Part shown: one piece after another, positions 1 to 64,000 of the stretch
How the letters are laid out: each line of letters begins with the position of its first letter
How positions within the stretch are numbered: the stretch's first letter is position 1
Assembly: GCA_015501585.1 (NCBI GenBank)
Contig: JADNRY010000074.1
Coordinates: forward strand, 186,001 to 250,000
Reading direction: 5' to 3'
Source of the DNA: Rhodocollybia butyracea
Lineage: Eukaryota; Basidiomycota; Agaricomycetes; Agaricales; Omphalotaceae
Length of the DNA stretch: 64,000 bases
Translations under genes and position numbers: made by a program
The notes under the pieces: generated by a model
Database searches by the model: none
What the model was told of the DNA's origin: nothing
Seen by the model: the letters and a program-made list of their open reading frames with translations, nothing else

Positions 1-614
1 TTTTACTTCATTATTGCCGTTTTTTCAGACGACTCTCGACCCGCGGGTCATGACCAAAACAGTAAAAGTAAGAGTGCCACATGTGGCTGTTCAACCCACT
101 TTTACTAACGAAAATTCTGCAGACACTTCTGCAGACACTTACTTTTACTCCCGACATAATCCCCCACCAGCCACATTGCGCCCACTGGCTGCCGCCTGCA
201 ACTTGAACTTAGCATGTATTGTGGCTTTTTAATGCAATATATCATAAGTACAAATTTGGTAAAACCACATTCTACTCGTGCAGAGCTATAAAATTGCTGC
301 AAGTGCCATAGATGGCCTCAAAGCGGTCAAATGCCCTATAACTTAGCGTCCTCCAGCTAATTCTGCTGATAAAGTCGGCCGAACCGCATTTAAAGTCGTG
401 ACTGATCACTAGGTTAGCCTTGAGGAACTCATTAGCAATGTGCAGAGCACAGAACAGTACTATCTTGACTCACTAAAGCGGAACATTGTCCATTGCCATC
501 TTTGTAATGTCTGTTAGTTCCTCATGAGCAAGGTAATTCACTCTTGCAGACTGCCAGCGCGTTCAAGAGAGCTGATGGCTCGTGATAGTCTAAAAAAAGC
601 AACATAATATACAT
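1..614. other. Left flank of the mariner insertion, no gene seen
   Basis: I see no convincing coding region. Positions 60-150 hold several ACTTTTACT / AGTAAAAGT motifs in both orientations; similar ACTTTTACT motifs recur at 10210-10260, just upstream of the exonuclease-type gene. Because the mariner element (615-10105) separates these two stretches, they were contiguous before that insertion. They may be the 5' region of the gene that now starts at 10293. This is inference from motif similarity only. Confidence 0.4.
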
Positions 615-616
615 TA

Positions 617-930
617 TTGCCGTTTGCAAAAAAGTTGGCGTGACTAGCTCTCACAATGAATTTGAGCCATTTCACAGCAAATTTTGTGAGGACGATAGCT
701 CAGCGAGATCTCAATGAAATCGCCTAAATTTATGTGCATTCTTCATCGATCTTTGAGGGCTAGGTCGCCCCATATTTAAATTTCCATAATTTCAAAATTA
801 TTACAACCTCGCTTCAGCCAGGTCTGTTGACTGTGCGTGAATTTTTGCGCCCCGTGTAGGCAATGTAAGTACTTTTCGTACATCTAGGTACTTTTTATGA
901 TGTCTTCCTGAGGGCGCCCCAAGAAAATTT
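617..930 (+). repeat. Left terminal inverted repeat of the mariner element
   Basis: It matches the reverse complement of 10103-10021 followed by 4280-4048 almost throughout, with scattered substitutions and short gaps toward the inner end. The match fades past the GGGCGCCCC box near 912. At about 310 bp it is far longer than the 20-60 bp TIRs of classical Tc1/mariner elements. Confidence 0.85.
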
Positions 931-999
931 CGTGAAGTATAGCTACTCTTCAGGTAAATAATAAGTCATGTGCTGATTCGTACTCTGCTTCAAACATCC

Positions 1000-2132
1000 A
1001 TGACTAGGGGACATCCTCTCTCCGATGACTTACGAAAATTTCTTGTTTCAATGGGTCAAAAGCTGTCAGTAGAGGCCGTTTCTCAATACAGCGGTGTTTC
1101 AGAACGTACACTTCAAAGGTTATACAAGGAGTTCAGGAAGAATGGTCATGCTCTTCGGGTCAAGCCAGCCATCGAGATGCGTGGGGCTTCCCGTAAACTT
1201 TCAGTGGATAATGTTGGAGTACGTCTTTTCTTTATTGCTTCACTTCTTATCAGGCTAAATCTTTGGCATATAGTTTATTGTTGGGCAAGTAAAGCAACGC
1301 AAGGACATCTACCTAGAAGAATTGTATGAGTTGGTTGTACAACGGCTGGGAATTGATGTGGATGAGTCGACAATCTGGAGTTATCTCCAGCGAAAAGGTT
1401 ATACTATGAAAAAAGTACGTCGCCTCAACTCATTGATACTGTCTCTAATATATGGACAGCTCAGCAAAGTGGCCCTTGAAAGAAATGCTCAGAAAAGGAC
1501 AGCATTTCGATTTGAGTATGGCTTGAGATGCCTGCCAGAAAATACCGTTTTTGTCGATGAGAGCTCTTTTGATAGACGAACATCACTTAGAAAGAGGGCA
1601 TAGTCACTACGAGGGCGCAAGGCTGAACGAAAATGGTTCTTTGTTCGTGGTCGAAGGTCTGTGACTTGTAAATCTATCCCCAGAATTATATTCATATGTA
1701 CCAATCAGATACTCTCTTCTCCCTGCACTCTCAACTCAAGGAATGCTCTATGCACGTGTAGTAGAAGGTTCGTTCACTATGCGCCGTTTCCGGTCTTTTA
1801 TTCAAGGACTCTTGGACCGTATGGATCAATCAATGCAACCTGGCTCATATATCATTATGGACAATGCTCGCATACATAAAGACGACAGTATCAGAGCTCT
1901 GATTGAAGGTCGTGGCTATTGTATTATGTATCTTCCTCCATATTCTCCAGACTACAATCCCATTGAGCTTGCATTCTCTGCAATCAAAGCATATGTACGT
2001 CAAACAGGTGTTATCGGCCGAGACACTGAAGATGAAGATGATGCATATGTATATGAGCATCTTTTGGAAGCAGCGTTCTCAGTCACAGAGGATAGTGCAA
2101 CAGGATGGTTTCATCATTGTGGGTATCTGTAA
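1000..2132 (+). pseudogene. Tc1/mariner DDE transposase, four exons, one premature stop
   Basis: Cut-and-paste transposase of the IS630-Tc1-mariner superfamily. The exons that keep frame are 1000-1218, 1274-1414, 1460-1656 and 1709-2132 (introns of 55, 45 and 52 nt, all GT..AG), giving about 326 codons. The N-terminus is helix-turn-helix-like (VSERTLQRLYKEF). The catalytic residues are visible: FVDESSFD (first D), IIMDNARIH (second D) and YNPIELAF (E), with 34 residues between second D and E (DD34E). The start at 1000 is the first in-frame ATG. An in-frame TAG at 1602 falls where the family usually has the Trp of an RxxGWSxRG-like motif, one G-to-A change away from TGG. This copy is therefore probably inactive. 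It converges with the minus-strand gene ending at 2210. Confidence 0.85.
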
Positions 2133-2209
2133 CTTTTTGTATGTATATCTAGTAAGAGGGGGTTGTTTCGAGTGTAACTAGGTTTACCGAGCAAATTATA
2201 GTATTATAT

Positions 2210-3962
2210 CTACTTTGAGTGACGTGCCTTTTTGTGAGAGCGGGTGCTACCAATGTCCTCCTTTGCATATCGCATAATGCGGTTCGCAGTCCCCCAGTTG
2301 CATCCGAGCATCCTCTGGAGATGGTCAGCAGTTCTGAGATCCAGAAGATCATCAATTCGTAAAATTCCCTCGTCTCTCAACACTCCATCAAACCGAGCAT
2401 AATTGACTGAGTCATTACCGCGCTCTTTCTGTTCATCCCCAACGACACTAGCCAGTCGGATACAAGAGGCATGACTGATCGTTTCGAGGGACTGGTGACT
2501 GGGGACGATGCTGGCGAATGTTGAATCTGTCCAGAAGTTGATGTTCCAGGCGTTCCGGGCTGGCCTGAGCCTGCATAAGGAGGCCAACCTGCCGGTGGAA
2601 ATCCCCAAAAAGGTGGTGGTGGCGTGTATGGACCATAAGGGCTAGGGCTAGCCTGCCACTGCTGGTTGTCAGTTGCGCGAGCCCTTCCTCGGACATGTGA
2701 CTGAAAGCCCGCATGATTGTCAATACTTTGAAGAATTTTCTGTGGTGGTACGTCAAGGGTTGCACAATGGCGCCACTGTAGATAGACATTAGGTAGTTCT
2801 TTACGTCTTGAGAATCAACGCACCGCAAGAGAAGCCCAGATGCTGAGATCACCGGTAGTAAAGTGGTAATGACTACCATCGGAAGTCTTTGTCCAACAAG
2901 GCTTGTTGTGCTCATCGCAGTGGAAGTTCTTTTCAATCTTCTGATGTAGGATGTGTTCTTGCTCGTCTACATCAACGGTAAGCGCAGGTTCATCTTCATT
3001 GGCCTTCTTTCCCTGGGAATACAAGCTCTATACATCAAGGATGTCAATGTCATACGGCCAATAAAACTCACCTTCTTCCCACTGCTGACATCTTTCTTTC
3101 CGTCTTTCTTCCCATCACCTGGCGACGAAGTGTTGACTATCCTAACAGTGAAGGGCTTCACCACGCCCTTGCCTTTTTTCTTACTCTTTGACTCCTGGAT
3201 ATGGTCATCAACACTTTCAAGCATCCGTTCGTACCTGTCCTCATTATTGACGAGTTTAGGGACTGGTTTAGGAGTTTTAGGCTGATATGAAGCAGTATAC
3301 CCTATGGAACCGAGATAGGTAACTGGCACTTCAAAGTTATTGGCAACAGCGAAGCAGGAATGACTGGTAAGTTGCTGTAGAGCTAAGGGTGAACTCGACA
3401 AGAGCATTGTCCTTTTCAAGCTCGTATAATGGGCTCGCTTCCATCTTCGGTATCTGAACTGTCACTTGAAATATTGACTAAGTCATTGTCAATGTGCTGA
3501 GGCTTTCGAACTGGGGTCTGTACATCAGGACGTCTGTGCTGCACAGGTGTGTTCTTTTCTGGCTCTGAATACAGATATTGGACTGAACATTAGTGAGTTT
3601 CCTGTAATAAATAATGCTTATGCACCTCTAGCATTCGTGAATCTCTCCAGCTCAGAGCTAACCCAGGAGTCAAGGTTTTTGGCCTTTTGACGCTCATATT
3701 CCTCGTTGGTAAGTCGTTTCGGGGCCTGTCCAAGTGACATCAATAACTGGGCAGCTTCGTTGTCATCAGGAGCTGGACCGTTAGGCGGCGCTGACGGTTT
3801 GGCTAGCGATTTTGGCTTTGGGTATGGTTTCGAGGAAGGAGTGGAAACAGGTGAGGTTTTCTCTTCAACTTCGTCTTTGTTGCCATTCTTTGCGGATTTG
3901 CGCATTACAGAGCCACGCTGCGAGGCAGCCTTTCGAGTAGACGCAGTCTTTCCGGAGCCCAT
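2210..3962 (-). pseudogene. Second gene of the mariner element, SAM-like C-terminus, frameshifted
   Basis: It lies wholly inside the mariner TIRs and converges on the transposase. Exon 1 (3962-3626) starts at ATG 3962 and encodes a basic, Ser/Pro-rich segment. An intron (3625-3565) is followed by an acidic stretch. Later pieces encode a segment with FHCDEHNKPCW and YHFTTGDLSIWAS, resembling a Cys/His-containing module common in basidiomycete transposon-associated hypothetical proteins. A Pro/Gly-rich linker follows, then a C-terminus with WLVSLG, LDLRTADHLQRMLGCNWG and MRYAKED that looks like a SAM-type helical domain. At least three one-base frame breaks separate these pieces (about 3430, 3350, 2830). 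The function is unknown. It could be an accessory transposition protein or a captured host gene; both are inference. Confidence 0.6.
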
Positions 3963-4047
3963 TCGCAGGCGTCGAAGTATGGAAGAGGACCGGGGATGTG
4001 ACAAGGGTTGTGACTACTAAATATTGCTCCATTAATTGTAATTTTCC

Positions 4048-4280
4048 CAGATTTTTCATGGGGCGCCCTCCAGAAGATATTATTGAAGGAACTTAGAGGT
4101 ACAGAAAGTACCTATGCTGTTTACAAAGAGCACAAAAATTCGCGCACAGTCAACAGACCTGGCCGAAGTGGGGTGGTAATAATTTTGAAATTATGGAAAT
4201 TTGAATATGAGGCGACCTAGCCCTTAAAGATCGATGAAGAATGCACATAAATTTAGGCGATTTCATTGAGATCTCGCTGA
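4048..4280 (-). repeat. Right TIR, inner part (left of the Ngaro insertion)
   Basis: Reverse complement matches about 698-930. The sequence runs up to CTCGCTGA at 4280 and resumes without loss at GCTATCGTCC at 10021, so the Ngaro element inserted between these bases with no target-site duplication. Confidence 0.87.
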
Positions 4281-4749
4281 TCGTGTTTAAAACATAGTGG
4301 TTTACATTAGTCTAATAGTCAAGTGAGTAACACACCTTACTATTCTCTTCTGAATACTTACGTGTTTCTTCACCCCTCGGGTCGCAAGAAGAAACACAGA
4401 CTCCTCTCGTTGCAAACAAGAGATGTCTCAGAATCGAACTCCCTCTATCAGAGGATGTTCTTCTGGTAAGTTCTTTCCCCAATTTTGTCTCAACAATTGG
4501 GTTGACACGAACTCTTGTTCTCTCCAGGTCTTTGTCCAGGACAATTAGGCAAGCTTAGACCTGTCCTTTGGACCTCTCGCTTGGACCCTCGGATCGTATT
4601 TATATGCTGGCGGAGCAACGAAACAACTCTATCAGTTTCTCTATCGTCGCTCTGCCAGGTATACTCTCAGTTTATTCACTAGACTCTCTTACTTACAGTT
4701 TCTCTATCGTCGCTCTGCCAGTACTTAACATCGCTCCTCATTTGTGTCT
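4281..4749 (+). repeat. Ngaro split direct repeat A1
   Basis: 469 bp, matching A2 (9379-9846) except for one extra A in an A-run near the start. It contains an internal 25 bp duplication (around 4637 and 4698) and two intron-like stretches (GTAAGT near 4466 to CTCCAG; GTATAC near 4660 to TTACAG). The element's leader transcript may therefore be spliced. Confidence 0.9.
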
Positions 4750-4790
4750 TTTTAAATCAATTCTATTGATTCATCTATCTCTCATCTACT

Positions 4791-6233
4791 ATGTCCGATG
4801 GTCAACAACAGGCACATTCGGATTTCCTCGAAAGGATACAACAAGGTCTACCTCCGCGACCACGCCTGGGTAACCAACCCACCAGCTCTGCTGGTTCCCA
4901 AGGAGCCCCCGTTCCAGGAGAGCAACAGCCTAGGTCAACTGACCAGCAGCTCCAAGCACGCAACCTCGCCTTCGCACAGACTCTCAGAGCGACACTACAG
5001 TCCACCGTCGACGATTTCAACAATGGAGTCCGGTCCAAAGTTGAATCAATCTCCCATCTTAAAGCAACAGCAGCAGACCTCTTCTTCGAACATCAGGCCC
5101 AATACCACCCTCGACACATTGCTCCCTTCATCAACCAACTCGACGAGATTGAGCGTGCCAAGGAAGAGGCCGCCCGTATCGGAGAACGAAACTCCAACCG
5201 GCAACCACCGGATGAAGACGAACTATTCGGAAGTAACAACACTGGTGAATCACAAGACAACGACCCTATCGACGAGGATGACATCGAAGCAGCCAATGCA
5301 CTGCTCCAACGCCTCCAAGACAATCCCTCTCTCCTCTCCAGGTTATCTAACGGACCCTCACTCCTCAACAGGCTCACCTCTAACCGAAAACGAGCCCGCT
5401 CTCCAGATGACGAAAAGGAGGAGGTTGACGGCACCGGGACCTACAAGAAGCCCAAACTTGACCAAGTTCTTCTTCTCTGGACACAAGAAGAGGAGGAGGA
5501 TGAAGAATTTGACCTTACGCCACGACACGCCTACATCAAAAAACTTGTCGAAAACCACACTCGGGACATTAACGAGTGTGTCCGACTCGTCACCAACAAG
5601 GGTAAACTGCCCAACTTCCCTAGAGACCTCTGGAAAGCCATCCTCCTTGATACGTTTGTCGAGTTTGAATACATCCTTGCTGACGAATTCTCCACCACAG
5701 CTACAGAAGACATCATCACCGAGAATGGAGTTACCATCCCCACTAGGATCAACAAAACCAAGATTCCCGTCAACACCGCTCATGACTGGCATGCAGTTTG
5801 GCGAATCTACGCCAGGGCAGTCACTACCATCTTCCCCACTCGCAAGTTTGAACTCGAGAAATACGACCAACACATGTTCAAACTTTTCCGTGCCACCCCC
5901 ATCCCAATCCACCATCGCATCTTTGCCTATGATCGTGCCGTCCGTAGACTCATTGGCCAAAAACGCAATGTGTTGTTTGATGAATTCGGAAAATTCCAGC
6001 ACCTTCTCCGAGCCATCGTTGACATCCCGGCTGACAGCTCTGCTAGCAGAAACACAAAAGATGCTAGCTCGCGTTCAGACCGCACCCGGAAGCCTGCCCG
6101 CAGAGAAGTGTGCCGAAACTGGAACAACAACCGTTGCTCCAACTCCAACTGCCCAAGAGAACACAAGTGCTCTACGTGTAGTTCCACCGAGCATCGAGGA
6201 GCCGAATGTCAGACTGCCAAAAAATCTTCCTGA
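4791..6233 (+). CDS. Ngaro gag-like nucleocapsid protein with zinc fingers
   Basis: 480 aa, open throughout, starting at ATG 4791 just after A1. The N-terminal half is polar, Gln/Asn-rich and helical. An acidic stretch follows (about residues 135-170, DEDELF and DEDDIEAANALL), then a basic patch NRKRARSP. The middle domain (about 225-400) resembles a capsid-type helical region. The C-terminus has a CCCH-type finger (C-RNWNNNRC-SNSNC-PREH, about 440-458) followed by a CX2CX4HX4C zinc knuckle, as in DIRS/Ngaro gag-like proteins that bind RNA. It is the best-preserved ORF of the element. It overlaps the start of the RT frame only in alternate frame. Confidence 0.8.
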   Translation: MSDGQQQAHSDFLERIQQGLPPRPRLGNQPTSSAGSQGAPVPGEQQPRSTDQQLQARNLAFAQTLRATLQSTVDDFNNGVRSKVESISHLKATAADLFFEHQAQYHPRHIAPFINQLDEIERAKEEAARIGERNSNRQPPDEDELFGSNNTGESQDNDPIDEDDIEAANALLQRLQDNPSLLSRLSNGPSLLNRLTSNRKRARSPDDEKEEVDGTGTYKKPKLDQVLLLWTQEEEEDEEFDLTPRHAYIKKLVENHTRDINECVRLVTNKGKLPNFPRDLWKAILLDTFVEFEYILADEFSTTATEDIITENGVTIPTRINKTKIPVNTAHDWHAVWRIYARAVTTIFPTRKFELEKYDQHMFKLFRATPIPIHHRIFAYDRAVRRLIGQKRNVLFDEFGKFQHLLRAIVDIPADSSASRNTKDASSRSDRTRKPARREVCRNWNNNRCSNSNCPREHKCSTCSSTEHRGAECQTAKKSS

Positions 6234-6297
6234 GCAGCGCGCTAGGAAGTTGGTTAGTTCGAGATTTGAAACCTTGGCTCTCGCCCGACCAGCAGGA

Positions 6298-8237
6298 ATG
6301 GTCGATGAAGACGAAGAAGACCCAGTATCCCCCTTTCCTTCTCATTCCCTCCCCCGCTATTTTCGTGGTTTTGCCTGGCGCGAAACCAGCAACTGTGCCA
6401 GTCGCACCGCACGTTACACCGAGGTCGACGAGCCACTCCCTCGTCCTCCTAAACACGAGTTCAACAACAAAGAAGCCTTAAGAACCATCGCAACTCACCC
6501 AGAACTCTTCAACGTCTCCACACCTATCAAAGTCGGCCGTTTCAGAGAAAAACTAAACACCCACCCCCGCACAAAATTTGTCTCCTCAGTGGTTAACGGG
6601 CTCACCAATGGTTTCTGGCCTTGGGCCAAAACCAACTACGATTCCGGTTATCCTATTACATGGGACAATTCTTTCGTACCACCAGCCTCAGAACCAGAAC
6701 AAGCCTTTCTCAATAATCAGCGCGACATTGAAATTGCAAAAGGACGCTTCTCACCTACTTTTGGGCCCGATCTACTTCCAGGCATGTACAGCAACCCTAT
6801 CCTAGCCGTTCCCAAACCCAACTCCACCGATCTCCGTCTTGTCTCTCACCAAAGCGCTGGACAATACTGTCAAAATTCGATGATCGACCAAACCCAAACA
6901 AAAGGACCTCGCATGGACACCCTCCAGCAATTTGTACCAGCCCTCCTGGACTACCGACGAAAACACCCCGACGAGAAGCTGGTTGTTTGGAAATCCGACG
7001 TCACAGAAGCTTTCCGACTCACCCCAAGACACCCTCTATGGCAAATCAAGCAGGTAGTCACCACAAACCTCCCAACCAAAGATCAAATAACCGCAGGTAT
7101 TGATATTGGACCTCCCAAGCGGAACGTTGACCTGAACTCTTGCTTTGGCGATCGTGGCTCTCCTCGAATATGGGCCTCTGTAATGGACTAGTTATCTGGA
7201 TTGCAATATTCGTTGAACTCATCGTTGACATTTTCTGTTATGTAGATGACACATATGGCTGGGAAACAGAAGGAAACCTGGAATGGTACGAACCTTATGC
7301 CGTTTCTTTCCCTCGTAAACAGACTCGGTTGCTTCGCCTCTGGGACTACCTCGGTATTCCTCATAAACACAAGAAACAACTATTCGGATCAATCCTCACC
7401 ATAATTGTTTTGAAATCGATCCGAACGCCATGACAGCAACACTGCCCGCAAAGTCTAAACAAGATCTGATCGCCGCCATCAACGAGTTCATCGCTACTCC
7501 TTCACGTCGCCGCTCCCTTCACGAATTCCAAGTCCTCACTGGTTGGATAAACTGGTCTTTCAACGTCTTTCCTCTTTTCCGACCGGCGCTATGTAACATC
7601 TACGAGAAGATGTCAGGGAAATCCCAGCCTCACGCCGACATTTATCTCAACAAAGCAGTCAAAGAAGATTTATCTTGGTTAGCACGACGCCTTGAGTCAG
7701 CGTCAGGTATCCTTTTCTTTGAAGCTTACGATTGGGACCCCCTCACAGAAACCAACATGACGATATATTGCGACGCCTCCAAACTCGGAATGGCTTTTGG
7801 ATCCCCGAGCTGTTATACGGTTTTTCCTCGCCAATCCCGTTCAACCCACCAAAGACACCATCTTTTTCTTCGAAGCCCTCTGTGTCCTCTCGGCCATCCA
7901 CTGGTACTGCCGCACCATGCGCTCCGACATTTCCCTCACCCAACGCCTCAGACTTACAGTGTTCACAGACAATATGAACACAGTACACATTTTTGACTCA
8001 CTAAAGGCAGAACCAGCCTATAATCCCATCCTCCGCTCAGCTGTCGACATCCTAATCGACTTCAACACCGATGTGCGTGTCCTGCATGTACCCGGCGAGA
8101 AAAACACAGTTGCCGACGCCATATCTCGCCAGAAGTTCTCAAAACTTCCCTCTATCGCCCCTGGACTTATTCTCCGGACTTTCAACCCCCTCAAGACGCG
8201 CTGGGGGCAGCTTCATCATGATCCAAATATCCCGTAA
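6298..8237 (+). pseudogene. Ngaro reverse transcriptase-RNase H, four one-base frame breaks
   Basis: RT and RNase H of the DIRS order. The first in-frame ATG after gag is 6298. Visible motifs in order: NPILAVPKPNSTDLRLVSHQ (RT fingers), WKSDVTEAFRLTP (catalytic Asp), DRGSPRIWASVM, FCYVDDTYG (YxDD box, near 7238), TIYCDASKLGMAF (RNase H first Asp), FFFEALCVLSAIHW, VFTDNMNTVHIFDS and VPGEKNTVADAIS (RNase H). The frame changes near 7186, 7407, 7797 and 7823. Each is explained by one missing base within or next to a short homopolymer. The element's duplicated repeats are otherwise identical, so these may be consensus errors rather than decay. If so, the enzyme is intact. The end overlaps the recombinase ORF by 20 bp. 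Confidence 0.8.
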
Positions 8238-9201
8238 CGCCAGACAACCCATCCGGGAACCCTGGCCTCTCGAGCGTCTCATTCATGAACGCTCAATCGC
8301 GCTCGGCATGGCAATTGACCTGACCAGCCGAGCCTCGTATTCATCTGCGCTAAATTCCTATTTAAATTTCTGCTCTATTCACGATTTTCCTATAGAACCA
8401 ACAGCAGACACGCTCAGTTTTTTCGTCATCTATATGAGCCGCCACATCGAGCCCAGATCTGTCGACTCCTACCTCTCTGGCATTTGTTCAGAAACTGAAC
8501 ACCTTTTCCCGAATATTCGCGCTATTCGAAATGGCCCCATCGTCAGCCGTACTCTCAAAGGCTGCAAACGACTTTACAGCAAACCAGTCAAACGGAAACT
8601 TCCACTATCCCGGCACCACCTTCATCACACACTAGCTTCCCTTCCCCCAAACCCTCGACATGACGACATTCTCTTTTCCACCATGCTGTTCGTTGGTTTC
8701 CATGGGCTATTACGACTCGCAGAATTGACCATGAATAACAACCCCAGACTCCGAAACCCTCGGAAATACAGCCAACGCAACTCGGTAGAATGGTTGGAAA
8801 CCTCATTCAGTTACTGGTTACCAACGCACAAAGCGGATCCGACGTTTGAAGGAAATCGGATTCTTGTCAACAACCCAGAAACTGTTAAACTCTTCCGTCT
8901 CTACCTAGACAGCCGGGACACGCTCCAACCTTTCCACCCTTTCCTCTGGGTTCGAGAGAACGGGGAAATCCCCTCCCGGAACTGGTTCCTTCGCCAACTT
9001 CGACGTTTTGTCCCTGACACTCGGATCGCTGGACAGTCAATGCGAGCAGGAGGTGCTACAGCACTAGCAGAAGACGGAGCAGCCCCATCCATCATACAAG
9101 CATCAGGACGTTGGGCATCCGAGGCTTTCCGTGTATATATCCGCAAAAACCCGATCCTACTCCAAGCTCTCCTCACCGCTGGTCGAGGTCAACACATTTG
9201 A
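8218..9201 (+). CDS. Ngaro tyrosine recombinase
   Basis: 327 aa, open, from ATG 8218, which overlaps the end of the RNase H frame. This is a lambda-integrase-like tyrosine recombinase, inserting the circular DNA intermediate. The N-terminal SAM-like core-binding part has ASYSSALNSYLNFC and VDSYLSGICS. The catalytic domain has box I Arg in FHGLLRLAEL, box II GQSMRAGGATAL, then SGRWASEAFRVYIRKNP with the candidate nucleophile Tyr. Box II normally reads HxxR; here the His position is Gln (CAG), which could be a lineage feature or an inactivating C-to-G change. The domain ends immediately before B1. Confidence 0.88.
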   Translation: MIQISRNARQPIREPWPLERLIHERSIALGMAIDLTSRASYSSALNSYLNFCSIHDFPIEPTADTLSFFVIYMSRHIEPRSVDSYLSGICSETEHLFPNIRAIRNGPIVSRTLKGCKRLYSKPVKRKLPLSRHHLHHTLASLPPNPRHDDILFSTMLFVGFHGLLRLAELTMNNNPRLRNPRKYSQRNSVEWLETSFSYWLPTHKADPTFEGNRILVNNPETVKLFRLYLDSRDTLQPFHPFLWVRENGEIPSRNWFLRQLRRFVPDTRIAGQSMRAGGATALAEDGAAPSIIQASGRWASEAFRVYIRKNPILLQALLTAGRGQHI

Positions 9202-9270
9202 TTCGACGCGAGACACGCATCCCCATCTAGACGATTTCATCGTCCCTCATATCTCTTTCACACATAGTCC

Positions 9271-9378
9271 TTAGCGGTCTCTTCGCGCCTCGCTCAATCA
9301 ATCTCAGGGCCGCCTCCTCGAGGCGGCTGCTTTTCTCGCTAAATCACGCAGTGATTCACAACGAACATAGACAATTAG
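9271..9378 (+). repeat. Ngaro split direct repeat B1
   Basis: 108 bp, identical to B2 (9913-10020) as read. It carries the palindrome GCCGCCTCCTCGAGGCGGC and sits directly against A2. Confidence 0.9.
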
Positions 9379-9846
9379 TCGTGTTTAAACATAGTGGTTT
9401 ACATTAGTCTAATAGTCAAGTGAGTAACACACCTTACTATTCTCTTCTGAATACTTACGTGTTTCTTCACCCCTCGGGTCGCAAGAAGAAACACAGACTC
9501 CTCTCGTTGCAAACAAGAGATGTCTCAGAATCGAACTCCCTCTATCAGAGGATGTTCTTCTGGTAAGTTCTTTCCCCAATTTTGTCTCAACAATTGGGTT
9601 GACACGAACTCTTGTTCTCTCCAGGTCTTTGTCCAGGACAATTAGGCAAGCTTAGACCTGTCCTTTGGACCTCTCGCTTGGACCCTCGGATCGTATTTAT
9701 ATGCTGGCGGAGCAACGAAACAACTCTATCAGTTTCTCTATCGTCGCTCTGCCAGGTATACTCTCAGTTTATTCACTAGACTCTCTTACTTACAGTTTCT
9801 CTATCGTCGCTCTGCCAGTACTTAACATCGCTCCTCATTTGTGTCT
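9379..9846 (+). repeat. Ngaro split direct repeat A2
   Basis: 468 bp copy of A1, joined directly to B1. It is followed by 66 bp of unique CT-rich sequence (9847-9912) before B2. Confidence 0.9.
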
Positions 9847-9912
9847 CCCTCCCATAGTTCTCGAACTACTTCCCACTTCCTATTCTTTTTCTTTACTCGT
9901 GTACTCTCGTAG

Positions 9913-10020
9913 TTAGCGGTCTCTTCGCGCCTCGCTCAATCAATCTCAGGGCCGCCTCCTCGAGGCGGCTGCTTTTCTCGCTAAATCACGCAGTGATTCA
10001 CAACGAACATAGACAATTAG
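9913..10020 (+). repeat. Ngaro split direct repeat B2, right end of the element
   Basis: Copy of B1. Its last bases ACAATTAG form the right terminus and abut the resumed mariner TIR at 10021. Confidence 0.9.
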
Positions 10021-10103
10021 GCTATCGTCCTCACAAAATTTGCTGTGAAATGGCTCAAATTCATCGTGAGAGCTAGTCACGCCAACTTTTTTGCAAACGG
10101 CAA
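10021..10103 (-). repeat. Right TIR, outer part (right of the Ngaro insertion)
   Basis: Reverse complement matches 617-699 with one substitution seen. It completes the interrupted right TIR and is followed by the TA duplication at 10104-10105. Confidence 0.88.
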
Positions 10104-12821
10104 TAAACAATAGCTACAACAATGGCTGCTTGAACACATTGATCACGCATTTGCGCCGCTACACTGAGAATGGTGAACAATGAAGGCGGGAGAGGCGGCC
10201 ACATGTGACCCCATGAGGCGACTTTTACTTGCTAATTTGACTTCTACTTTTACTACTTATGTATATTGCCTCGACCCGCGCGCAAGTGTATTATGTCATC
10301 AGGCAGACCCGTCGGCACTCACAATAAGCCCGGACATCTTGCCGGTGGTCAAAGAGATGGTGCGGGACGGCCTGCAAGCGGTGCAGGTAGTAGTATGAGC
10401 TGTAATAAACGATGTAAGTCGTGGATACTTTACATTATCATGCTCTATGCTAATAATAATGCTGCTTTCATTGAACCTGAGGGATAACATGCTACAGAGA
10501 GAGGCACTTCCACGTGCTGCCTTTGGTGGATCTAGGATTGCGACTATCTTTGGTTTGATCATTCAAGTTTAACTTGTTGCTTACTCTCTGAATCCAAGGT
10601 TCATGCTTTCTGGACAAGCAGATGCAGAAGCAGAAGGATGCCGCCTTTGAGGCAGTAAATCAAACATCTTCAACTCAGTCCATTGACCTGATTTTTCTGT
10701 GCTCATTTAAGATTGCTTTTCTTCTGATATTCAGGGGATCTGTCAAGTGAAGAGAGAACTCAACAGAATTTGAGAGGCAGATTCCCATTTGCTGTCCTTA
10801 GTGAGCAACAGCAGACCAGAGAGGAGTCTGAGGGGAGAAACTTTGATGCTGTCCTTGAAGACATTTTTGAACAGGTTGAGTAATCTGGTGATCAGCCAGA
10901 GAATGAGGAAAATGCCTCCCTCCAGGATGGAGCTGTTAAAATTGACTTGTCCAATGTAAAGGACACAGTGGATAAGGCTCTCAAGAGCAAGACTATGCCT
11001 TCCTGCTATACTTCAGGAGGATTTTTTATAAGACCATCCTCACTTTACTTTGCATTCAAAGAGGCCAGACTGGAAAAAAGATTGGATCCAGTGCCAGCAT
11101 ATTTGCCTTCTGTCTTTCTCTGGCTTCCCTTTGAACTGGGTGAGGAAGATAGAGTCCTCTGTGTCAGTGATAACTGTATAAAGAAAGGTCAAAAAATGTC
11201 ACCCAAGGGGTCCCCGGGTGGAACACAACACCTATTGCCAGAAGGGTTATTGGATTGACTGAAAATTACTACATCTTGACCAAAAGGATTTTTTGCAGAG
11301 GTTGTAATGTAAGCATGCTTTGCTATGATCCAAGGGTCATGAAGCAGCTGAGTCCAGAGTTGGTGCAGGAGCTTCCAGCATTCCTCCCAGCACGAAGTGA
11401 AATGGATAAGAAACTTGTAGAATTGGTTCAGCATGGAATGTCTGTAGGAGTGAACTCTAATATGTGGGCTAATATGCTTCGTGCAGCACATATGCGGCAA
11501 CATGATCAGTCTAAACCCAAATATTATTATGCAATCACAGCTGCAAATGCATATCAAGATACTCTTAACAGTGATAGGCAGCAGTTCAAAGCCTTTTCAG
11601 AATACTCTGATAAAAGTGGTTACAGTGGCTTTCATCCTTCCAGATCGTACATCAACTCCCTTTACATTGACTATCTTCAACATATCAGACCAATGTTGGA
11701 TCAGTGCATGAGTGCACTTACTGACTTTGTGCTCAAGTGGGATCACTCTTTCAAGGTTCCCAAAATTTTTGATGAAACTTAATGGAGAACCTGTATTCCA
11801 GGGTTTATTCACTGTGGTCAATGAATATGAGTGGATTAGGTATCAGGGCCTGCATTTGTGCCAACCAAAGCTCAGTCTCATCTTAGAGAAGGTTTAGCAG
11901 AGCCTGTCATTGGGTATACAGATGTGCCTGCAGCAGACATGGCAATGTTCACTGAATGCTTCCCATCATTGAAAGACAATGTGGTCACAGTTCAGTCAGA
12001 TGAGTTTGGGGACCTGCCTAAACTTGAACTTCCTGATGGAGTAGTACCTTTAGTATGCTCTAATGATCAACTGCAGCAAGCTTGCTTCAATATACAGAAT
12101 TCATTACCGGATGATCTGGAGAATATACATGTTGGGTTTGATATGGAGTGGGACTTTATTCCAGGACCCGGTGCCTCTGGACCTCAAAAAACTGCACTGA
12201 TTCAAATTGCTCATGAAAAATCAGTCTATCTACTGCGTGTTTATCACTTAAGCAAACTACCAAGTGCTCTGATCAATATTCTCACCTGTCCCCAGATTGT
12301 AAAGATTGGCAGAAACATCAGTGGAGACTTGGCAAAGTTGGCCCGAGATTTCCCTGAATTTCAACCAGATAAAGTTCAGAATAAGTTCAGGGGTGTTATT
12401 GAGCTGGGGAGGCTAGCAAAAGAGAAGAACGCCGTTTCTAATGCAAGTGCATCAGTCACTACTATCACAGCTGCCACTTTGCAAAAGAACCTATCCAAGG
12501 AAATGCGGGTTTCCGAATGGAGTGCATCTGTCTTGAGTAATGATCAGATTGCTTATGGTACTTGATGGTTATGCTGCATTAATGATCGGGGAGGTCTTGA
12601 AGAATAATGACACAATAGGGGCTCCATTGAGTGGCCTTACAACTGTTGGGCAAGAAATTGCACAAGGCATCATTGTGCCGCAGCCTCAGATATATGAATT
12701 TCAGCGTGCAGGAGAGGCCAAGTTGACCAAACTCCGGGTATCAACAACAAAAACTAGAGCATTAATCAGAATCAGAAAAGTTTTGGCCCCTCTTGCAAAA
12801 TTATCACTATGTAATGGGTAA

Positions 12822-13255
12822 CACATGCAGGCAGCAGATTGTGAAGGTCAAGCTGGAGAGATGGCGAGAACTTTGTTTTAGGAGGAGAACAGGGAATAAG
12901 AGTGTATAGGAGAAGTAAGCGGGTGTGTAAGAGAAGGTAAGAGAAGAGTAAGAGTTGTAGGAGTTGATTTAACTGGGGAATCTAGATATCTCTAAGTGCT
13001 TAAATACTGTAAGTAATTATGAAATACTCATGAAATCTAGTTGAAACGTGTAATGAAAAGCTATGTAAAGTACGAGTAAAACATGTACAAACTCAAGTGA
13101 AACTTGTAAGAGTGAGAGGATGCTGTGCTTATACCTACGAGGGTGTATCGTGACCCAGATTGGGCTCTGGGTTCGGTGTCGCCGATATGTGCCAAGCAAA
13201 GATATTTGTATAGAAATTTAAATGAGTTGTTTGATAGCTAGGGCTCAATTGTATG
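12822..13255. other. Non-coding stretch inside the exonuclease-type gene
   Basis: Between the end of the post-exonuclease reading frame and the next conserved segment (KEAWKKAQSVLHDAQ, near 13286) about 430 bp show no continuation in any frame. The stretch is AG-rich (GAGAAGGTAAGAGAAGAGTAAGAG) and may be an inserted MITE-like sequence or a decayed intron. No clear TIR or duplication was found. Confidence 0.35.
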
Positions 13256-13786
13256 TAGCAAAACTGGCCAGGCATTATTTGATAAGGAAGCCTGGAAAAA
13301 GGCACAATCTGTACTTCATGATGCCCAAATGGGGTGGCTTTCAGATCCTGATCATATTCCTTTATATGTTATCAAAGGAGCGGACAGAAATGGACTAAAT
13401 TTGTATTGTTGCCTTAGAGGGACCAATTCCGCTGAAGGGTCTGTTCTTGGTCTGTTCACAATCCTATTCATAAAATGTTTGGATATGCTTCACCTGAGCT
13501 TGCGGATGCACTTGTGGCTGATTGGCGACATCGACACAATATTGATGCGGGCGCAAAGCATAAACTCAATACAGAATATAGAGGCCATTATAATCCTTGG
13601 CTTGAGTGTGCTATTCAGAAATTGCAGGAAGATATTAAATGGGTCTCACCACCATCCTCTCAACATGGAACATGATCTCTGATACAATCCCTTTGGCCTT
13701 TTCTATTACTGAAGAGAAGTTTGGAATACCTGCAATCCCTCCTGTAATGAGAATAAACTCTGGTTTTCAGCCATACTTGGAGTAAC

Positions 13787-14011
13787 TGTGAGCGATAGGT
13801 CCAGAAGCGATAATAAGCAAAAGCTTATCAGACAGAATTTAGGGGGGCGCAGAAACGGGGGCGCAAACGATCCCTCTATTGGAAGTACGGTAGTCAATAT
13901 AAATAGTAAAGTAATAACAAATACAGTAAGACACGGGGTGGCGGGTATCATGCCAGTGGTGCTACTTGAGCCCGAAACAACCGTCGTCGGACCGGCGGTC
14001 CGTTCTCAACA
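13787..14011. repeat. Solo LTR (225 bp) with 5 bp target duplication
   Basis: It begins TGTGAGCG, ends CTCAACA (TG..CA) and is flanked by GTAAC at 13782-13786 and 14012-14016. On both sides the reading of the exonuclease-type gene resumes (FQPYLE before, TTPIYYGYEH after, one base out of frame), which confirms an insertion. It is too short to tell copia from gypsy. An internal CCGTCGTCGGACCGGCGGTC palindrome lies near its 3' end. Confidence 0.8.
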
Positions 14012-15385
14012 GTAACAACACCCATTTATTATGGGTATGAGCACATGTTAATATTGGTTGATCTGAGTGGAAGACAGAATGACATCTATGTGTATCTTGC
14101 TCGTGGCCTAAAGTTGCTGTTGTGCCCATGCACACTCCAGAAGAGGAACAGTTGTATCATACGGCGGTCATCCCAGGAGGACTGTGGTGTCAAATGACTG
14201 GAGCACCCAACTTTGATAACATGGTTCTATGGTGGTCAGAACAAGCTAAAGGTGCTGAGAATAAAATTTTCTATAAACTCCGTGAGCATCTAGCTTCATA
14301 CTGGAATATTTGGAAGGACCATCAATACACAAAGACCACAATGCTGGCCAGCATTACACAGCGCAGAGCAAATGAAACCTGGGTTCATTCATCTGAATAT
14401 ATTGCAAAAGTACTTCCTGCTGCATTGCCCAGCCAACCTGGAGTCCTTATTAGTTCTGACCAGGTTACTTTGGAAACCAATGATCTGGCCGATGAGTTAA
14501 TGGATGTTGATAATGATGTTCCAATTCAATATCCACAACTTGAAATATTGGATGTTGTTTCTCGCCCAGTTTCGGATGCTAACTCTTCTACATCCTATTC
14601 TGTCCATCCCAAAGCTACCGCAGTTCAAAGTACAACAACAGATATGCATGCTCCTGCGCAATCACAGCTAAACATTGCCAGCAATCCCTAAGGAGTCTGG
14701 AAGTGGGGATCTAGTTCCACATCTGCCACAGTACCAGAACCAGTATTTTTCACATCCACACCATGGAATAACACACGAGCACCCAGGAAATGTAGGATAT
14801 GTAAGGAAACAAAATGTCCCGGGTTGCAGAACCACAAAAACGTCCAAAATATGGCAAGAATTCATGACTCCAAGGGACATGAATATTGCGTGAATATCAT
14901 ATCAGAGTTTTAGGTCTGATCCCAGTCATCGACTTATCGAACTCGACAATGGGTAAATCAAATGAGCCCAGACACTTCGTTACTCTCCAGTAATAAGGCA
15001 TAACATCTTCACAGGAAGACTGTCTCCGGCCCCAAGAGGACCGAGATCGTTACCGCGCCTACAATTAGTAGACGGAAGAATGACCCAATCCAACGGATGG
15101 AGTCAACAAAGAATTGCAGTGATCTGAACAAAGTATACTATTATATTGTACTATCATGAATGTTTGTATCTGCTCAATTGATTATATTCATTTCATCGTG
15201 CACCCCATGTTGAACAACTTGGATTTTCATCTAACATATGCGCACCCATGTCACACAACTTAGATTTCATCTGTGCGTCCTATGTCGCACCTGTCAGGCC
15301 CCATACTCCATTCCGTCATCAGCAAAAGAGTAGGTCCACCGTAAGCGGTGACATAGGAAAACAAGGGCATACCAGCCGCGCATAG

Positions 15386-15462
15386 CTTGCAAGGTCGGCG
15401 TACCTTCAAGTTGTTTTTACTGAAAGATTACAAGCGCTTACAAGGTACGCCGACCTTGCAAG
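15386..15462. repeat. 21 bp perfect inverted repeat, 35 bp loop
   Basis: CTTGCAAGGTCGGCGTACC(TT) at 15386-15406 is exactly complementary to 15442-15462. It could be the core of a foldback MITE or a cruciform or hairpin transcript. No target duplication was identified. Confidence 0.75.
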
Positions 15463-15463
15463 G

Positions 15464-15592
15464 CAATACAAGCCCTTACAATTCCTAGAGTGAATACAAG
15501 CTGATACAAGCTAATACAATTCCTCGAGTGATTACAAGCTGATAAAAGCCAATACAAGCCCTAGAGTGATACAAGCCAACACAAGTCTCTTT
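15464..15592 (+). repeat. Degenerate ATACAAGC tandem repeats
   Basis: About nine copies of (A/G)ATACAAGCY or close variants, interspersed with CCTAGAGTGA / CCTCGAGTGA, directly downstream of the hairpin. A low-complexity array of unknown role. Confidence 0.6.
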
Positions 15593-16002
15593 TATCATAC
15601 CAAGCATCTGATTTTTATTACCCTTATTACTATCGTTCTTGATGATACTGAAACAGTGTATTTGAAGTGAATGAATACATACTGCGAGGAATTGACCATT
15701 TGCACAGCCCGAAAATGCGAGGATTATGCTGAGTAAAGTACAAATTACTCAGCATACACTCACATTTTTCCCTGGTAGAAAATACTGCATTTTTTATTAA
15801 ATTATCAGACCGCGAAAGAGGCGCGAATCTTTAGCAATTGCTCAGTTCAATCGCAATTGTAAAATTTTGTATAATCCCCGGCAGATGTTGTTAAAAATCC
15901 TCAATTCATACTCAACGCTGAAATTTTAAATATTCCTGACTTATACACAGTGCGAAAAATATGAGAAGTTATAAAAAAAGCCCACTGAGAAAATTTATGC
16001 AG

Positions 16003-16140
16003 ACGTCGTGACGTCGGTGCATCACGACGAGGTGCCGTCGCACAGTCAGGACGTCACGTCGTCGTGACGTCGCGACATCAAGACAGTCACTGGCGTGATG
16101 TCGTGATGTCGAATCGTGACCTTTCGTGACGTCGAGAGCA
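16003..16140. repeat. GACGTC/CGTGACGTC cluster
   Basis: Roughly ten overlapping CGTGACGTC, GTCGTGACGTC and GTGATGTC variants in 140 bp, in a neighbourhood otherwise AT-rich. The core TGACGTC resembles a CRE/bZIP site. The density suggests slippage expansion, though a regulatory cluster cannot be excluded. Confidence 0.55.
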
Positions 16141-17178
16141 GGTAGAAATACATGGCCCAGACACCTCCATGGTGCCGCATGCGGGATGGCTAGACAAGAT
16201 CATTGTGCTGCCTTCTCTTTCCCCTTCGTGGCATAGTAATGCTGTGGGGGGGGAGGTGGGAGAGGCTGCTTGTAGCCATGGATATAAGAGAAGCAGCGTT
16301 ATTGTGCTGGCTTCTCCTTCCCCTTCGCGGCATAGTACTGCTGTCTAAAATGGGAGAGAAGGTATTCAGCAGCAGACCTACTCCCAGGTAGCACTATTGT
16401 GCTGCCCAGCCACAAAGATCCAAGCCTGTTACCAGACAGTGTCCGGTAATCTGCTGGAATACTATCTTTCCACTTATCAGAGGGCATTATGGCCCGACGC
16501 CGTACTGCCATTCTAAATTGACTCATTCGTCGCCGCCGCCGTCCTGTTCTCTGCCGCGGATGAAGGAGCACACTCTACGCCTTGATGCTGGCACCACCCT
16601 CCCAGTCCTTGATTTAGTGACTCTCAGGAGGAGTTTTTTGGAAGTCCCAAGCGCAAGTGAGTATGTATACAAGACATCTTAAACGAGGTCCCCTGCTTGA
16701 AAAGGGACATGTTTACATCTCCCGGGGGAATAGTTACTGAGATTTACTTTGCAGTCGAATTATGAGCGATCAGTATAAGCTGCTGAGGAGGCATCACTTT
16801 TGATTCCCCTTCGTACAGATTTGTTCTCAGAATGTAGCCATATATCCTTTCTCGAAGACGACCTTCTCTCATCATAGCCACAAGTCTTGCTTCTCGAAAG
16901 ATATTGCCTTGCATCTGCGACATCCCGTTCTATCCGAGCAGCCCATCTAGTCTTGTTCTCGCAAGTGCTCCGTCGTTATCTTATTCGACTTGAAACGATA
17001 CCTCCCTACCCTCCAAACGAGTAGTTTGTCCTCCCTCACTCATATCTAACTCAACCCCGAGAGCTTTACCAACTTAGAGCGCCGCCTCTCGTACCCACTC
17101 TCTTATTCAATTGAAACCCGCCCTCCCTGTTCCACCTCTGATCCAAGCAGCCCCAATTCCGAGTCTCATCCTACTATC

Positions 17179-17640
17179 AATGACTCGACGTCCTTTTCAT
17201 GTCTTGCAGGAGCTTTTTCGACGCTGTAGCCTTCGCGTGGTCTCTGTTGCGGATGGCGGAGGGTACATCTACATCTTATTCGAGGGGAGGACCGCAGGTG
17301 GGGATTGGATCGTCAAGATTGGATGACAATAGACTTCTATGAGACTCGCCGAACACGACCGAGTTTGTCCAAACCCAGTGCGGGTGCCAATAAACGCCGT
17401 ACCAGTAAATTTCCGGCGGCGCCAGGGTACGTTGATATTCTTTCATTCTTGTTCTTTTTCGCGGTGCTAGCCCTCTTCGATCTAGAGGCGCTTTTTCATC
17501 TGTACGTCGAGAGCCTCTGCATCGACCGACCTCGCATGCCGTGCCAATTTTTTTTGACCTATCCTTCGCTCACCTTTCGTCAGGCCAACAAAGACATGCG
17601 GAGTTGTTTACGCTGGCTCCCAGTCAGGTATTAGCGGTCT
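17179..17640 (+). CDS. Possible small gene, function unknown
   Basis: ATG 17179 follows a CT-rich leader. The first frame gives MTRRPFHVLQELFRRCSLRV.. with GGYIYILFEG and WIVKIG and stops at 17325. If GTCAAG..AATAG (17310-17332) is removed as a mini-intron, another open stretch with basic RRTRPSLSKPSAGANKRRTS follows. GGYIYILFEGRTAGGDWIVKI is faintly like the N-lobe of fungal APH/kinase-like proteins, but too short to assign. It may be a gene remnant. Exon structure is not established. Confidence 0.25.
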
Positions 17641-17924
17641 TAAATGCTCACAGCCTTCTCACTTAGTAGTGTCGTATAATAACTTGTAACTACATTTTGA
17701 TTGTTGTATTCCGTATGTATCGCTTTGCCCGTGTACGTAAACCCAGCGTCGATTCGTACATCTTTCCACGTGATCTTGAAGCGTTGTTATTACTTATTAT
17801 TAATTATTATGGATATGGATGGACATCGCAAGGGTGCTCTCGTATATCCTGGCACTATCCTGCAATACTCCCAGGTTTTCAAATCCAGACTGTGCTGCAT
17901 CTCAAATATATGCTGTTCCGTTAT

Positions 17925-18240
17925 TTAATTGGGCCTTATCACGTATCCAAGCACGCAAGCTTTATTTGTCGGTTCCAGTCCTCGGATTTCTGGACCGACT
18001 AGGTCAGCCTCCAATTCTTCGAGGATCTGTAGGTCTTTGAGAATCCTCTTCATATGTAAAAGTTGCTCTTGTACTTCTTGGTCCTCCTCATTTTGGTTCC
18101 TTCCTGAGGACTCTCTTCTTTGGTACAATTCTCACATTGGCAAGGTCCAGCTTCTTCGGTGGCTCCCCGGAGGGTTGCCTCAGTGTTATTTATCCCTCGC
18201 GCTAATTTCACTCGCACTCTATTATCTTGCTTCAAGATAC
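17925..18240 (-). CDS. Possible coiled-coil protein fragment, truncated by the LTR element
   Basis: Two minus-strand frames join plausibly: QDNRVRVKLARGINNTEATL with CQCENCTKEES, then an acidic helical stretch (NEEDQEVQEQLLHMKRILKD, LQILEELEADLVGPE). They resemble a coiled-coil-rich hypothetical or gag-like fragment. The upstream side is cut by the LTR at 18383. No family recognised. Confidence 0.25.
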
Positions 18241-18382
18241 TGATTCTTGACCTACTTATACTGACAACAGCAATTAGTCCATCAGGACTTACATTTCCGA
18301 TTGTGATCGTGACCGATCCTGATCAACTATCTCATCACGCACCACTACTACATCTACTACATCTCGAAATTACACTTACCAC

Positions 18383-19774
18383 TGATACGCCAAAACCCTT
18401 TTGGCCCTAGAATACTGTTTTTTGGCATTTCTGCAGTGTACATAGTATCTGGAAGTCATTGGGAGTGCTACCCATGATCTCTAGTTACTGAAACCCACCC
18501 TCAAACCCTGTAGTCTCATATGTATCTGTCTTGTCTCTACAATTCACATATCCAGAAGGATTGATCAGTATGCAGTGCTCCATCTGATAAAGCATGCAAG
18601 AGACTATGGTCTGGACTTGTGTATCAATGTGTTTCGCTTGAATCCAATGTAATACAAGCTCCTCCAACCTCTATATGCTCAGAATTGTGATATATGCACT
18701 TCTCACTATATGTTAATTCATCCCCTGCTTGACAACTCTGAAAGAAAAGGAGTTTGTTATGTATATTTGGTTCCCTGAGGTCTATTCAATGGAAATACAC
18801 TAGAAGCACTCCCAGTAATATTTGTAGCATTTGTGCAGCACCACTTCACGAGTTATGAAGGCTGTATCCATTACTACTTATAATATTGGGATTAGAAGAG
18901 AACCTCTTTAGAAAGGTGTCACGCATGCGAAATATGATTGCGGCGGCATTTGGAGAACTCAATAGATATACTAGAGAGTCCAAATCCGAAGTCCCGAGTC
19001 GTGCCAATGTCCGGAAGTGGTTGAAATACGGAGATCTTGCTATAACTCCGAAATTAGGTCACTATTTGTTTAAGCCGAACATGAGCTAAAACCGCCGTTC
19101 CCCTGCATCCTCTGTGGTACTTTCGAGATAGGACAGTGTCCCTAGACCTCTAGCATCGCTATAACCGAGTACAAGCATTTATAGAAGCTTGTTGTCCCTT
19201 CCCAAGTACAGGGAAGAGTGATAATCTCCAATTTCGGAGTGTTGATTTGAAATTTGAATTGAAATATAATAGAAACATGAAACTCGCTCGTTAGAAGCTA
19301 GAGAGCGGTTTGACACACCCTTAAGTGGTCTGTGCACACTACACAGCCGCGCTCCTGCTCTATATAATGTAGCCCAGATTGATAGTTGATCCCCAGGTTT
19401 AGATTCCCCCCTCACATTAGAGGCAGGGATTTCCTCCTCACTTCACACAGTTGTAATATTAGTTTTGTTTGTTTTGCTTCAAGTTTAGTAAAGTTCAGTC
19501 CAGTAAAGTATTGTAGTTAGGCTGCAGTCAGAGCTCTGTCTGGGTAGAACAACCTCTGGTCAGTGCTTTCTTGTATTATATAGCCTTCCGCCTCTCCCCC
19601 CCTTTTTACCATAGTTCTTGCATTCACCTTTCATTTCAAAGTTCAACTCTTTGTAATTTCACATCCCCCCTCTGAACTTAGAGTCTTTATTGTAGTTTAG
19701 TGGTAGGTGTTGATGGTTGGCTGTTTATGGGCCATTTCTCATACTTTCCGCTTAGCCACAGTAACGCCCTCTCA
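18383..19774. repeat. 5' LTR of the LARD-like element
   Basis: 1392 bp. A TATATAATG box lies at about 19361-19369 and the downstream part is T- and CT-rich, as in an R/U5 region. The 67-codon stretch near 18886 is conserved between LTRs only because the LTRs are identical; it has no ATG start. Confidence 0.9.
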
Positions 19775-19776
19775 TC

Positions 19777-19792
19777 TGGAGCCCACCGCGAG
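19777..19792 (+). other. Primer binding site
   Basis: TGGAGCCCACCGCGAG begins 2 bp after the 5' LTR. The leading TGG is complementary to the CCA end of a tRNA. The matching tRNA was not identified. Confidence 0.6.
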
Positions 19793-19829
19793 GGGGTGAA
19801 GGATTTGAGCTTTGTTTTGATACCTGCAT

Positions 19830-20120
19830 GCAAAGCTTGACTAGCTTTAAAGTCAAACCAGAGATAGCTTGATCAGCTTTAAAGTCAGCTTGACAAGCTT
19901 TAAAGTCATACCAGAGCAAGCTTGACTAGCTTTAAAGTCGCTTAGAGTCCAGCTTGACTAGCTCTAAAGTCCATCTAGAGCATGCATAGCTTGACCAGCT
20001 TTAAAGTCACCCATAGAGTCAGCTTGATCAGCTTTAAAAGTCGCCCCACTAGAACAAGCTTGACTAGCTTCAAAGTCAGATCCCCAAGAAAGCTTGACCA
20101 GCTCTAAAGTCAAGAACAGA
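19830..20120 (+). repeat. AGCTTGACTAGCTTTAAAGT repeat cluster
   Basis: About ten copies of AGCTTGA(C/T)(C/A)AGCTTTAAAGT spaced 15-45 bp apart, starting about 55 bp after the PBS, with further dispersed copies to about 20790. Each unit holds AGCT palindromes and a TTTAAA core. Their place in the leader, where packaging and dimerisation signals lie in retroelements, is suggestive only. Confidence 0.75.
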
Positions 20121-23100
20121 GCAGGTTTGACTACCTGAAAAGTCACCTTTAGAAACCTGAAGTCACTCTCAGAGAACTTCATAACAGAACATGACAACAG
20201 AGTTGAATTCTCGCTCACTCACAGTCAGCTGTAGATCATTTAACAGTGATTTAGAGTGTAGTGACCACAAGAAAGATTCCTCTTGAAGTCTCAGAGAAAG
20301 CCCCTTGATATCAGAGTTTCACCTGCCATTTTGGAGTCAGCTGCAGCTTGTTACCAGTGACAATAATTTGGTGTGGAGTTCATTGGTTCATACCTTGGAA
20401 TTTCAAGTCCATTCAAGCTTGACAAGCTTTAAAGTCACCTAGAAACCTTTGGAGTCGCTTACAGACTGTTGTGTCCTCTGATCTTGCTGACTTCTTCTAA
20501 GTCATCACGGGTCTTGGTTCAGCCGCTCTCACAGTACTTCATATTAGAAAGCAGAGTTCTTTCACTCATTTAGAGTCATTGCAGACCATAAAGCAATACC
20601 TCATAGTGTTGTGACCCAAGCATAGTACCACTTCTATGTTGAAGTATTAGAGACTTAGAGTTCAGACACAGTTTGAATCACCAGAGTTTCGCCTTTTCAC
20701 CAAGTTAAAGTCAGCTGCAGCTTGTTACCAGTGACTTTGACAAAGTGTTAAGTGTTCTCCAGCTTGACTAGCTCTAAAGTTAACAGAAACTAGAGATACT
20801 TGCAGATTACTGAGGTCCTATGACTTTGTTGACTGGCAAATATAAGAGATACGAGAGCAACCTGGACTGGTGGTCTCTGTGTCTCTAAGTCTTCACAAGT
20901 CTTGGGTTCAGTAGTTTCAGAGTGCTTCTCGAGGAAACAGAAATCTTTCATGCACTTAGAGTAATTGCAGATCAGAATGCTTTAACTTAAAGTGATATGG
21001 TATCAGAAGAGAATGTTGTCCTTGTTTGAACCTGCATAGTAACCTCAGAGTTTCAGTCTCTCAGGAATTTGAAGTTAGCTGCAGTGACCTGACCAGTAAC
21101 TTTGAATGAATGTAGACTTTTGATCATGGCTTCATTGCCAACCTGAGCTCACCTTGTTAAGCAAAGGTAGCTAAAGATAGCATAGCAGTTCGTAGCTAGC
21201 TTCATCACACTGAGATGTAGCTTGATTCCCAGAGCAGTCTCTTGAGTCTCATACAGGGACTTAGAAACAAAAATTTGTGCATGGTTTTACAGACCAAAGT
21301 TGATTGTTGAACTTGTTGAGCTTGGCTTTTCCGCCATAAAACTTGAGCAACTTATCGCTTGAAAGAGAATGTTCTTGGTCTTACTAGATCAAAATTCCCG
21401 CTTGAAAAGACTTGCACTTGGCTTTACAGCCGCCACTTTAAGCAACTTATTGCTTAAACTAAAAGGCCTATCATAGCCACCCAAAAAGAAACTGAAGTTA
21501 CTCCAACAGTACTTCTTATGTTTCAACCTTGATATCCCTGGGCTTCAACTGTCCAGTTTTCATCTTTGAACTCGCTCCTTCAAACCCTTCCTGTACTTTC
21601 TTATCCAACTTCAACATTCCTGTTGACTCCGTCTCTATTTTATTTAAAAGGGATATCTGGCCCCTGACAGCCAGACAAGAATTGAATTTAGAGTAACTCT
21701 CTAGTGAAGACTATCACTGATGAGACTCACAAGAGAAAAGATAAACCATTAGAAGTCATCTTTGGACAACTGTCCTGAGTAGGAAAAAGTTGTCACTTAA
21801 CCTTCTCAATAGTACAGAGTTCTTAGGGAGCTTTTGAGCAGAACTAGTTTTTTTTGTGGAATTGAGGCTTGAACATGAATTCTGTTCAAATGCTACCCTT
21901 TATTAGAGCTGAAGAACAGTTTTAGTAACTACCTGGTGCATTTACTAACACCATGGAAGTAAACCAACTGTTCAAGAAGCATTGAATCAGAATTCAGACT
22001 TTGATAACTACCATGATCTCATGGGAACATCTAAGTCAGTCAGACAAAGTAGAGTCAAAGCCACTAACCTGCAAATGATGTGGCCTGTTGCATTGTCATT
22101 AGCACTCATGGTTATTACCAGGAAGCTTATTGACAAACTCGAGTTTCTTGAGTGCAAATAGGTTAAACACTTGAAAGAATGAACTTCAGAGTAAATAATG
22201 AGAGGTCCAAGATGAGTTACTGGAGGAACTGTGTCACAATATGCCCAGTGTATGACACAAGTTTCATAGTAGTCTCATCTCTTCCCACATCATTAAATAA
22301 GCTCATAAGAATATGAACAGAATGATTGCAAACTATTGAATATGTGATATGAAACTTAATTGTTTCTGGGATATGGAATCATTCTGCACAAGTCCATTCC
22401 TGACTTAGCAGAATGTGGACCTCTCGTTACAAGCAGAAGTTACAAGTCAATTGGATGTCACTATGGATCCCCAATCTCTTGACTCCTTTGACCTGGTAGC
22501 ATTTGGATCAACAGAGTAGATTTTGTTTAAAGACAAAGATTTGACAAGATTAAGCTCTGCATCTTTATGAAACTCCTTCTGCCACATATTTGAATAAACA
22601 TAAGAATGAATGAAATCCAAGTTTTACTGAAAATAAACTTGTAACTATAGTGACTGTAAAGTTGCTTGGAATGATTTGATGTTTGGAAAGAATGTTTCCC
22701 AACAAGATTGACAAAATCAACTTGTTCAGAGGATTATTTGAACTTGATGGAATTATATAGGCCAAGAAGAGCCATCCCATTCAAGGGAGAATCTGACTCT
22801 GAAAGCATTTGACTAGCATCAGTCACCTAGAGATTGAAAAAGATGATGTGACCTTAGTACAAACACATGTACAATAGCACAAGCAGTAGAACCAGAAATT
22901 GGATTGACATTGAAATCGAGATATGAGGACTGGAGTCTTGTGAAAATCAAATGTAATATTTACTCTCTGATGCACATGTACTGTCCACTGTCTCACAAGC
23001 ATTGGAAGTTGGAATGCCTGCCTGTTAATCCTGCTACGGAGTTAATATTCAGAGTTGTGTTACTTGCAAGGATTGAGATACCCAATGTATCATTGACAGA

Positions 23101-23157
23101 CTTAGCCACCAGTCGGCCTGGGACCTCATGTTGAACTGAGGACAGTTCATATTTAGT

Positions 23158-23167
23158 AAGGGGGAGA
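23158..23167 (+). other. Polypurine tract
   Basis: AAGGGGGAGA directly precedes the TG start of the 3' LTR, as required for plus-strand priming. Confidence 0.75.
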
Positions 23168-24563
23168 TGATACGCCCAAAACCCTTTTGGCCCTAGAATA
23201 CTGTTTTTTGGCATTTCTGCAGTGTACATAGTATCTGGAAGTCATTGGGAGTGCTACCCATGATCTCTAGTTACTGAAACCCACCCTCAAACCCTGTAGT
23301 CTCATATGTATCTGTCTTGTCTCTACAATTCACATATCCAGAAGGATTGATCAGTATGCAGTGCTCCATCTGATAAAGCATGCAAGAGACTATGGTCTGG
23401 ACCTTGTGTATCAATGTGTTTCGCTTGAATCCAATGTAATACAAGCTCCTCCAACCTCTATATGCTCAGAATTGTGATATATGCACTTCTCACTATATGT
23501 TAATTCATCCCCTGCTTGACAACTCTGAAAGAAAAGGAGTTTGTTATGTATATTTGGTTCCCTGAGGTCTATTCAATGGAAATACACTAGAAGCACTCCC
23601 AGTAATATTTGTAGCATTTGTGCAGCACCACTTCACGAGTTATGAAGGCTGTATCCATTACTACTTATAATATTGGGATTAGAAGAGAACCTCTTTAGAA
23701 AGGTGTCACGCATGCGAAATATGATTGCGGCGGCATTTGGAGAACTCAATAGATATACTAGAGAGTCCAAATCCGAAGTCCCGAGTCGTGCCAATGTCCG
23801 GAAGTGGTTGAAATACGGAGATCTTGCTATAACTCCGAAATTAGGTCACTATTTGTTTAAGCCGAACATGAGCTAAAACCGCCGTTCCCCTGCATCCTCT
23901 GTGGTACTTTCGAGATAGGACAGTGTCCCTAGACCCTCTAGCATCGCTATAACCGAGTACAAGCATTTATAGAAGCTTGTTGTCCCTTCCCAAGTACAGG
24001 GAAGAGTGATAATCTCCAATTTCGGAGTGTTGATTTGAAATTTGAATTGAAATATAATAGAAACATGAAACTCGGCTCGTTAGAAGCTAGAGAGCGGTTT
24101 GACACACCCTTAAGTGGTCTGTGCACACTACACAGCCGCGCTCCTGCTCTATATAATGTAGCCCAGATTGATAGTTGATCCCCAGGTTTAGATTCCCCCC
24201 TCACATTAGAGGCAGGGATTTCCTCCTCACTTCACACAGTTGTAATATTAGTTTTGTTTGTTTTGCTTCAAGTTTAGTAAAGTTCAGTCCAGTAAAGTAT
24301 TGTAGTTAGGCTGCAGTCAGAGCTCTGTCTGGGTAGACAACCTCTGGTCAGTGCTTTCTTGTATTATATAGCCTTCCGCCTCTCCCCCCCCTTTTTACCA
24401 TAGTTCTTGCATTCACCTTTCATTTCAAAGTTCAACTCTTTGTAATTTCACATCCCCCCTCTGAACTTAGAGTCTTTATTGTAGTTTAGTGGTAGGTGTT
24501 GATGGTTGGCTGTTTATGGGCCATTTCTCATACTTTCCGCTTAGCCACAGTAACGCCCTCTCA
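23168..24563. repeat. 3' LTR of the LARD-like element
   Basis: 1396 bp. It differs from the 5' LTR by homopolymer lengths at about 23176, 23402, 23936, 24074, 24337 and 24389. It ends directly against the truncated kinase-like paralogue at 24564. Confidence 0.9.
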
Positions 24564-25227
24564 ATGGATCAAAGAGAGATAGTGGCTCTCGATCGTGTCG
24601 GTCAATTTGTTGCAACAGGCCAAGTTGTTGTAGCCAATCAGAAGAAAGATGCTATCGTGATGCATGAGGCACAAGGTGTGACACTGAGGTCATTATGGGT
24701 GAACGACCCAGGAGAGATTGTGGAGATCAGGAAACGATGGATCTCCGCGATCGCGGAAAAAGCTGCTCGTATCGCGAAGAAACATAAAATGTATCATGCG
24801 TGAGTATCTAAATTCCCCTGCTCTTTTGTTGGATTCCCTTATATTCTGTTGTTCTAGCGATTTGAAGGATGGCAATGTGAGTAACTTAACTCGTAGAGCT
24901 TGCCCATCTTGAAGCTAATTTTAGTCAAGATTGTCATAAATATGGACGCCGAAACGGAAGCAGACAGAGTCCCCCTGGAGGATATGATTGACAGAGTCAC
25001 CCTGATTGACTGGGGATTCTATTACAAACCTAAGGAAAAGGTACATCCACATCATAATTCGCCTTTTAACTCTTTGAATTTAATGCCTTTTCGCTCTACA
25101 GCCCTTCACGACTAAATCTGCGGTTGTTCGGAAGGTCTTGGAAAATAACTGGGGCCTGTCCGCCACTACGCCAGCGTCAAGTAATAACGAGCGAAAAAAT
25201 TGGCGAAAATTCTTTTCGAAATCGTAA
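24564..25227 (+). pseudogene. 5'-truncated paralogue of the secreted kinase-like gene
   Basis: Exons 24564-24799, 24858-24876, 24930-25040 and 25102-25227 join in frame at the same intron positions as exons 2-5 of the gene ending at 46046. The protein keeps the alpha-C region (REIVALDRVGQFV), AIVMHEAQGVTL, a catalytic-loop-like HADLKDGN and the metal-binding-like LIDWGFY. The signal peptide, glycine-loop region and beta-3 lysine are missing because the LARD 3' LTR replaces everything upstream. The first ATG falls exactly at the LTR border, which is coincidental. About 60% of residues look shared with the other copy by eye. It could be transcribed from the LTR, but a kinase fold lacking its N-lobe is unlikely to work. 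Confidence 0.72.
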
Positions 25228-25433
25228 ATGTTGATGGAGGACAGTTGCTGTTACAAACCCGGCAAACCGGTAGGTCTACATTATAATTCAGCTCTTACCT
25301 CTTTCAAGTTTAATGCCTTTCCGCTCTCCAGCAACTAGGGGTTCACGGCCGATTCTGCAGTTATCAAGAAGTCCTTGGAAACGGACAGTTTGACCAACGG
25401 GAGCCTGGCTAGAGATGTGAGAGAAACATAGAT
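25228..25433 (+). pseudogene. Fragment of a third kinase-like copy (last intron and exon)
   Basis: KPGKP-like codons, a GTAGGTCTACATTATAATTC..CTCCAG intron and a last exon with GFTADSAVIKKSL match the final intron and exon of both kinase-like genes (compare GTACGTCTACATTATAA at 45871). This is a tandem partial duplication 3' of the truncated paralogue. Confidence 0.55.
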
Positions 25434-26471
25434 TCTTAGAGAAGATACCGCAGCGCTGGCGATGATCAAGATTGCCGCCATGCCGGGGTCGATCTCCTTG
25501 AGACTTGTATAGCAAGCCGGTGACTTCTTTCGTTGCTCGTTGTGTTGCTTCTCTGGCATTCTGCGGAGTACACGGACGACTGCAGTGCTGCAAGGATGAA
25601 GTTTCGGTTGCTTGATCTCCCCACTGCAGCTTTCTTCGCTTCCTGATGCGCTCTCTCATTTCCATCCACATCCTTGTGGCCCGGTGCCCCGGAAATCGTT
25701 ACCTTCAAATCCGCGAATGCTAATACGTCGCGTAATTGAGTGGGCGCAGAATGAAAGAAATTACTTGTAGATGCCGTGTGTGCCGTGTGTGCCGTATTGC
25801 CCAGATTGACAGCTCCCGGACCGACCATTCCTGAACAACTCTCCTTCATCGTCTTCATCCAGTCTCACTTTAAATCTTTGTCTGCTCTTCTCCGTTCTTG
25901 ATGGAATAGCATTGCAGCAGCCCCAACCTGTCCTTTGTAACGAAGAGTCATCGGTATGTTAGCCTTGTCTGTCTGAACGCCTCTTTCTCATATCCTGATT
26001 TTGCTTTTCATTTCTCAATAGTCTTCGGCTTTAAACCGTTCAGCTTCAAATGTTCAAAAATTCAACTTTCAAGGTCGAGATAGCTAGCAGTTGACCCCAT
26101 GAGGTCGTGAAGAGCAGAGAAGTCTCGGGAGTAGTAGCGGCCTGGATTTGCGACTTGTTTAGAGAGTGGTGGGATTAAGAAAGTGGTGAGTCTGTCGCTG
26201 CCTTTCAGTTGCTAATGGCAAATAATTATTAATTGATAGGAGCGCCGCATGTCTATCTACAATGTCAGAATGCCAGTAGCTGTTGGAGACACCTGTTATC
26301 AATCGCACTTCCTGTCGTTGAATAGATACCAGGCGTTGTGTTATCGCCATCTTCTTCCCTTTTGTCCGAGTATGTGTGACCAGCGCCACATTCGCCGCAT
26401 ACACCATTCGCGGTAGCACTTTGGACTTGTAAAACTGTTGGATATGGCTTGATGCCACCCCGAAATTTCAC
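25288..26471 (-). pseudogene. LINE (non-LTR retrotransposon) 3' fragment: RT end plus RNase H
   Basis: Minus strand. The upstream piece (26471-26159) reads KVLPRMVYAANVAL and VSIQRQEVRLITGVSNSYW, the C-terminal part of LINE reverse transcriptases of the Tad/I type. The downstream piece (25858-25466) has LKVTISGAPGHKDVDGNERA followed by HQEAKKAA, the C-terminal His/Asp motif of an RNase H domain. Stops and frame changes separate the two. 5'-truncated and inactive. No poly(A) or simple-repeat tail was identified. Confidence 0.65.
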
Positions 26472-28170
26472 ATTTCACTAATCACTATTTGCTCGCTTCC
26501 AACAAATGCACTAACCTAATACTAACCCATATCCTCTTTGACAATTTTATTAGCACGTTGCTCGTTGTGCTCATCGGTGTCCGTCCACTCTCGCTGATGC
26601 TATCGTCGTTAGGTGTACCACTCAATACGTCGATCAACCCGGAACCTCGGATTCAACCAACGGTCGATCTATTGTAGGCAAAATAGAGGCCGAGCTCAAC
26701 AACACAGCTTGGTGGGTCAAATTCACGCGTTGGATGTGTTTCTTAGAGTGGAGCAGTATCCACACTCGAGGACTTTGACTGGACGGTCCCGGTCATCTAC
26801 TATTGCTTCTGAAGACGAAGATTCCGATGATCCCTCTACCTCCTTTCTCGCATGCAACTCTGCATGCCCCGACACTACCGTCGTAATTTCTTGACTCACC
26901 TCCAAATCCAAATCACCAAACGTTCTTGCTTCCGCTGGTCTCTCCCCTAGCGGGACACCCAGCTCATCCTCATACACTTCCACTTCCATTCCCATCGCCA
27001 CATCAACCCCTCATTCGCCTTCCATCATCGCCACTGACAACGCACCCAACCTTCTTTCAGCTTACAACGCCGTACTAGCTCTCAAAAATTTCTGAGACGT
27101 ACATATCATTATCGTAGCACGCTACAACGTAGGTCCTGCTACTCATACGAGGCGTTCTCACCTGCGCAGGACGGCCATCAGAGACATAAACCAACTTGGG
27201 GATATCCGTCCTGGCGGTACCTCTACCTCTCCTCTTCCTTCCTTTCTTGTTGCAACTGTACATGCCTTGAACTTCGTAATGTACCTCCGAAACTAAAACA
27301 CTAACTTATCAGTGCACCCCTTTGATGTGCTTGCTTCCACTCCTCTTCCCTACCTCTCCCCACTCTGCTAACGCGCACAGCTCCTCCTCAACCGCTTCCA
27401 CTCCCACTTCTACATCGAATCTCAGCGGCGACTCCCCTCTATCTCTATCCTCCTTATCCCTGTCCCCCATGGTCCCCAAAATCCCCAGCATCCCGACGAT
27501 GCCCTTGCTCTTCTCTAAATGTATAACGCCGCAGTCCTAGTGCTCAAAAAGCTACAAGGCTCACATATCGATATCGTTACGCAGTATATTATCACTCCTA
27601 CTCCGAGGGCCATACGTGCTGAGGTCCCTGCGCAGGAGGATTGGATCATGAGGGTATGGGTGTGGAAGCGAAGCCTTGAACGAAAGCTGAAGGCAGCCTG
27701 CCAGCCACTTGCTGTACTTACGAGCCGAGTATCATAATTTCAATATGAAACGGAAGTCCCGTTGAGGGATCTGATTGTTGGTGTTTCGGATCCAACGTCC
27801 CTGGATATTGAAAATTCTTGTTTCGACAATACCAGACGATACCTCTTGGTGAGTTACTTATCTACTTTGTAGACCTTCAGGCTTCTCTATTCGATAGAGG
27901 TCTCCTAGCCTAAGGTATACTACTTTACATAAGAACATCAGAACTTGGACTTGACTGATCTTTCACCTTTTCCGTGATCAAATCACGTTCCCGATCTTGT
28001 CTCCTGTCAAATTTCTTTCTCAATTGTGGCAAAATGGATATTTGACGTTCTAAAAATATATGATTCAACCCCACTATACGTTCCCACTCAATATATGCGA
28101 AAGCCATGAAGATAATAAAATATATTTAACATTGTAAAATAAGTATGTACAATGCCTGTACTGTAAGTAA
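26472..28170. other. Degenerate region with remnants of an unknown repeated gene family
   Basis: Positions 26600-26790 encode QPGTSDSTNGRSIVGKIEAE and LNNTAWWVKF, related to a minus-strand stretch at 46950-46690. Two diverged copies of a YNA(A)VL.LK..(Q)..HI.IV motif occur at 27062-27130 and 27519-27600. Many stops; no intact gene. The family is not recognised. Confidence 0.4.
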
Positions 28171-28360
28171 TTGGTGGCTGTTGCCAGCCAGGGATCTACA
28201 GCAGCAGTTTCGGAGCTAGTTGCGAGCTCGTCCCTGTCTGACGGCAGTCAGCCCGAAGACCATGGTGCTTGTGCCGCACCATGGGAGCTTCGGCTGCCCC
28301 GGCGTTCAGATCTTGGACCATGCCAAGTAATTCACTTCCTTCCTTCCTTCCCGAAGATTA
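28171..28360 (+). repeat. Dispersed repeat, copy 1
   Basis: About 150 bp (GGAGCTAGTTGCGAGCTCGT.. to ..CTTCCTTCCTTCC) matches the reverse complement of 59030-59185. It contains GCACCATGGGAGCTTCGG and GCGTTCAGATCTTGGACC. Possibly a MITE-like family or a duplicated UTR segment. Confidence 0.6.
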
Positions 28361-28390
28361 TTGGAAATACATAAAAAGGGTCGTTTACTT

Positions 28391-28420
28391 AGGAGGAGCT
28401 AGGAGGAGCTAGGAGGAGCT
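28391..28420 (+). repeat. 3 x AGGAGGAGCT microsatellite-like repeat
   Basis: Three exact 10 bp units about 200 bp upstream of the kinase-like start codon, with a related TAGGAGCTAGC near 28452. Confidence 0.85.
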
Positions 28421-28499
28421 AAGTAGGACAGCCAAGTGGCCGCCGTCGGCTAGTAGGAGCTAGCTAGTAGCGGGTCACAAGTACCCTCATAGCTATTTG

Positions 28500-28507
28500 T
28501 ATAAAAG
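28500..28507 (+). promoter_or_regulatory. Candidate TATA box of the kinase-like gene
   Basis: TATAAAAG lies 117 bp upstream of ATG 28624, a plausible spacing for a fungal promoter with a short 5' UTR. Confidence 0.45.
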
Positions 28508-28623
28508 ATAATGTCGAGTTCGATTTTCGGTATCAGGCTGGTCCTGCAACGACGCTACTTTCCTTTTATCATCACCCTGTTGCTGTGCAATTTCTTTTTA
28601 TTGTTGTTCATTGCCTGCGCAGT

Positions 28624-31600
28624 ATGCGCTTCCCATCTTTCACTCTATCACTCTTCGCACTCTTGACTGTTCTGCCCACCATATATGCAGCCCCTTGCCA
28701 GTATGGAGATTGTTCGCTGCAACGCCGTGCCGCCACTTCCCTCATCGGGACCACCCTCACCATCGAAGGCAAAGGGGCAGTCATTGGTCCTCAAATTACA
28801 GACAAGGAGAATAAGTGGCGCCCCGTATATCACCTAGGTCAACTCGATTCCGCGTTTTCTTCATTGACACTGGATGCAGATTCACGTGATTTGCCGTGAT
28901 ATATGCTGAACAAATGTGCAAATCTCACCAAGTGGGAATCACATAATTTTTGATGCTTTTGGTAAAATCATTGTAAAATCATGTTAAAGCTGAGATATAT
29001 AGATTTGTCATTAGATATTTACAAGGGGCAGAAGTTATTCTGGAGGTATGATGGAAACATGGTGCTTAAAGTCAATATAAAATGCTTGTATGTCATCTCT
29101 TCCTAGTACAATATACCAAAAAGATACAGGAAAGTTATGCAAACATCTTCAATAATTTCACCCAACTTATGGGAAGTTGCTTTCTGGTTTTTTACCTATA
29201 AGGTGCCAGAGTTGTGAGAAATGTATGTTGAGAATATGATGATATATAATATTTATATGTCATCCATTCCTTGTACTATATACAAGAAACATACAGAAAA
29301 GTTGTGCAAAACATCTACTATAAAAGTTGCTTTCTGGGTTTTACCAATAATGAGCCAGAATTGTGAAGGATGTATGCTGAGCATATGAAGATATATAATG
29401 CTTATATATCACACATTCTTTGCGCTATATATGAAAAACATACAGAAAAGTTTTGCAAAACATCTCCTATAATTCCACTTAACTTACTGGAAGTTGCTTT
29501 CTGGGTTTTTACCTATAACAAGCCAGAATTGCAAAGGATGTATGCTGAACAAATGAGCACAATTAATACTCAAATGATTCAAATCCATCTTCATAATTAA
29601 TCACAAGAGCTGGTGATTACAATTTTGAAAATATGCTAAAGAAAAATGTTAAAGTTATGTCAACACAGGCTCATGTAAGCTGTTTTATGAACAATGAAAC
29701 TATAATGAACATATGAATGGTTAATATCACTGTTAATCCATTGTAAATGTGGCAAGTTTTGGTATAAATGTGGGGGAGCTATGATGTATGTGATTAGCAT
29801 AACTTCACTGTAATCATTACCACATACAGGGAATACATCTGTAAACTATTATACCTATTATATCATACACATTTACTATCTGTTCACAATGAGGGTACTG
29901 CATTATTAAAAAAACATGGGGTTTAAACACAATAAATAATGAGGAAACTATGATAAATTTGACATCTGCACTGATCTATATATTCATCATTACTTTAGCA
30001 GATTTGGATGAACTGACAGAAAATGTACAAAGGACAAGTGTGGATGTTATTGATTTTTGAGTTGCAAGTTGGGGTCTAATGATGTGGCAACATGGGGGAT
30101 ATATGAGTTGTCAATTATATGATAGAATTATGTTAAAAAGTACATGAATGTGACAATGATTTATGCAAACAATTGTGGGCAATGATATAGAAAGAGTGTG
30201 CGAAGTATGCAAAAGGTGTAGCAAAGTGATACCAAATAAATTTTTGTAAAATTTATACAAAACAAAGAAATAATGTTGAAGAAATGTTAAGTTGTGCACA
30301 TTGCTGGAGTATAATCTGGTATCTAGTGTTAGCCTGGATATTGCATATCTGGTGGCCATCTGTAGCCATGGTGGAGCATATCTCGCACATGTGTATAGCC
30401 ACAGCAGTGTATAGTGCTTTGGTGGAACATATCCAGTACATGTATGTTGTGTAGGAATTTGGATTGGAATATTTGCAAGTGCCTCCGTGTACAAACCTGG
30501 ACTGACTCATATGGACTGGAGTCATAGTGTGTCAATATTGCATTGACTCATTTGTAGTACATAGTTACTGTGCATTGAGTCATTGACTGTGCAATGATTC
30601 TAAATGACTCATAATGACTTTACATGACTTGCCTGGACTTAAAGCAAGTCAATTCCCTTATGTAGTGTAGTATACAATTGTATAGTATATAAGTACCTAG
30701 TTTTATGGAATGAGACTCCATCGGGTTGTTGACCCAGGGCTTTACCCATCTCTACCCTCTGGTGTGCTTTTGTCCCCACATTTGGAGGATGAGCGTAGCT
30801 TGTATCTGAATTTTCCCCCTTTACAACAACATGTTGCCTTGGTGTAATTTGACTGGTACATATTTGGTGCCTATCTGTAGCCTTGGTGGAGTGTATCCAG
30901 TACATATCTGGTGCCTTGGTGTAACATGACTGATACCTATTTGTTGCTGCAGTGCTGTATACCTGGTGTGTATCTGGAGCCGTGGTGGGGCATATCTGGA
31001 GCCATGGTGGGGCATATCTGGTGCCTTGGTGTAACATAACTGGTACCTATGAGTACCCTCAGGCTGGTGGCTATCTGGTGCCTTGGTAGAACATATCCAG
31101 TACATGCATGTTGCCTTGATACTACCTAGAAGTAGCCGAGTGGATCATATACAGTACCTGCATATCTTGCACCATCTGAACTGGTACCTATTGACAGCCT
31201 CCATGTTTTGTGCTTGGTGCCTATCTAGAGCCTTGCAGGACAATATTGGGTACAGATGAGTAACAGGTATGTATCAACTTATGGATCAATTTCCAAATTG
31301 ATAGTAAATTCTACCCTATTGTTTGAGTTCCTTGTCGATGGCAATGTTTGTATCTCTTTCAGCCAACAGGTATAAAACATGAAACATGCTTAGAATCATT
31401 TTTTTGAATTAAGTTGAGTATATGAGGGTACAAGTGAAGAATGCATATAAAGTGGCCACCTCTGTGTGCTGCAGGTTTGCCAGTTGTTGATCGGTTCTCA
31501 CCTGATTTGGACCAATCAAATGGATGACCGAAGCTGGTATGTGACATGGCAACACGGCAACTTCCCAGCACTCACACTGTTGTTGGAAAATAGCTCAGAG

Positions 31601-34600
31601 AAGTTGCAATTGTTTAATAGTAAACATTTTAGGATGCTGTTTGTTCTATTGGCTGAGATCTGCACCAAAACTCCAGCAAAATTATTCTTTGTTTGACAGC
31701 AAAGTGCCCTTCTTGCATCAGGAGCGCCCAATTGATCAATTGATCAGATCTGATGTGGAACTTGGATCTGCCATATTTTGTTGTGACATCGGGCCTGTCC
31801 AGCCAATAGCATGGAACCTGGGAAAACCTGCATAAACCTGGGCAAGCCTAGGCTTGCCTAGGATACCGAGGGAATCCTCAAGAGCCTTGACAGGCAAGGG
31901 ACAAGCCCAAAATCCTAGGATGCCATAGGATTCATAAGGGTTCTACCTGGATGCCTGGTCGAGGATAGCTGGTACATATCTGGGATGTTGCTGTTTCATA
32001 CCTGGTCTGTACCTGTCCTGACTTCTGTCCGTAAATCACACTTTGGTTCTACCTGGATGACTGGTGGGGCATACCTGGTACACAACTGGGCTCTTGCTGC
32101 TTCATACCTGTTCTGTACCTGTGGCCTCTGTGGATCAAACCTGGGTTGTATCTGGATGCTTGGTGGAGCATAGCTGGTACATATCTGGGATCTTGCTGTT
32201 CTGTACCTGTCCTCTCCTTAAATCACACCTGGGTCCTACCTGGAGGCATGGGGCATCCGACCTGGTATGCAACTGGGGCCTTGCTGCTTCATACCTGTTC
32301 CGTACCTGTGGCCTCTGTGCATCATCCCTGGGTTCTATCCAGATACATGGTGGAGCATAGCTGGTACATATCTGGGATTTTCCTGCTCCCTATCTGTTCC
32401 ATACCTGTCCTGTCCATAGACCACACTCGGCTTCTACCTGGATCCCTGGTGGGGCATACCTGGTACACAACTGGGGTCTTGCTGCTTTGTTCCGTACCTG
32501 TGGCCTCTGTGGATCATACCTGGTTTCTATCTGGATGCATGGAGGAGCATGCCTGGTATGCCACTGGGCTTCATACCTGTTCTGTTCCTGTCCTGTCTGT
32601 AGATCACACCTGTGTTGTACCTGGATGCCTGGTGGGGCATCCCTGGTACACAACTGGGGTCTTGCTGCTTCATACCTGTTCCATACCTGTGGCCTCTGTG
32701 CATCAAACTGGGGTTCTATCTGGATACATGGTGGAGCATAGCTGGTACATATCTGGGATCTTGCTGTTTCATACCTGGTCCATACCTGTCCTGACTCCTG
32801 TCCGTAAATCACACTTGGGTTCTACCTGGATGGCTGGTGGGGCATACCTGGTACACAACCAGGGTCTTGCTGCTTCATACCTGTTCCGTACCCGTGACCT
32901 CTGTGCATCAAACCTGGGTTCTATCTGGATGCATGGAGGAGCATACCTGGTACATAACTGGGAACTTGCTGCTCCATTACGGCCATAATAGTGTGTAATA
33001 AATCAGATATTGAAGCCATCAAATGCAAGAATGTTGGTACCTGGTACAGTGGTACACAACTGTGGTCTTGCTGCCTCATACCTGTTCCATACCTGTGGCC
33101 TCTGTGGATCATACCTGGGATCTCTCTGGATGCATGGTGGAGCATCATCAGGAAAATGCCCCCTACACTCAAGTAACCTTAAGCCAACCTGGCTGACCCC
33201 CCAGCCAACCTGAGGGCGGTGCATCCAGATAGAAACCGGGTATGATCCACACCACAGATGCTACAGGTACAGAACAGGGATGAAGCAGCAAGGCTCCCAT
33301 TGCATACAAGTTATGCCCCACCAAGCATCCAGATAAAAGCCTCGTGTGATCTAAAGACAGGACAGTTACAGAACAGATATGAAGCCGCAAGATCCCTGAT
33401 ATGTACCAGCTATGATCCTCCATGCATCCAGATAGAAACCAGGTATGATCCACCTGAGAGGCCACAGGTACAGAACAGGTATGAAGCAGGAAGACCCCAG
33501 TTGCATACCAGGTATGCCCCACCAGGGATCCAGGTAGAACCCAAGTGTGGCCTACAGACAGGACAGGAATGGAACACATAGGAAGCAGGAAGATCCCAGA
33601 TATGTACAAGTTATGCTCCACCATGCATCCAGATAGAACTCAGGTATGATGCACAGAGGCCACAGGTATGGAACAGGTATGAAGCAGGTGTGATCTATGG
33701 ACAGGACAGGTACAGAACAGGTATGAAGCAACAAGACCCCAGTTGTGTACCAGGTATGCCCCACCAGCCATCCAGGTAGAACCCACATGTGATTTACGGA
33801 CAAGAGTCAGGATAGGTACCACCAGGTATGAAGCAGCAACACCCCCAATATGTACCAACTATGCTCCACCATGCATCCTGGTAGAAACCAGGTAAGGCCA
33901 CAGGTACAGATACCTGCCTGCTTCCGTGAAGAACCTGACATTGCCCCAGATCCTCCAGAAGCTGCACCAGGCAATAGACCAGATGTTGCAGAAGGTGTCG
34001 CCATGGCCTTCATGGCCACTGTCCATGCTCAGGGAGCCTCAGAGCCCCGCACTCTTCAGGAAGCACTCCGGGGTCCTAACTTGGCCTCTTGGCTGAAGGC
34101 TGTAGACACAGAGCTCAAGTCTCTCATTGATATGGGAACTTTTGAGTGTTCTGTACCTCTAGCCTCTGTGAATCATACGTGGTTCCTACATGGTGGAGCA
34201 TAGCTGGTTAAAGATGTCCACGAGTCCGGGTTATCCACAGGTACTCGCAGGTATGACCGTGAGAATACTTGCAGGTATGTCTATCTGCGGATCCCGGTAT
34301 CCGTTTCCCACGGATCCGTGCGGGTCACGGGTATTGATTCAAGGAAATTTGAGCTACCTGCAGGTACCTGCAAGTCTTTGTGGGGAGGGCAAGGATAAAT
34401 TTTTTCCGCTCAAATAAGGGCTGGAATATGCTCTCCTCTATGCATTGTCTGAGTAGCTCATGTGTCCACCTAGCATGTCGCAAGTTACAAGTGGCTATAT
34501 GCACTGTAGTACTATACAATTATGATGAATGTAGTCCCTCTTTAACTCCTGTGACTTGTATCAGTCAAGGACATAAGCTAGCTTGTTTCAGTCCGTATAA

Positions 34601-37600
34601 TGCACAATGTAACCGCCATACTTTTGTTGTGCCTTCTTTAATGAAGTCTTTAGGTTGTTCCATGTAGATCTCTTCATCTAGCTTGCCATAAAGAAAAGCC
34701 TGTTTGACGTCAAGAGTCTGGATTTCCCAGTCCTCTAATGCGGCTAAAGCTAGGAGAGTTCGTACAGTTTCAAACCGGGCGACTGGTGAGAACAACTCAT
34801 TATAATCCACACCTTCTACTTGTGAAAAACCTTTTGCTACGAGTCGGGCTTTATAGCAACCATCAGATTTTTTAGTAAAAACCCATCGACAACAGATAGG
34901 TTTGCAACCTTTTGGTAGATCAACTACTTCAAAGACATTTTGTTTCTTCAAACCATTGATCTCATCTTTGCATGCTTGATCCCATTTCTTTCTTTCAGCA
35001 GATGGTAAATGACAATATGATGTTGGAGAAATCCAATTATCAGGATTATTCCTAGCGGCTTCGTGTTTAGCCAGTATCATTTCACTGTCAAGATCTGTGA
35101 TAAAAGATGATTCTTCTAGATAATCGGAGATTGCTTGCGAAAGAAGGTATTTTTGTAATTCAACTCCCCCTTCCTGAGCTAGTTTAGTCAGAAGTGCTTC
35201 CTCTTCTATGTCAGAATCCGGAGTAGCGCCGGGAGGTGGCGGTGTGACCATACAGTCATCAGGATTCAATGGACGTGGTGGTGGAACCGGTGGCGGAACT
35301 TGATCAGGAACTATATTGCGAGCAGGCACAAGTCCACGTCTAGCGTGTCCAAAGTGCTCAGCAAGTTCTTCACGATCAGCTTGTCGGCTCCAAGTGCCAG
35401 GCGTGGGTATCATGCCAGGGCGCAAGGGTGCACGACGTTCTCTAGTGGGGTTCACACGTTTCCATGCTTCAACGTCTTTGGGACGGTAGCTGAATGGATT
35501 AGGATTGGGAGCAGGTGGTGAAGGGTCTCTTGCTTGAGGTGGAGGGGTGGGTGATCGAGATGGTACCGGAGGATCGGGATTTGGAGCATCATCATCACCA
35601 GGCAGATCTGGATCTGGGCCAGCTGATGGACTGTGCGGTCCATTATCCGGTTCAGTAAACGGTTGTGGTTGATCTTCCGGGAATTCCGGATCAAATGGAA
35701 TGTCTGCACCATTACCATTTGAAGGTTGCGAAGGTTTCACAGGCGTGGGGGCAACAGGTATAGCGGGTTTTACTCCAGAATCAGATTTGGATTTGCACCG
35801 TGGAAACCATTTCTCATAGAAAGTTGCTTGTGCAGCATGCACTACGGAATTATCGCTACGCATGAATAGATATCCTTTGCTTCCTTGGTCATATCCAATG
35901 AAAGTCATCGCTTCAGAGTGTGGAGATTGTTTATTTTTTTTTTACATGGTGGACTTCAAGTTCCCAAGACATCATAACTTGGAGTTTGAAACTCTGCGAT
36001 GTTGAATGGTCTTACGCTCCTGGATTGATGCTGGTCTTGTTCCTATTGATGAGGTTCTTGCATATCTGTGTAATTTGAAAAGCCGTTGCAAGGGGAAAGG
36101 AAAGAGTGTTGCTGATGCTGATAAGTCAGATTCCGAGATTGAGCTATTGTAGTTTGGCTAATAATTTGTATCAATTACAGTTTGTTTGTTGTTGTACTAT
36201 ATAATTACTTTTCCTATTTTAATTCTTCCAGATACTTGCACATATACTTGCAGGTACCTGTGCTGACTTGAGTCACAGGTACCTGTGGGTCTACTTGTGT
36301 AAATTACTTGCAGGTCCAAGTCAAGGTTCTCACGGGTCTTTGCCAAGTCACAGGTCAACTTTTTTGAGCTTCAGGTACCTGTCTGACGAGTCCGAGTTGA
36401 CTTGGATTTGGACTCATGTGCATCTTTACCTACCTTGGACATTGCTGCTTTATACCTGTTCCGTACCTGTGGCCGCTGTGGATCATACCTGGTTTCTATC
36501 TGGATGCTTGGTGGAGCATAGCTGGTACATATCTGGGACCTTGCTGCTTCATACCTGTTCTGTACCTGTCCTGTCCTTAGATCACACCTGGGTTCTACAT
36601 GGATGGCTGGTGGGGCATCCCTGCTACACAACTGGGGCCTTGCTGCTTCAAACCTGTGGCCTTTGTGGATCATACTTGGTTTCTATTGGGATGCCTGGTG
36701 GAGCATAGCAAGTACATATCTGGGATCTTGCTGCTTCTTACCTGTTCCATACCTGTCCTGTCCAAAGATCACACCCAGGTTCTACCTGGATGCCTGGTGG
36801 GGCATACCTGGTACACAACTGGGGTCTTGCTGCTTCATACCTGTCCCATACCTGTGGCCTCTGTGCATCAAGCAGAGCTTGTCAAAGGAGTAGAGGAGTG
36901 AGAAGAAGACTTGGATGAAGTGGCCTGAAGCATGTCTGAGGCTAAAGATGGACAAAAGTCCAGTTCCCAACAGGTGACCCGCAGATTTGACTGGTGGGAA
37001 GACCCATTTGACCTGGAAAGCAGCCGCAGATCAAGTGGGACATGAATCCGGATCCTGGTCCACCCGGACCTGCCACGCAGGTACCTGTGCCAAAAAAAAA
37101 CGCGACCCGCTACCTGATGCCGAGCCGTGGGAACAAGTACCAGGATCCGGGGGTGTTTGCACAGGTCAACCCACAGGTACCTGTGACCTGGTATCCTTTC
37201 ACAACCTTAGCTTGGATTATAATGTATTTTGATTATTTACAGACTCAAGCTGATGATGGGTGTGTTTAACAATATTACTGAAGAGCTATGCTCCACTAGG
37301 CATCCAGGTGGAACCTGGGTGTGATCTACAGACAGGACAGGTATGGAACAGGTATGAAGCAGCAAGATCCCAGATATGGACCAGCTATGCCCCACCAACC
37401 ATCCAGGTAGAACCCAGGTTTGATGCACAGGGGCCACAGGTATGGTGCAGGTGTGAAGCAGCAAGACCGCAGTGGTGTACCAGGTATGCGCCACCAGGCA
37501 TCCAGGTAGAACCAAAGTGTGATTTACAGACAGGAGTCAGGACAGGTATGGACCAGGTATGAAACAGTAACATCCCAGATATGTACCAGCTATGCTCCAC

Positions 37601-40600
37601 CAAGCATCCAGATAGAAACCAGGTATGATTCACAGAGGCCACAGGTACAGAACAGGTATGAAGCAGCAACATCCCAGGTATGTACCAGCTATGTTCCATT
37701 AGGCATCCAGGTAGAACCTGGGTGTGATCTACAGACAGGACAGGTACGGAACAGGTATGAAACAGCAAGGTCCCAGATGTGTACCAGCTATGCTCCATCC
37801 TGCAACCAGATAGAAACCAGGTTTGATCCACAGAGGCCACAGGTATGGAAAAGGTATGAAGCAGCAAAACCCCAGTTGTGTACCAGAACCCAAGTGTGAT
37901 TTACAGACAGGACAGGTATGGACCAGGTATGAAACAGCAAGGTCCCAGATATGTACCACCTATGCTCCACCAGGCATCCAGATAGAAACCAGGTATGATC
38001 CACAGAGGCCACAGGTATGGAACAGGTATGAAGCCGCAACATCCCAGGTAAGTACCAGCTATGCTCCACTAGGCATCCAGGTAGAACCTGGGTGTGATCT
38101 ACAGACAGGACAGGTATGGAACAGGTATGAAGTCAGAAGCAGCAAGATCCCAGATATGTACCAGCTATGCCCCACCAACCATCCAGGTAGAACCCAGGTT
38201 TGATGCACAGGGGCCACAGGTATGGAGCAGGTGTGAAGCAGCAAGACCCCAGTTGTGTACCAGGTATGCCCCACCAGTCATCCAGGTAGAACCCAGGTGT
38301 GATCTACAGACAGGAGTTGGGCCAGGTATGGACCAGGTATGAAACAGCAAGGTCCCAGATATGTACCACCTATGCTCCACCAAGCATCCATATAGAAACC
38401 AGGTATGATCCACAAAGGTCACAGGTACAGAACTGCTATGAACCAGCAAGACCTCAGTTGCATACCAGGTATGTCCCACCAGGCATCCAGGTAGAACACG
38501 GGTGTGATCTATGGACAGGATAGGTATGGAACAGGTATTTTGAAGCAGGGAGATCCCAGTATGGCCGTAAAAGTGTGTAATAAATCAGGCAGTGAAGTGC
38601 ATCAAATGCAACAATGTTAAGACAGTCATTTGCAATTATCTTCTGGCATATCACCATGTTATCCTAGGTCATTCCATTTGTTGCAATGTTCTCAAGTCCT
38701 GATGCACTCCAGTTCAACACAGCTGAATCGGCTACACAATGTGTCATAATAGAAAAAAATAAACCTCTCAGGCCAAGTTAGTGACCTGGTCATTGGAACT
38801 GTACTAGCATTACAAAGTAGTCTCCTATACATTTGCATACATAATTTCAACTTCAGTGAAGGACTCAAAGCTTGAGTCTCAGGAGTGGCAAGTTTCATGC
38901 TCACAGTCAGCTGTGATTGGGTGTGGGTGGGGCCGGGTGGGCCCAATATGGCTACTGCAGAGCCTTTCCCTGTGCTTGGATTGCATGTTTTGGCACCAGC
39001 TGGCACTTGGTGCTGAAGAACTAATATTTATTCATGCTGCCACAAACCTAAAGTGACGGTAGCATACATAAGCAATACTAATGCAGCTATAACCTCAGAA
39101 GGGGAGGTTGCTTTTGGGTGTGAGCATCTGGTGAGTATGTCCTTTGAAGCTGTGGCGCAATTCTGCCAAGTAAGTCAAAGGTTGTTTTGTTCATTTATTC
39201 ATTGACGCAGCAAGGCTCCCATTGCATATCAGTTATGCCCCACCAAGCATCCAGATAGAAGCCTTGTGTTATCTACAGACAGGACAGGTACAGAACAGGT
39301 ATGAAGCCCCAAGATAAATTTAAAAAATCCCAAATATGTACCAGCTATGAATGGAGGTAAGTTTGACCAGAGGGGAAAATACCTTGTCAAAGTCTGAGCT
39401 AGGCATCTGGGAGAAACCTCGAGCAACTAAGCATGCCTTGTACCGCTCAATGGTCCCGTCAGGGAGGCGCTTAATCTTAAAGACAAGCTTGGAGCTAATA
39501 GCACAGTGACCTTTAGGCAAATTGGCAATAAACTCAAAAGTTCCCATATCAATGAGAGACTTGAGCTCTGTGTCTACAGCCTTCAGCCAAGAGGCCAAGT
39601 TAGGACCCCGGAGTGCTTCCTGAAGAGTGCGGGGCTCTGAGGCTCCCTGAGCATGGACAGTGGCCATGAAGGCCATGGTGACACCTTCTGCAACATCTGG
39701 TCTATTGCCTGGTGCAGCTTCTGGAGGATCTGGGGCAATGTCAGGTTCTTCACGGAAGCAGGCAGGTATCTGTACCTGTGGCCTTACCTGGTTTCTACCA
39801 GGATGCATGGTGGAGCATAGTTGGTACATATTGGGGGTGTTGCTGCTTCATACCTGGTGGTACCTATCCTGACTCTTGTCCGTAAATCACATGTGGGTTC
39901 TACCTGGATGGCTGGTGGGGCATACCTGGTACACAACTGGGGTCTTGTTGCTTCATACCTGTTCTGTACCTGTCCTGTCCATAGATCACACCTGCTTCAT
40001 ACCTGTTCCATACCTGTGGCCTCTGTGCATCATACCTGAGTTCTATCTGGATGCATGGTGGAGCATAACTTGTACATATCTGGGATCTTCCTGCTTCCTA
40101 TGTGTTCCATTCCTGTCCTGTCTGTAGGCCACACTTGGGTTCTACCTGGATCCCTGGTGGGGCATACCTGGTATGCAACTGGGGTCTTCCTGCTTCATAC
40201 CTGTTCTGTACCTGTGGCCTCTCAGGTGGATCATACCTGGTTTCTATCTGGATGCATGGAGGATCATAGCTGGTACATATCAGGGATCTTGCGGCTTCAT
40301 ATCTGTTCTGTAACTGTCCTGTCTTTAGATCACACGAGGCTTTTATCTGGATGCTTGGTGGGGCATAACTTGTATGCAATGGGAGCCTTGCTGCTTCATC
40401 CCTGTTCTGTACCTGTAGCATCTGTGGTGTGGATCATACCCGGTTTCTATCTGGATGCACCGCCCTCAGGTTGGCTGGGGGGTCAGCCAGGTTGGCTTAA
40501 GGTTACTTGAGTGTAGGGGGCATTTTCCTGATGATGCTCCACCATGCATCCAGAGAGATCCCAGGTATGATCCACAGAGGCCACAGGTATGGAACAGGTA

Positions 40601-43600
40601 TGAGGCAGCAAGACCACAGTTGTGTACCACTGTACCAGGTACCAACATTCTTGCATTTGATGGCTTCAATATCTGATTTATTACACACTATTATGGCCGT
40701 AATGGAGCAGCAAGTTCCCAGTTATGTACCAGGTATGCTCCTCCATGCATCCAGATAGAACCCAGGTTTGATGCACAGAGGTCACGGGTACGGAACAGGT
40801 ATGAAGCAGCAAGACCCTGGTTGTGTACCAGGTATGCCCCACCAGCCATCCAGGTAGAACCCAAGTGTGATTTACGGACAGGAGTCAGGACAGGTATGGA
40901 CCAGGTATGAAACAGCAAGATCCCAGATATGTACCAGCTATGCTCCACCATGTATCCAGATAGAACCCCAGTTTGATGCACAGAGGCCACAGGTATGGAA
41001 CAGGTATGAAGCAGCAAGACCCCAGTTGTGTACCAGGGATGCCCCACCAGGCATCCAGGTACAACACAGTGTGATCTACAGACAGGACAGGAACAGAACA
41101 GGTATGAAGCCAGTGCATACCAGCATGCTCCTCCATGCATCCAGATAGAAACCAGGTATGATCCACAGAGGCCACAGGTACGGAACAAAGCAGCAAGACC
41201 CCAGTTGTGTACCAGGTATGCCCCACCAGGGATCCAGGTAGAAGCCGAGTGTGGTCTATGGACAGGACAGGTATGGAACAGATAGGGAGCAGGAAAATCC
41301 CAGATATGTACCAGCTATGCTCCACCATGTATCTGGATAGAACCCAGGGATGATGCACAGAGGCCACAGGTACGGAACAGGTATGAAGCAGCAAGGCCCC
41401 AGTTGCATACCAGGTCGGATGCCCCATGCCTCCAGGTAGGACCCAGGTGTGATTTAAGGAGAGGACAGGTACAGAACAGCAAGATCCCAGATATGTACCA
41501 GCTATGCTCCACCAAGCATCCAGATACAACCCAGGTTTGATCCACAGAGGCCACAGGTACAGAACAGGTATGAAGCAGCAAGAGCCCAGTTGTGTACCAG
41601 GTATGCCCCACCAGTCATCCAGGTAGAACCAAAGTGTGATTTACGGACAGAAGTCAGGACAGGTACAGACCAGGTATGAAACAGCAACATCCCAGATATG
41701 TACCAGCTATCCTCGACCAGGCATCCAGGTAGAACCCTTATGAATCCTATGGCATCCTAGGATTTTGGGCTTGTCCCTTGCCTGTCAAGGCTCTTGAGGA
41801 TTCCCTCGGTATCCTAGGCAAGCCTAGGCTTGCCCAGGTTTATGCAGGTTTTCCCAGGTTCCATGCTATTGGCTGGACAGGCCCGATGTCACAACAAAAT
41901 ATGGCAGATCCAAGTTCCACATCAGATCTGATCAATTGATCAATTGGGCGCTCCTGATGCAAGAAGGGCACTTTGCTGTCAAACAAAGAATAATTTTGCT
42001 GGAGTTTTGGTGCAGATCTCAGCCAATAGAACAAACAGCATCCTAAAATGTTTACTATTAAACAATTGCAACTTCTCTGAGCTATTTTCCAACAACAGTG
42101 TGAGTGCTGGGAAGTCGCCTGTGTTGCCATGTCACATACCAGCTTCGGTCATCCATTTGATTGGTCCAAATCAGGTGAGAACCGATCAACAACTGGCAAA
42201 CCTGCAGCACACAGAGGTGGCCACTTTATATGCATTCTTCACTTGTACCCTCATATACTCAACTTAATTCAAAAAAATGATTCTAAGCATGTTTCATGTT
42301 TTATACCTGTTGGCTGAAAGAGATACAAACATTGCCATCGACAAGGAACTCAAACAATAGGGTAGAATTTACTATCAATTTGGAAATTGATCCATAAGTT
42401 GATATGCACTAGTCGCAGTTGGGCGCTCTGCACTCAGGTAGGTGCCATAAAATCCCAAACTGATGACTATGACTTTATTTATGTTTTGGTTGCCTGATCA
42501 CATCAACCCGGGAAATGGCAGAGCTGGACCAATCTGCAACCCACCAGTCATGTTACACCAAGTGCCAGATATGTACCAAATACACAGTTACACAGATATG
42601 CACCCAGTATAAAACACTGAGGGTACAAATTAATAGGAGTAACAGGTATGTATCACTGAGGCTACTTATAAGTACCAGTCATGTTTCAGTACTGTATAAT
42701 TATGACCAGATGCCGCATAATGCATAATGGGACCCCCAAGCATGGGGCATTTTGCAATCCGTAATGCATAACAGGAGGGTCCAAGCATGGTATTTCTCAA
42801 AATGTCACAAATTTTTGCGGCAGGCCTTTGGCCCACCTATTTATTTGTAAGGATGGACACAACTCCTGGTTAGATTCCAGTACCTGTGGGAAACACCCAT
42901 GGGAATACCTGGAAACCTGTAACCCACGGGTGCCAACAATCATGTACGCACCTATCAAGGGAGTACAAGACGTACATAATTGTGGCCTCAGTTACATACA
43001 TGGTGCCTATCTGTATCCTTAGTGACATATATTCAGTACATATCTGGTGCTTTGGTGTAACGGAACAGGTACCTATTTGTACCCTCCATATACTGGGTGC
43101 ATATCTTGGGTCTTGATGGAGTGTATCTGGTACATATCTGGCGCTTGGTGTAACATGGCTGATATCTATCTGTAGCCTTGGTAAACCATTTCTGATACAT
43201 ATCTGGTGCCTTGGTGAAACATGACCGGTACTTATGAGTAGCCCTCAGTGATACATACCTGTTACTCATCTGTACCCAATATTGTCCTGCAAGGCTCTAG
43301 ATAGGCACCAAGCACAAAACATGGAGGCTGTCAATAGGTACCAGTTCAGATGGTGCAAGATATGCAGGTACTGTATATGATCCACTCGGCTACTTCTAGG
43401 TAGTATCAAGGCAACATGCATGTACTGGATATGTTCTACCAAGGCACCAGATAGCCACCAGCCTGAGGGTACTCATAGGTACCAGTTATGTTACACCAAG
43501 GCACCAGATATGCCCCACCATGGCTCCAGATATGCCCCACCACGGCTCCAGATACACACCAGGTATACAGCACTGCAGCAACAAATAGGTATCAGTCATG

Positions 43601-46046
43601 TTACACCAAGGCACCAGATATGTACTGGATACACTCCACCAAGGCTACAGATAGGCACCAAATATGTACCAGTCAAATTACACCAAGGCAACATACATGT
43701 ACTGGATATGTTCCACCAAAGCACTATACACTGCTGTGGCTATACACATGTGCGAGATATGCTCCACCATGGCTACAGATGGCCACCAGATATGCAATAT
43801 CCAGGCTAACACTAGATACCAGATTATACTCCAGCAATGTGCACAACTTAACATTTCTTCAACATTATTTCTTTGTTTTGTATAAATTTTACAAAAATTT
43901 ATTTGGTATCACTTTGCTACACCTTTTGCATACTTCGCACACTCTTTCTATATCATTGCCCACAATTGTTTGCATAAATCATTGTCACATTCATGTACTT
44001 TTTAACATAATTCTATCATATAATTGACAACTCATATATCCCCCATGTTGCCACATCATTAGACCCCAACTTGCAACTCAAAAATCAATAACATCCACAC
44101 TTGTCCTTTGTACATTTTCTGTCAGTTCATCCAAATCTGCTAAAGTAATGATGAATATATAGATCAGTGCAGATGTCAAATTTATCATAGTTTCCTCATT
44201 ATTTATTGTGTTTAAACCCCATGTTTTTTTAATAATGCAGTACCCTCATTGTGAACAGATAGTAAATGTGTATGATATAATAGGTATAATAGTTTACAGA
44301 TGTATTCCCTGTATGTGGTAATGATTACAGTGAAGTTATGCTAATCACATACATCATAGCTCCCCCACATTTATACCAAAACTTGCCACATTTACAATGG
44401 ATTAACAGTGATATTAACCATTCATATGTTCATTATAGTTTCATTGTTCATAAAACAGCTTACATGAGCCTGTGTTGACATAACTTTAACATTTTTCTTT
44501 AGCATATTTTCAAAATTGTAATCACCAGCTCTTGTGATTAATTATGAAGATGGATTTGAATCATTTGAGTATTAATTGTGCTCATTTGTTCAGCATACAT
44601 CCTTTGCAATTCTGGCTTGTTATAGGTAAAAACCCAGAAAGCAACTTCCAGTAAGTTAAGTGGAATTATAGGAGATGTTTTGCAAAACTTTTCTGTATGT
44701 TTTTCATATATAGCGCAAAGAATGTGTGATATATAAGCATTATATATCTTTATATGCTCAGCATACATCCTTCACAATTCTGGCTCATTATTGGTAAAAC
44801 CCAGAAAGCAACTTTTATAGTAGATGTTTTGCACAACTTTTCTGTATGTTTCTTGTATATAGTACAAGGAATGGATGACATATAAATATTATATATCATC
44901 ATATTCTCAACATACATTTCTCACAACTCTGGCACCTTATAGGTAAAAAACCAGAAAGCAACTTCCCATAAGTTGGGTGAAATTATTGAAGATGTTTTGC
45001 ATAACTTTCCTGTATCTTTTTGGTATATTGTACTAGGAAGAGATGACATACAAGCATTTTATATTGACTTTAAGCACCATGTTTCCATCATACCTCCAGA
45101 ATAACTTCTGCCCCTTGTAAATATCTAATGACAAATCTATATATCTCAGCTTTAACATGATTTTACAATGATTTTACCAAAAGCATCAAAAATTATGTGA
45201 TTCCCACTTGGTGAGATTTGCACATTTGTTCAGCATATATCACGGCAAATCACGTGAACCTGCATCCAGTGTGAGACTTTACTAACAGTTTACTTCAATC
45301 ACTTTTAGCTTCATGGGACAATGAGAAGAAGGAAGCGGATAAGCCTGGTTACATCTTAAAACTATTCCTATGGGCGCCTGAAGATTCAAAATTGCGAAGA
45401 GAGATAGAGGCTCTCAGGCTTGTGGGTCAACTTGTTAAAGCAGGTCAAGTTGTTGTAGAAAATCAGAAGAAAAATGCAATTGTGATGCATGAGGCACCAG
45501 GGAAGACAATGAAACAATTACGGGAGGACCACCCAAAAGAGATTGTGAAGATAATGAAACGATGGATACCCGCAATTGCGGCCAAGGCTGCTCATTTTGC
45601 TAAGCAAGGGCTAAGTCATCAGTGAGCAACTCAATTCCCCTGCGCTTTTGTTGGATTTTGTTAATTTTGTCGTTCTAGTGATCTGAACGAAGGCAATGTG
45701 AGTAACTCATAGAGCTTGCTCACTTGAAGCTAACTGTGGCCAAGATTTTCATAAGTATGAACAAGAATACAGCAGAAGACTTCCTTCCCTCGACTGGAGT
45801 CACCCCGGCTGACATGATGAGCCGAGTCACCCTGATTGACTGGGGGTACTATGACAGACCTGGCGAAAAAGTACGTCTACATTATAACTTTTAACTCTTC
45901 AAGTTTAATGCTTTTCCGCCCTACAGGGCTTCACGGATGATTCTAAAGAATTTGAGAGAAGAATGGGAGCAGATTGGGGCCTGATGGAATGGAGCCAGAG
46001 GAATGGACCCACGGAAGCCTGGCTGGGGATATCAAAGAAACTTTGA
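28624..46046 (+). CDS. Predicted secreted protein-kinase-like protein, first intron holds a 16.4 kb element
   Basis: Exons 28624-28837, 45309-45621, 45679-45697, 45745-45870 and 45927-46046 join in frame to 263 aa. Residues 1-22 (MRFPSFTLSLFALLTVLPTI..) are a signal peptide with an A-type cleavage site before APCQYGD. The rest has the elements of a minimal kinase fold: GYILKLF (candidate beta-3 Lys89), RREIEAL (alpha-C Glu), NAIVMHEAPGKT (hinge region), HHDLNEGN (H-x-D..N catalytic loop, 175-182) and LIDWG (214-216, in the DFG place). It is short (usual kinase domain about 250-280 aa plus signal), so lobes are trimmed. Donor 28838 (GTCAAC) is weak but is the only nearby one that keeps frame; removing the inserted element leaves a normal 64 nt intron with ACTAAC. 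A truncated paralogue lies at 24564. Substrate unknown; activity is inference. The huge palindromic intron may block expression. Confidence 0.72.
29083..29565 (+). repeat. Three AT-rich tandem units of about 150-165 bp
   Basis: Units share TTATATGTCA..CATACAGAAAAGTT..GCAAAACATC..GTTGCTTTCTGGGTTTT..GCCAGA.TTG..GGATGTATGCTGA. The repeated TATGCTGAACAAATG also occurs at the outermost end (28902), so the end of the element itself looks like a unit fragment: a subterminal repeat pattern as in CACTA elements. Mirrored at about 44570-45060. Confidence 0.7.
30450..30831. repeat. Solo LTR (382 bp) in the left arm only
   Basis: Starts TGTAGGAATTTGG, ends TTTACAACAACA, with TGTTG duplicated at 30445-30449 and 30832-30836. 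The right arm shows the uninterrupted sequence (reverse complement near 43690). Contains a TATAGTATATAAG promoter-like box near 30680. Probably Ty1/copia type, from length and layout. Inserted after the two arms existed. Confidence 0.85.
31940..33190 (+). repeat. Dimeric ~198 bp satellite array, forward
   Basis: Two alternating ~99 bp monomers: A (GGAGCATAGCTGGTACATAT.. ending CCTGTCTGTAGATCACACC) and B (GGGGCATACCTGGTACACAA.. ending GGCCTCTGTGCATCA). ACCTG recurs every 10-25 bp. The period is a multiple of three and indels are mostly 3-6 bp, so open frames of up to 280 codons arise. I regard these as by-products of the repeat. Confidence 0.82.
33230..33890 (-). repeat. Same satellite, reverse orientation (left arm)
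   Basis: Head-to-head with the preceding array. The turning point (33178-33232) carries the short inverted repeat AGCCAACCTGGCTG / CAGCCAACCTGAG. Makes a palindrome inside the larger arm. Confidence 0.78.
33896..34149 (+). pseudogene. Ty1/copia polyprotein fragment (before RT), left arm
   Basis: Encodes PDIAPDPPEAAPGNRPDVAE, then RTLQEALRGPNLASWLKAVD and ELKSLIDMGTFE, matching the start of copia reverse transcriptase (W..A...E...L...GTFE). Cut off at 34149 where the arm identity ends and satellite resumes. Confidence 0.7.
34565..35908 (-). pseudogene. Ty1/copia polyprotein fragment: integrase-RT linker and RT start
   Basis: 447 codons open. It begins with FIGYDQGSKGYLFMR and VVHAAQATFYEKWFPR, the conserved end of copia integrase regions. 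A long Pro/Asp-rich linker follows, then RT motifs: WDQACKDEINGLKKQNVFEV, CRWVFTKKSDGCYKARLVAK, GFSQVEGVDYNELFSPVARF and TLDVKQAFLYGKLDEEIYM, stopping just after LYGLKQAS. The YVDD box, RNase H, protease and gag are absent. It has no LTRs around it. It differs clearly from the copia fragment in the arms, so at least two copia families contributed. Confidence 0.82.
36012..36152 (+). pseudogene. Possible C-terminal end of an hAT transposase
   Basis: LRSWIDAGLVPIDEVLAYLC followed by a basic/acidic tail and TAG resembles the last residues of basidiomycete hAT transposases (after the dimerisation domain). Only about 47 codons, directly beyond the copia fragment. Weak assignment. Confidence 0.25.
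36430..36880 (+). repeat. Dimeric satellite array, forward (core)
   Basis: About 2.3 dimers of the same A/B units as in the arms (GGAGCATAGCTGGTACATAT; GGGGCATACCTGGTACACAA). Confidence 0.78.
37270..38560 (-). repeat. Dimeric satellite array, reverse (core)
   Basis: About 6.5 dimers, head-to-head with 36430-36880 across a 390 bp spacer. Ends near 38560 at ATGGCCGTAA..GTGTGTAATAAATCAG, a sequence also bordering the array in both arms (32978 and 40690). Confidence 0.78.
39347..39775 (-). pseudogene. Ty1/copia polyprotein fragment, right arm (longer copy)
   Basis: Same fragment as 33896-34149 but extending further into RT: FIANLPKGHCAISSKLVFKI, then KRLPDGTIERYKACLVARGF and SQMPSSDFDKVFSPLVKLTS. 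It then runs into satellite. The extra 180 bp lies inside the core beyond the arm-identity border at 39533. Confidence 0.75.
39785..41740. repeat. Satellite arrays of the right arm (forward 39785-40450, reverse 40530-41740)
   Basis: Mirror images of 33890-33230 and 33190-31940. The same turning-point hairpin with GGTTGGCTGGGGGGTCAGCC is at about 40465-40500. Confidence 0.8.
42406..43253. other. 850 bp present only in the right arm
   Basis: The left arm reads GTATGTATCA/ACTTATGG at about 31265-31280, whereas the right arm has about 850 bp between the same flanks. ATCA occurs at both borders, as left by a microhomology-mediated deletion in the left arm. Content: more GTACATATCTGG-type repeats and a low-complexity GCATAATGGGACCCCCAAGC / CATAACAGGAGGGTCCAAGC pair. 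Confidence 0.65.
44570..45060 (-). repeat. Mirror copy of the AT-rich tandem units
   Basis: Reverse complement of 29083-29565; three units. See the left-arm entry. Confidence 0.7.
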
Positions 46047-48189
46047 GTCTACAAGAGCGTCTACTGCAATCCCAAGTCTAATCACCAAGCCTAATAATAC
46101 TGTCACATCTTGATCTCTTCGTAAAGTCTGCCCCTCTTTGCAAAATATATTTTTGTAAAATCACTTATCAATGTGCCCTACTTTGCTCATGTAATATACA
46201 TAGATATAGGGAAGCGTTGGTCGACTAATTATACCTTGACGCGAATGAGTAGGATGTGTTGATATCATGCGAGCAGGCGATTGACACTATATAGAGGACG
46301 AGTTGTCCTCAAGTCCCTCAGTTGTTTTATTTATAGGTCTACGGAACTAGTACTTACGCTTATACGTGTAGCTCATACTTAAAGTTCCTCAGGTAATTAC
46401 TTGCAATACGGGTTATTTCTATCTTCTGAGGCTTGTACTTATTAAGTTGGTGACGAAAGTGGAGAGACCGGCGGAAACTAGGGCGTCGAAACCGAGTGCA
46501 CGGAGCGAACCTTTGGTGTTTTGGTTCTGGAGGTGAGTTAGGAAGTTACGGTGGTGTCAGGGCATGTAGAGTAGCATGCGAGAAGGATTGGGTGTCGTCA
46601 GTACGCTCGTCTTCAGAAGAAGCAGTATCGGGCGCCCGTCCGGTCAAATTCCTCGAATGAGAGAACTGCTCCACCCCAAGGACGCATCCAACGGGTGAAT
46701 AAGCGAGCTTTAATTTGACCCGTCGAGGGACCGGAAAAGCTCTGTCGGCTCCTCCAGCCTCTCATCCATCTTGATACCCTCAAAGATCCATGATCTCCTC
46801 TCGCCCTCTTTGAGATTACCCGCATCGATCCTCGGAACCAAGGACGGATCTGCTCGTAACACTTGGGGACTACAGCCGACACTCGTGTTGTTGAGCTCAG
46901 TCTCCATTTCCCCTATGATACCTCGGCCGTTGGTCGATCCCGAGGTTGGTTGAGGTATTTAGTGATACGCCTAACGGCAATAGCATTACCTGAGCTCATC
47001 AAGGGTGGATTTCATCAGCAAGCGGGCACGCACACCAATGAGCTCAATACGAGCGGAGGTGAGGTAAAAGTGGATTCAGAGGGCGTGGATGTAAATGTGG
47101 TCAAGACTCGTAGATTTCGTGGATCAATGGTTACAAACGGCGAAGAAAAAGAGGTTGTTGGATCAAGAAAGCCCCAGTTGTAGAGGACGTCGTCGGAGTA
47201 AGTTAATACTGGGAAAAGCTGTAGTTCTTGAGAAATTTGCAGGAGGGGAAGCGTGAAATAAGTTATATGTTCAAGTTTATAAACAAATCTAAAAGTGTTT
47301 GTTATCAGAATAAATGACAGTGATGATTAAAGATGGTGGAGAGTTCTAGTTAGTGATGGTAGCAGCTCATCAACGATGTCGATGGTTTCGCAGAACGGAG
47401 GTGTTACTTTATCGATTATCGGTCTCGGTAATCTATAGATTGAGAAGAATCGCTTTCGGAGAGAAAGCACAGCCTTTCCTTACGGCCCGGAGAGGTTATT
47501 CCGAGTTTCTGCTTGCACGCACGCAACTTCAAGGGAGGAACGCCGTTTTGAAGACGCGAGTGCCATGGTCAATGAAACAGCAACTAGCGCAAAAGATGGT
47601 CATACCAAATAACGCGTACGAGTAAAAAATGGAGTTGAAAATAAACAAGCGCTTGTGGCGCTTATTAGCTACTCATCCTTGCTTCCAGACCACAAAAAGC
47701 GAACAACATTCTATCTCAGAGTCAAAAAACTCCGCAAGCTCCCGTTGTCCACGGCAACTTTACTTTCCACTCGGCTTGATGACGCTCGCTGGCCATGGGC
47801 TTTCTGCCTTCTGTTCCGTTACTCTCGTTCTTCAAATGATTCCACCTGTACCATCTCCACACCTTCTTCACACTAAGCGCTAGCATCTTCACGTATTACC
47901 CAGCGGCAACTGTCACATTTAATGATTCATACATAACCTCTACTCCTTTCAAACTCCTTTATTCCGACTCAGGCAACTATCCTCGTAACTTAAACTCAAC
48001 ATTTACCCAAAAAAAGCATAAAGGAACAGTGAATGCAGATACTTAGATCATCGCCTTTTACCCTGCAGCGGTTATGTAGTTGCTATGAATGTAACATTAT
48101 TGCTTCCTTCTGGCGCCCATCAGCCATGCGGCCGTCTTTTCAGACGTATTTCTGGGTCAAGTTAGCTCGCCTTCCTATCCTCCCTCTTG
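46047..48189. other. Intergenic, remnants only
   Basis: Positions 46200-46450 include CTATATAGAGGACGAGTTGT and, at 46445, GTTGGTGACGAAAGTGGAGA. This is reminiscent of an LTR followed by a PBS, but the borders are not clear. The minus strand at 46960-46705 encodes PQPTSGSTNGRGIIGEMETE and LNNTSVGC, related to the remnant at 26.6 kb. At 47640-47880 an open stretch LISYSSLLPDHKKRTTFYLR could be an exon remnant. No intact gene supported. Confidence 0.4.
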
Positions 48190-51100
48190 ATGGTCTCCGT
48201 CCCACAAACTGTTCTCCCACTACAACCATCCTCACTCCCTATCCACCGCTACTCCCGCCGCCAGGCTGGCCAAGCAGCCCACGTACTCGCTGACCTGGAC
48301 ATCGACAAGTTCGGAATCGCGATCTCCCAAACTGATGACGGCACAATCGACCATATTGCCTTTGCCACTCCGAGCGCAGTGTACCTTATAGACGCGTGCA
48401 TGAGCGATGCTAGAGATCATGGCGGCTTAGACGCGTGGTTTAAAGCACTGCTAGGATCCACGACGACTGTGTTAGCAGGATTTGGGATGCCTCGGATCGC
48501 GCTGCGTCTTCACCATCACCTACGGTATCATGTTCGTGGTATCGATTTGTCTACTCTGTTTACGACCAACGGGACTGCGTGGCTGCCGTCCAAGGTCGTC
48601 CAGAAGATATGTTTTCTTGGGAATACTTTTTCAGTGGACTCCCTTTGGCATGAGAATGATCAGAAGGCATCCGTTGAGAAGCTATGTCTTCGAGCGTGGA
48701 TCTCCGCAAAGTAAGTTCACAAGCTTTGTTCGTGTTGATGAATTCTGAGAGAGACCCCACCTTTCGTAGAGTCATTACTTCCGACGCGTGTTATACTTCA
48801 ATGCAAACTGTACGAAAGGTGGATACTCGTCATATCAGGAAAGATGTATGTAATCTCGTCGAAATCTTATCCCCTCCTTTTTTATTCTTATTCATTGGTT
48901 TAATCAATTATCAGATCCTCCTCTGTCTCGGCACTCTTCTCCGTCAAAACGATATCATCGCTAGAGCTAACCCGCGAGTCACCACCAACGAATACGAGTC
49001 ATTTACCCTACACAAGGACGGCAATATGGCCCTGCACAATTCGCGCTTCAAAACTCGTGTCCGCGTCAGTAATCAGGTAACATATCTTCTCCATTGATAC
49101 GCAGTTACCAAGTGAAGCCCACCACTGATACATCTCCTATCTCGCACCCTAGTCCTACGTCGAAGTCACAAGCAAGGACGGCACCACCCACAAAGGTAAC
49201 GCTGTTAAGGCTCACGGGAGGACCACAATGGTCCAATTCCAGAAAACACTAGGGGACAAGCTGGAATCCGTGCGCGTCGTCGGTCTGGACCAACCCACCA
49301 CCTCGGAACAGGCCCGCGATGCGTTTCTGCTGAGGATACTCCAAGATCAGGATAAACTCCTTGATTCAGAGTTTGTACGATACATCTGGTTTCCAAACAG
49401 GGAAGATACTGCACTTTTGGACGATCGCTCGGCGCTGTCTCTCAACAGCTCTTTGACGACGTATGTTATGCATCTTAATAATTCGCAGCGAAACGTTGTC
49501 GCCGCGATGGTATCCCATGATCCCATAATCGTTGTTCACGGTGAGTTCACCCCAGCGATCGCTTTTTTTTAGGTTTTAGGTTTGTCTTATCGTATCGCAT
49601 ATACATTTTTAGGACCACCGGGTACCGGCAAGACCACGACTATATCCTCCGCTGCCGAAATATGGTCTAAGGTATACTCAAACCCGGTGTGGATCATCGG
49701 CCATTCCAATGTTTCCGTCAAGAACATAGCTGAGAAGCTCGTGAAGCAAAAAGTGGACTTCAAGCTCATTGTGTCGAAAGACTTTTACGTAGAATGGTAC
49801 GTTGTAACGTTGTTAACACTTCCCCCTTAAAACAACCTTGTTTCGTTCCATGGTTCCATGGCATTATAATGAGTGACTGAGTGGTACTTAAACCGATGTC
49901 TAGGCACGAACATATTTATCACGAGATAGAAGGGCGATTAATTCGTACAGACGAGCTTCCTCAAGACTCCGTTGGATTGAGTCGGGTTATTGGGAGTTCC
50001 CGAGTTATATTGTCGACGCTTGGGCTTCTTTCGAATCCTGCACTTGATAATAATGGGACGTTCAAGATTGTACCGTTTGAGCGAGTCGTTGTAGATGAGG
50101 CATCGCAGGTACGTTACCTCCGTTCGTTGGTAAGACCAAGCATCTAAGATCTCCTTTTTCAAGATAAACGTTTTTGAATTCATGGTACTAAGTGGCGTCC
50201 ACCTGCTCCTCGACCCCAACTAACCCGGAATCCTTGCCCGTAGCACATCTTTCACAAATTTAGAAAATCACTAGTAAAGCTGTGCTTTTTCGGAGATCCT
50301 AAACAACGTGAGCTTCCTTTCGAAGTTCCTCTTCCTTCAAATACTCATTCATTTCTCATTCTCTGTTTCTAGTACCGCCCTTTGGTCAGGAAAAAGCGAA
50401 AACGTTGCAGAGCATTTTCGAGGTTGAGCATTTGAAGAAAACTAGCTACTTTTTGAACGTCCAATGTAAGTAAGGCTTTTCAAAAGCGTATCTTTCTATC
50501 TCGATTGTTCCCACCCTTCCGACTCTTCAATCGTCTAACAATACTTATATTATCTGGATACTTAGATCGCATGCCGGTGCCCCTTGGAAGCTTCATCTCA
50601 TCACATATATACGACGGACGATTGACCTCGGACCATACCAACAAGCAACTCTCTTGTATCCGTTTTGTCGACACGCCTCGGGGAGCAGAGGAAAAAAGCG
50701 GGTTTAGCTGGATAGTGAGTGTTTTCTTTCATGGAAGTTGCGTCGACACGACTGAATGTAATATCTGATATTCATCTACTTAGAATGAAGGTGAAACTAA
50801 AACCATCGTGGATCTTGTACGAAATTACTATCGAAACGCGTCATTTTGTATCATCACTCCGTATGATGCCCAACGAGCTGCGATTGAAAGGGCGTTGAAA
50901 GCTGAAGGGCTTCCATGGGAGAATGTGTTTAATGTGGATAGTTTTCAAGGTTAGAGATTATTATGTATACCCTTTTATAATCTGCTCCACATCGACTAAC
51001 TTTCGCCATACTTAACTATCTAGGGAACGAGCGTGACTATGTCCTCATCTCCGTCGTGCGCTCCGCCCACGTTGGATTCCTGCATTCGCGACAGCGTATG

Positions 51101-51829
51101 AACGTCATGCTTACCCGATGTCGTCAAGGAATGGTCATCGTATCCAGCAAATCATTCCTCGAGGGTGTCGCGCGCGATACGCTTATTGGGAAGCTTTCAG
51201 CGTATTGGAATAGGATCGAGGGGTGCTCTTCGTGGGTTGGTTCTGCAGATATCATGAACTCAAGAGTGCATCTTCCCAGTGTTGTCGGAAAGAATGCGGA
51301 TCCTGTGGCAGCGGCGGCGGTGTCATATAGAACTTGGGAATCCTTAGCACAATATAGTGCGCCTCAACCATCGAAACGGTTCGATGTGAGCAAGCTGTTC
51401 AAAAAGCCTTTGCAACCCCATGCCCACACTCCTGCTCGTACTTGTACTCCTGATTCTCCTCGACCACGCCCTGCCTCCATCTTGGTAACCCCTCCTCCTC
51501 TGCTGAATCATAGCCACTTCCCCGCTCTCTCAGATATAACAAATGTCGTGCCCAAGGGTTCCAACTCATACGATAATGCCCGTACAAATGTGTCATGGGC
51601 AACCACTACTGCTATAAAGCCTCGCAAAGCCAACGTTTCTACTTCTCCCTTTCTTCATAATCGGTTTGCTGCGTTTCGCTTGCAGACTGCGCAGAAGCCA
51701 AAAGCGCAGGTATCGCGAGCCCTGGAGAACGTCAAATCCCCTGTTGCTCAGTCCGTATTGTCTCCATCCAAGAGCTTACCGCCAAGTGGAGATGGTTGGA
51801 TAAAGGTGCAAAGAAGGCGAAGGCGATGA
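48190..51829 (+). CDS. UPF1-like SF1 helicase with exonuclease-fold-like N-terminus
   Basis: Eleven exons (48190-48710, 48770-48845, 48915-49076, 49153-49540, 49613-49796, 49904-50108, 50244-50307, 50373-50465, 50566-50714, 50784-50949, 51024-51829) join without any break to 937 aa. Residues about 25-200 (LADLDIDKFGIAISQTDDG, VYLIDACMSD, VLAGFGMPRIALRLHHHLRY) resemble a DnaQ-like 3'-5' exonuclease fold, with DxD in place of DxE. The helicase core has motif I GPPGTGKTTT, II VVVDEASQ, III LCFFGDPKQLPPFG, IV NVQYRMP, V NVDSFQGNERDYVLISVVRS and VI RQRMNVMLTRCRQGMVIVSS, as in the DNA2/NAM7/UPF1 family (SF1B, ATP-driven nucleic acid translocation). The C-terminus is Ser/Pro-rich and basic, ending WIKVQRRRRR. 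Role unknown: RNA surveillance, silencing or repair are all possible. Confidence 0.88.
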
Positions 51830-52218
51830 GAGTCGAGTCTATGTAAGAATCAAGACTTTGCAGGGTCACTGGCTAGCACAGGTTGTTTCGTCCCAATACT
51901 CGGTACCTATTTGTTTTGTTCTTGCGCCAATTTTGTGGTAGCACTTTTAATTAGTATACTTAGACAAAATCCTCAGCATACTGGTCTACCTATTACTGCC
52001 GACGAGTCGACGCATTCAGTCCGGTCGAGCTGTGGGGCACGGTCATCGGAGAATGAAATAAGTGGTGACGAGGGCCAACAGTTTTTGGAACCGCGAAATT
52101 GAAATGATCATAGCCTTTATAAAAAGCAACGTGGGGATGAAAATATTTCACTGCCAGTTCAGTCTCCCCTCCACTTGAACACAGTTTGCTGGTCAAGCTG
52201 CACTATTGCTTCTCGAAA

Positions 52219-53361
52219 ATGCACGCTATTCTTCTTCTCTTTACACTCATGTCTGGCTTCATCCTTGCTGTGTTCCCTGTGCCAGTGCCAGCAGGACCCT
52301 CAGAGGCTATACAGAGCCTCTCGCCGCGTACCTCCCGTGTAAGTACTTGCCTGTATTTTGCTACTATACTAAGATACCCACCTATTACCAGTCAATTCCT
52401 ATTATTAGCTTCATTAACGACGAAGGCCAGAACTTGGGCACCGACCCAACTCGGTTTGGTAAAGGACCAACTGAAACATATCTCAGGGCAGCGCTAAATA
52501 AAGCTTTCGGATGGGCGGAAAATATGGAGATAAAATTTAGAGGCTCATATTCACGGTCGGGGGGTCGGTCATGGCGTTATATCACAGTCACTGGAGTAGA
52601 TGATAAGTGTACGGAGAGTCAGCCATGTTATGGGTGGTTAGCAAGGGGTTGTGAGTACTCGCTACTGAATCTGGTTTTTCATGCATTCCTCATAGCTTTG
52701 CTAGATCTAATTGGGATCGATCTCAAAAGGCATGGCAAGCATGGCACCTGGTATGTTGGCATTGCCGTAGGCGAGCCACGCCGAGGCCAGTTTGAATCCA
52801 TTATGGGACAACCTGCGAGGCCACCTCAAACGCTGTCACCCCACACGGAGTTGGTGCAAAAGGAATGGAACCAGCTCTCGAAGGAGTTTGTTGGACACTT
52901 TATGGTTCCGACCATGGCCTTCACCAATATCAATGGCAAACTGTTAAGCGGTCAAGAGGTACCTCTGGTTCCAGACTCCTCCCTCACTGGACAGATCAAT
53001 CAAGCTTTGAAAGTGGAAAATTATGAGATAACCTACCACGCATATTCCCTGCAAACAAGATCTTTTTTCCAGCTCGTTAGAGTGTCCATCTGTACAACTG
53101 TGAATCCTTGTTTTGGGTTTATAAAGCAACTTGATATAAGTGAGTACTTGTTCCCTATTCTGGTTTTATTTGTGTTCCTGATATATGCACAAAAAAGCCT
53201 TACATCATCACAAAAGACACATATTCATTGTACAGCCAAAAGTGCCTGGTCCTGACTCGGAGCGGTTTAAGCTTGTTGGGCTATATCCTTCTGACATGGA
53301 TACGAAATGGCGGGACGAGACTATGGCCATGTTGGAGAAGGATTTTCGACGAGTATTTTAA
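52219..53361 (+). CDS. Predicted secreted protein of unknown function
   Basis: Exons 52219-52338, 52392-52650, 52696-53139 and 53243-53361 give 313 aa. The N-terminus MHAILLLFTLMSGFILAVFP is a classic signal peptide, cleaved around A17 or near PVPAGPSEA. The mature part has SRSGGRSWRYITVTGVDDKC, ESQPCYGWLARG, HGKHGTWYVGIAVGEPRRG and a C-terminal VPGPDSERFKLVGLYPSDMD. It has few cysteines and no membrane segment. The third intron needs the acceptor after CCAAAAG (53242) to keep frame; the more canonical TACAG (53235) does not. No family recognised; the shape (about 290 aa, secreted) would suit an extracellular or effector-like protein, but nothing in the sequence shows that. Confidence 0.68.
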
Positions 53362-56165
53362 GTAATAAGACAAGGTCAGATGTAATATGCTTGTTGTGCA
53401 ACCAAGCTTGTCTGAGATCCATAAATGGAGTATTGATGACAGTGTTGAGAAGTTTATACAATGGGAGCTTCGATGAACTAACTGTATAGCTCGATTGAAA
53501 CTCAGATGGTCCACGTTAGAAGAAGCGACTTTGACTTCATTCAGAACAAAGAAGCGGGTTTTGCTTATAGTGGGTGGCCTTTCCTGTCATTGAGGAAACA
53601 AAAGGTAAATTAGCTTGATTCCAGAGATCCCCAAGAGAGCTAGAGAGTGTACCGGCACCGAGAGTTCAACCAATGATTAGCGTGAAATATGAGTGACTGT
53701 TGAGGCTGTGGGCTCGAGTGACTATAGCTAGTTGGATAGAAGATAATAAGGGAATGTAGGAGGACCGTGACAGGGAGAGTCATGTATACATGCCCGAGTT
53801 CACCTTCGGACCTAGACGTACATACTTTCAAGCTTTCCTGTCGTCAAGTTTGCTGTTGTCCGTAAACTTGCTCTCATGTCAAATCCCAATAACTCTACTG
53901 GGTCTACTCCCAGATGGTTTGTTCAGGTAACGCGAAGACTTTCAGATATAGCTGGAGAAAAGGGATGAGGGATTGTACCCAAGGGCTGGGAGAAGAAGAG
54001 GCAGAAATGTGCAAGGCTGTTGATACGAAAGTCACGCAATATTGGCAGAACGAGGCTATATTAATCTCTAGAGAGACACAAAGTGCTACAGAGTCAAGGG
54101 GTAGAAGAACTAGTGACTCTAAGTCAAAACTGAGATCGTGACCATTTCGGGCTTTGTGCGTATGTATTGTGGTAGGATGACGTGGCTTGAAACGATTCAG
54201 CATGGAGGGGAGGGGAATTTGAGGCAAGTGTGCGCGGGCCGGCGCTCACACTGAGAGCTCTTCGTTGAGCCGTCTGCGTCAGTATGTACGAGTGGAAGAT
54301 GAATTCGATTTTTTGGGGAACATGGAATATCGGTAGGATACGGCGTATATGGGGTACTGGCAGCGACTTGGCTTAGACCAGGAGAGTTGGGAGAAGTTCT
54401 ACCCGTATATAGAGAACGAGAGTTGTCGGTACAAGCTGAATAACAAAGAGCAATGATACTTTTGAAATGCGAAAATGGATGTAAAGCCAAGGTTTTGCTG
54501 AGATATTGAGTTCCAAGAAGATTGGTGTTCAAGGGATATAACTACCCCGGAGCGGATGGTAAAAGTTAACTGAAAGGCCACGAAATAACAAGCGCCAAAA
54601 ATAATTAATGATTGCTCACATGCGCCAAAGTTTAGCGCTTATACATTTGTTCGTCTACTCTTTCAACTTTGAACTCAGATCTTCGGCTTTTGTGATCAGG
54701 ACTCGAACTCTACACTAGCGCTGCGCGCGAATCTCACACATACATGAAGTTTCGCACTGCAAGTTCCTCATTTACTTTCAACTCGTCACTTGCATACGGC
54801 GAATCATGCATTCATATTCCATCTCGCAAAACCATCTTAATCCCAGCTGCCGAAGAGACGAGTTTCCCTTCGGTTGCACCGCTGCCGACGCTCTTTCTCT
54901 GCTTTGTCCACCAGGATCGCTCTTCCCAGATGTAGGAAATGGATGTCGGGCTCAAGTTAGTGCCGGTGGTGCGTGCCGGGCAGTCTGAGTCAATTGGCAA
55001 GACTTTCCAGGTTTGTGTAACTTTTATGGCTCGATTTTTTTGCACTCCGTATGCACGCGAGTAGTTCGAATTCATTTCAGGCTTCGACTCCCTGCTGAGC
55101 GCTGAATATGAATATTGAATAAGCAAACGCGACTACGGCCAGCGTCATTAACAACTCCACATACAACTGACGTCAGTCCTAATACATTGGGCGGAGATAC
55201 CTCTCCTTTGGCCGAGATGGCCTGGTGTACGAACGGAGTAATGTCTTGGGCTCGTCTTCAGGTTGACCAATGTCAAGAGGCGAGTATTTCTCAATCTAGT
55301 GTTGGCATCTCCGCTGATCTTCACAAATTCCGTGTCAGTATCTTGCACCGTGCCACCAGAAGCTCCTCTTTGTGTTGCTCCATGCGGTATATCTGATGTG
55401 TGCACGCATTGTCCATGCGTTGTCTAAGTAGAGGCATACCCAGCCTGGACCCTTTATATTCTCACTGCTCTCCTCTTACACAGATTGCCTGAGAAACCTC
55501 TCTCAAGGCGTAGATTCCGTCTGAAATTTTCTCAAGTGCCAATGGTCGAACAGTTCTTGGTCTCTTACTACCTACTAGTCCCGCTACAATGAACAAATCG
55601 AGAACGTGCAAGACTGCAAATGTCATGATATGACTACGTTAGCATCTCGGCATGGGCGCATATATATAGCTGTAGTTACCCTGTCCCACTTCTTTAGCTT
55701 TAACCATTTCGTTGTTGTGGTCTATTCTCCGCGTTGCGGGCCTTATGGTCCATGTCCGTGACAGCAAAAGGCTATGGAAGATCAAACGCATAATATCTAG
55801 AGGAAGATGGAGACAGCAATACTTCGCATTCCCGTAGGGTGCGCCCTTTTCGAGTTCCATGACCATTGCCTGTGCTTTGACCCTGCTGTCGACTGTAACG
55901 GAGTCGTGACTTGTTACTTTGGTCACTAACACTTTCCTTAATCGTTCTGTTTACTCATTGAATTTTAGTAGTTACTTTCGCTCTTTACTTACTCGGTTTG
56001 ATTAAATAATATCTACTTATGGTAATAGGCCTACGAAAGGTATATAAGGTAGCAATTTACTGTAGGTAGGATAGGTCCTCGTGAATCGAATTCCCCCGGT
56101 TTACAACGGTTCTATCGAGCTTACCTCTTCTCTCACACTTCCCGTGTTGCGCTACGGTGACTCTG
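53362..56165. other. Long intergenic region, no supported gene
   Basis: Open stretches are short and unlike known domains. At 54744-55010 a CT-rich, TATA-poor start and MKFRTASSSFTFNSS.. followed by GT..AG-like boundaries could be a small gene, but no exon set kept frame convincingly. A TATATAAGG box occurs at 56041-56049. Confidence 0.4.
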
Positions 56166-57760
56166 TCACTCTAGCGTTACATCGACAAACCTCTGTAGGC
56201 ATCCAAGAGATACACCCATGTTCTCTAGCAACACATCTGATACCAAGAATCTAGATATAATAAGCCGGAATATTCTGAGACTGGGACAGATATTGACGTC
56301 AACGGAATCGTGCTTTCGGGTTAGGAGATCGAGATGAGAATCCCGCACGGTATGTCCACACATTGCGCCTGTCCTATTGATTTCCACTTGGCCTAGATCA
56401 ACGATTTCTAGAATACGAAGGCTTGAAGGAAGGTGAATGAGGCACTCGGTTAGAGCTGTAGAAGTCATGGATACCTCGAGCTTCAACTCCCGCAGCTGAT
56501 CAATTCAGGATATTCTGGGATTTGATGGAGATAACCAGGGGAGAAAGGGAACCTCAGTCAGGGATGGTATCCCAGTGTAGACAACACAGTGTCTTTAGGG
56601 AAGGACAGGATATGGATTTAAATAAACGATGGATGTCGGGATCGGGATGGGGGTGTAAGATGTCGTTTGGTGGAATAATGAACTGGAGCTTCAAGTGCAG
56701 AAGGGAAGGGAGATTTAACACAGAGCTGGAACGCTGCGATGAGCGACGAATAGGATTTATGCTGTTGAGTGTTACCGCTGCATGGAACGAATGAAGGTGC
56801 ATATTCCGCGACAGGATGGACAGTATGTCTGCAGGCCGAAGGGCGAATTGTCAAGTACCGACATGCTGGCTAATATAAGGTGTTTGATGTTAGGAGACCA
56901 GTTATGAGTCCGAGTGAGATGACCCATAACCGGGGAACTGAAACCATCGAGGTAAAGTTTATGAAGTTTTGGCATTAACTTTTCCGATATTGGCATGAGG
57001 GTGAAAAGTCTTCCTTCAATATGGTCGCCCCTGGCAGTCCAGTGCACTATACTCATTGACTCGAGCGCCGGAAATCTTGTCCTAAGATGGCTACGGACTG
57101 GGAAAAGTCGCACATGGTTGACAGTGAAAAGATTGTAAGGTCTACAAAGCGTGAGCTGTATCGCATCAAAAACGCAACTAGATCAAAGGTATCGTTCTCG
57201 AGGTTCACCAATTCGGGTTGTGGTTCATGACGAATCATTAGTGTTAAAGACAAGAGAAGTGAACCTGCGCATTTCAGCCATTGTTTAATACCATGGCGTT
57301 GTCTTTTCAGTTTCTCGTCGATTAAGCAGTGATAGGAGGACGGAAGACGCATACGGAGTTTACCCCATAGTTCTGGCGTAAGACGAATACGAGGTGAGCT
57401 CCACAGTTGTGGCGTGCTAAGCGCAACAGCTCGCCACTTTTGACAGACAAACAGCAACGCAAGAGGCGCTTCCATGATCAAGGAGGGTGGCAATATAGTG
57501 AACTTTGAGGGTAGACAGTGAGGAAATATTTGGAGTAAAAGCTCAACAGGTAAGCTGCGCCAGCCGTCGGATGAGATTAGATTAACACCTGAGGGAGTTC
57601 GAGAGCCTCGGGGAGCTGGGAGAACATCAACTTGAGTGGACGAAACTGGATTACCATTTCTGCTGGCCTGAGAACTAGAGGGAGCCAGTTCGTCTGCCGC
57701 ACCATTCAGCCCTCCCCACAACGTCGATGTACTAGAATTTCTGTAGGTTGTGGAATCCAT
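56166..57760 (-). pseudogene. F-box / leucine-rich-type gene with frameshifts
   Basis: The start ATG at 57760 begins MDSTTYRNSSTSTLWGG. An F-box-like helix set follows: WRSLPVELLLQIFPHCLP, PLALLFVCQKWRAVALSTPQ and LWSSPRIR, typical of basidiomycete F-box proteins (substrate adaptors of SCF ubiquitin ligases). LRR-like segments continue in other frames: LRTRFPALESMSIVHW (57080), LPSLLHLKLQFI (56720) and LPSSLRILEIVDLGQVE (56420). The frame changes at about 57110 and 56830 by one base each. These do not fit introns, so this is a pseudogene or has consensus errors. F-box genes of this type are highly expanded and often decayed in mushrooms. Confidence 0.68.
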
Positions 57761-59473
57761 AGTAAGTACCAGTAAGCGGTGGAAGGTCTATATCAAAATA
57801 TTATCACTATCTGTGTATGCTGCCAGAAGACTGGTGTAAGTACCTCTAGGTCGATACCAAAGTATCGATCGAAGATATACAGAACAAATCGGGTACTGCA
57901 ACTGCGTAGTCTCTCCAGAGAAGTTGTTAGAATCTACTTAGTCGGCACAAGCACAGTGCAACAGAGTAAGACAAGCTTTCTATCCTGGTCGATGCTTGAA
58001 TAGATGGCAGGACAGTTGACCTAGATCGCAACGATGGGGGATAAAGGCGGCTTGGAAAATCAAAGCTAGATATGTACTGTATACTAGTAAGCTACATACA
58101 TAATTGGCGGGACGACCAAGCAACTACGTACAAGGTAACAGTTGATCAGTACTTCTGGATTGCGAGGATCACAGAGGCAATGCAAAGGCAAACTTCGTGT
58201 AAAGCATGAAACGCCTCGAAGCTTAATCGCAAGCTGGATGCATGTTTGCTGCAGATTTCTGAGTCTGTGAACTGTATCCGGCGGCATAATCAGTCCAGTA
58301 AAGAGCTGGCAACCTTCTCAAGTCTTGAGAAACCAGCAAACACTCACAGTAGTGAGTGGGATTATTTCACACAATCAAATCGCATAGGTGTCTGATATCA
58401 CTGCCAGGCCAGTAGGTGGCTCGGAAACTGCTCGGAAATGCCCAAAGAAAAGATTTACCAAGAGTTCGGTTTGCAAGGGTCATCTTGGAGCTTGAGGATC
58501 TTTTGCATCAGCCCCTTTGATGCGTGCTGTCCAGAGACCTTCTCTGCATTGGCAGTGCTGGTTCCGATTGAGTTTGCTGCCTGAGAGCTTCATCCGCTTT
58601 CTTGCACTGTTTGAACTTTGAGACGCCACTGAGGTATAGGTTCTGTGCTAGTTCTCAACCTGGCATTGTCCCTTACGCGCTGTGCTTATCCATGGTGCAC
58701 CGTGGTGCCGATACATATTTTTTAATCGTTCGTAGTCCAACTGAATTAAGCTACCTCTTCGAAGACGTACATCCTTCTCGTGGCTATGCTTGCTGAAACA
58801 CGGCCGATTTTGGGATGAAGGATTACTTGTCTTCCTCGTCCTGATGAGTTTTGAAAAGATACTTTGCAGTAATTATTTCCATACTCCCAACTCGATCAGC
58901 CATTCTTTTCGCTGATACATGATAATTAGGATATATGTACCATGAATAATAAATGCGCAATAGGCTCACAATAAATCGATCACATAGATAGGTGAATAGA
59001 TGCGGCAGGATTCGGGGAGTACAGAACTTTGGAAGGAAGGAAGGAAGTGAATCAATTACTCGGCGCGGTCCAAGATCTGAACGTGAACGCCGGGGCACCC
59101 GAAGCTCCCATGGTGCGGCGCAAACACCACGGTCTTACTTATTCAGACAGGGACGAGCTCGCAACTAGCTCCAACCCACCACATATGGACACAATAAAAA
59201 GGGCTGGGAATGAGGCCTGAGGATGTAGGCGAGGATTTGGTGGGAGACGGAAGTTTAATTACACGTCCTGGATACTCGGCAAGATATGTTTACGAACTCC
59301 CTTGAATAACATAATGATCAGCAATTTCATTGTGCTCGGGTCCGTCACAAGGAGTCCAGTGCCTATGGAACGGCTAGCCACTGGCAAGAGTTTTCCAGAA
59401 GGACTCAACGCCGGTACCAAATGCTGTACATCACATATGCTTATACGAAACTCTGCCGTCAACTGCCCTTTAC
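57761..59473. other. Intergenic with duplicated segments
   Basis: No intact gene was seen. 58885-58995 resembles the region downstream of the CVNH gene (61838-61912), and 59030-59185 is the inverse of 28171-28360. Positions 59205-59275 (GAGGCCTGAGGATGTAGGCG) recur at 61689-61757. This looks like a duplicated tail of the CVNH locus. Confidence 0.5.
59030..59185 (-). repeat. Dispersed repeat, copy 2
   Basis: Reverse complement of 28200-28360 with about 80-85% identity by eye, including the GGAAGGAAGGAAGGAAGTGA microsatellite and GTGCGGCGCAAACACCACGG. Confidence 0.6.
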
Positions 59474-59773
59474 ATGTTTGTGAGGGAAACCATTCTGCAC
59501 TATGATGATATCTTGTCTATCAATAGTGTGGGCTACAAGTTTGTAGTGGAATTGGAGGGTCACTTACCAGGGGATATGAAGGTCGTTCACAAAGGCAAGC
59601 AAATAAATCGGATGATCGAAGACTTGGGATTGCCCGCTCTGACTAGAGTCACTAGACTCGAAATTCCCGATTTCAAAGGACTCAAGATCACAGCTGGCAC
59701 AGATTGCGGGGCGCCACTGCAGCACTACGTCTGCAGTCGACATATAATATATTCGAAAGTCACATTGCCATAG
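59474..59773 (+). CDS. Possible small protein (99 aa), unknown
   Basis: ATG-initiated, open to TAG at 59771. MFVRETILHYDDILSINSVG, KFVVELEGHLPGDMKV and VTRLEIPDFKGLKI look protein-like and soluble. No signal peptide, no known domain. Upstream sequence gives no clear promoter; it may be a remnant exon. Confidence 0.25.
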   Translation: MFVRETILHYDDILSINSVGYKFVVELEGHLPGDMKVVHKGKQINRMIEDLGLPALTRVTRLEIPDFKGLKITAGTDCGAPLQHYVCSRHIIYSKVTLP

Positions 59774-60235
59774 TGCAGAATGGTCTCCCAGCTTACGCCG
59801 CAGTATTGGTAGAGTGGCAAGATATTGTCTTGGCGCACTTATGAGCGAATGCCGCAAAGAATTCGATTAGTTCGTTGACGGCTCTGCGTGTGCAATACAA
59901 TGCCCTCCCGAAGGCAAGATAGGAACCCGTTTTCTCTTCGTCATTCTGTGTGCATGAGGTACTGTCCTTCTAAACACCAAGATTGAGTGTGAGCAACTGA
60001 CCGGTCTGTAATATCGTCCAAAGTCTTTTGACATCTGTTACAAAATCAGCAATCAAAGCATCTCATCTCCACAAAACCGAATGAATATCATTTACGGTAC
60101 TATACATAGTACTGCATTCGAAGAAACAAGGGCAACTGTCTATAGTCCTTAAAAACCTCTGGTTCGAAAGTTTTCCATCCGTCAACCCCCAGAGCTCACA
60201 ATCGATTCTTCACGTCGATTCTTCAATCCTACATA

Positions 60236-61068
60236 ATGGTCAATGTCCTCACCAACCTCACTGCCATCGCAGCAGCCGCCACCGGTCCCTTCTTCATCAC
60301 AAATACCGCCGGGAATCAAGCGATGGACATTGCTACCCATCTATGTGCACAATTGCAACCTATCCAGATGTTCATAGAAGGCAACTCGGCGGCCAGTCAG
60401 CTAGTAGGTTATGGCACTACTTTACTAATTACTAGTTATATAATGATTGTTTCAACAGTTTAATCTTGCTTCGGAGACTACCAAGGGGGGTACGCAATAC
60501 CAAGTAAGTCCAGTCTATTTTTTTTGAGTGATGTATACATCCGAGTCTATGTTAACGTTTATGGTATCTCAGTTTCAGAGCAACAATTGCGCAGGGTTCT
60601 CTGTCAGCTATCCTGGCGAAAAAACCGGCGCCCAGGCTCTTCGGGCTCAGACGGTCCTTCAGCCAGAGTCTCAGGTATTCTTCACGGTCACTCCAGGGAC
60701 ACCTGGAGTGAATAGTGGGCCGTTCAAGTGAGTTGTTTGCTTACTTACTCAGTTGTTGCTTGCTGAGTCCCATTGCTCATCATGGTCACAGTATCATCTT
60801 CGAGAGCCCCAGCCAAGGGCCTTTATATCTGACAGGATGGAATCCTGACGTTAGTTTCAGCCAAACCGGGCCCGTACGTGTTTTTCCCAAAAGTTCATCC
60901 CATCCTAGCTCTGACGGGATGTACCCTATTATTGATCCGGGTGCCTAGTTGACCTTTGAGCTTGAAAACATTGGTGATTCGCGCCAGGAGTGGCTGTTCG
61001 TTCGTATGTTTATCTGTCTATTTCTAGTATCATTTCAGAACTGAAGCTGCTTCTTGGTATAGCGGGCT
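60236..61068 (+). CDS. Small multi-exon gene, beta-rich protein of unknown function
   Basis: Exons 60236-60403, 60459-60503, 60573-60727, 60792-60873 and 60949-61003 join in frame. A last exon after the acceptor near 61039 would end at about 61068, giving roughly 178 aa. The protein is polar, with alternating short hydrophobics suggesting beta strands: ATHLCAQLQPIQMFIEGNSA, FNLASETTKGGTQYQ, NNCAGFSVSYPGEKTGAQAL, VFFTVTPGTPG and YLTGWNPDVSFSQTGP. There is no classical signal peptide. The regular 45-75 nt introns support a real gene. No family recognised; a small beta-sandwich lectin- or toxin-like fold is only a guess. The final exon is uncertain. Confidence 0.55.
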
Positions 61069-61918
61069 GAGATGTACTGCCAAGAACGCACTACTTATTC
61101 CAGAAAGTGAAGGAACGTTTTGGGACTCAGTTTTCGTCCTTCGATGAAATCCTTCAATGTATGCACTTGTATGCACTGGAAAGGAAGTGGGAAAGGAATG
61201 GTCTTCTTATCATGTAAAATATATAAATTGAAAATATTCGTTGTTCATCGGAGGCGCTCCGTACCAGGTGGACCATAAGTGGATCAAGACATCCAATAGA
61301 AACTTCCTTCCTTCCTCTCATATAGTACTGAATCAATATTGAAGGCGTTGAAGGCATGTACCAAGGTCTAAGATAGTACTGCGCTTATGCAGTAACTGTG
61401 CAGTAACCTGTACGGAACTGTACGAGACCAGTAAGTAACGGTACATACCAAGGTGACTATAAAGGTTCAGGGCCCATGTAACACCAAACTGGCGCTGTGT
61501 CTTCATGGACCTCAGTTAAGTGAGCTGGGCCTGGCCAATCGCGCTGGAGTTTTCGGTCCAACGCTGCAAAATATTTCGCTCCTTATGTTTAACAACTCCC
61601 ATACGATTCTCCGGGGGCATGAAACTCGCTAGAGCTTCAGTGATGGCTTTCACAACCACACATGGACGCGATGGCTAGAGCTTGAAATGAGGCCTGAGGA
61701 TGTAGGCGAGGATTTGGTCGAAGGCGGAAATGTAATAACATGTTCTGGATACTCCTGCAGAAAGCTCGAGTGTTTGTGGTCGACGGTGAAAGTTGTAACT
61801 TGTTTAAACATGTCGTGTGAACGACTAATATATGACAGTTAAGATATATGTACCATGAATGATAAATGCAAAATAGGCCCTCAATAAATCGATCCAATAG
61901 ATAAGTGAATGTCAACTC
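61069..61918. repeat. 3' flank of the CVNH gene with duplicated blocks
   Basis: 61689-61757 and 61838-61912 match 59205-59275 and 58915-58990 respectively (shared: ATATATGTACCATGAAT and CAATAAATCGATC). The second block directly follows the CVNH stop codon on the minus strand, so it is 3' UTR. The rest is non-coding. Confidence 0.5.
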
Positions 61919-62980
61919 CTAGTGCTTTCCGTTCACCAGTGAAACCTCCTTTATCTCCATCTCCTTGACATCCCTGCTCACCACAACATCTTCGCCAAAC
62001 ACATGCAACTTCGACGCGGTATTAACCGAGGAGTGCACCTGCGCATGTGCACTGACACCCTGCACCATCACCTCCATGCTCTGCGATATGTGCTCATACG
62101 CTGACTTGGTCACTACCTCGATTGCTCCTGCGATAGCCAGAGCCATGATAGAGCTCATCTGTGCGGTGACATGCTCCACCGTCGAATGGGCGATCTTGTT
62201 CATAGTGGCCTGCATGACGGGGTGTGTGGCGATGACGGAAAAGTCGGGCTCAGCAACAACTTTGAACTTCATCCAGGGAACTTCGCTGAGCATGGTCGAG
62301 AGGGATTCGTTGTACTCGATGACGACGATGACACCGTTGTCGGAGCGGAGTCTAGCGGCGAGGTCGAACCAGCACTCTTTGATTGTTCGGCCGTCGGTGA
62401 GTTTGCATTTAGCGAAGAGTTTTGTTCCTTCGATTCGGAAGCCCTCGGATGTACGGTGGAAGTCTTTGAAGCCCCACTTCAACTCGCCGTTGATGTTACC
62501 GAGGTACTTGTGGAGGTCGAAGGTGGAGACTTTCCAGTGTTCGCCATCCGCTAGAAGACACTCGGCTGAGAGAATACCTTCAGCTGAGACATGGTGTTTC
62601 CTGGTGCTCTGTGCGAAGGACATTGTCATTGTCCTGTATGAAATATGTCAATATTAAATAATAATTAAAACACAGGCAGATTGACTGACCTCACGCTCTT
62701 AAAGCTTGACTTCGTTTCAGAGTGGTACTCTGAAAAGTATTGGGTCTTCTCGGAAACAGCGGTGGAAACAGCAGTGGAACTGCTGCTTGCGCTCATACTA
62801 GCTGTCTTAACGGCCATGGTAGAAGCGATGTCAATTTTCAAATCTTCGGCACTACATGGGTTGGAAGTAAGTTCGTATATGCAACTAGATTTGAAACTAT
62901 AGCACTCACGCTTTCACTGCGTCAAGTACAGCGGGCTTGGCTTGGGACTGGGGAGTTTTCACAGAGTTGGTAGAAGACAT
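61919..62980 (-). CDS. CVNH (cyanovirin-N homology) domain protein
   Basis: Exons 62980-62910, 62851-62695 and 62608-61919 join in frame to 305 aa; the last acceptor (CGCACAG, 62609) is the one that keeps frame. Residues about 1-76 are a Ser/Ala-rich leader without signal peptide. A CVNH domain follows (about 78-190): HVSAEGILSAECLLADGEHW, FDLHKYLGNINGELKWGFKD, LFAKCKLTDGRT and WFDLAARLRSDNGVIVVI, the two tandem repeats of this mannose-binding lectin fold. The C-terminal ~110 residues are helical (STVEHVTAQMSSIMALAIAG, EVVTKSAYEHISQSMEVMVQ) and not part of CVNH. Fungal CVNH proteins are usually about 100 aa, so this is an extended form. If exons 1-2 are untranslated, an ATG at 62629 gives 236 aa. 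Confidence 0.8.
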
Positions 62981-64000
62981 CGTGTTTCTTGTTGGGCTGG
63001 TATCGTATCAGACAGTAAGTTGTAAGAGCGTTTGTCTCGACATACCTGTGGTGTGAGATATAGAGCTGAAGTTGCCTAATGAAGAATGGGGGATGTGAGA
63101 GAATGATTTAGGATTGAAGTTCTGTGAACTGAGGAAAGGATGGCGTTTCTCACTGACCTTTATACCTTTTGAGATTTTACTATGTGAAGCTAATAACCGG
63201 GTCGATAATCTCTGGATGAGGGCTAGATTGTCAGGTTCCTTGGTCATGAAAGTCCCGAGTCCCGACGCATACATATGGTGCAGGGCGTGATATTCAGGGG
63301 AGTGTGTTGAGAAGAGACGGTGCTGAACCATGTCCGTTGTTAAAAATTACCTTCAGGACGCTTGACGCAGTCAAGGAGAATACAGGGCATACTATAGTGA
63401 GAGAATTTGTATGAGCGTTATGAGAAATGTGGTGAAGGGTGCCATCTACTCAACATTAGTGCCTGACCTTGTTCTCGATCTCTGGCGACGTTAGTTTCAG
63501 GAGCGCAAGGAACACCCATAATAAGACCCTGGTTGAAGGCGAGATTATACAGGATCATATTCGATTTTGACCTGAAATGAATTTAGGTTTCGCTGTGATT
63601 ATCAGGGTCCTGGAGTGTCTATTTATTAGTGCCACGTCCCAACAGGTCCCAACTTCCAGGCAGCGGCGCCCCATAGTCGGCATTGATTGACATTCTATCC
63701 TTCTGACTGTCGGTTCCTGCTAGTCAACCGGCTTCGAACCTACTTATAGATTACCGTGTTGTAGCTTGAGTCGGAAACATCACTGTGATAAACTGATGCT
63801 GGGGAAGGATTCTACGGTACATTTGTGGTTCGCCTACCTCCCGATGACGAGTCGAGTGTCAGGAAATTACTTGAGCTTGAAGTTGAGCGTTGAACGCGTT
63901 GAACGCCGGATTTGAAAGTTCCCATGGGTAACGGAATCGGAGGATGGTCTTCACCGACTCATCGATCTGTACAAATGAATAGTTGCGCTTAGTACGGATT
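62981..64000. other. Upstream region of the CVNH gene, no gene seen
   Basis: The minus-strand promoter of the CVNH gene lies here. Short open stretches (for example 63008-63331) lack domain features. No repeats of note. Confidence 0.45.

Follow-up and report, generated by a model that had tools for sequence, protein, structure and literature searches.

The window analysed here, a 64,000-nucleotide stretch of the Rhodocollybia butyracea genome (contig C1094:186001-250000), contains an intron swollen by a 16.4-kb inverted-repeat element, which raises the question of what such an element is, how it moves, and how its two long arms come to be so alike. A first-pass annotation of the same DNA read it as a giant foldback-like element or as a head-to-head composite of two elements. 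We searched the 95.6 Mb of the genome (1,381 contigs) for its relatives. The termini, TGA duplications and coordinates that the annotation had given proved exact when the window was re-read (Table 1).

Table 1. Features of the window element and of the intron that it occupies (positions in the window)
Feature	Position	Strand	Remarks
Whole element	28868..45271	.	16,404 bp; C1094:214868-231271 on the contig; based on ends, inverted arms and the empty allele on C983
Left TGA target duplication	28865..28867	.	
Right TGA target duplication	45272..45274	.	Empty allele has a single TGA
5' end CACTGGATGCAG	28868..28879	+	
3' end CTGCATCCAGTG	45260..45271	-	
5' arm	28868..34147	+	5,280 bp; includes 30450-30830, without match in the 3' arm
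3' arm	39532..45271	-	5,740 bp; includes 42405-43248, without match in the 5' arm
Core	34148..39531	.	5,384 bp; ~99-bp tandem repeats abundant
Copia-type fragment in core	34565..35941	-	Pfam RVT_2, E 3.2e-44; SH3-like domain, E 8.3e-8
Second copia fragment (RVT_2), spanning the junction between core and 3' arm	39320..39847	-	Pfam E 4.5e-12
Satellite block, 5' arm	31938..33145	.	Mirror copy at 40534-41737
Host intron enlarged by the insertion	28838..45308	+	16,471 bp, against 64 bp in the empty allele

Alignment of the window to itself recovered the two collinear inverted arms (5.3 kb and 5.7 kb) around a 5.4-kb core that had been described, and resolved the arms into three collinear inverted blocks (28868-30449/43689-45271 at 99.81% identity, 30831-31276/43249-43694 at 100%, and 31272-34147/39532-42404 at 99.76%). 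The three blocks sum to 4,906 aligned columns, of which 4 are substitutions and 6 are gaps. By subtraction, 381 bp are found in the 5' arm only and 844 bp in the 3' arm only. The description of satellite-rich arms with copia pieces likewise stands, with tandem-repeat periods of ~22, 99 and 149 bp across arms and core, in addition to the RVT_2 fragments. The 8-mer CTGGATGC from the element end occurs 32 times in the window copy and is sparse in other subfamilies. We make nothing of the terminal 8-mers within the satellite, since their enrichment is mainly a matter of subfamily A and arises via the tandem repeats.

The window holds other repeats and genes. Direct repeats of 1.4 kb at 18383-19774 and 23168-24563, 99.6% identical, resemble the LTRs of a putative retrotransposon lying between them. 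A second pair of direct repeats (469 bp, 99.8% identical) bounds the interval 4281-9846 and encloses ORFs that by eye resemble a reverse transcriptase and a tyrosine recombinase, an arrangement that we take to be DIRS-like; one ORF from this interval, run against Pfam, gave no match. An ORF with a DDE_3 transposase domain (Pfam E 2.4e-21) lies at 1665-2132 (+), and a protein with a cyanovirin-N domain, 96% identical over its full length to a Rhodocollybia butyracea protein, is encoded at 61922-62629 (-).

The right flank of the window element finds a 99% match on contig C983 of the same genome, where the flanks are joined at one TGA (1,533 aligned columns, 99.1% identity). The alignment extends over 520 bp on the left side, and further left the structures of the two contigs diverge. 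On C983 the site falls within a 64-bp intron with GT..AG borders, whose in-frame splice yields a predicted 176-aa protein (no Pfam match at E 0.1), so that the intronic position proposed by the first-pass annotation is borne out by an uninterrupted allele. Since this empty site has a single TGA, the window element is a true insertion, and it is missing from one allele. We infer that C983 is the other genome copy of the locus, and the insertion probably lowers or abolishes the function of the window allele. The locus thus offers a clean pair of insertion and empty site in one gene, in a genome with two allelic copies. A segment at 24572-24947 matches the 3' half of the interrupted gene at 77% on the same strand; with other matches on C983, C909, C440 and C882, the gene may belong to a tandem family.

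Second copies with the same ends and other 3-bp duplications were looked for genome-wide and do exist. The genome gave 102 matches to the 12-mer end and 6 to its reversed-pattern control; for the 24-mer end, with at most 3 mismatches allowed, the corresponding counts were 74 and 0. Neighbouring ends less than 40 kb apart form 20 pairs, among which 15 face inward (lengths 7.2 to 36.7 kb), 2 and 2 point in the same direction and 1 faces outward. The termini are CACTG..CAGTG throughout the 15 inward pairs. The loci were found by their first 12 end bases, which are therefore invariant by construction; of the next 168 columns, 109 are invariant in nine loci (34/48, 41/60 and 34/60), as would suit an end that is bound. 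Flanks were inspected for all 15 pairs, and nine have exact 3-bp target duplications: TGA in the window copy (C1094), TGG in C136, TAT in C14, TAC in C788, TAG in C992, ATA in C552, ACA in C677, TTC in C1127 and ATA in C1067. In C910, C938 (CCA/TCA) and C579 two of the three bases agree, and the remaining three pairs have mirror-image flanks (C1227, 1.5 kb read; C587, 300 bp read, at a contig start; C1316, ~19 bp). Two further loci, L012 (C335:168673) and L023 (C156:15725), have one flank in common at 99.1% with gaps as the sole differences; they carry the same insertion and are perhaps its two alleles. One end of the C788 copy (L018, just past 30055) lies 13 bp from a Plavaka transposase match at C788:30068-30592, so this copy probably sits inside a Plavaka element.

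Giant palindromes, or the identity of their arms, could in principle be produced by chimeric reads or by polishing during assembly. The mirror-image flanks of C1227 (at least 1.5 kb) and C587 speak for such an origin and may themselves be assembly artefacts, and the assembly seems often to break off inside such elements: among the 28 unpaired minus-strand ends, 22 are no more than 18.5 kb away from where a contig starts. In C1227:15615-33414 (L015, L016) the flanks mirror each other for at least 1.5 kb at 99.9%, and positions 1-600 of this contig have no match at their mirror place, so that the mirror image stops short of the contig start; it is either an artefact or a real larger palindrome. 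As an account of the family, an artefact is highly improbable. At the window locus the empty C983 allele argues against an assembly palindrome, as do the two unlike flanks and the target duplication; in the window copy, in C938 and in C1127 the two arms are told apart by one-sided pieces or by numerous substitutions, and so were assembled separately; and nine pairs combine unlike flanks with exact duplications.

The ends and duplications place the family near known cut-and-paste transposons. Fungal EnSpm/CACTA elements are reported to have CAC..GTG ends and 3-bp duplications, Plavaka elements of the same clade have TGT..ACA or CATCA..TGATG ends and 2-3 bp duplications, and Kyakuja and Zisupton have 7-8 bp duplications (PMC12730594). 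All 15 pairs have the CAC..GTG pattern in their CACTG..CAGTG ends, and the 3-bp duplications, exact in 9 pairs (3 others agree at two bases, 3 have mirror flanks), are those of EnSpm/CACTA, in agreement with the likeness of ends and duplications noted at first pass. The Plavaka termini differ from those found here, for all the likeness in clade and duplication length. KDZ elements (Kyakuja, Dileera, Zisupton) are disfavoured by duplications of 3 bp and by the position of their transposase matches, since 0 of 144 matches to PF18758 lie inside the pairs. PIF/Harbinger elements duplicate a 3-bp TWA target, and neither TTA nor TAA is present among the nine exact duplications. EnSpm/CACTA elements have short terminal repeats plus subterminal repeats, whereas the arms here measure kilobases and no copy among the 15 pairs holds a recognised transposase. 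In structure the family belongs to the foldback type, with inverted arms of 2.5-12.6 kb, tandem repeats inside them and no transposase.

The absence of a transposase holds as far as ORFs, Pfam and genome transposase matches reach. Plavaka and KDZ transposase matches are abundant in this genome, as is usual in agaricomycetes: we counted at least 138 for Plavaka (123 of 237 candidates scored), 144 for KDZ and 22 for Transposase_21, and by position, checked by eye for every match and by script for part of them, none lies inside any copy in the 15 pair spans. ORFs were listed from 80 aa upward in the window element, from 120 aa in the C14 core, from 130 aa in the cores of C136, C788, C677, C910 and C992, and from 140 aa in the whole copies C938, C587 and C1127. 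Pfam searches with 15 of these ORFs (C14, 7; C938, 3; window element, 2; C136, 2; C1127, 1) returned no transposase, the matches being copia or gag domains and weak ones below the cut-off (DUF6532 in C14). Given EnSpm-like ends and 3-bp duplications with no transposase match inside the pairs, the copies are likely to have been moved in trans by an EnSpm-like transposase, possibly from an autonomous partner with the same ends elsewhere in the genome.

The most interesting point of the family, missed at first pass, is the likeness of the arms within each copy. Ten copies were read whole, and their inverted arms align over 2.5 to 12.6 kb; within blocks of more than 98.5% identity, which leaves aside weaker and one-sided parts, the arms differ by 0, 0, 1, 1, 1, 4, 4, 5, 7 and 46 substitutions (at most 0.37%). 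Eleven copies were compared over their outer 1.1 kb: in 10 of 11 a copy's own arms differ at 0-3 positions, and the nearest other copy among the same eleven differs at 6-207. In a tree of these arms, a copy's own two arms are closest or identical in 9 of 11 cases, C992 being not resolved and C1127 split. The arms within each copy are thus more alike than the same arm is across the other complete copies. Had the arms drifted freely from the common ancestor of the copies onward, they should differ within a copy to the same degree as between copies, which those of the complete copies do not.

C1127 is the exception in the outer 1.1 kb, with 462 differences as aligned, owing to a 1.3-kb insert in one arm; with the insert taken out, the alignment of its arms has 6,150 columns, of which 1 is a substitution and 14 are gaps. 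The insert (L054; element bases 228-1529 of the 5' arm, one arm only) has the inverted ends TGTTATGAC..GTCATAACA, and we read it as a nested transposon that arrived after the arms had last been copied. As counter-evidence, some unpaired loci differ from another locus at only 1 to 6 of ~1,575 positions (L017/L021, 1/1,575; L011/C1094, 4/1,575; L032/C992, 4/1,576), so that young copies also resemble each other. The arms of C552 match over 1,844 bp only of the 2,990 read per side. Consensus polishing could have inflated the likeness of some arms.

A mirrored insertion in C938 turns arm copying into a dated event. This copy, at C938:37596-64871, has arms of 12.6 kb with a whole-arm difference of 0.37%, and both arms carry the same copia retrotransposon at the mirrored position, each with the 5-bp duplication TAGCG, at a site that is uninterrupted in C910. 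Within each arm the copia LTRs differ at 11 of 386 positions, whereas the same LTR compared between arms shows 2 differences in 387 and 0 in 386. With LTRs that have diverged within the arm and are near-identical between arms, the copia inserted a single time, aged, and only then was copied to the opposite arm along with its surroundings. The tract copied is ~5 kb or more, which is compatible with conversion in place or with a palindrome rebuilt when the copy later transposed. C938 is the main case for copying, and its own target duplication is inexact.

The palindrome also has a history that precedes the individual copies. The window copy and C788 have their arms and much of the core in common, in the same order and orientation, which points to one long palindromic ancestor from which the palindrome was inherited. 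C14, C992 and C136 differ from this ancestor by internal deletions and insertions, and C136 also by partly inverted core pieces. Palindromes are found as well in copies whose outer sequence has 75% (C677) or 71% (C587 and C938) identity to that of the window copy, and hence in subfamilies that are 25-29% apart there. Palindrome depth was ruled out as proof of stepwise arm growth, as many of the differences are internal deletions and insertions. The core of C14 includes a 5.3-kb stretch foreign to C788 that holds a gene with 59 genome matches. Set against the part of the Plavaka and KDZ matches that was compared by script, 24 of them are no more than 8 kb from a Plavaka match, 3 are near KDZ only and 32 near neither. 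With C14 itself left out, 17 of the best 24 matches are near Plavaka, and the idea that the gene lies mostly near Plavaka was not borne out over the full set (24/59). We take it for a companion gene of transposons that C14 happens to carry, and not for a gene belonging to the family itself.

These shared structures bear on two other origins for the arms. A head-to-head fusion of two CACTA-like elements, since moved as one unit, would yield inverse arms with outward-facing ends, and an ancient event of this kind could have founded the family. It is nevertheless highly unlikely, given that the window copy has no inner ends and that cores are common between copies: CACTGGAT occurs 0 times in the element once 60 bp are trimmed from each end, and C788 shares the arms and much of the core. 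The earlier interpretation thus stands in its giant, intronic, foldback-like element without transposase, and finds no support for a two-element composite formed at this site; its further suggestions, that the element may extrude a hairpin and that double-stranded transcripts could feed RNA silencing, stand as hypotheses. Alternatively, the palindrome might be rebuilt at each transposition through a hairpin or template-switch intermediate, the arms being alike as young and not as converted in place. The almost difference-free arms of most of the ten copies agree with this, and rebuilding would account for the mirrored copia of C938 no less well than conversion would. We still hold it to be rather unlikely, because the window copy and C788 have a common core and arm order and because one-sided pieces persist in the window copy and C1127, so that at least some copies are something other than newly made, perfect palindromes; moreover, we know of no rebuilding step for EnSpm-type elements.

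We consider it probable that the window element belongs to a family of non-autonomous DNA transposons whose ends resemble those of EnSpm/CACTA, whose mobility depends on a transposase acting in trans and whose giant arms stay alike because one is copied onto the other. The transposase, presumably EnSpm/CACTA-like, would bind the conserved ends and move the element by cut and paste. To judge from the pattern of differences, one arm would repeatedly be copied onto the other, via gene conversion or template-switch repair within the element, and deletions, insertions and repeat slippage would thereafter give rise to copies of very different size.

Long near-identical arms are also a property of mammalian Y-chromosome palindromes, which maintain them through arm-to-arm conversion; those are fixed chromosomal structures, whereas the palindromes described here are mobile. 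The nearest parallels among transposons are Galileo and Tetris. Galileo, of the P superfamily in Drosophila, is described as having long, internally repetitive terminal repeats, many copies consisting of terminal repeats only, and strong length variation; its longest-armed copies are without transposase, with arms to ~1.26 kb that are 95.2% alike in the longest-armed copy, and its chimeric copies are bounded by unlike 7-bp sequences (PMC3573991). The corresponding account of Tetris, a foldback element of Drosophila virilis, gives a noncoding element with tandem repeats in the arms and a variable middle, the arms reaching 1,735 bp with 220-bp repeats (PMC4079207). Lack of coding capacity, arm repeats and a variable middle are thus features that Tetris has in common with this family, and its host and ends differ. 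Against the portrayal of Galileo, arms here reach 12.6 kb, are 99.5-100% alike and are accompanied by 3-bp duplications; compared with both, their length is up to seven to ten times greater and their likeness higher. Fungal EnSpm/CACTA elements share the ends and 3-bp duplications, and differ from the present copies, which have kilobase arms and no internal transposase. In the open-access literature, which is limited evidence, we found no fungal transposon with kilobase-long homogenised arms. We rate the family as foldback-like with EnSpm-like ends, its arms longer and more alike than those of Galileo and Tetris.

A bolder proposal, to which we give a low probability, is that this is a eukaryotic DNA transposon with arm-to-arm copying built into its life cycle, a hairpin or template-switch intermediate renewing the multi-kilobase palindrome. 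If so, one arm would proofread the other, and an insert in one arm would spread to both. Kilobase palindromes are expected to be unstable, and this transposon family nonetheless keeps them, with arms that reach 12.6 kb, in subfamilies whose outer sequences differ by 25-29%. It makes testable how giant palindromes are maintained and moved in a eukaryote, whether they encounter fungal RNA silencing, and what assemblies lose at such sites.
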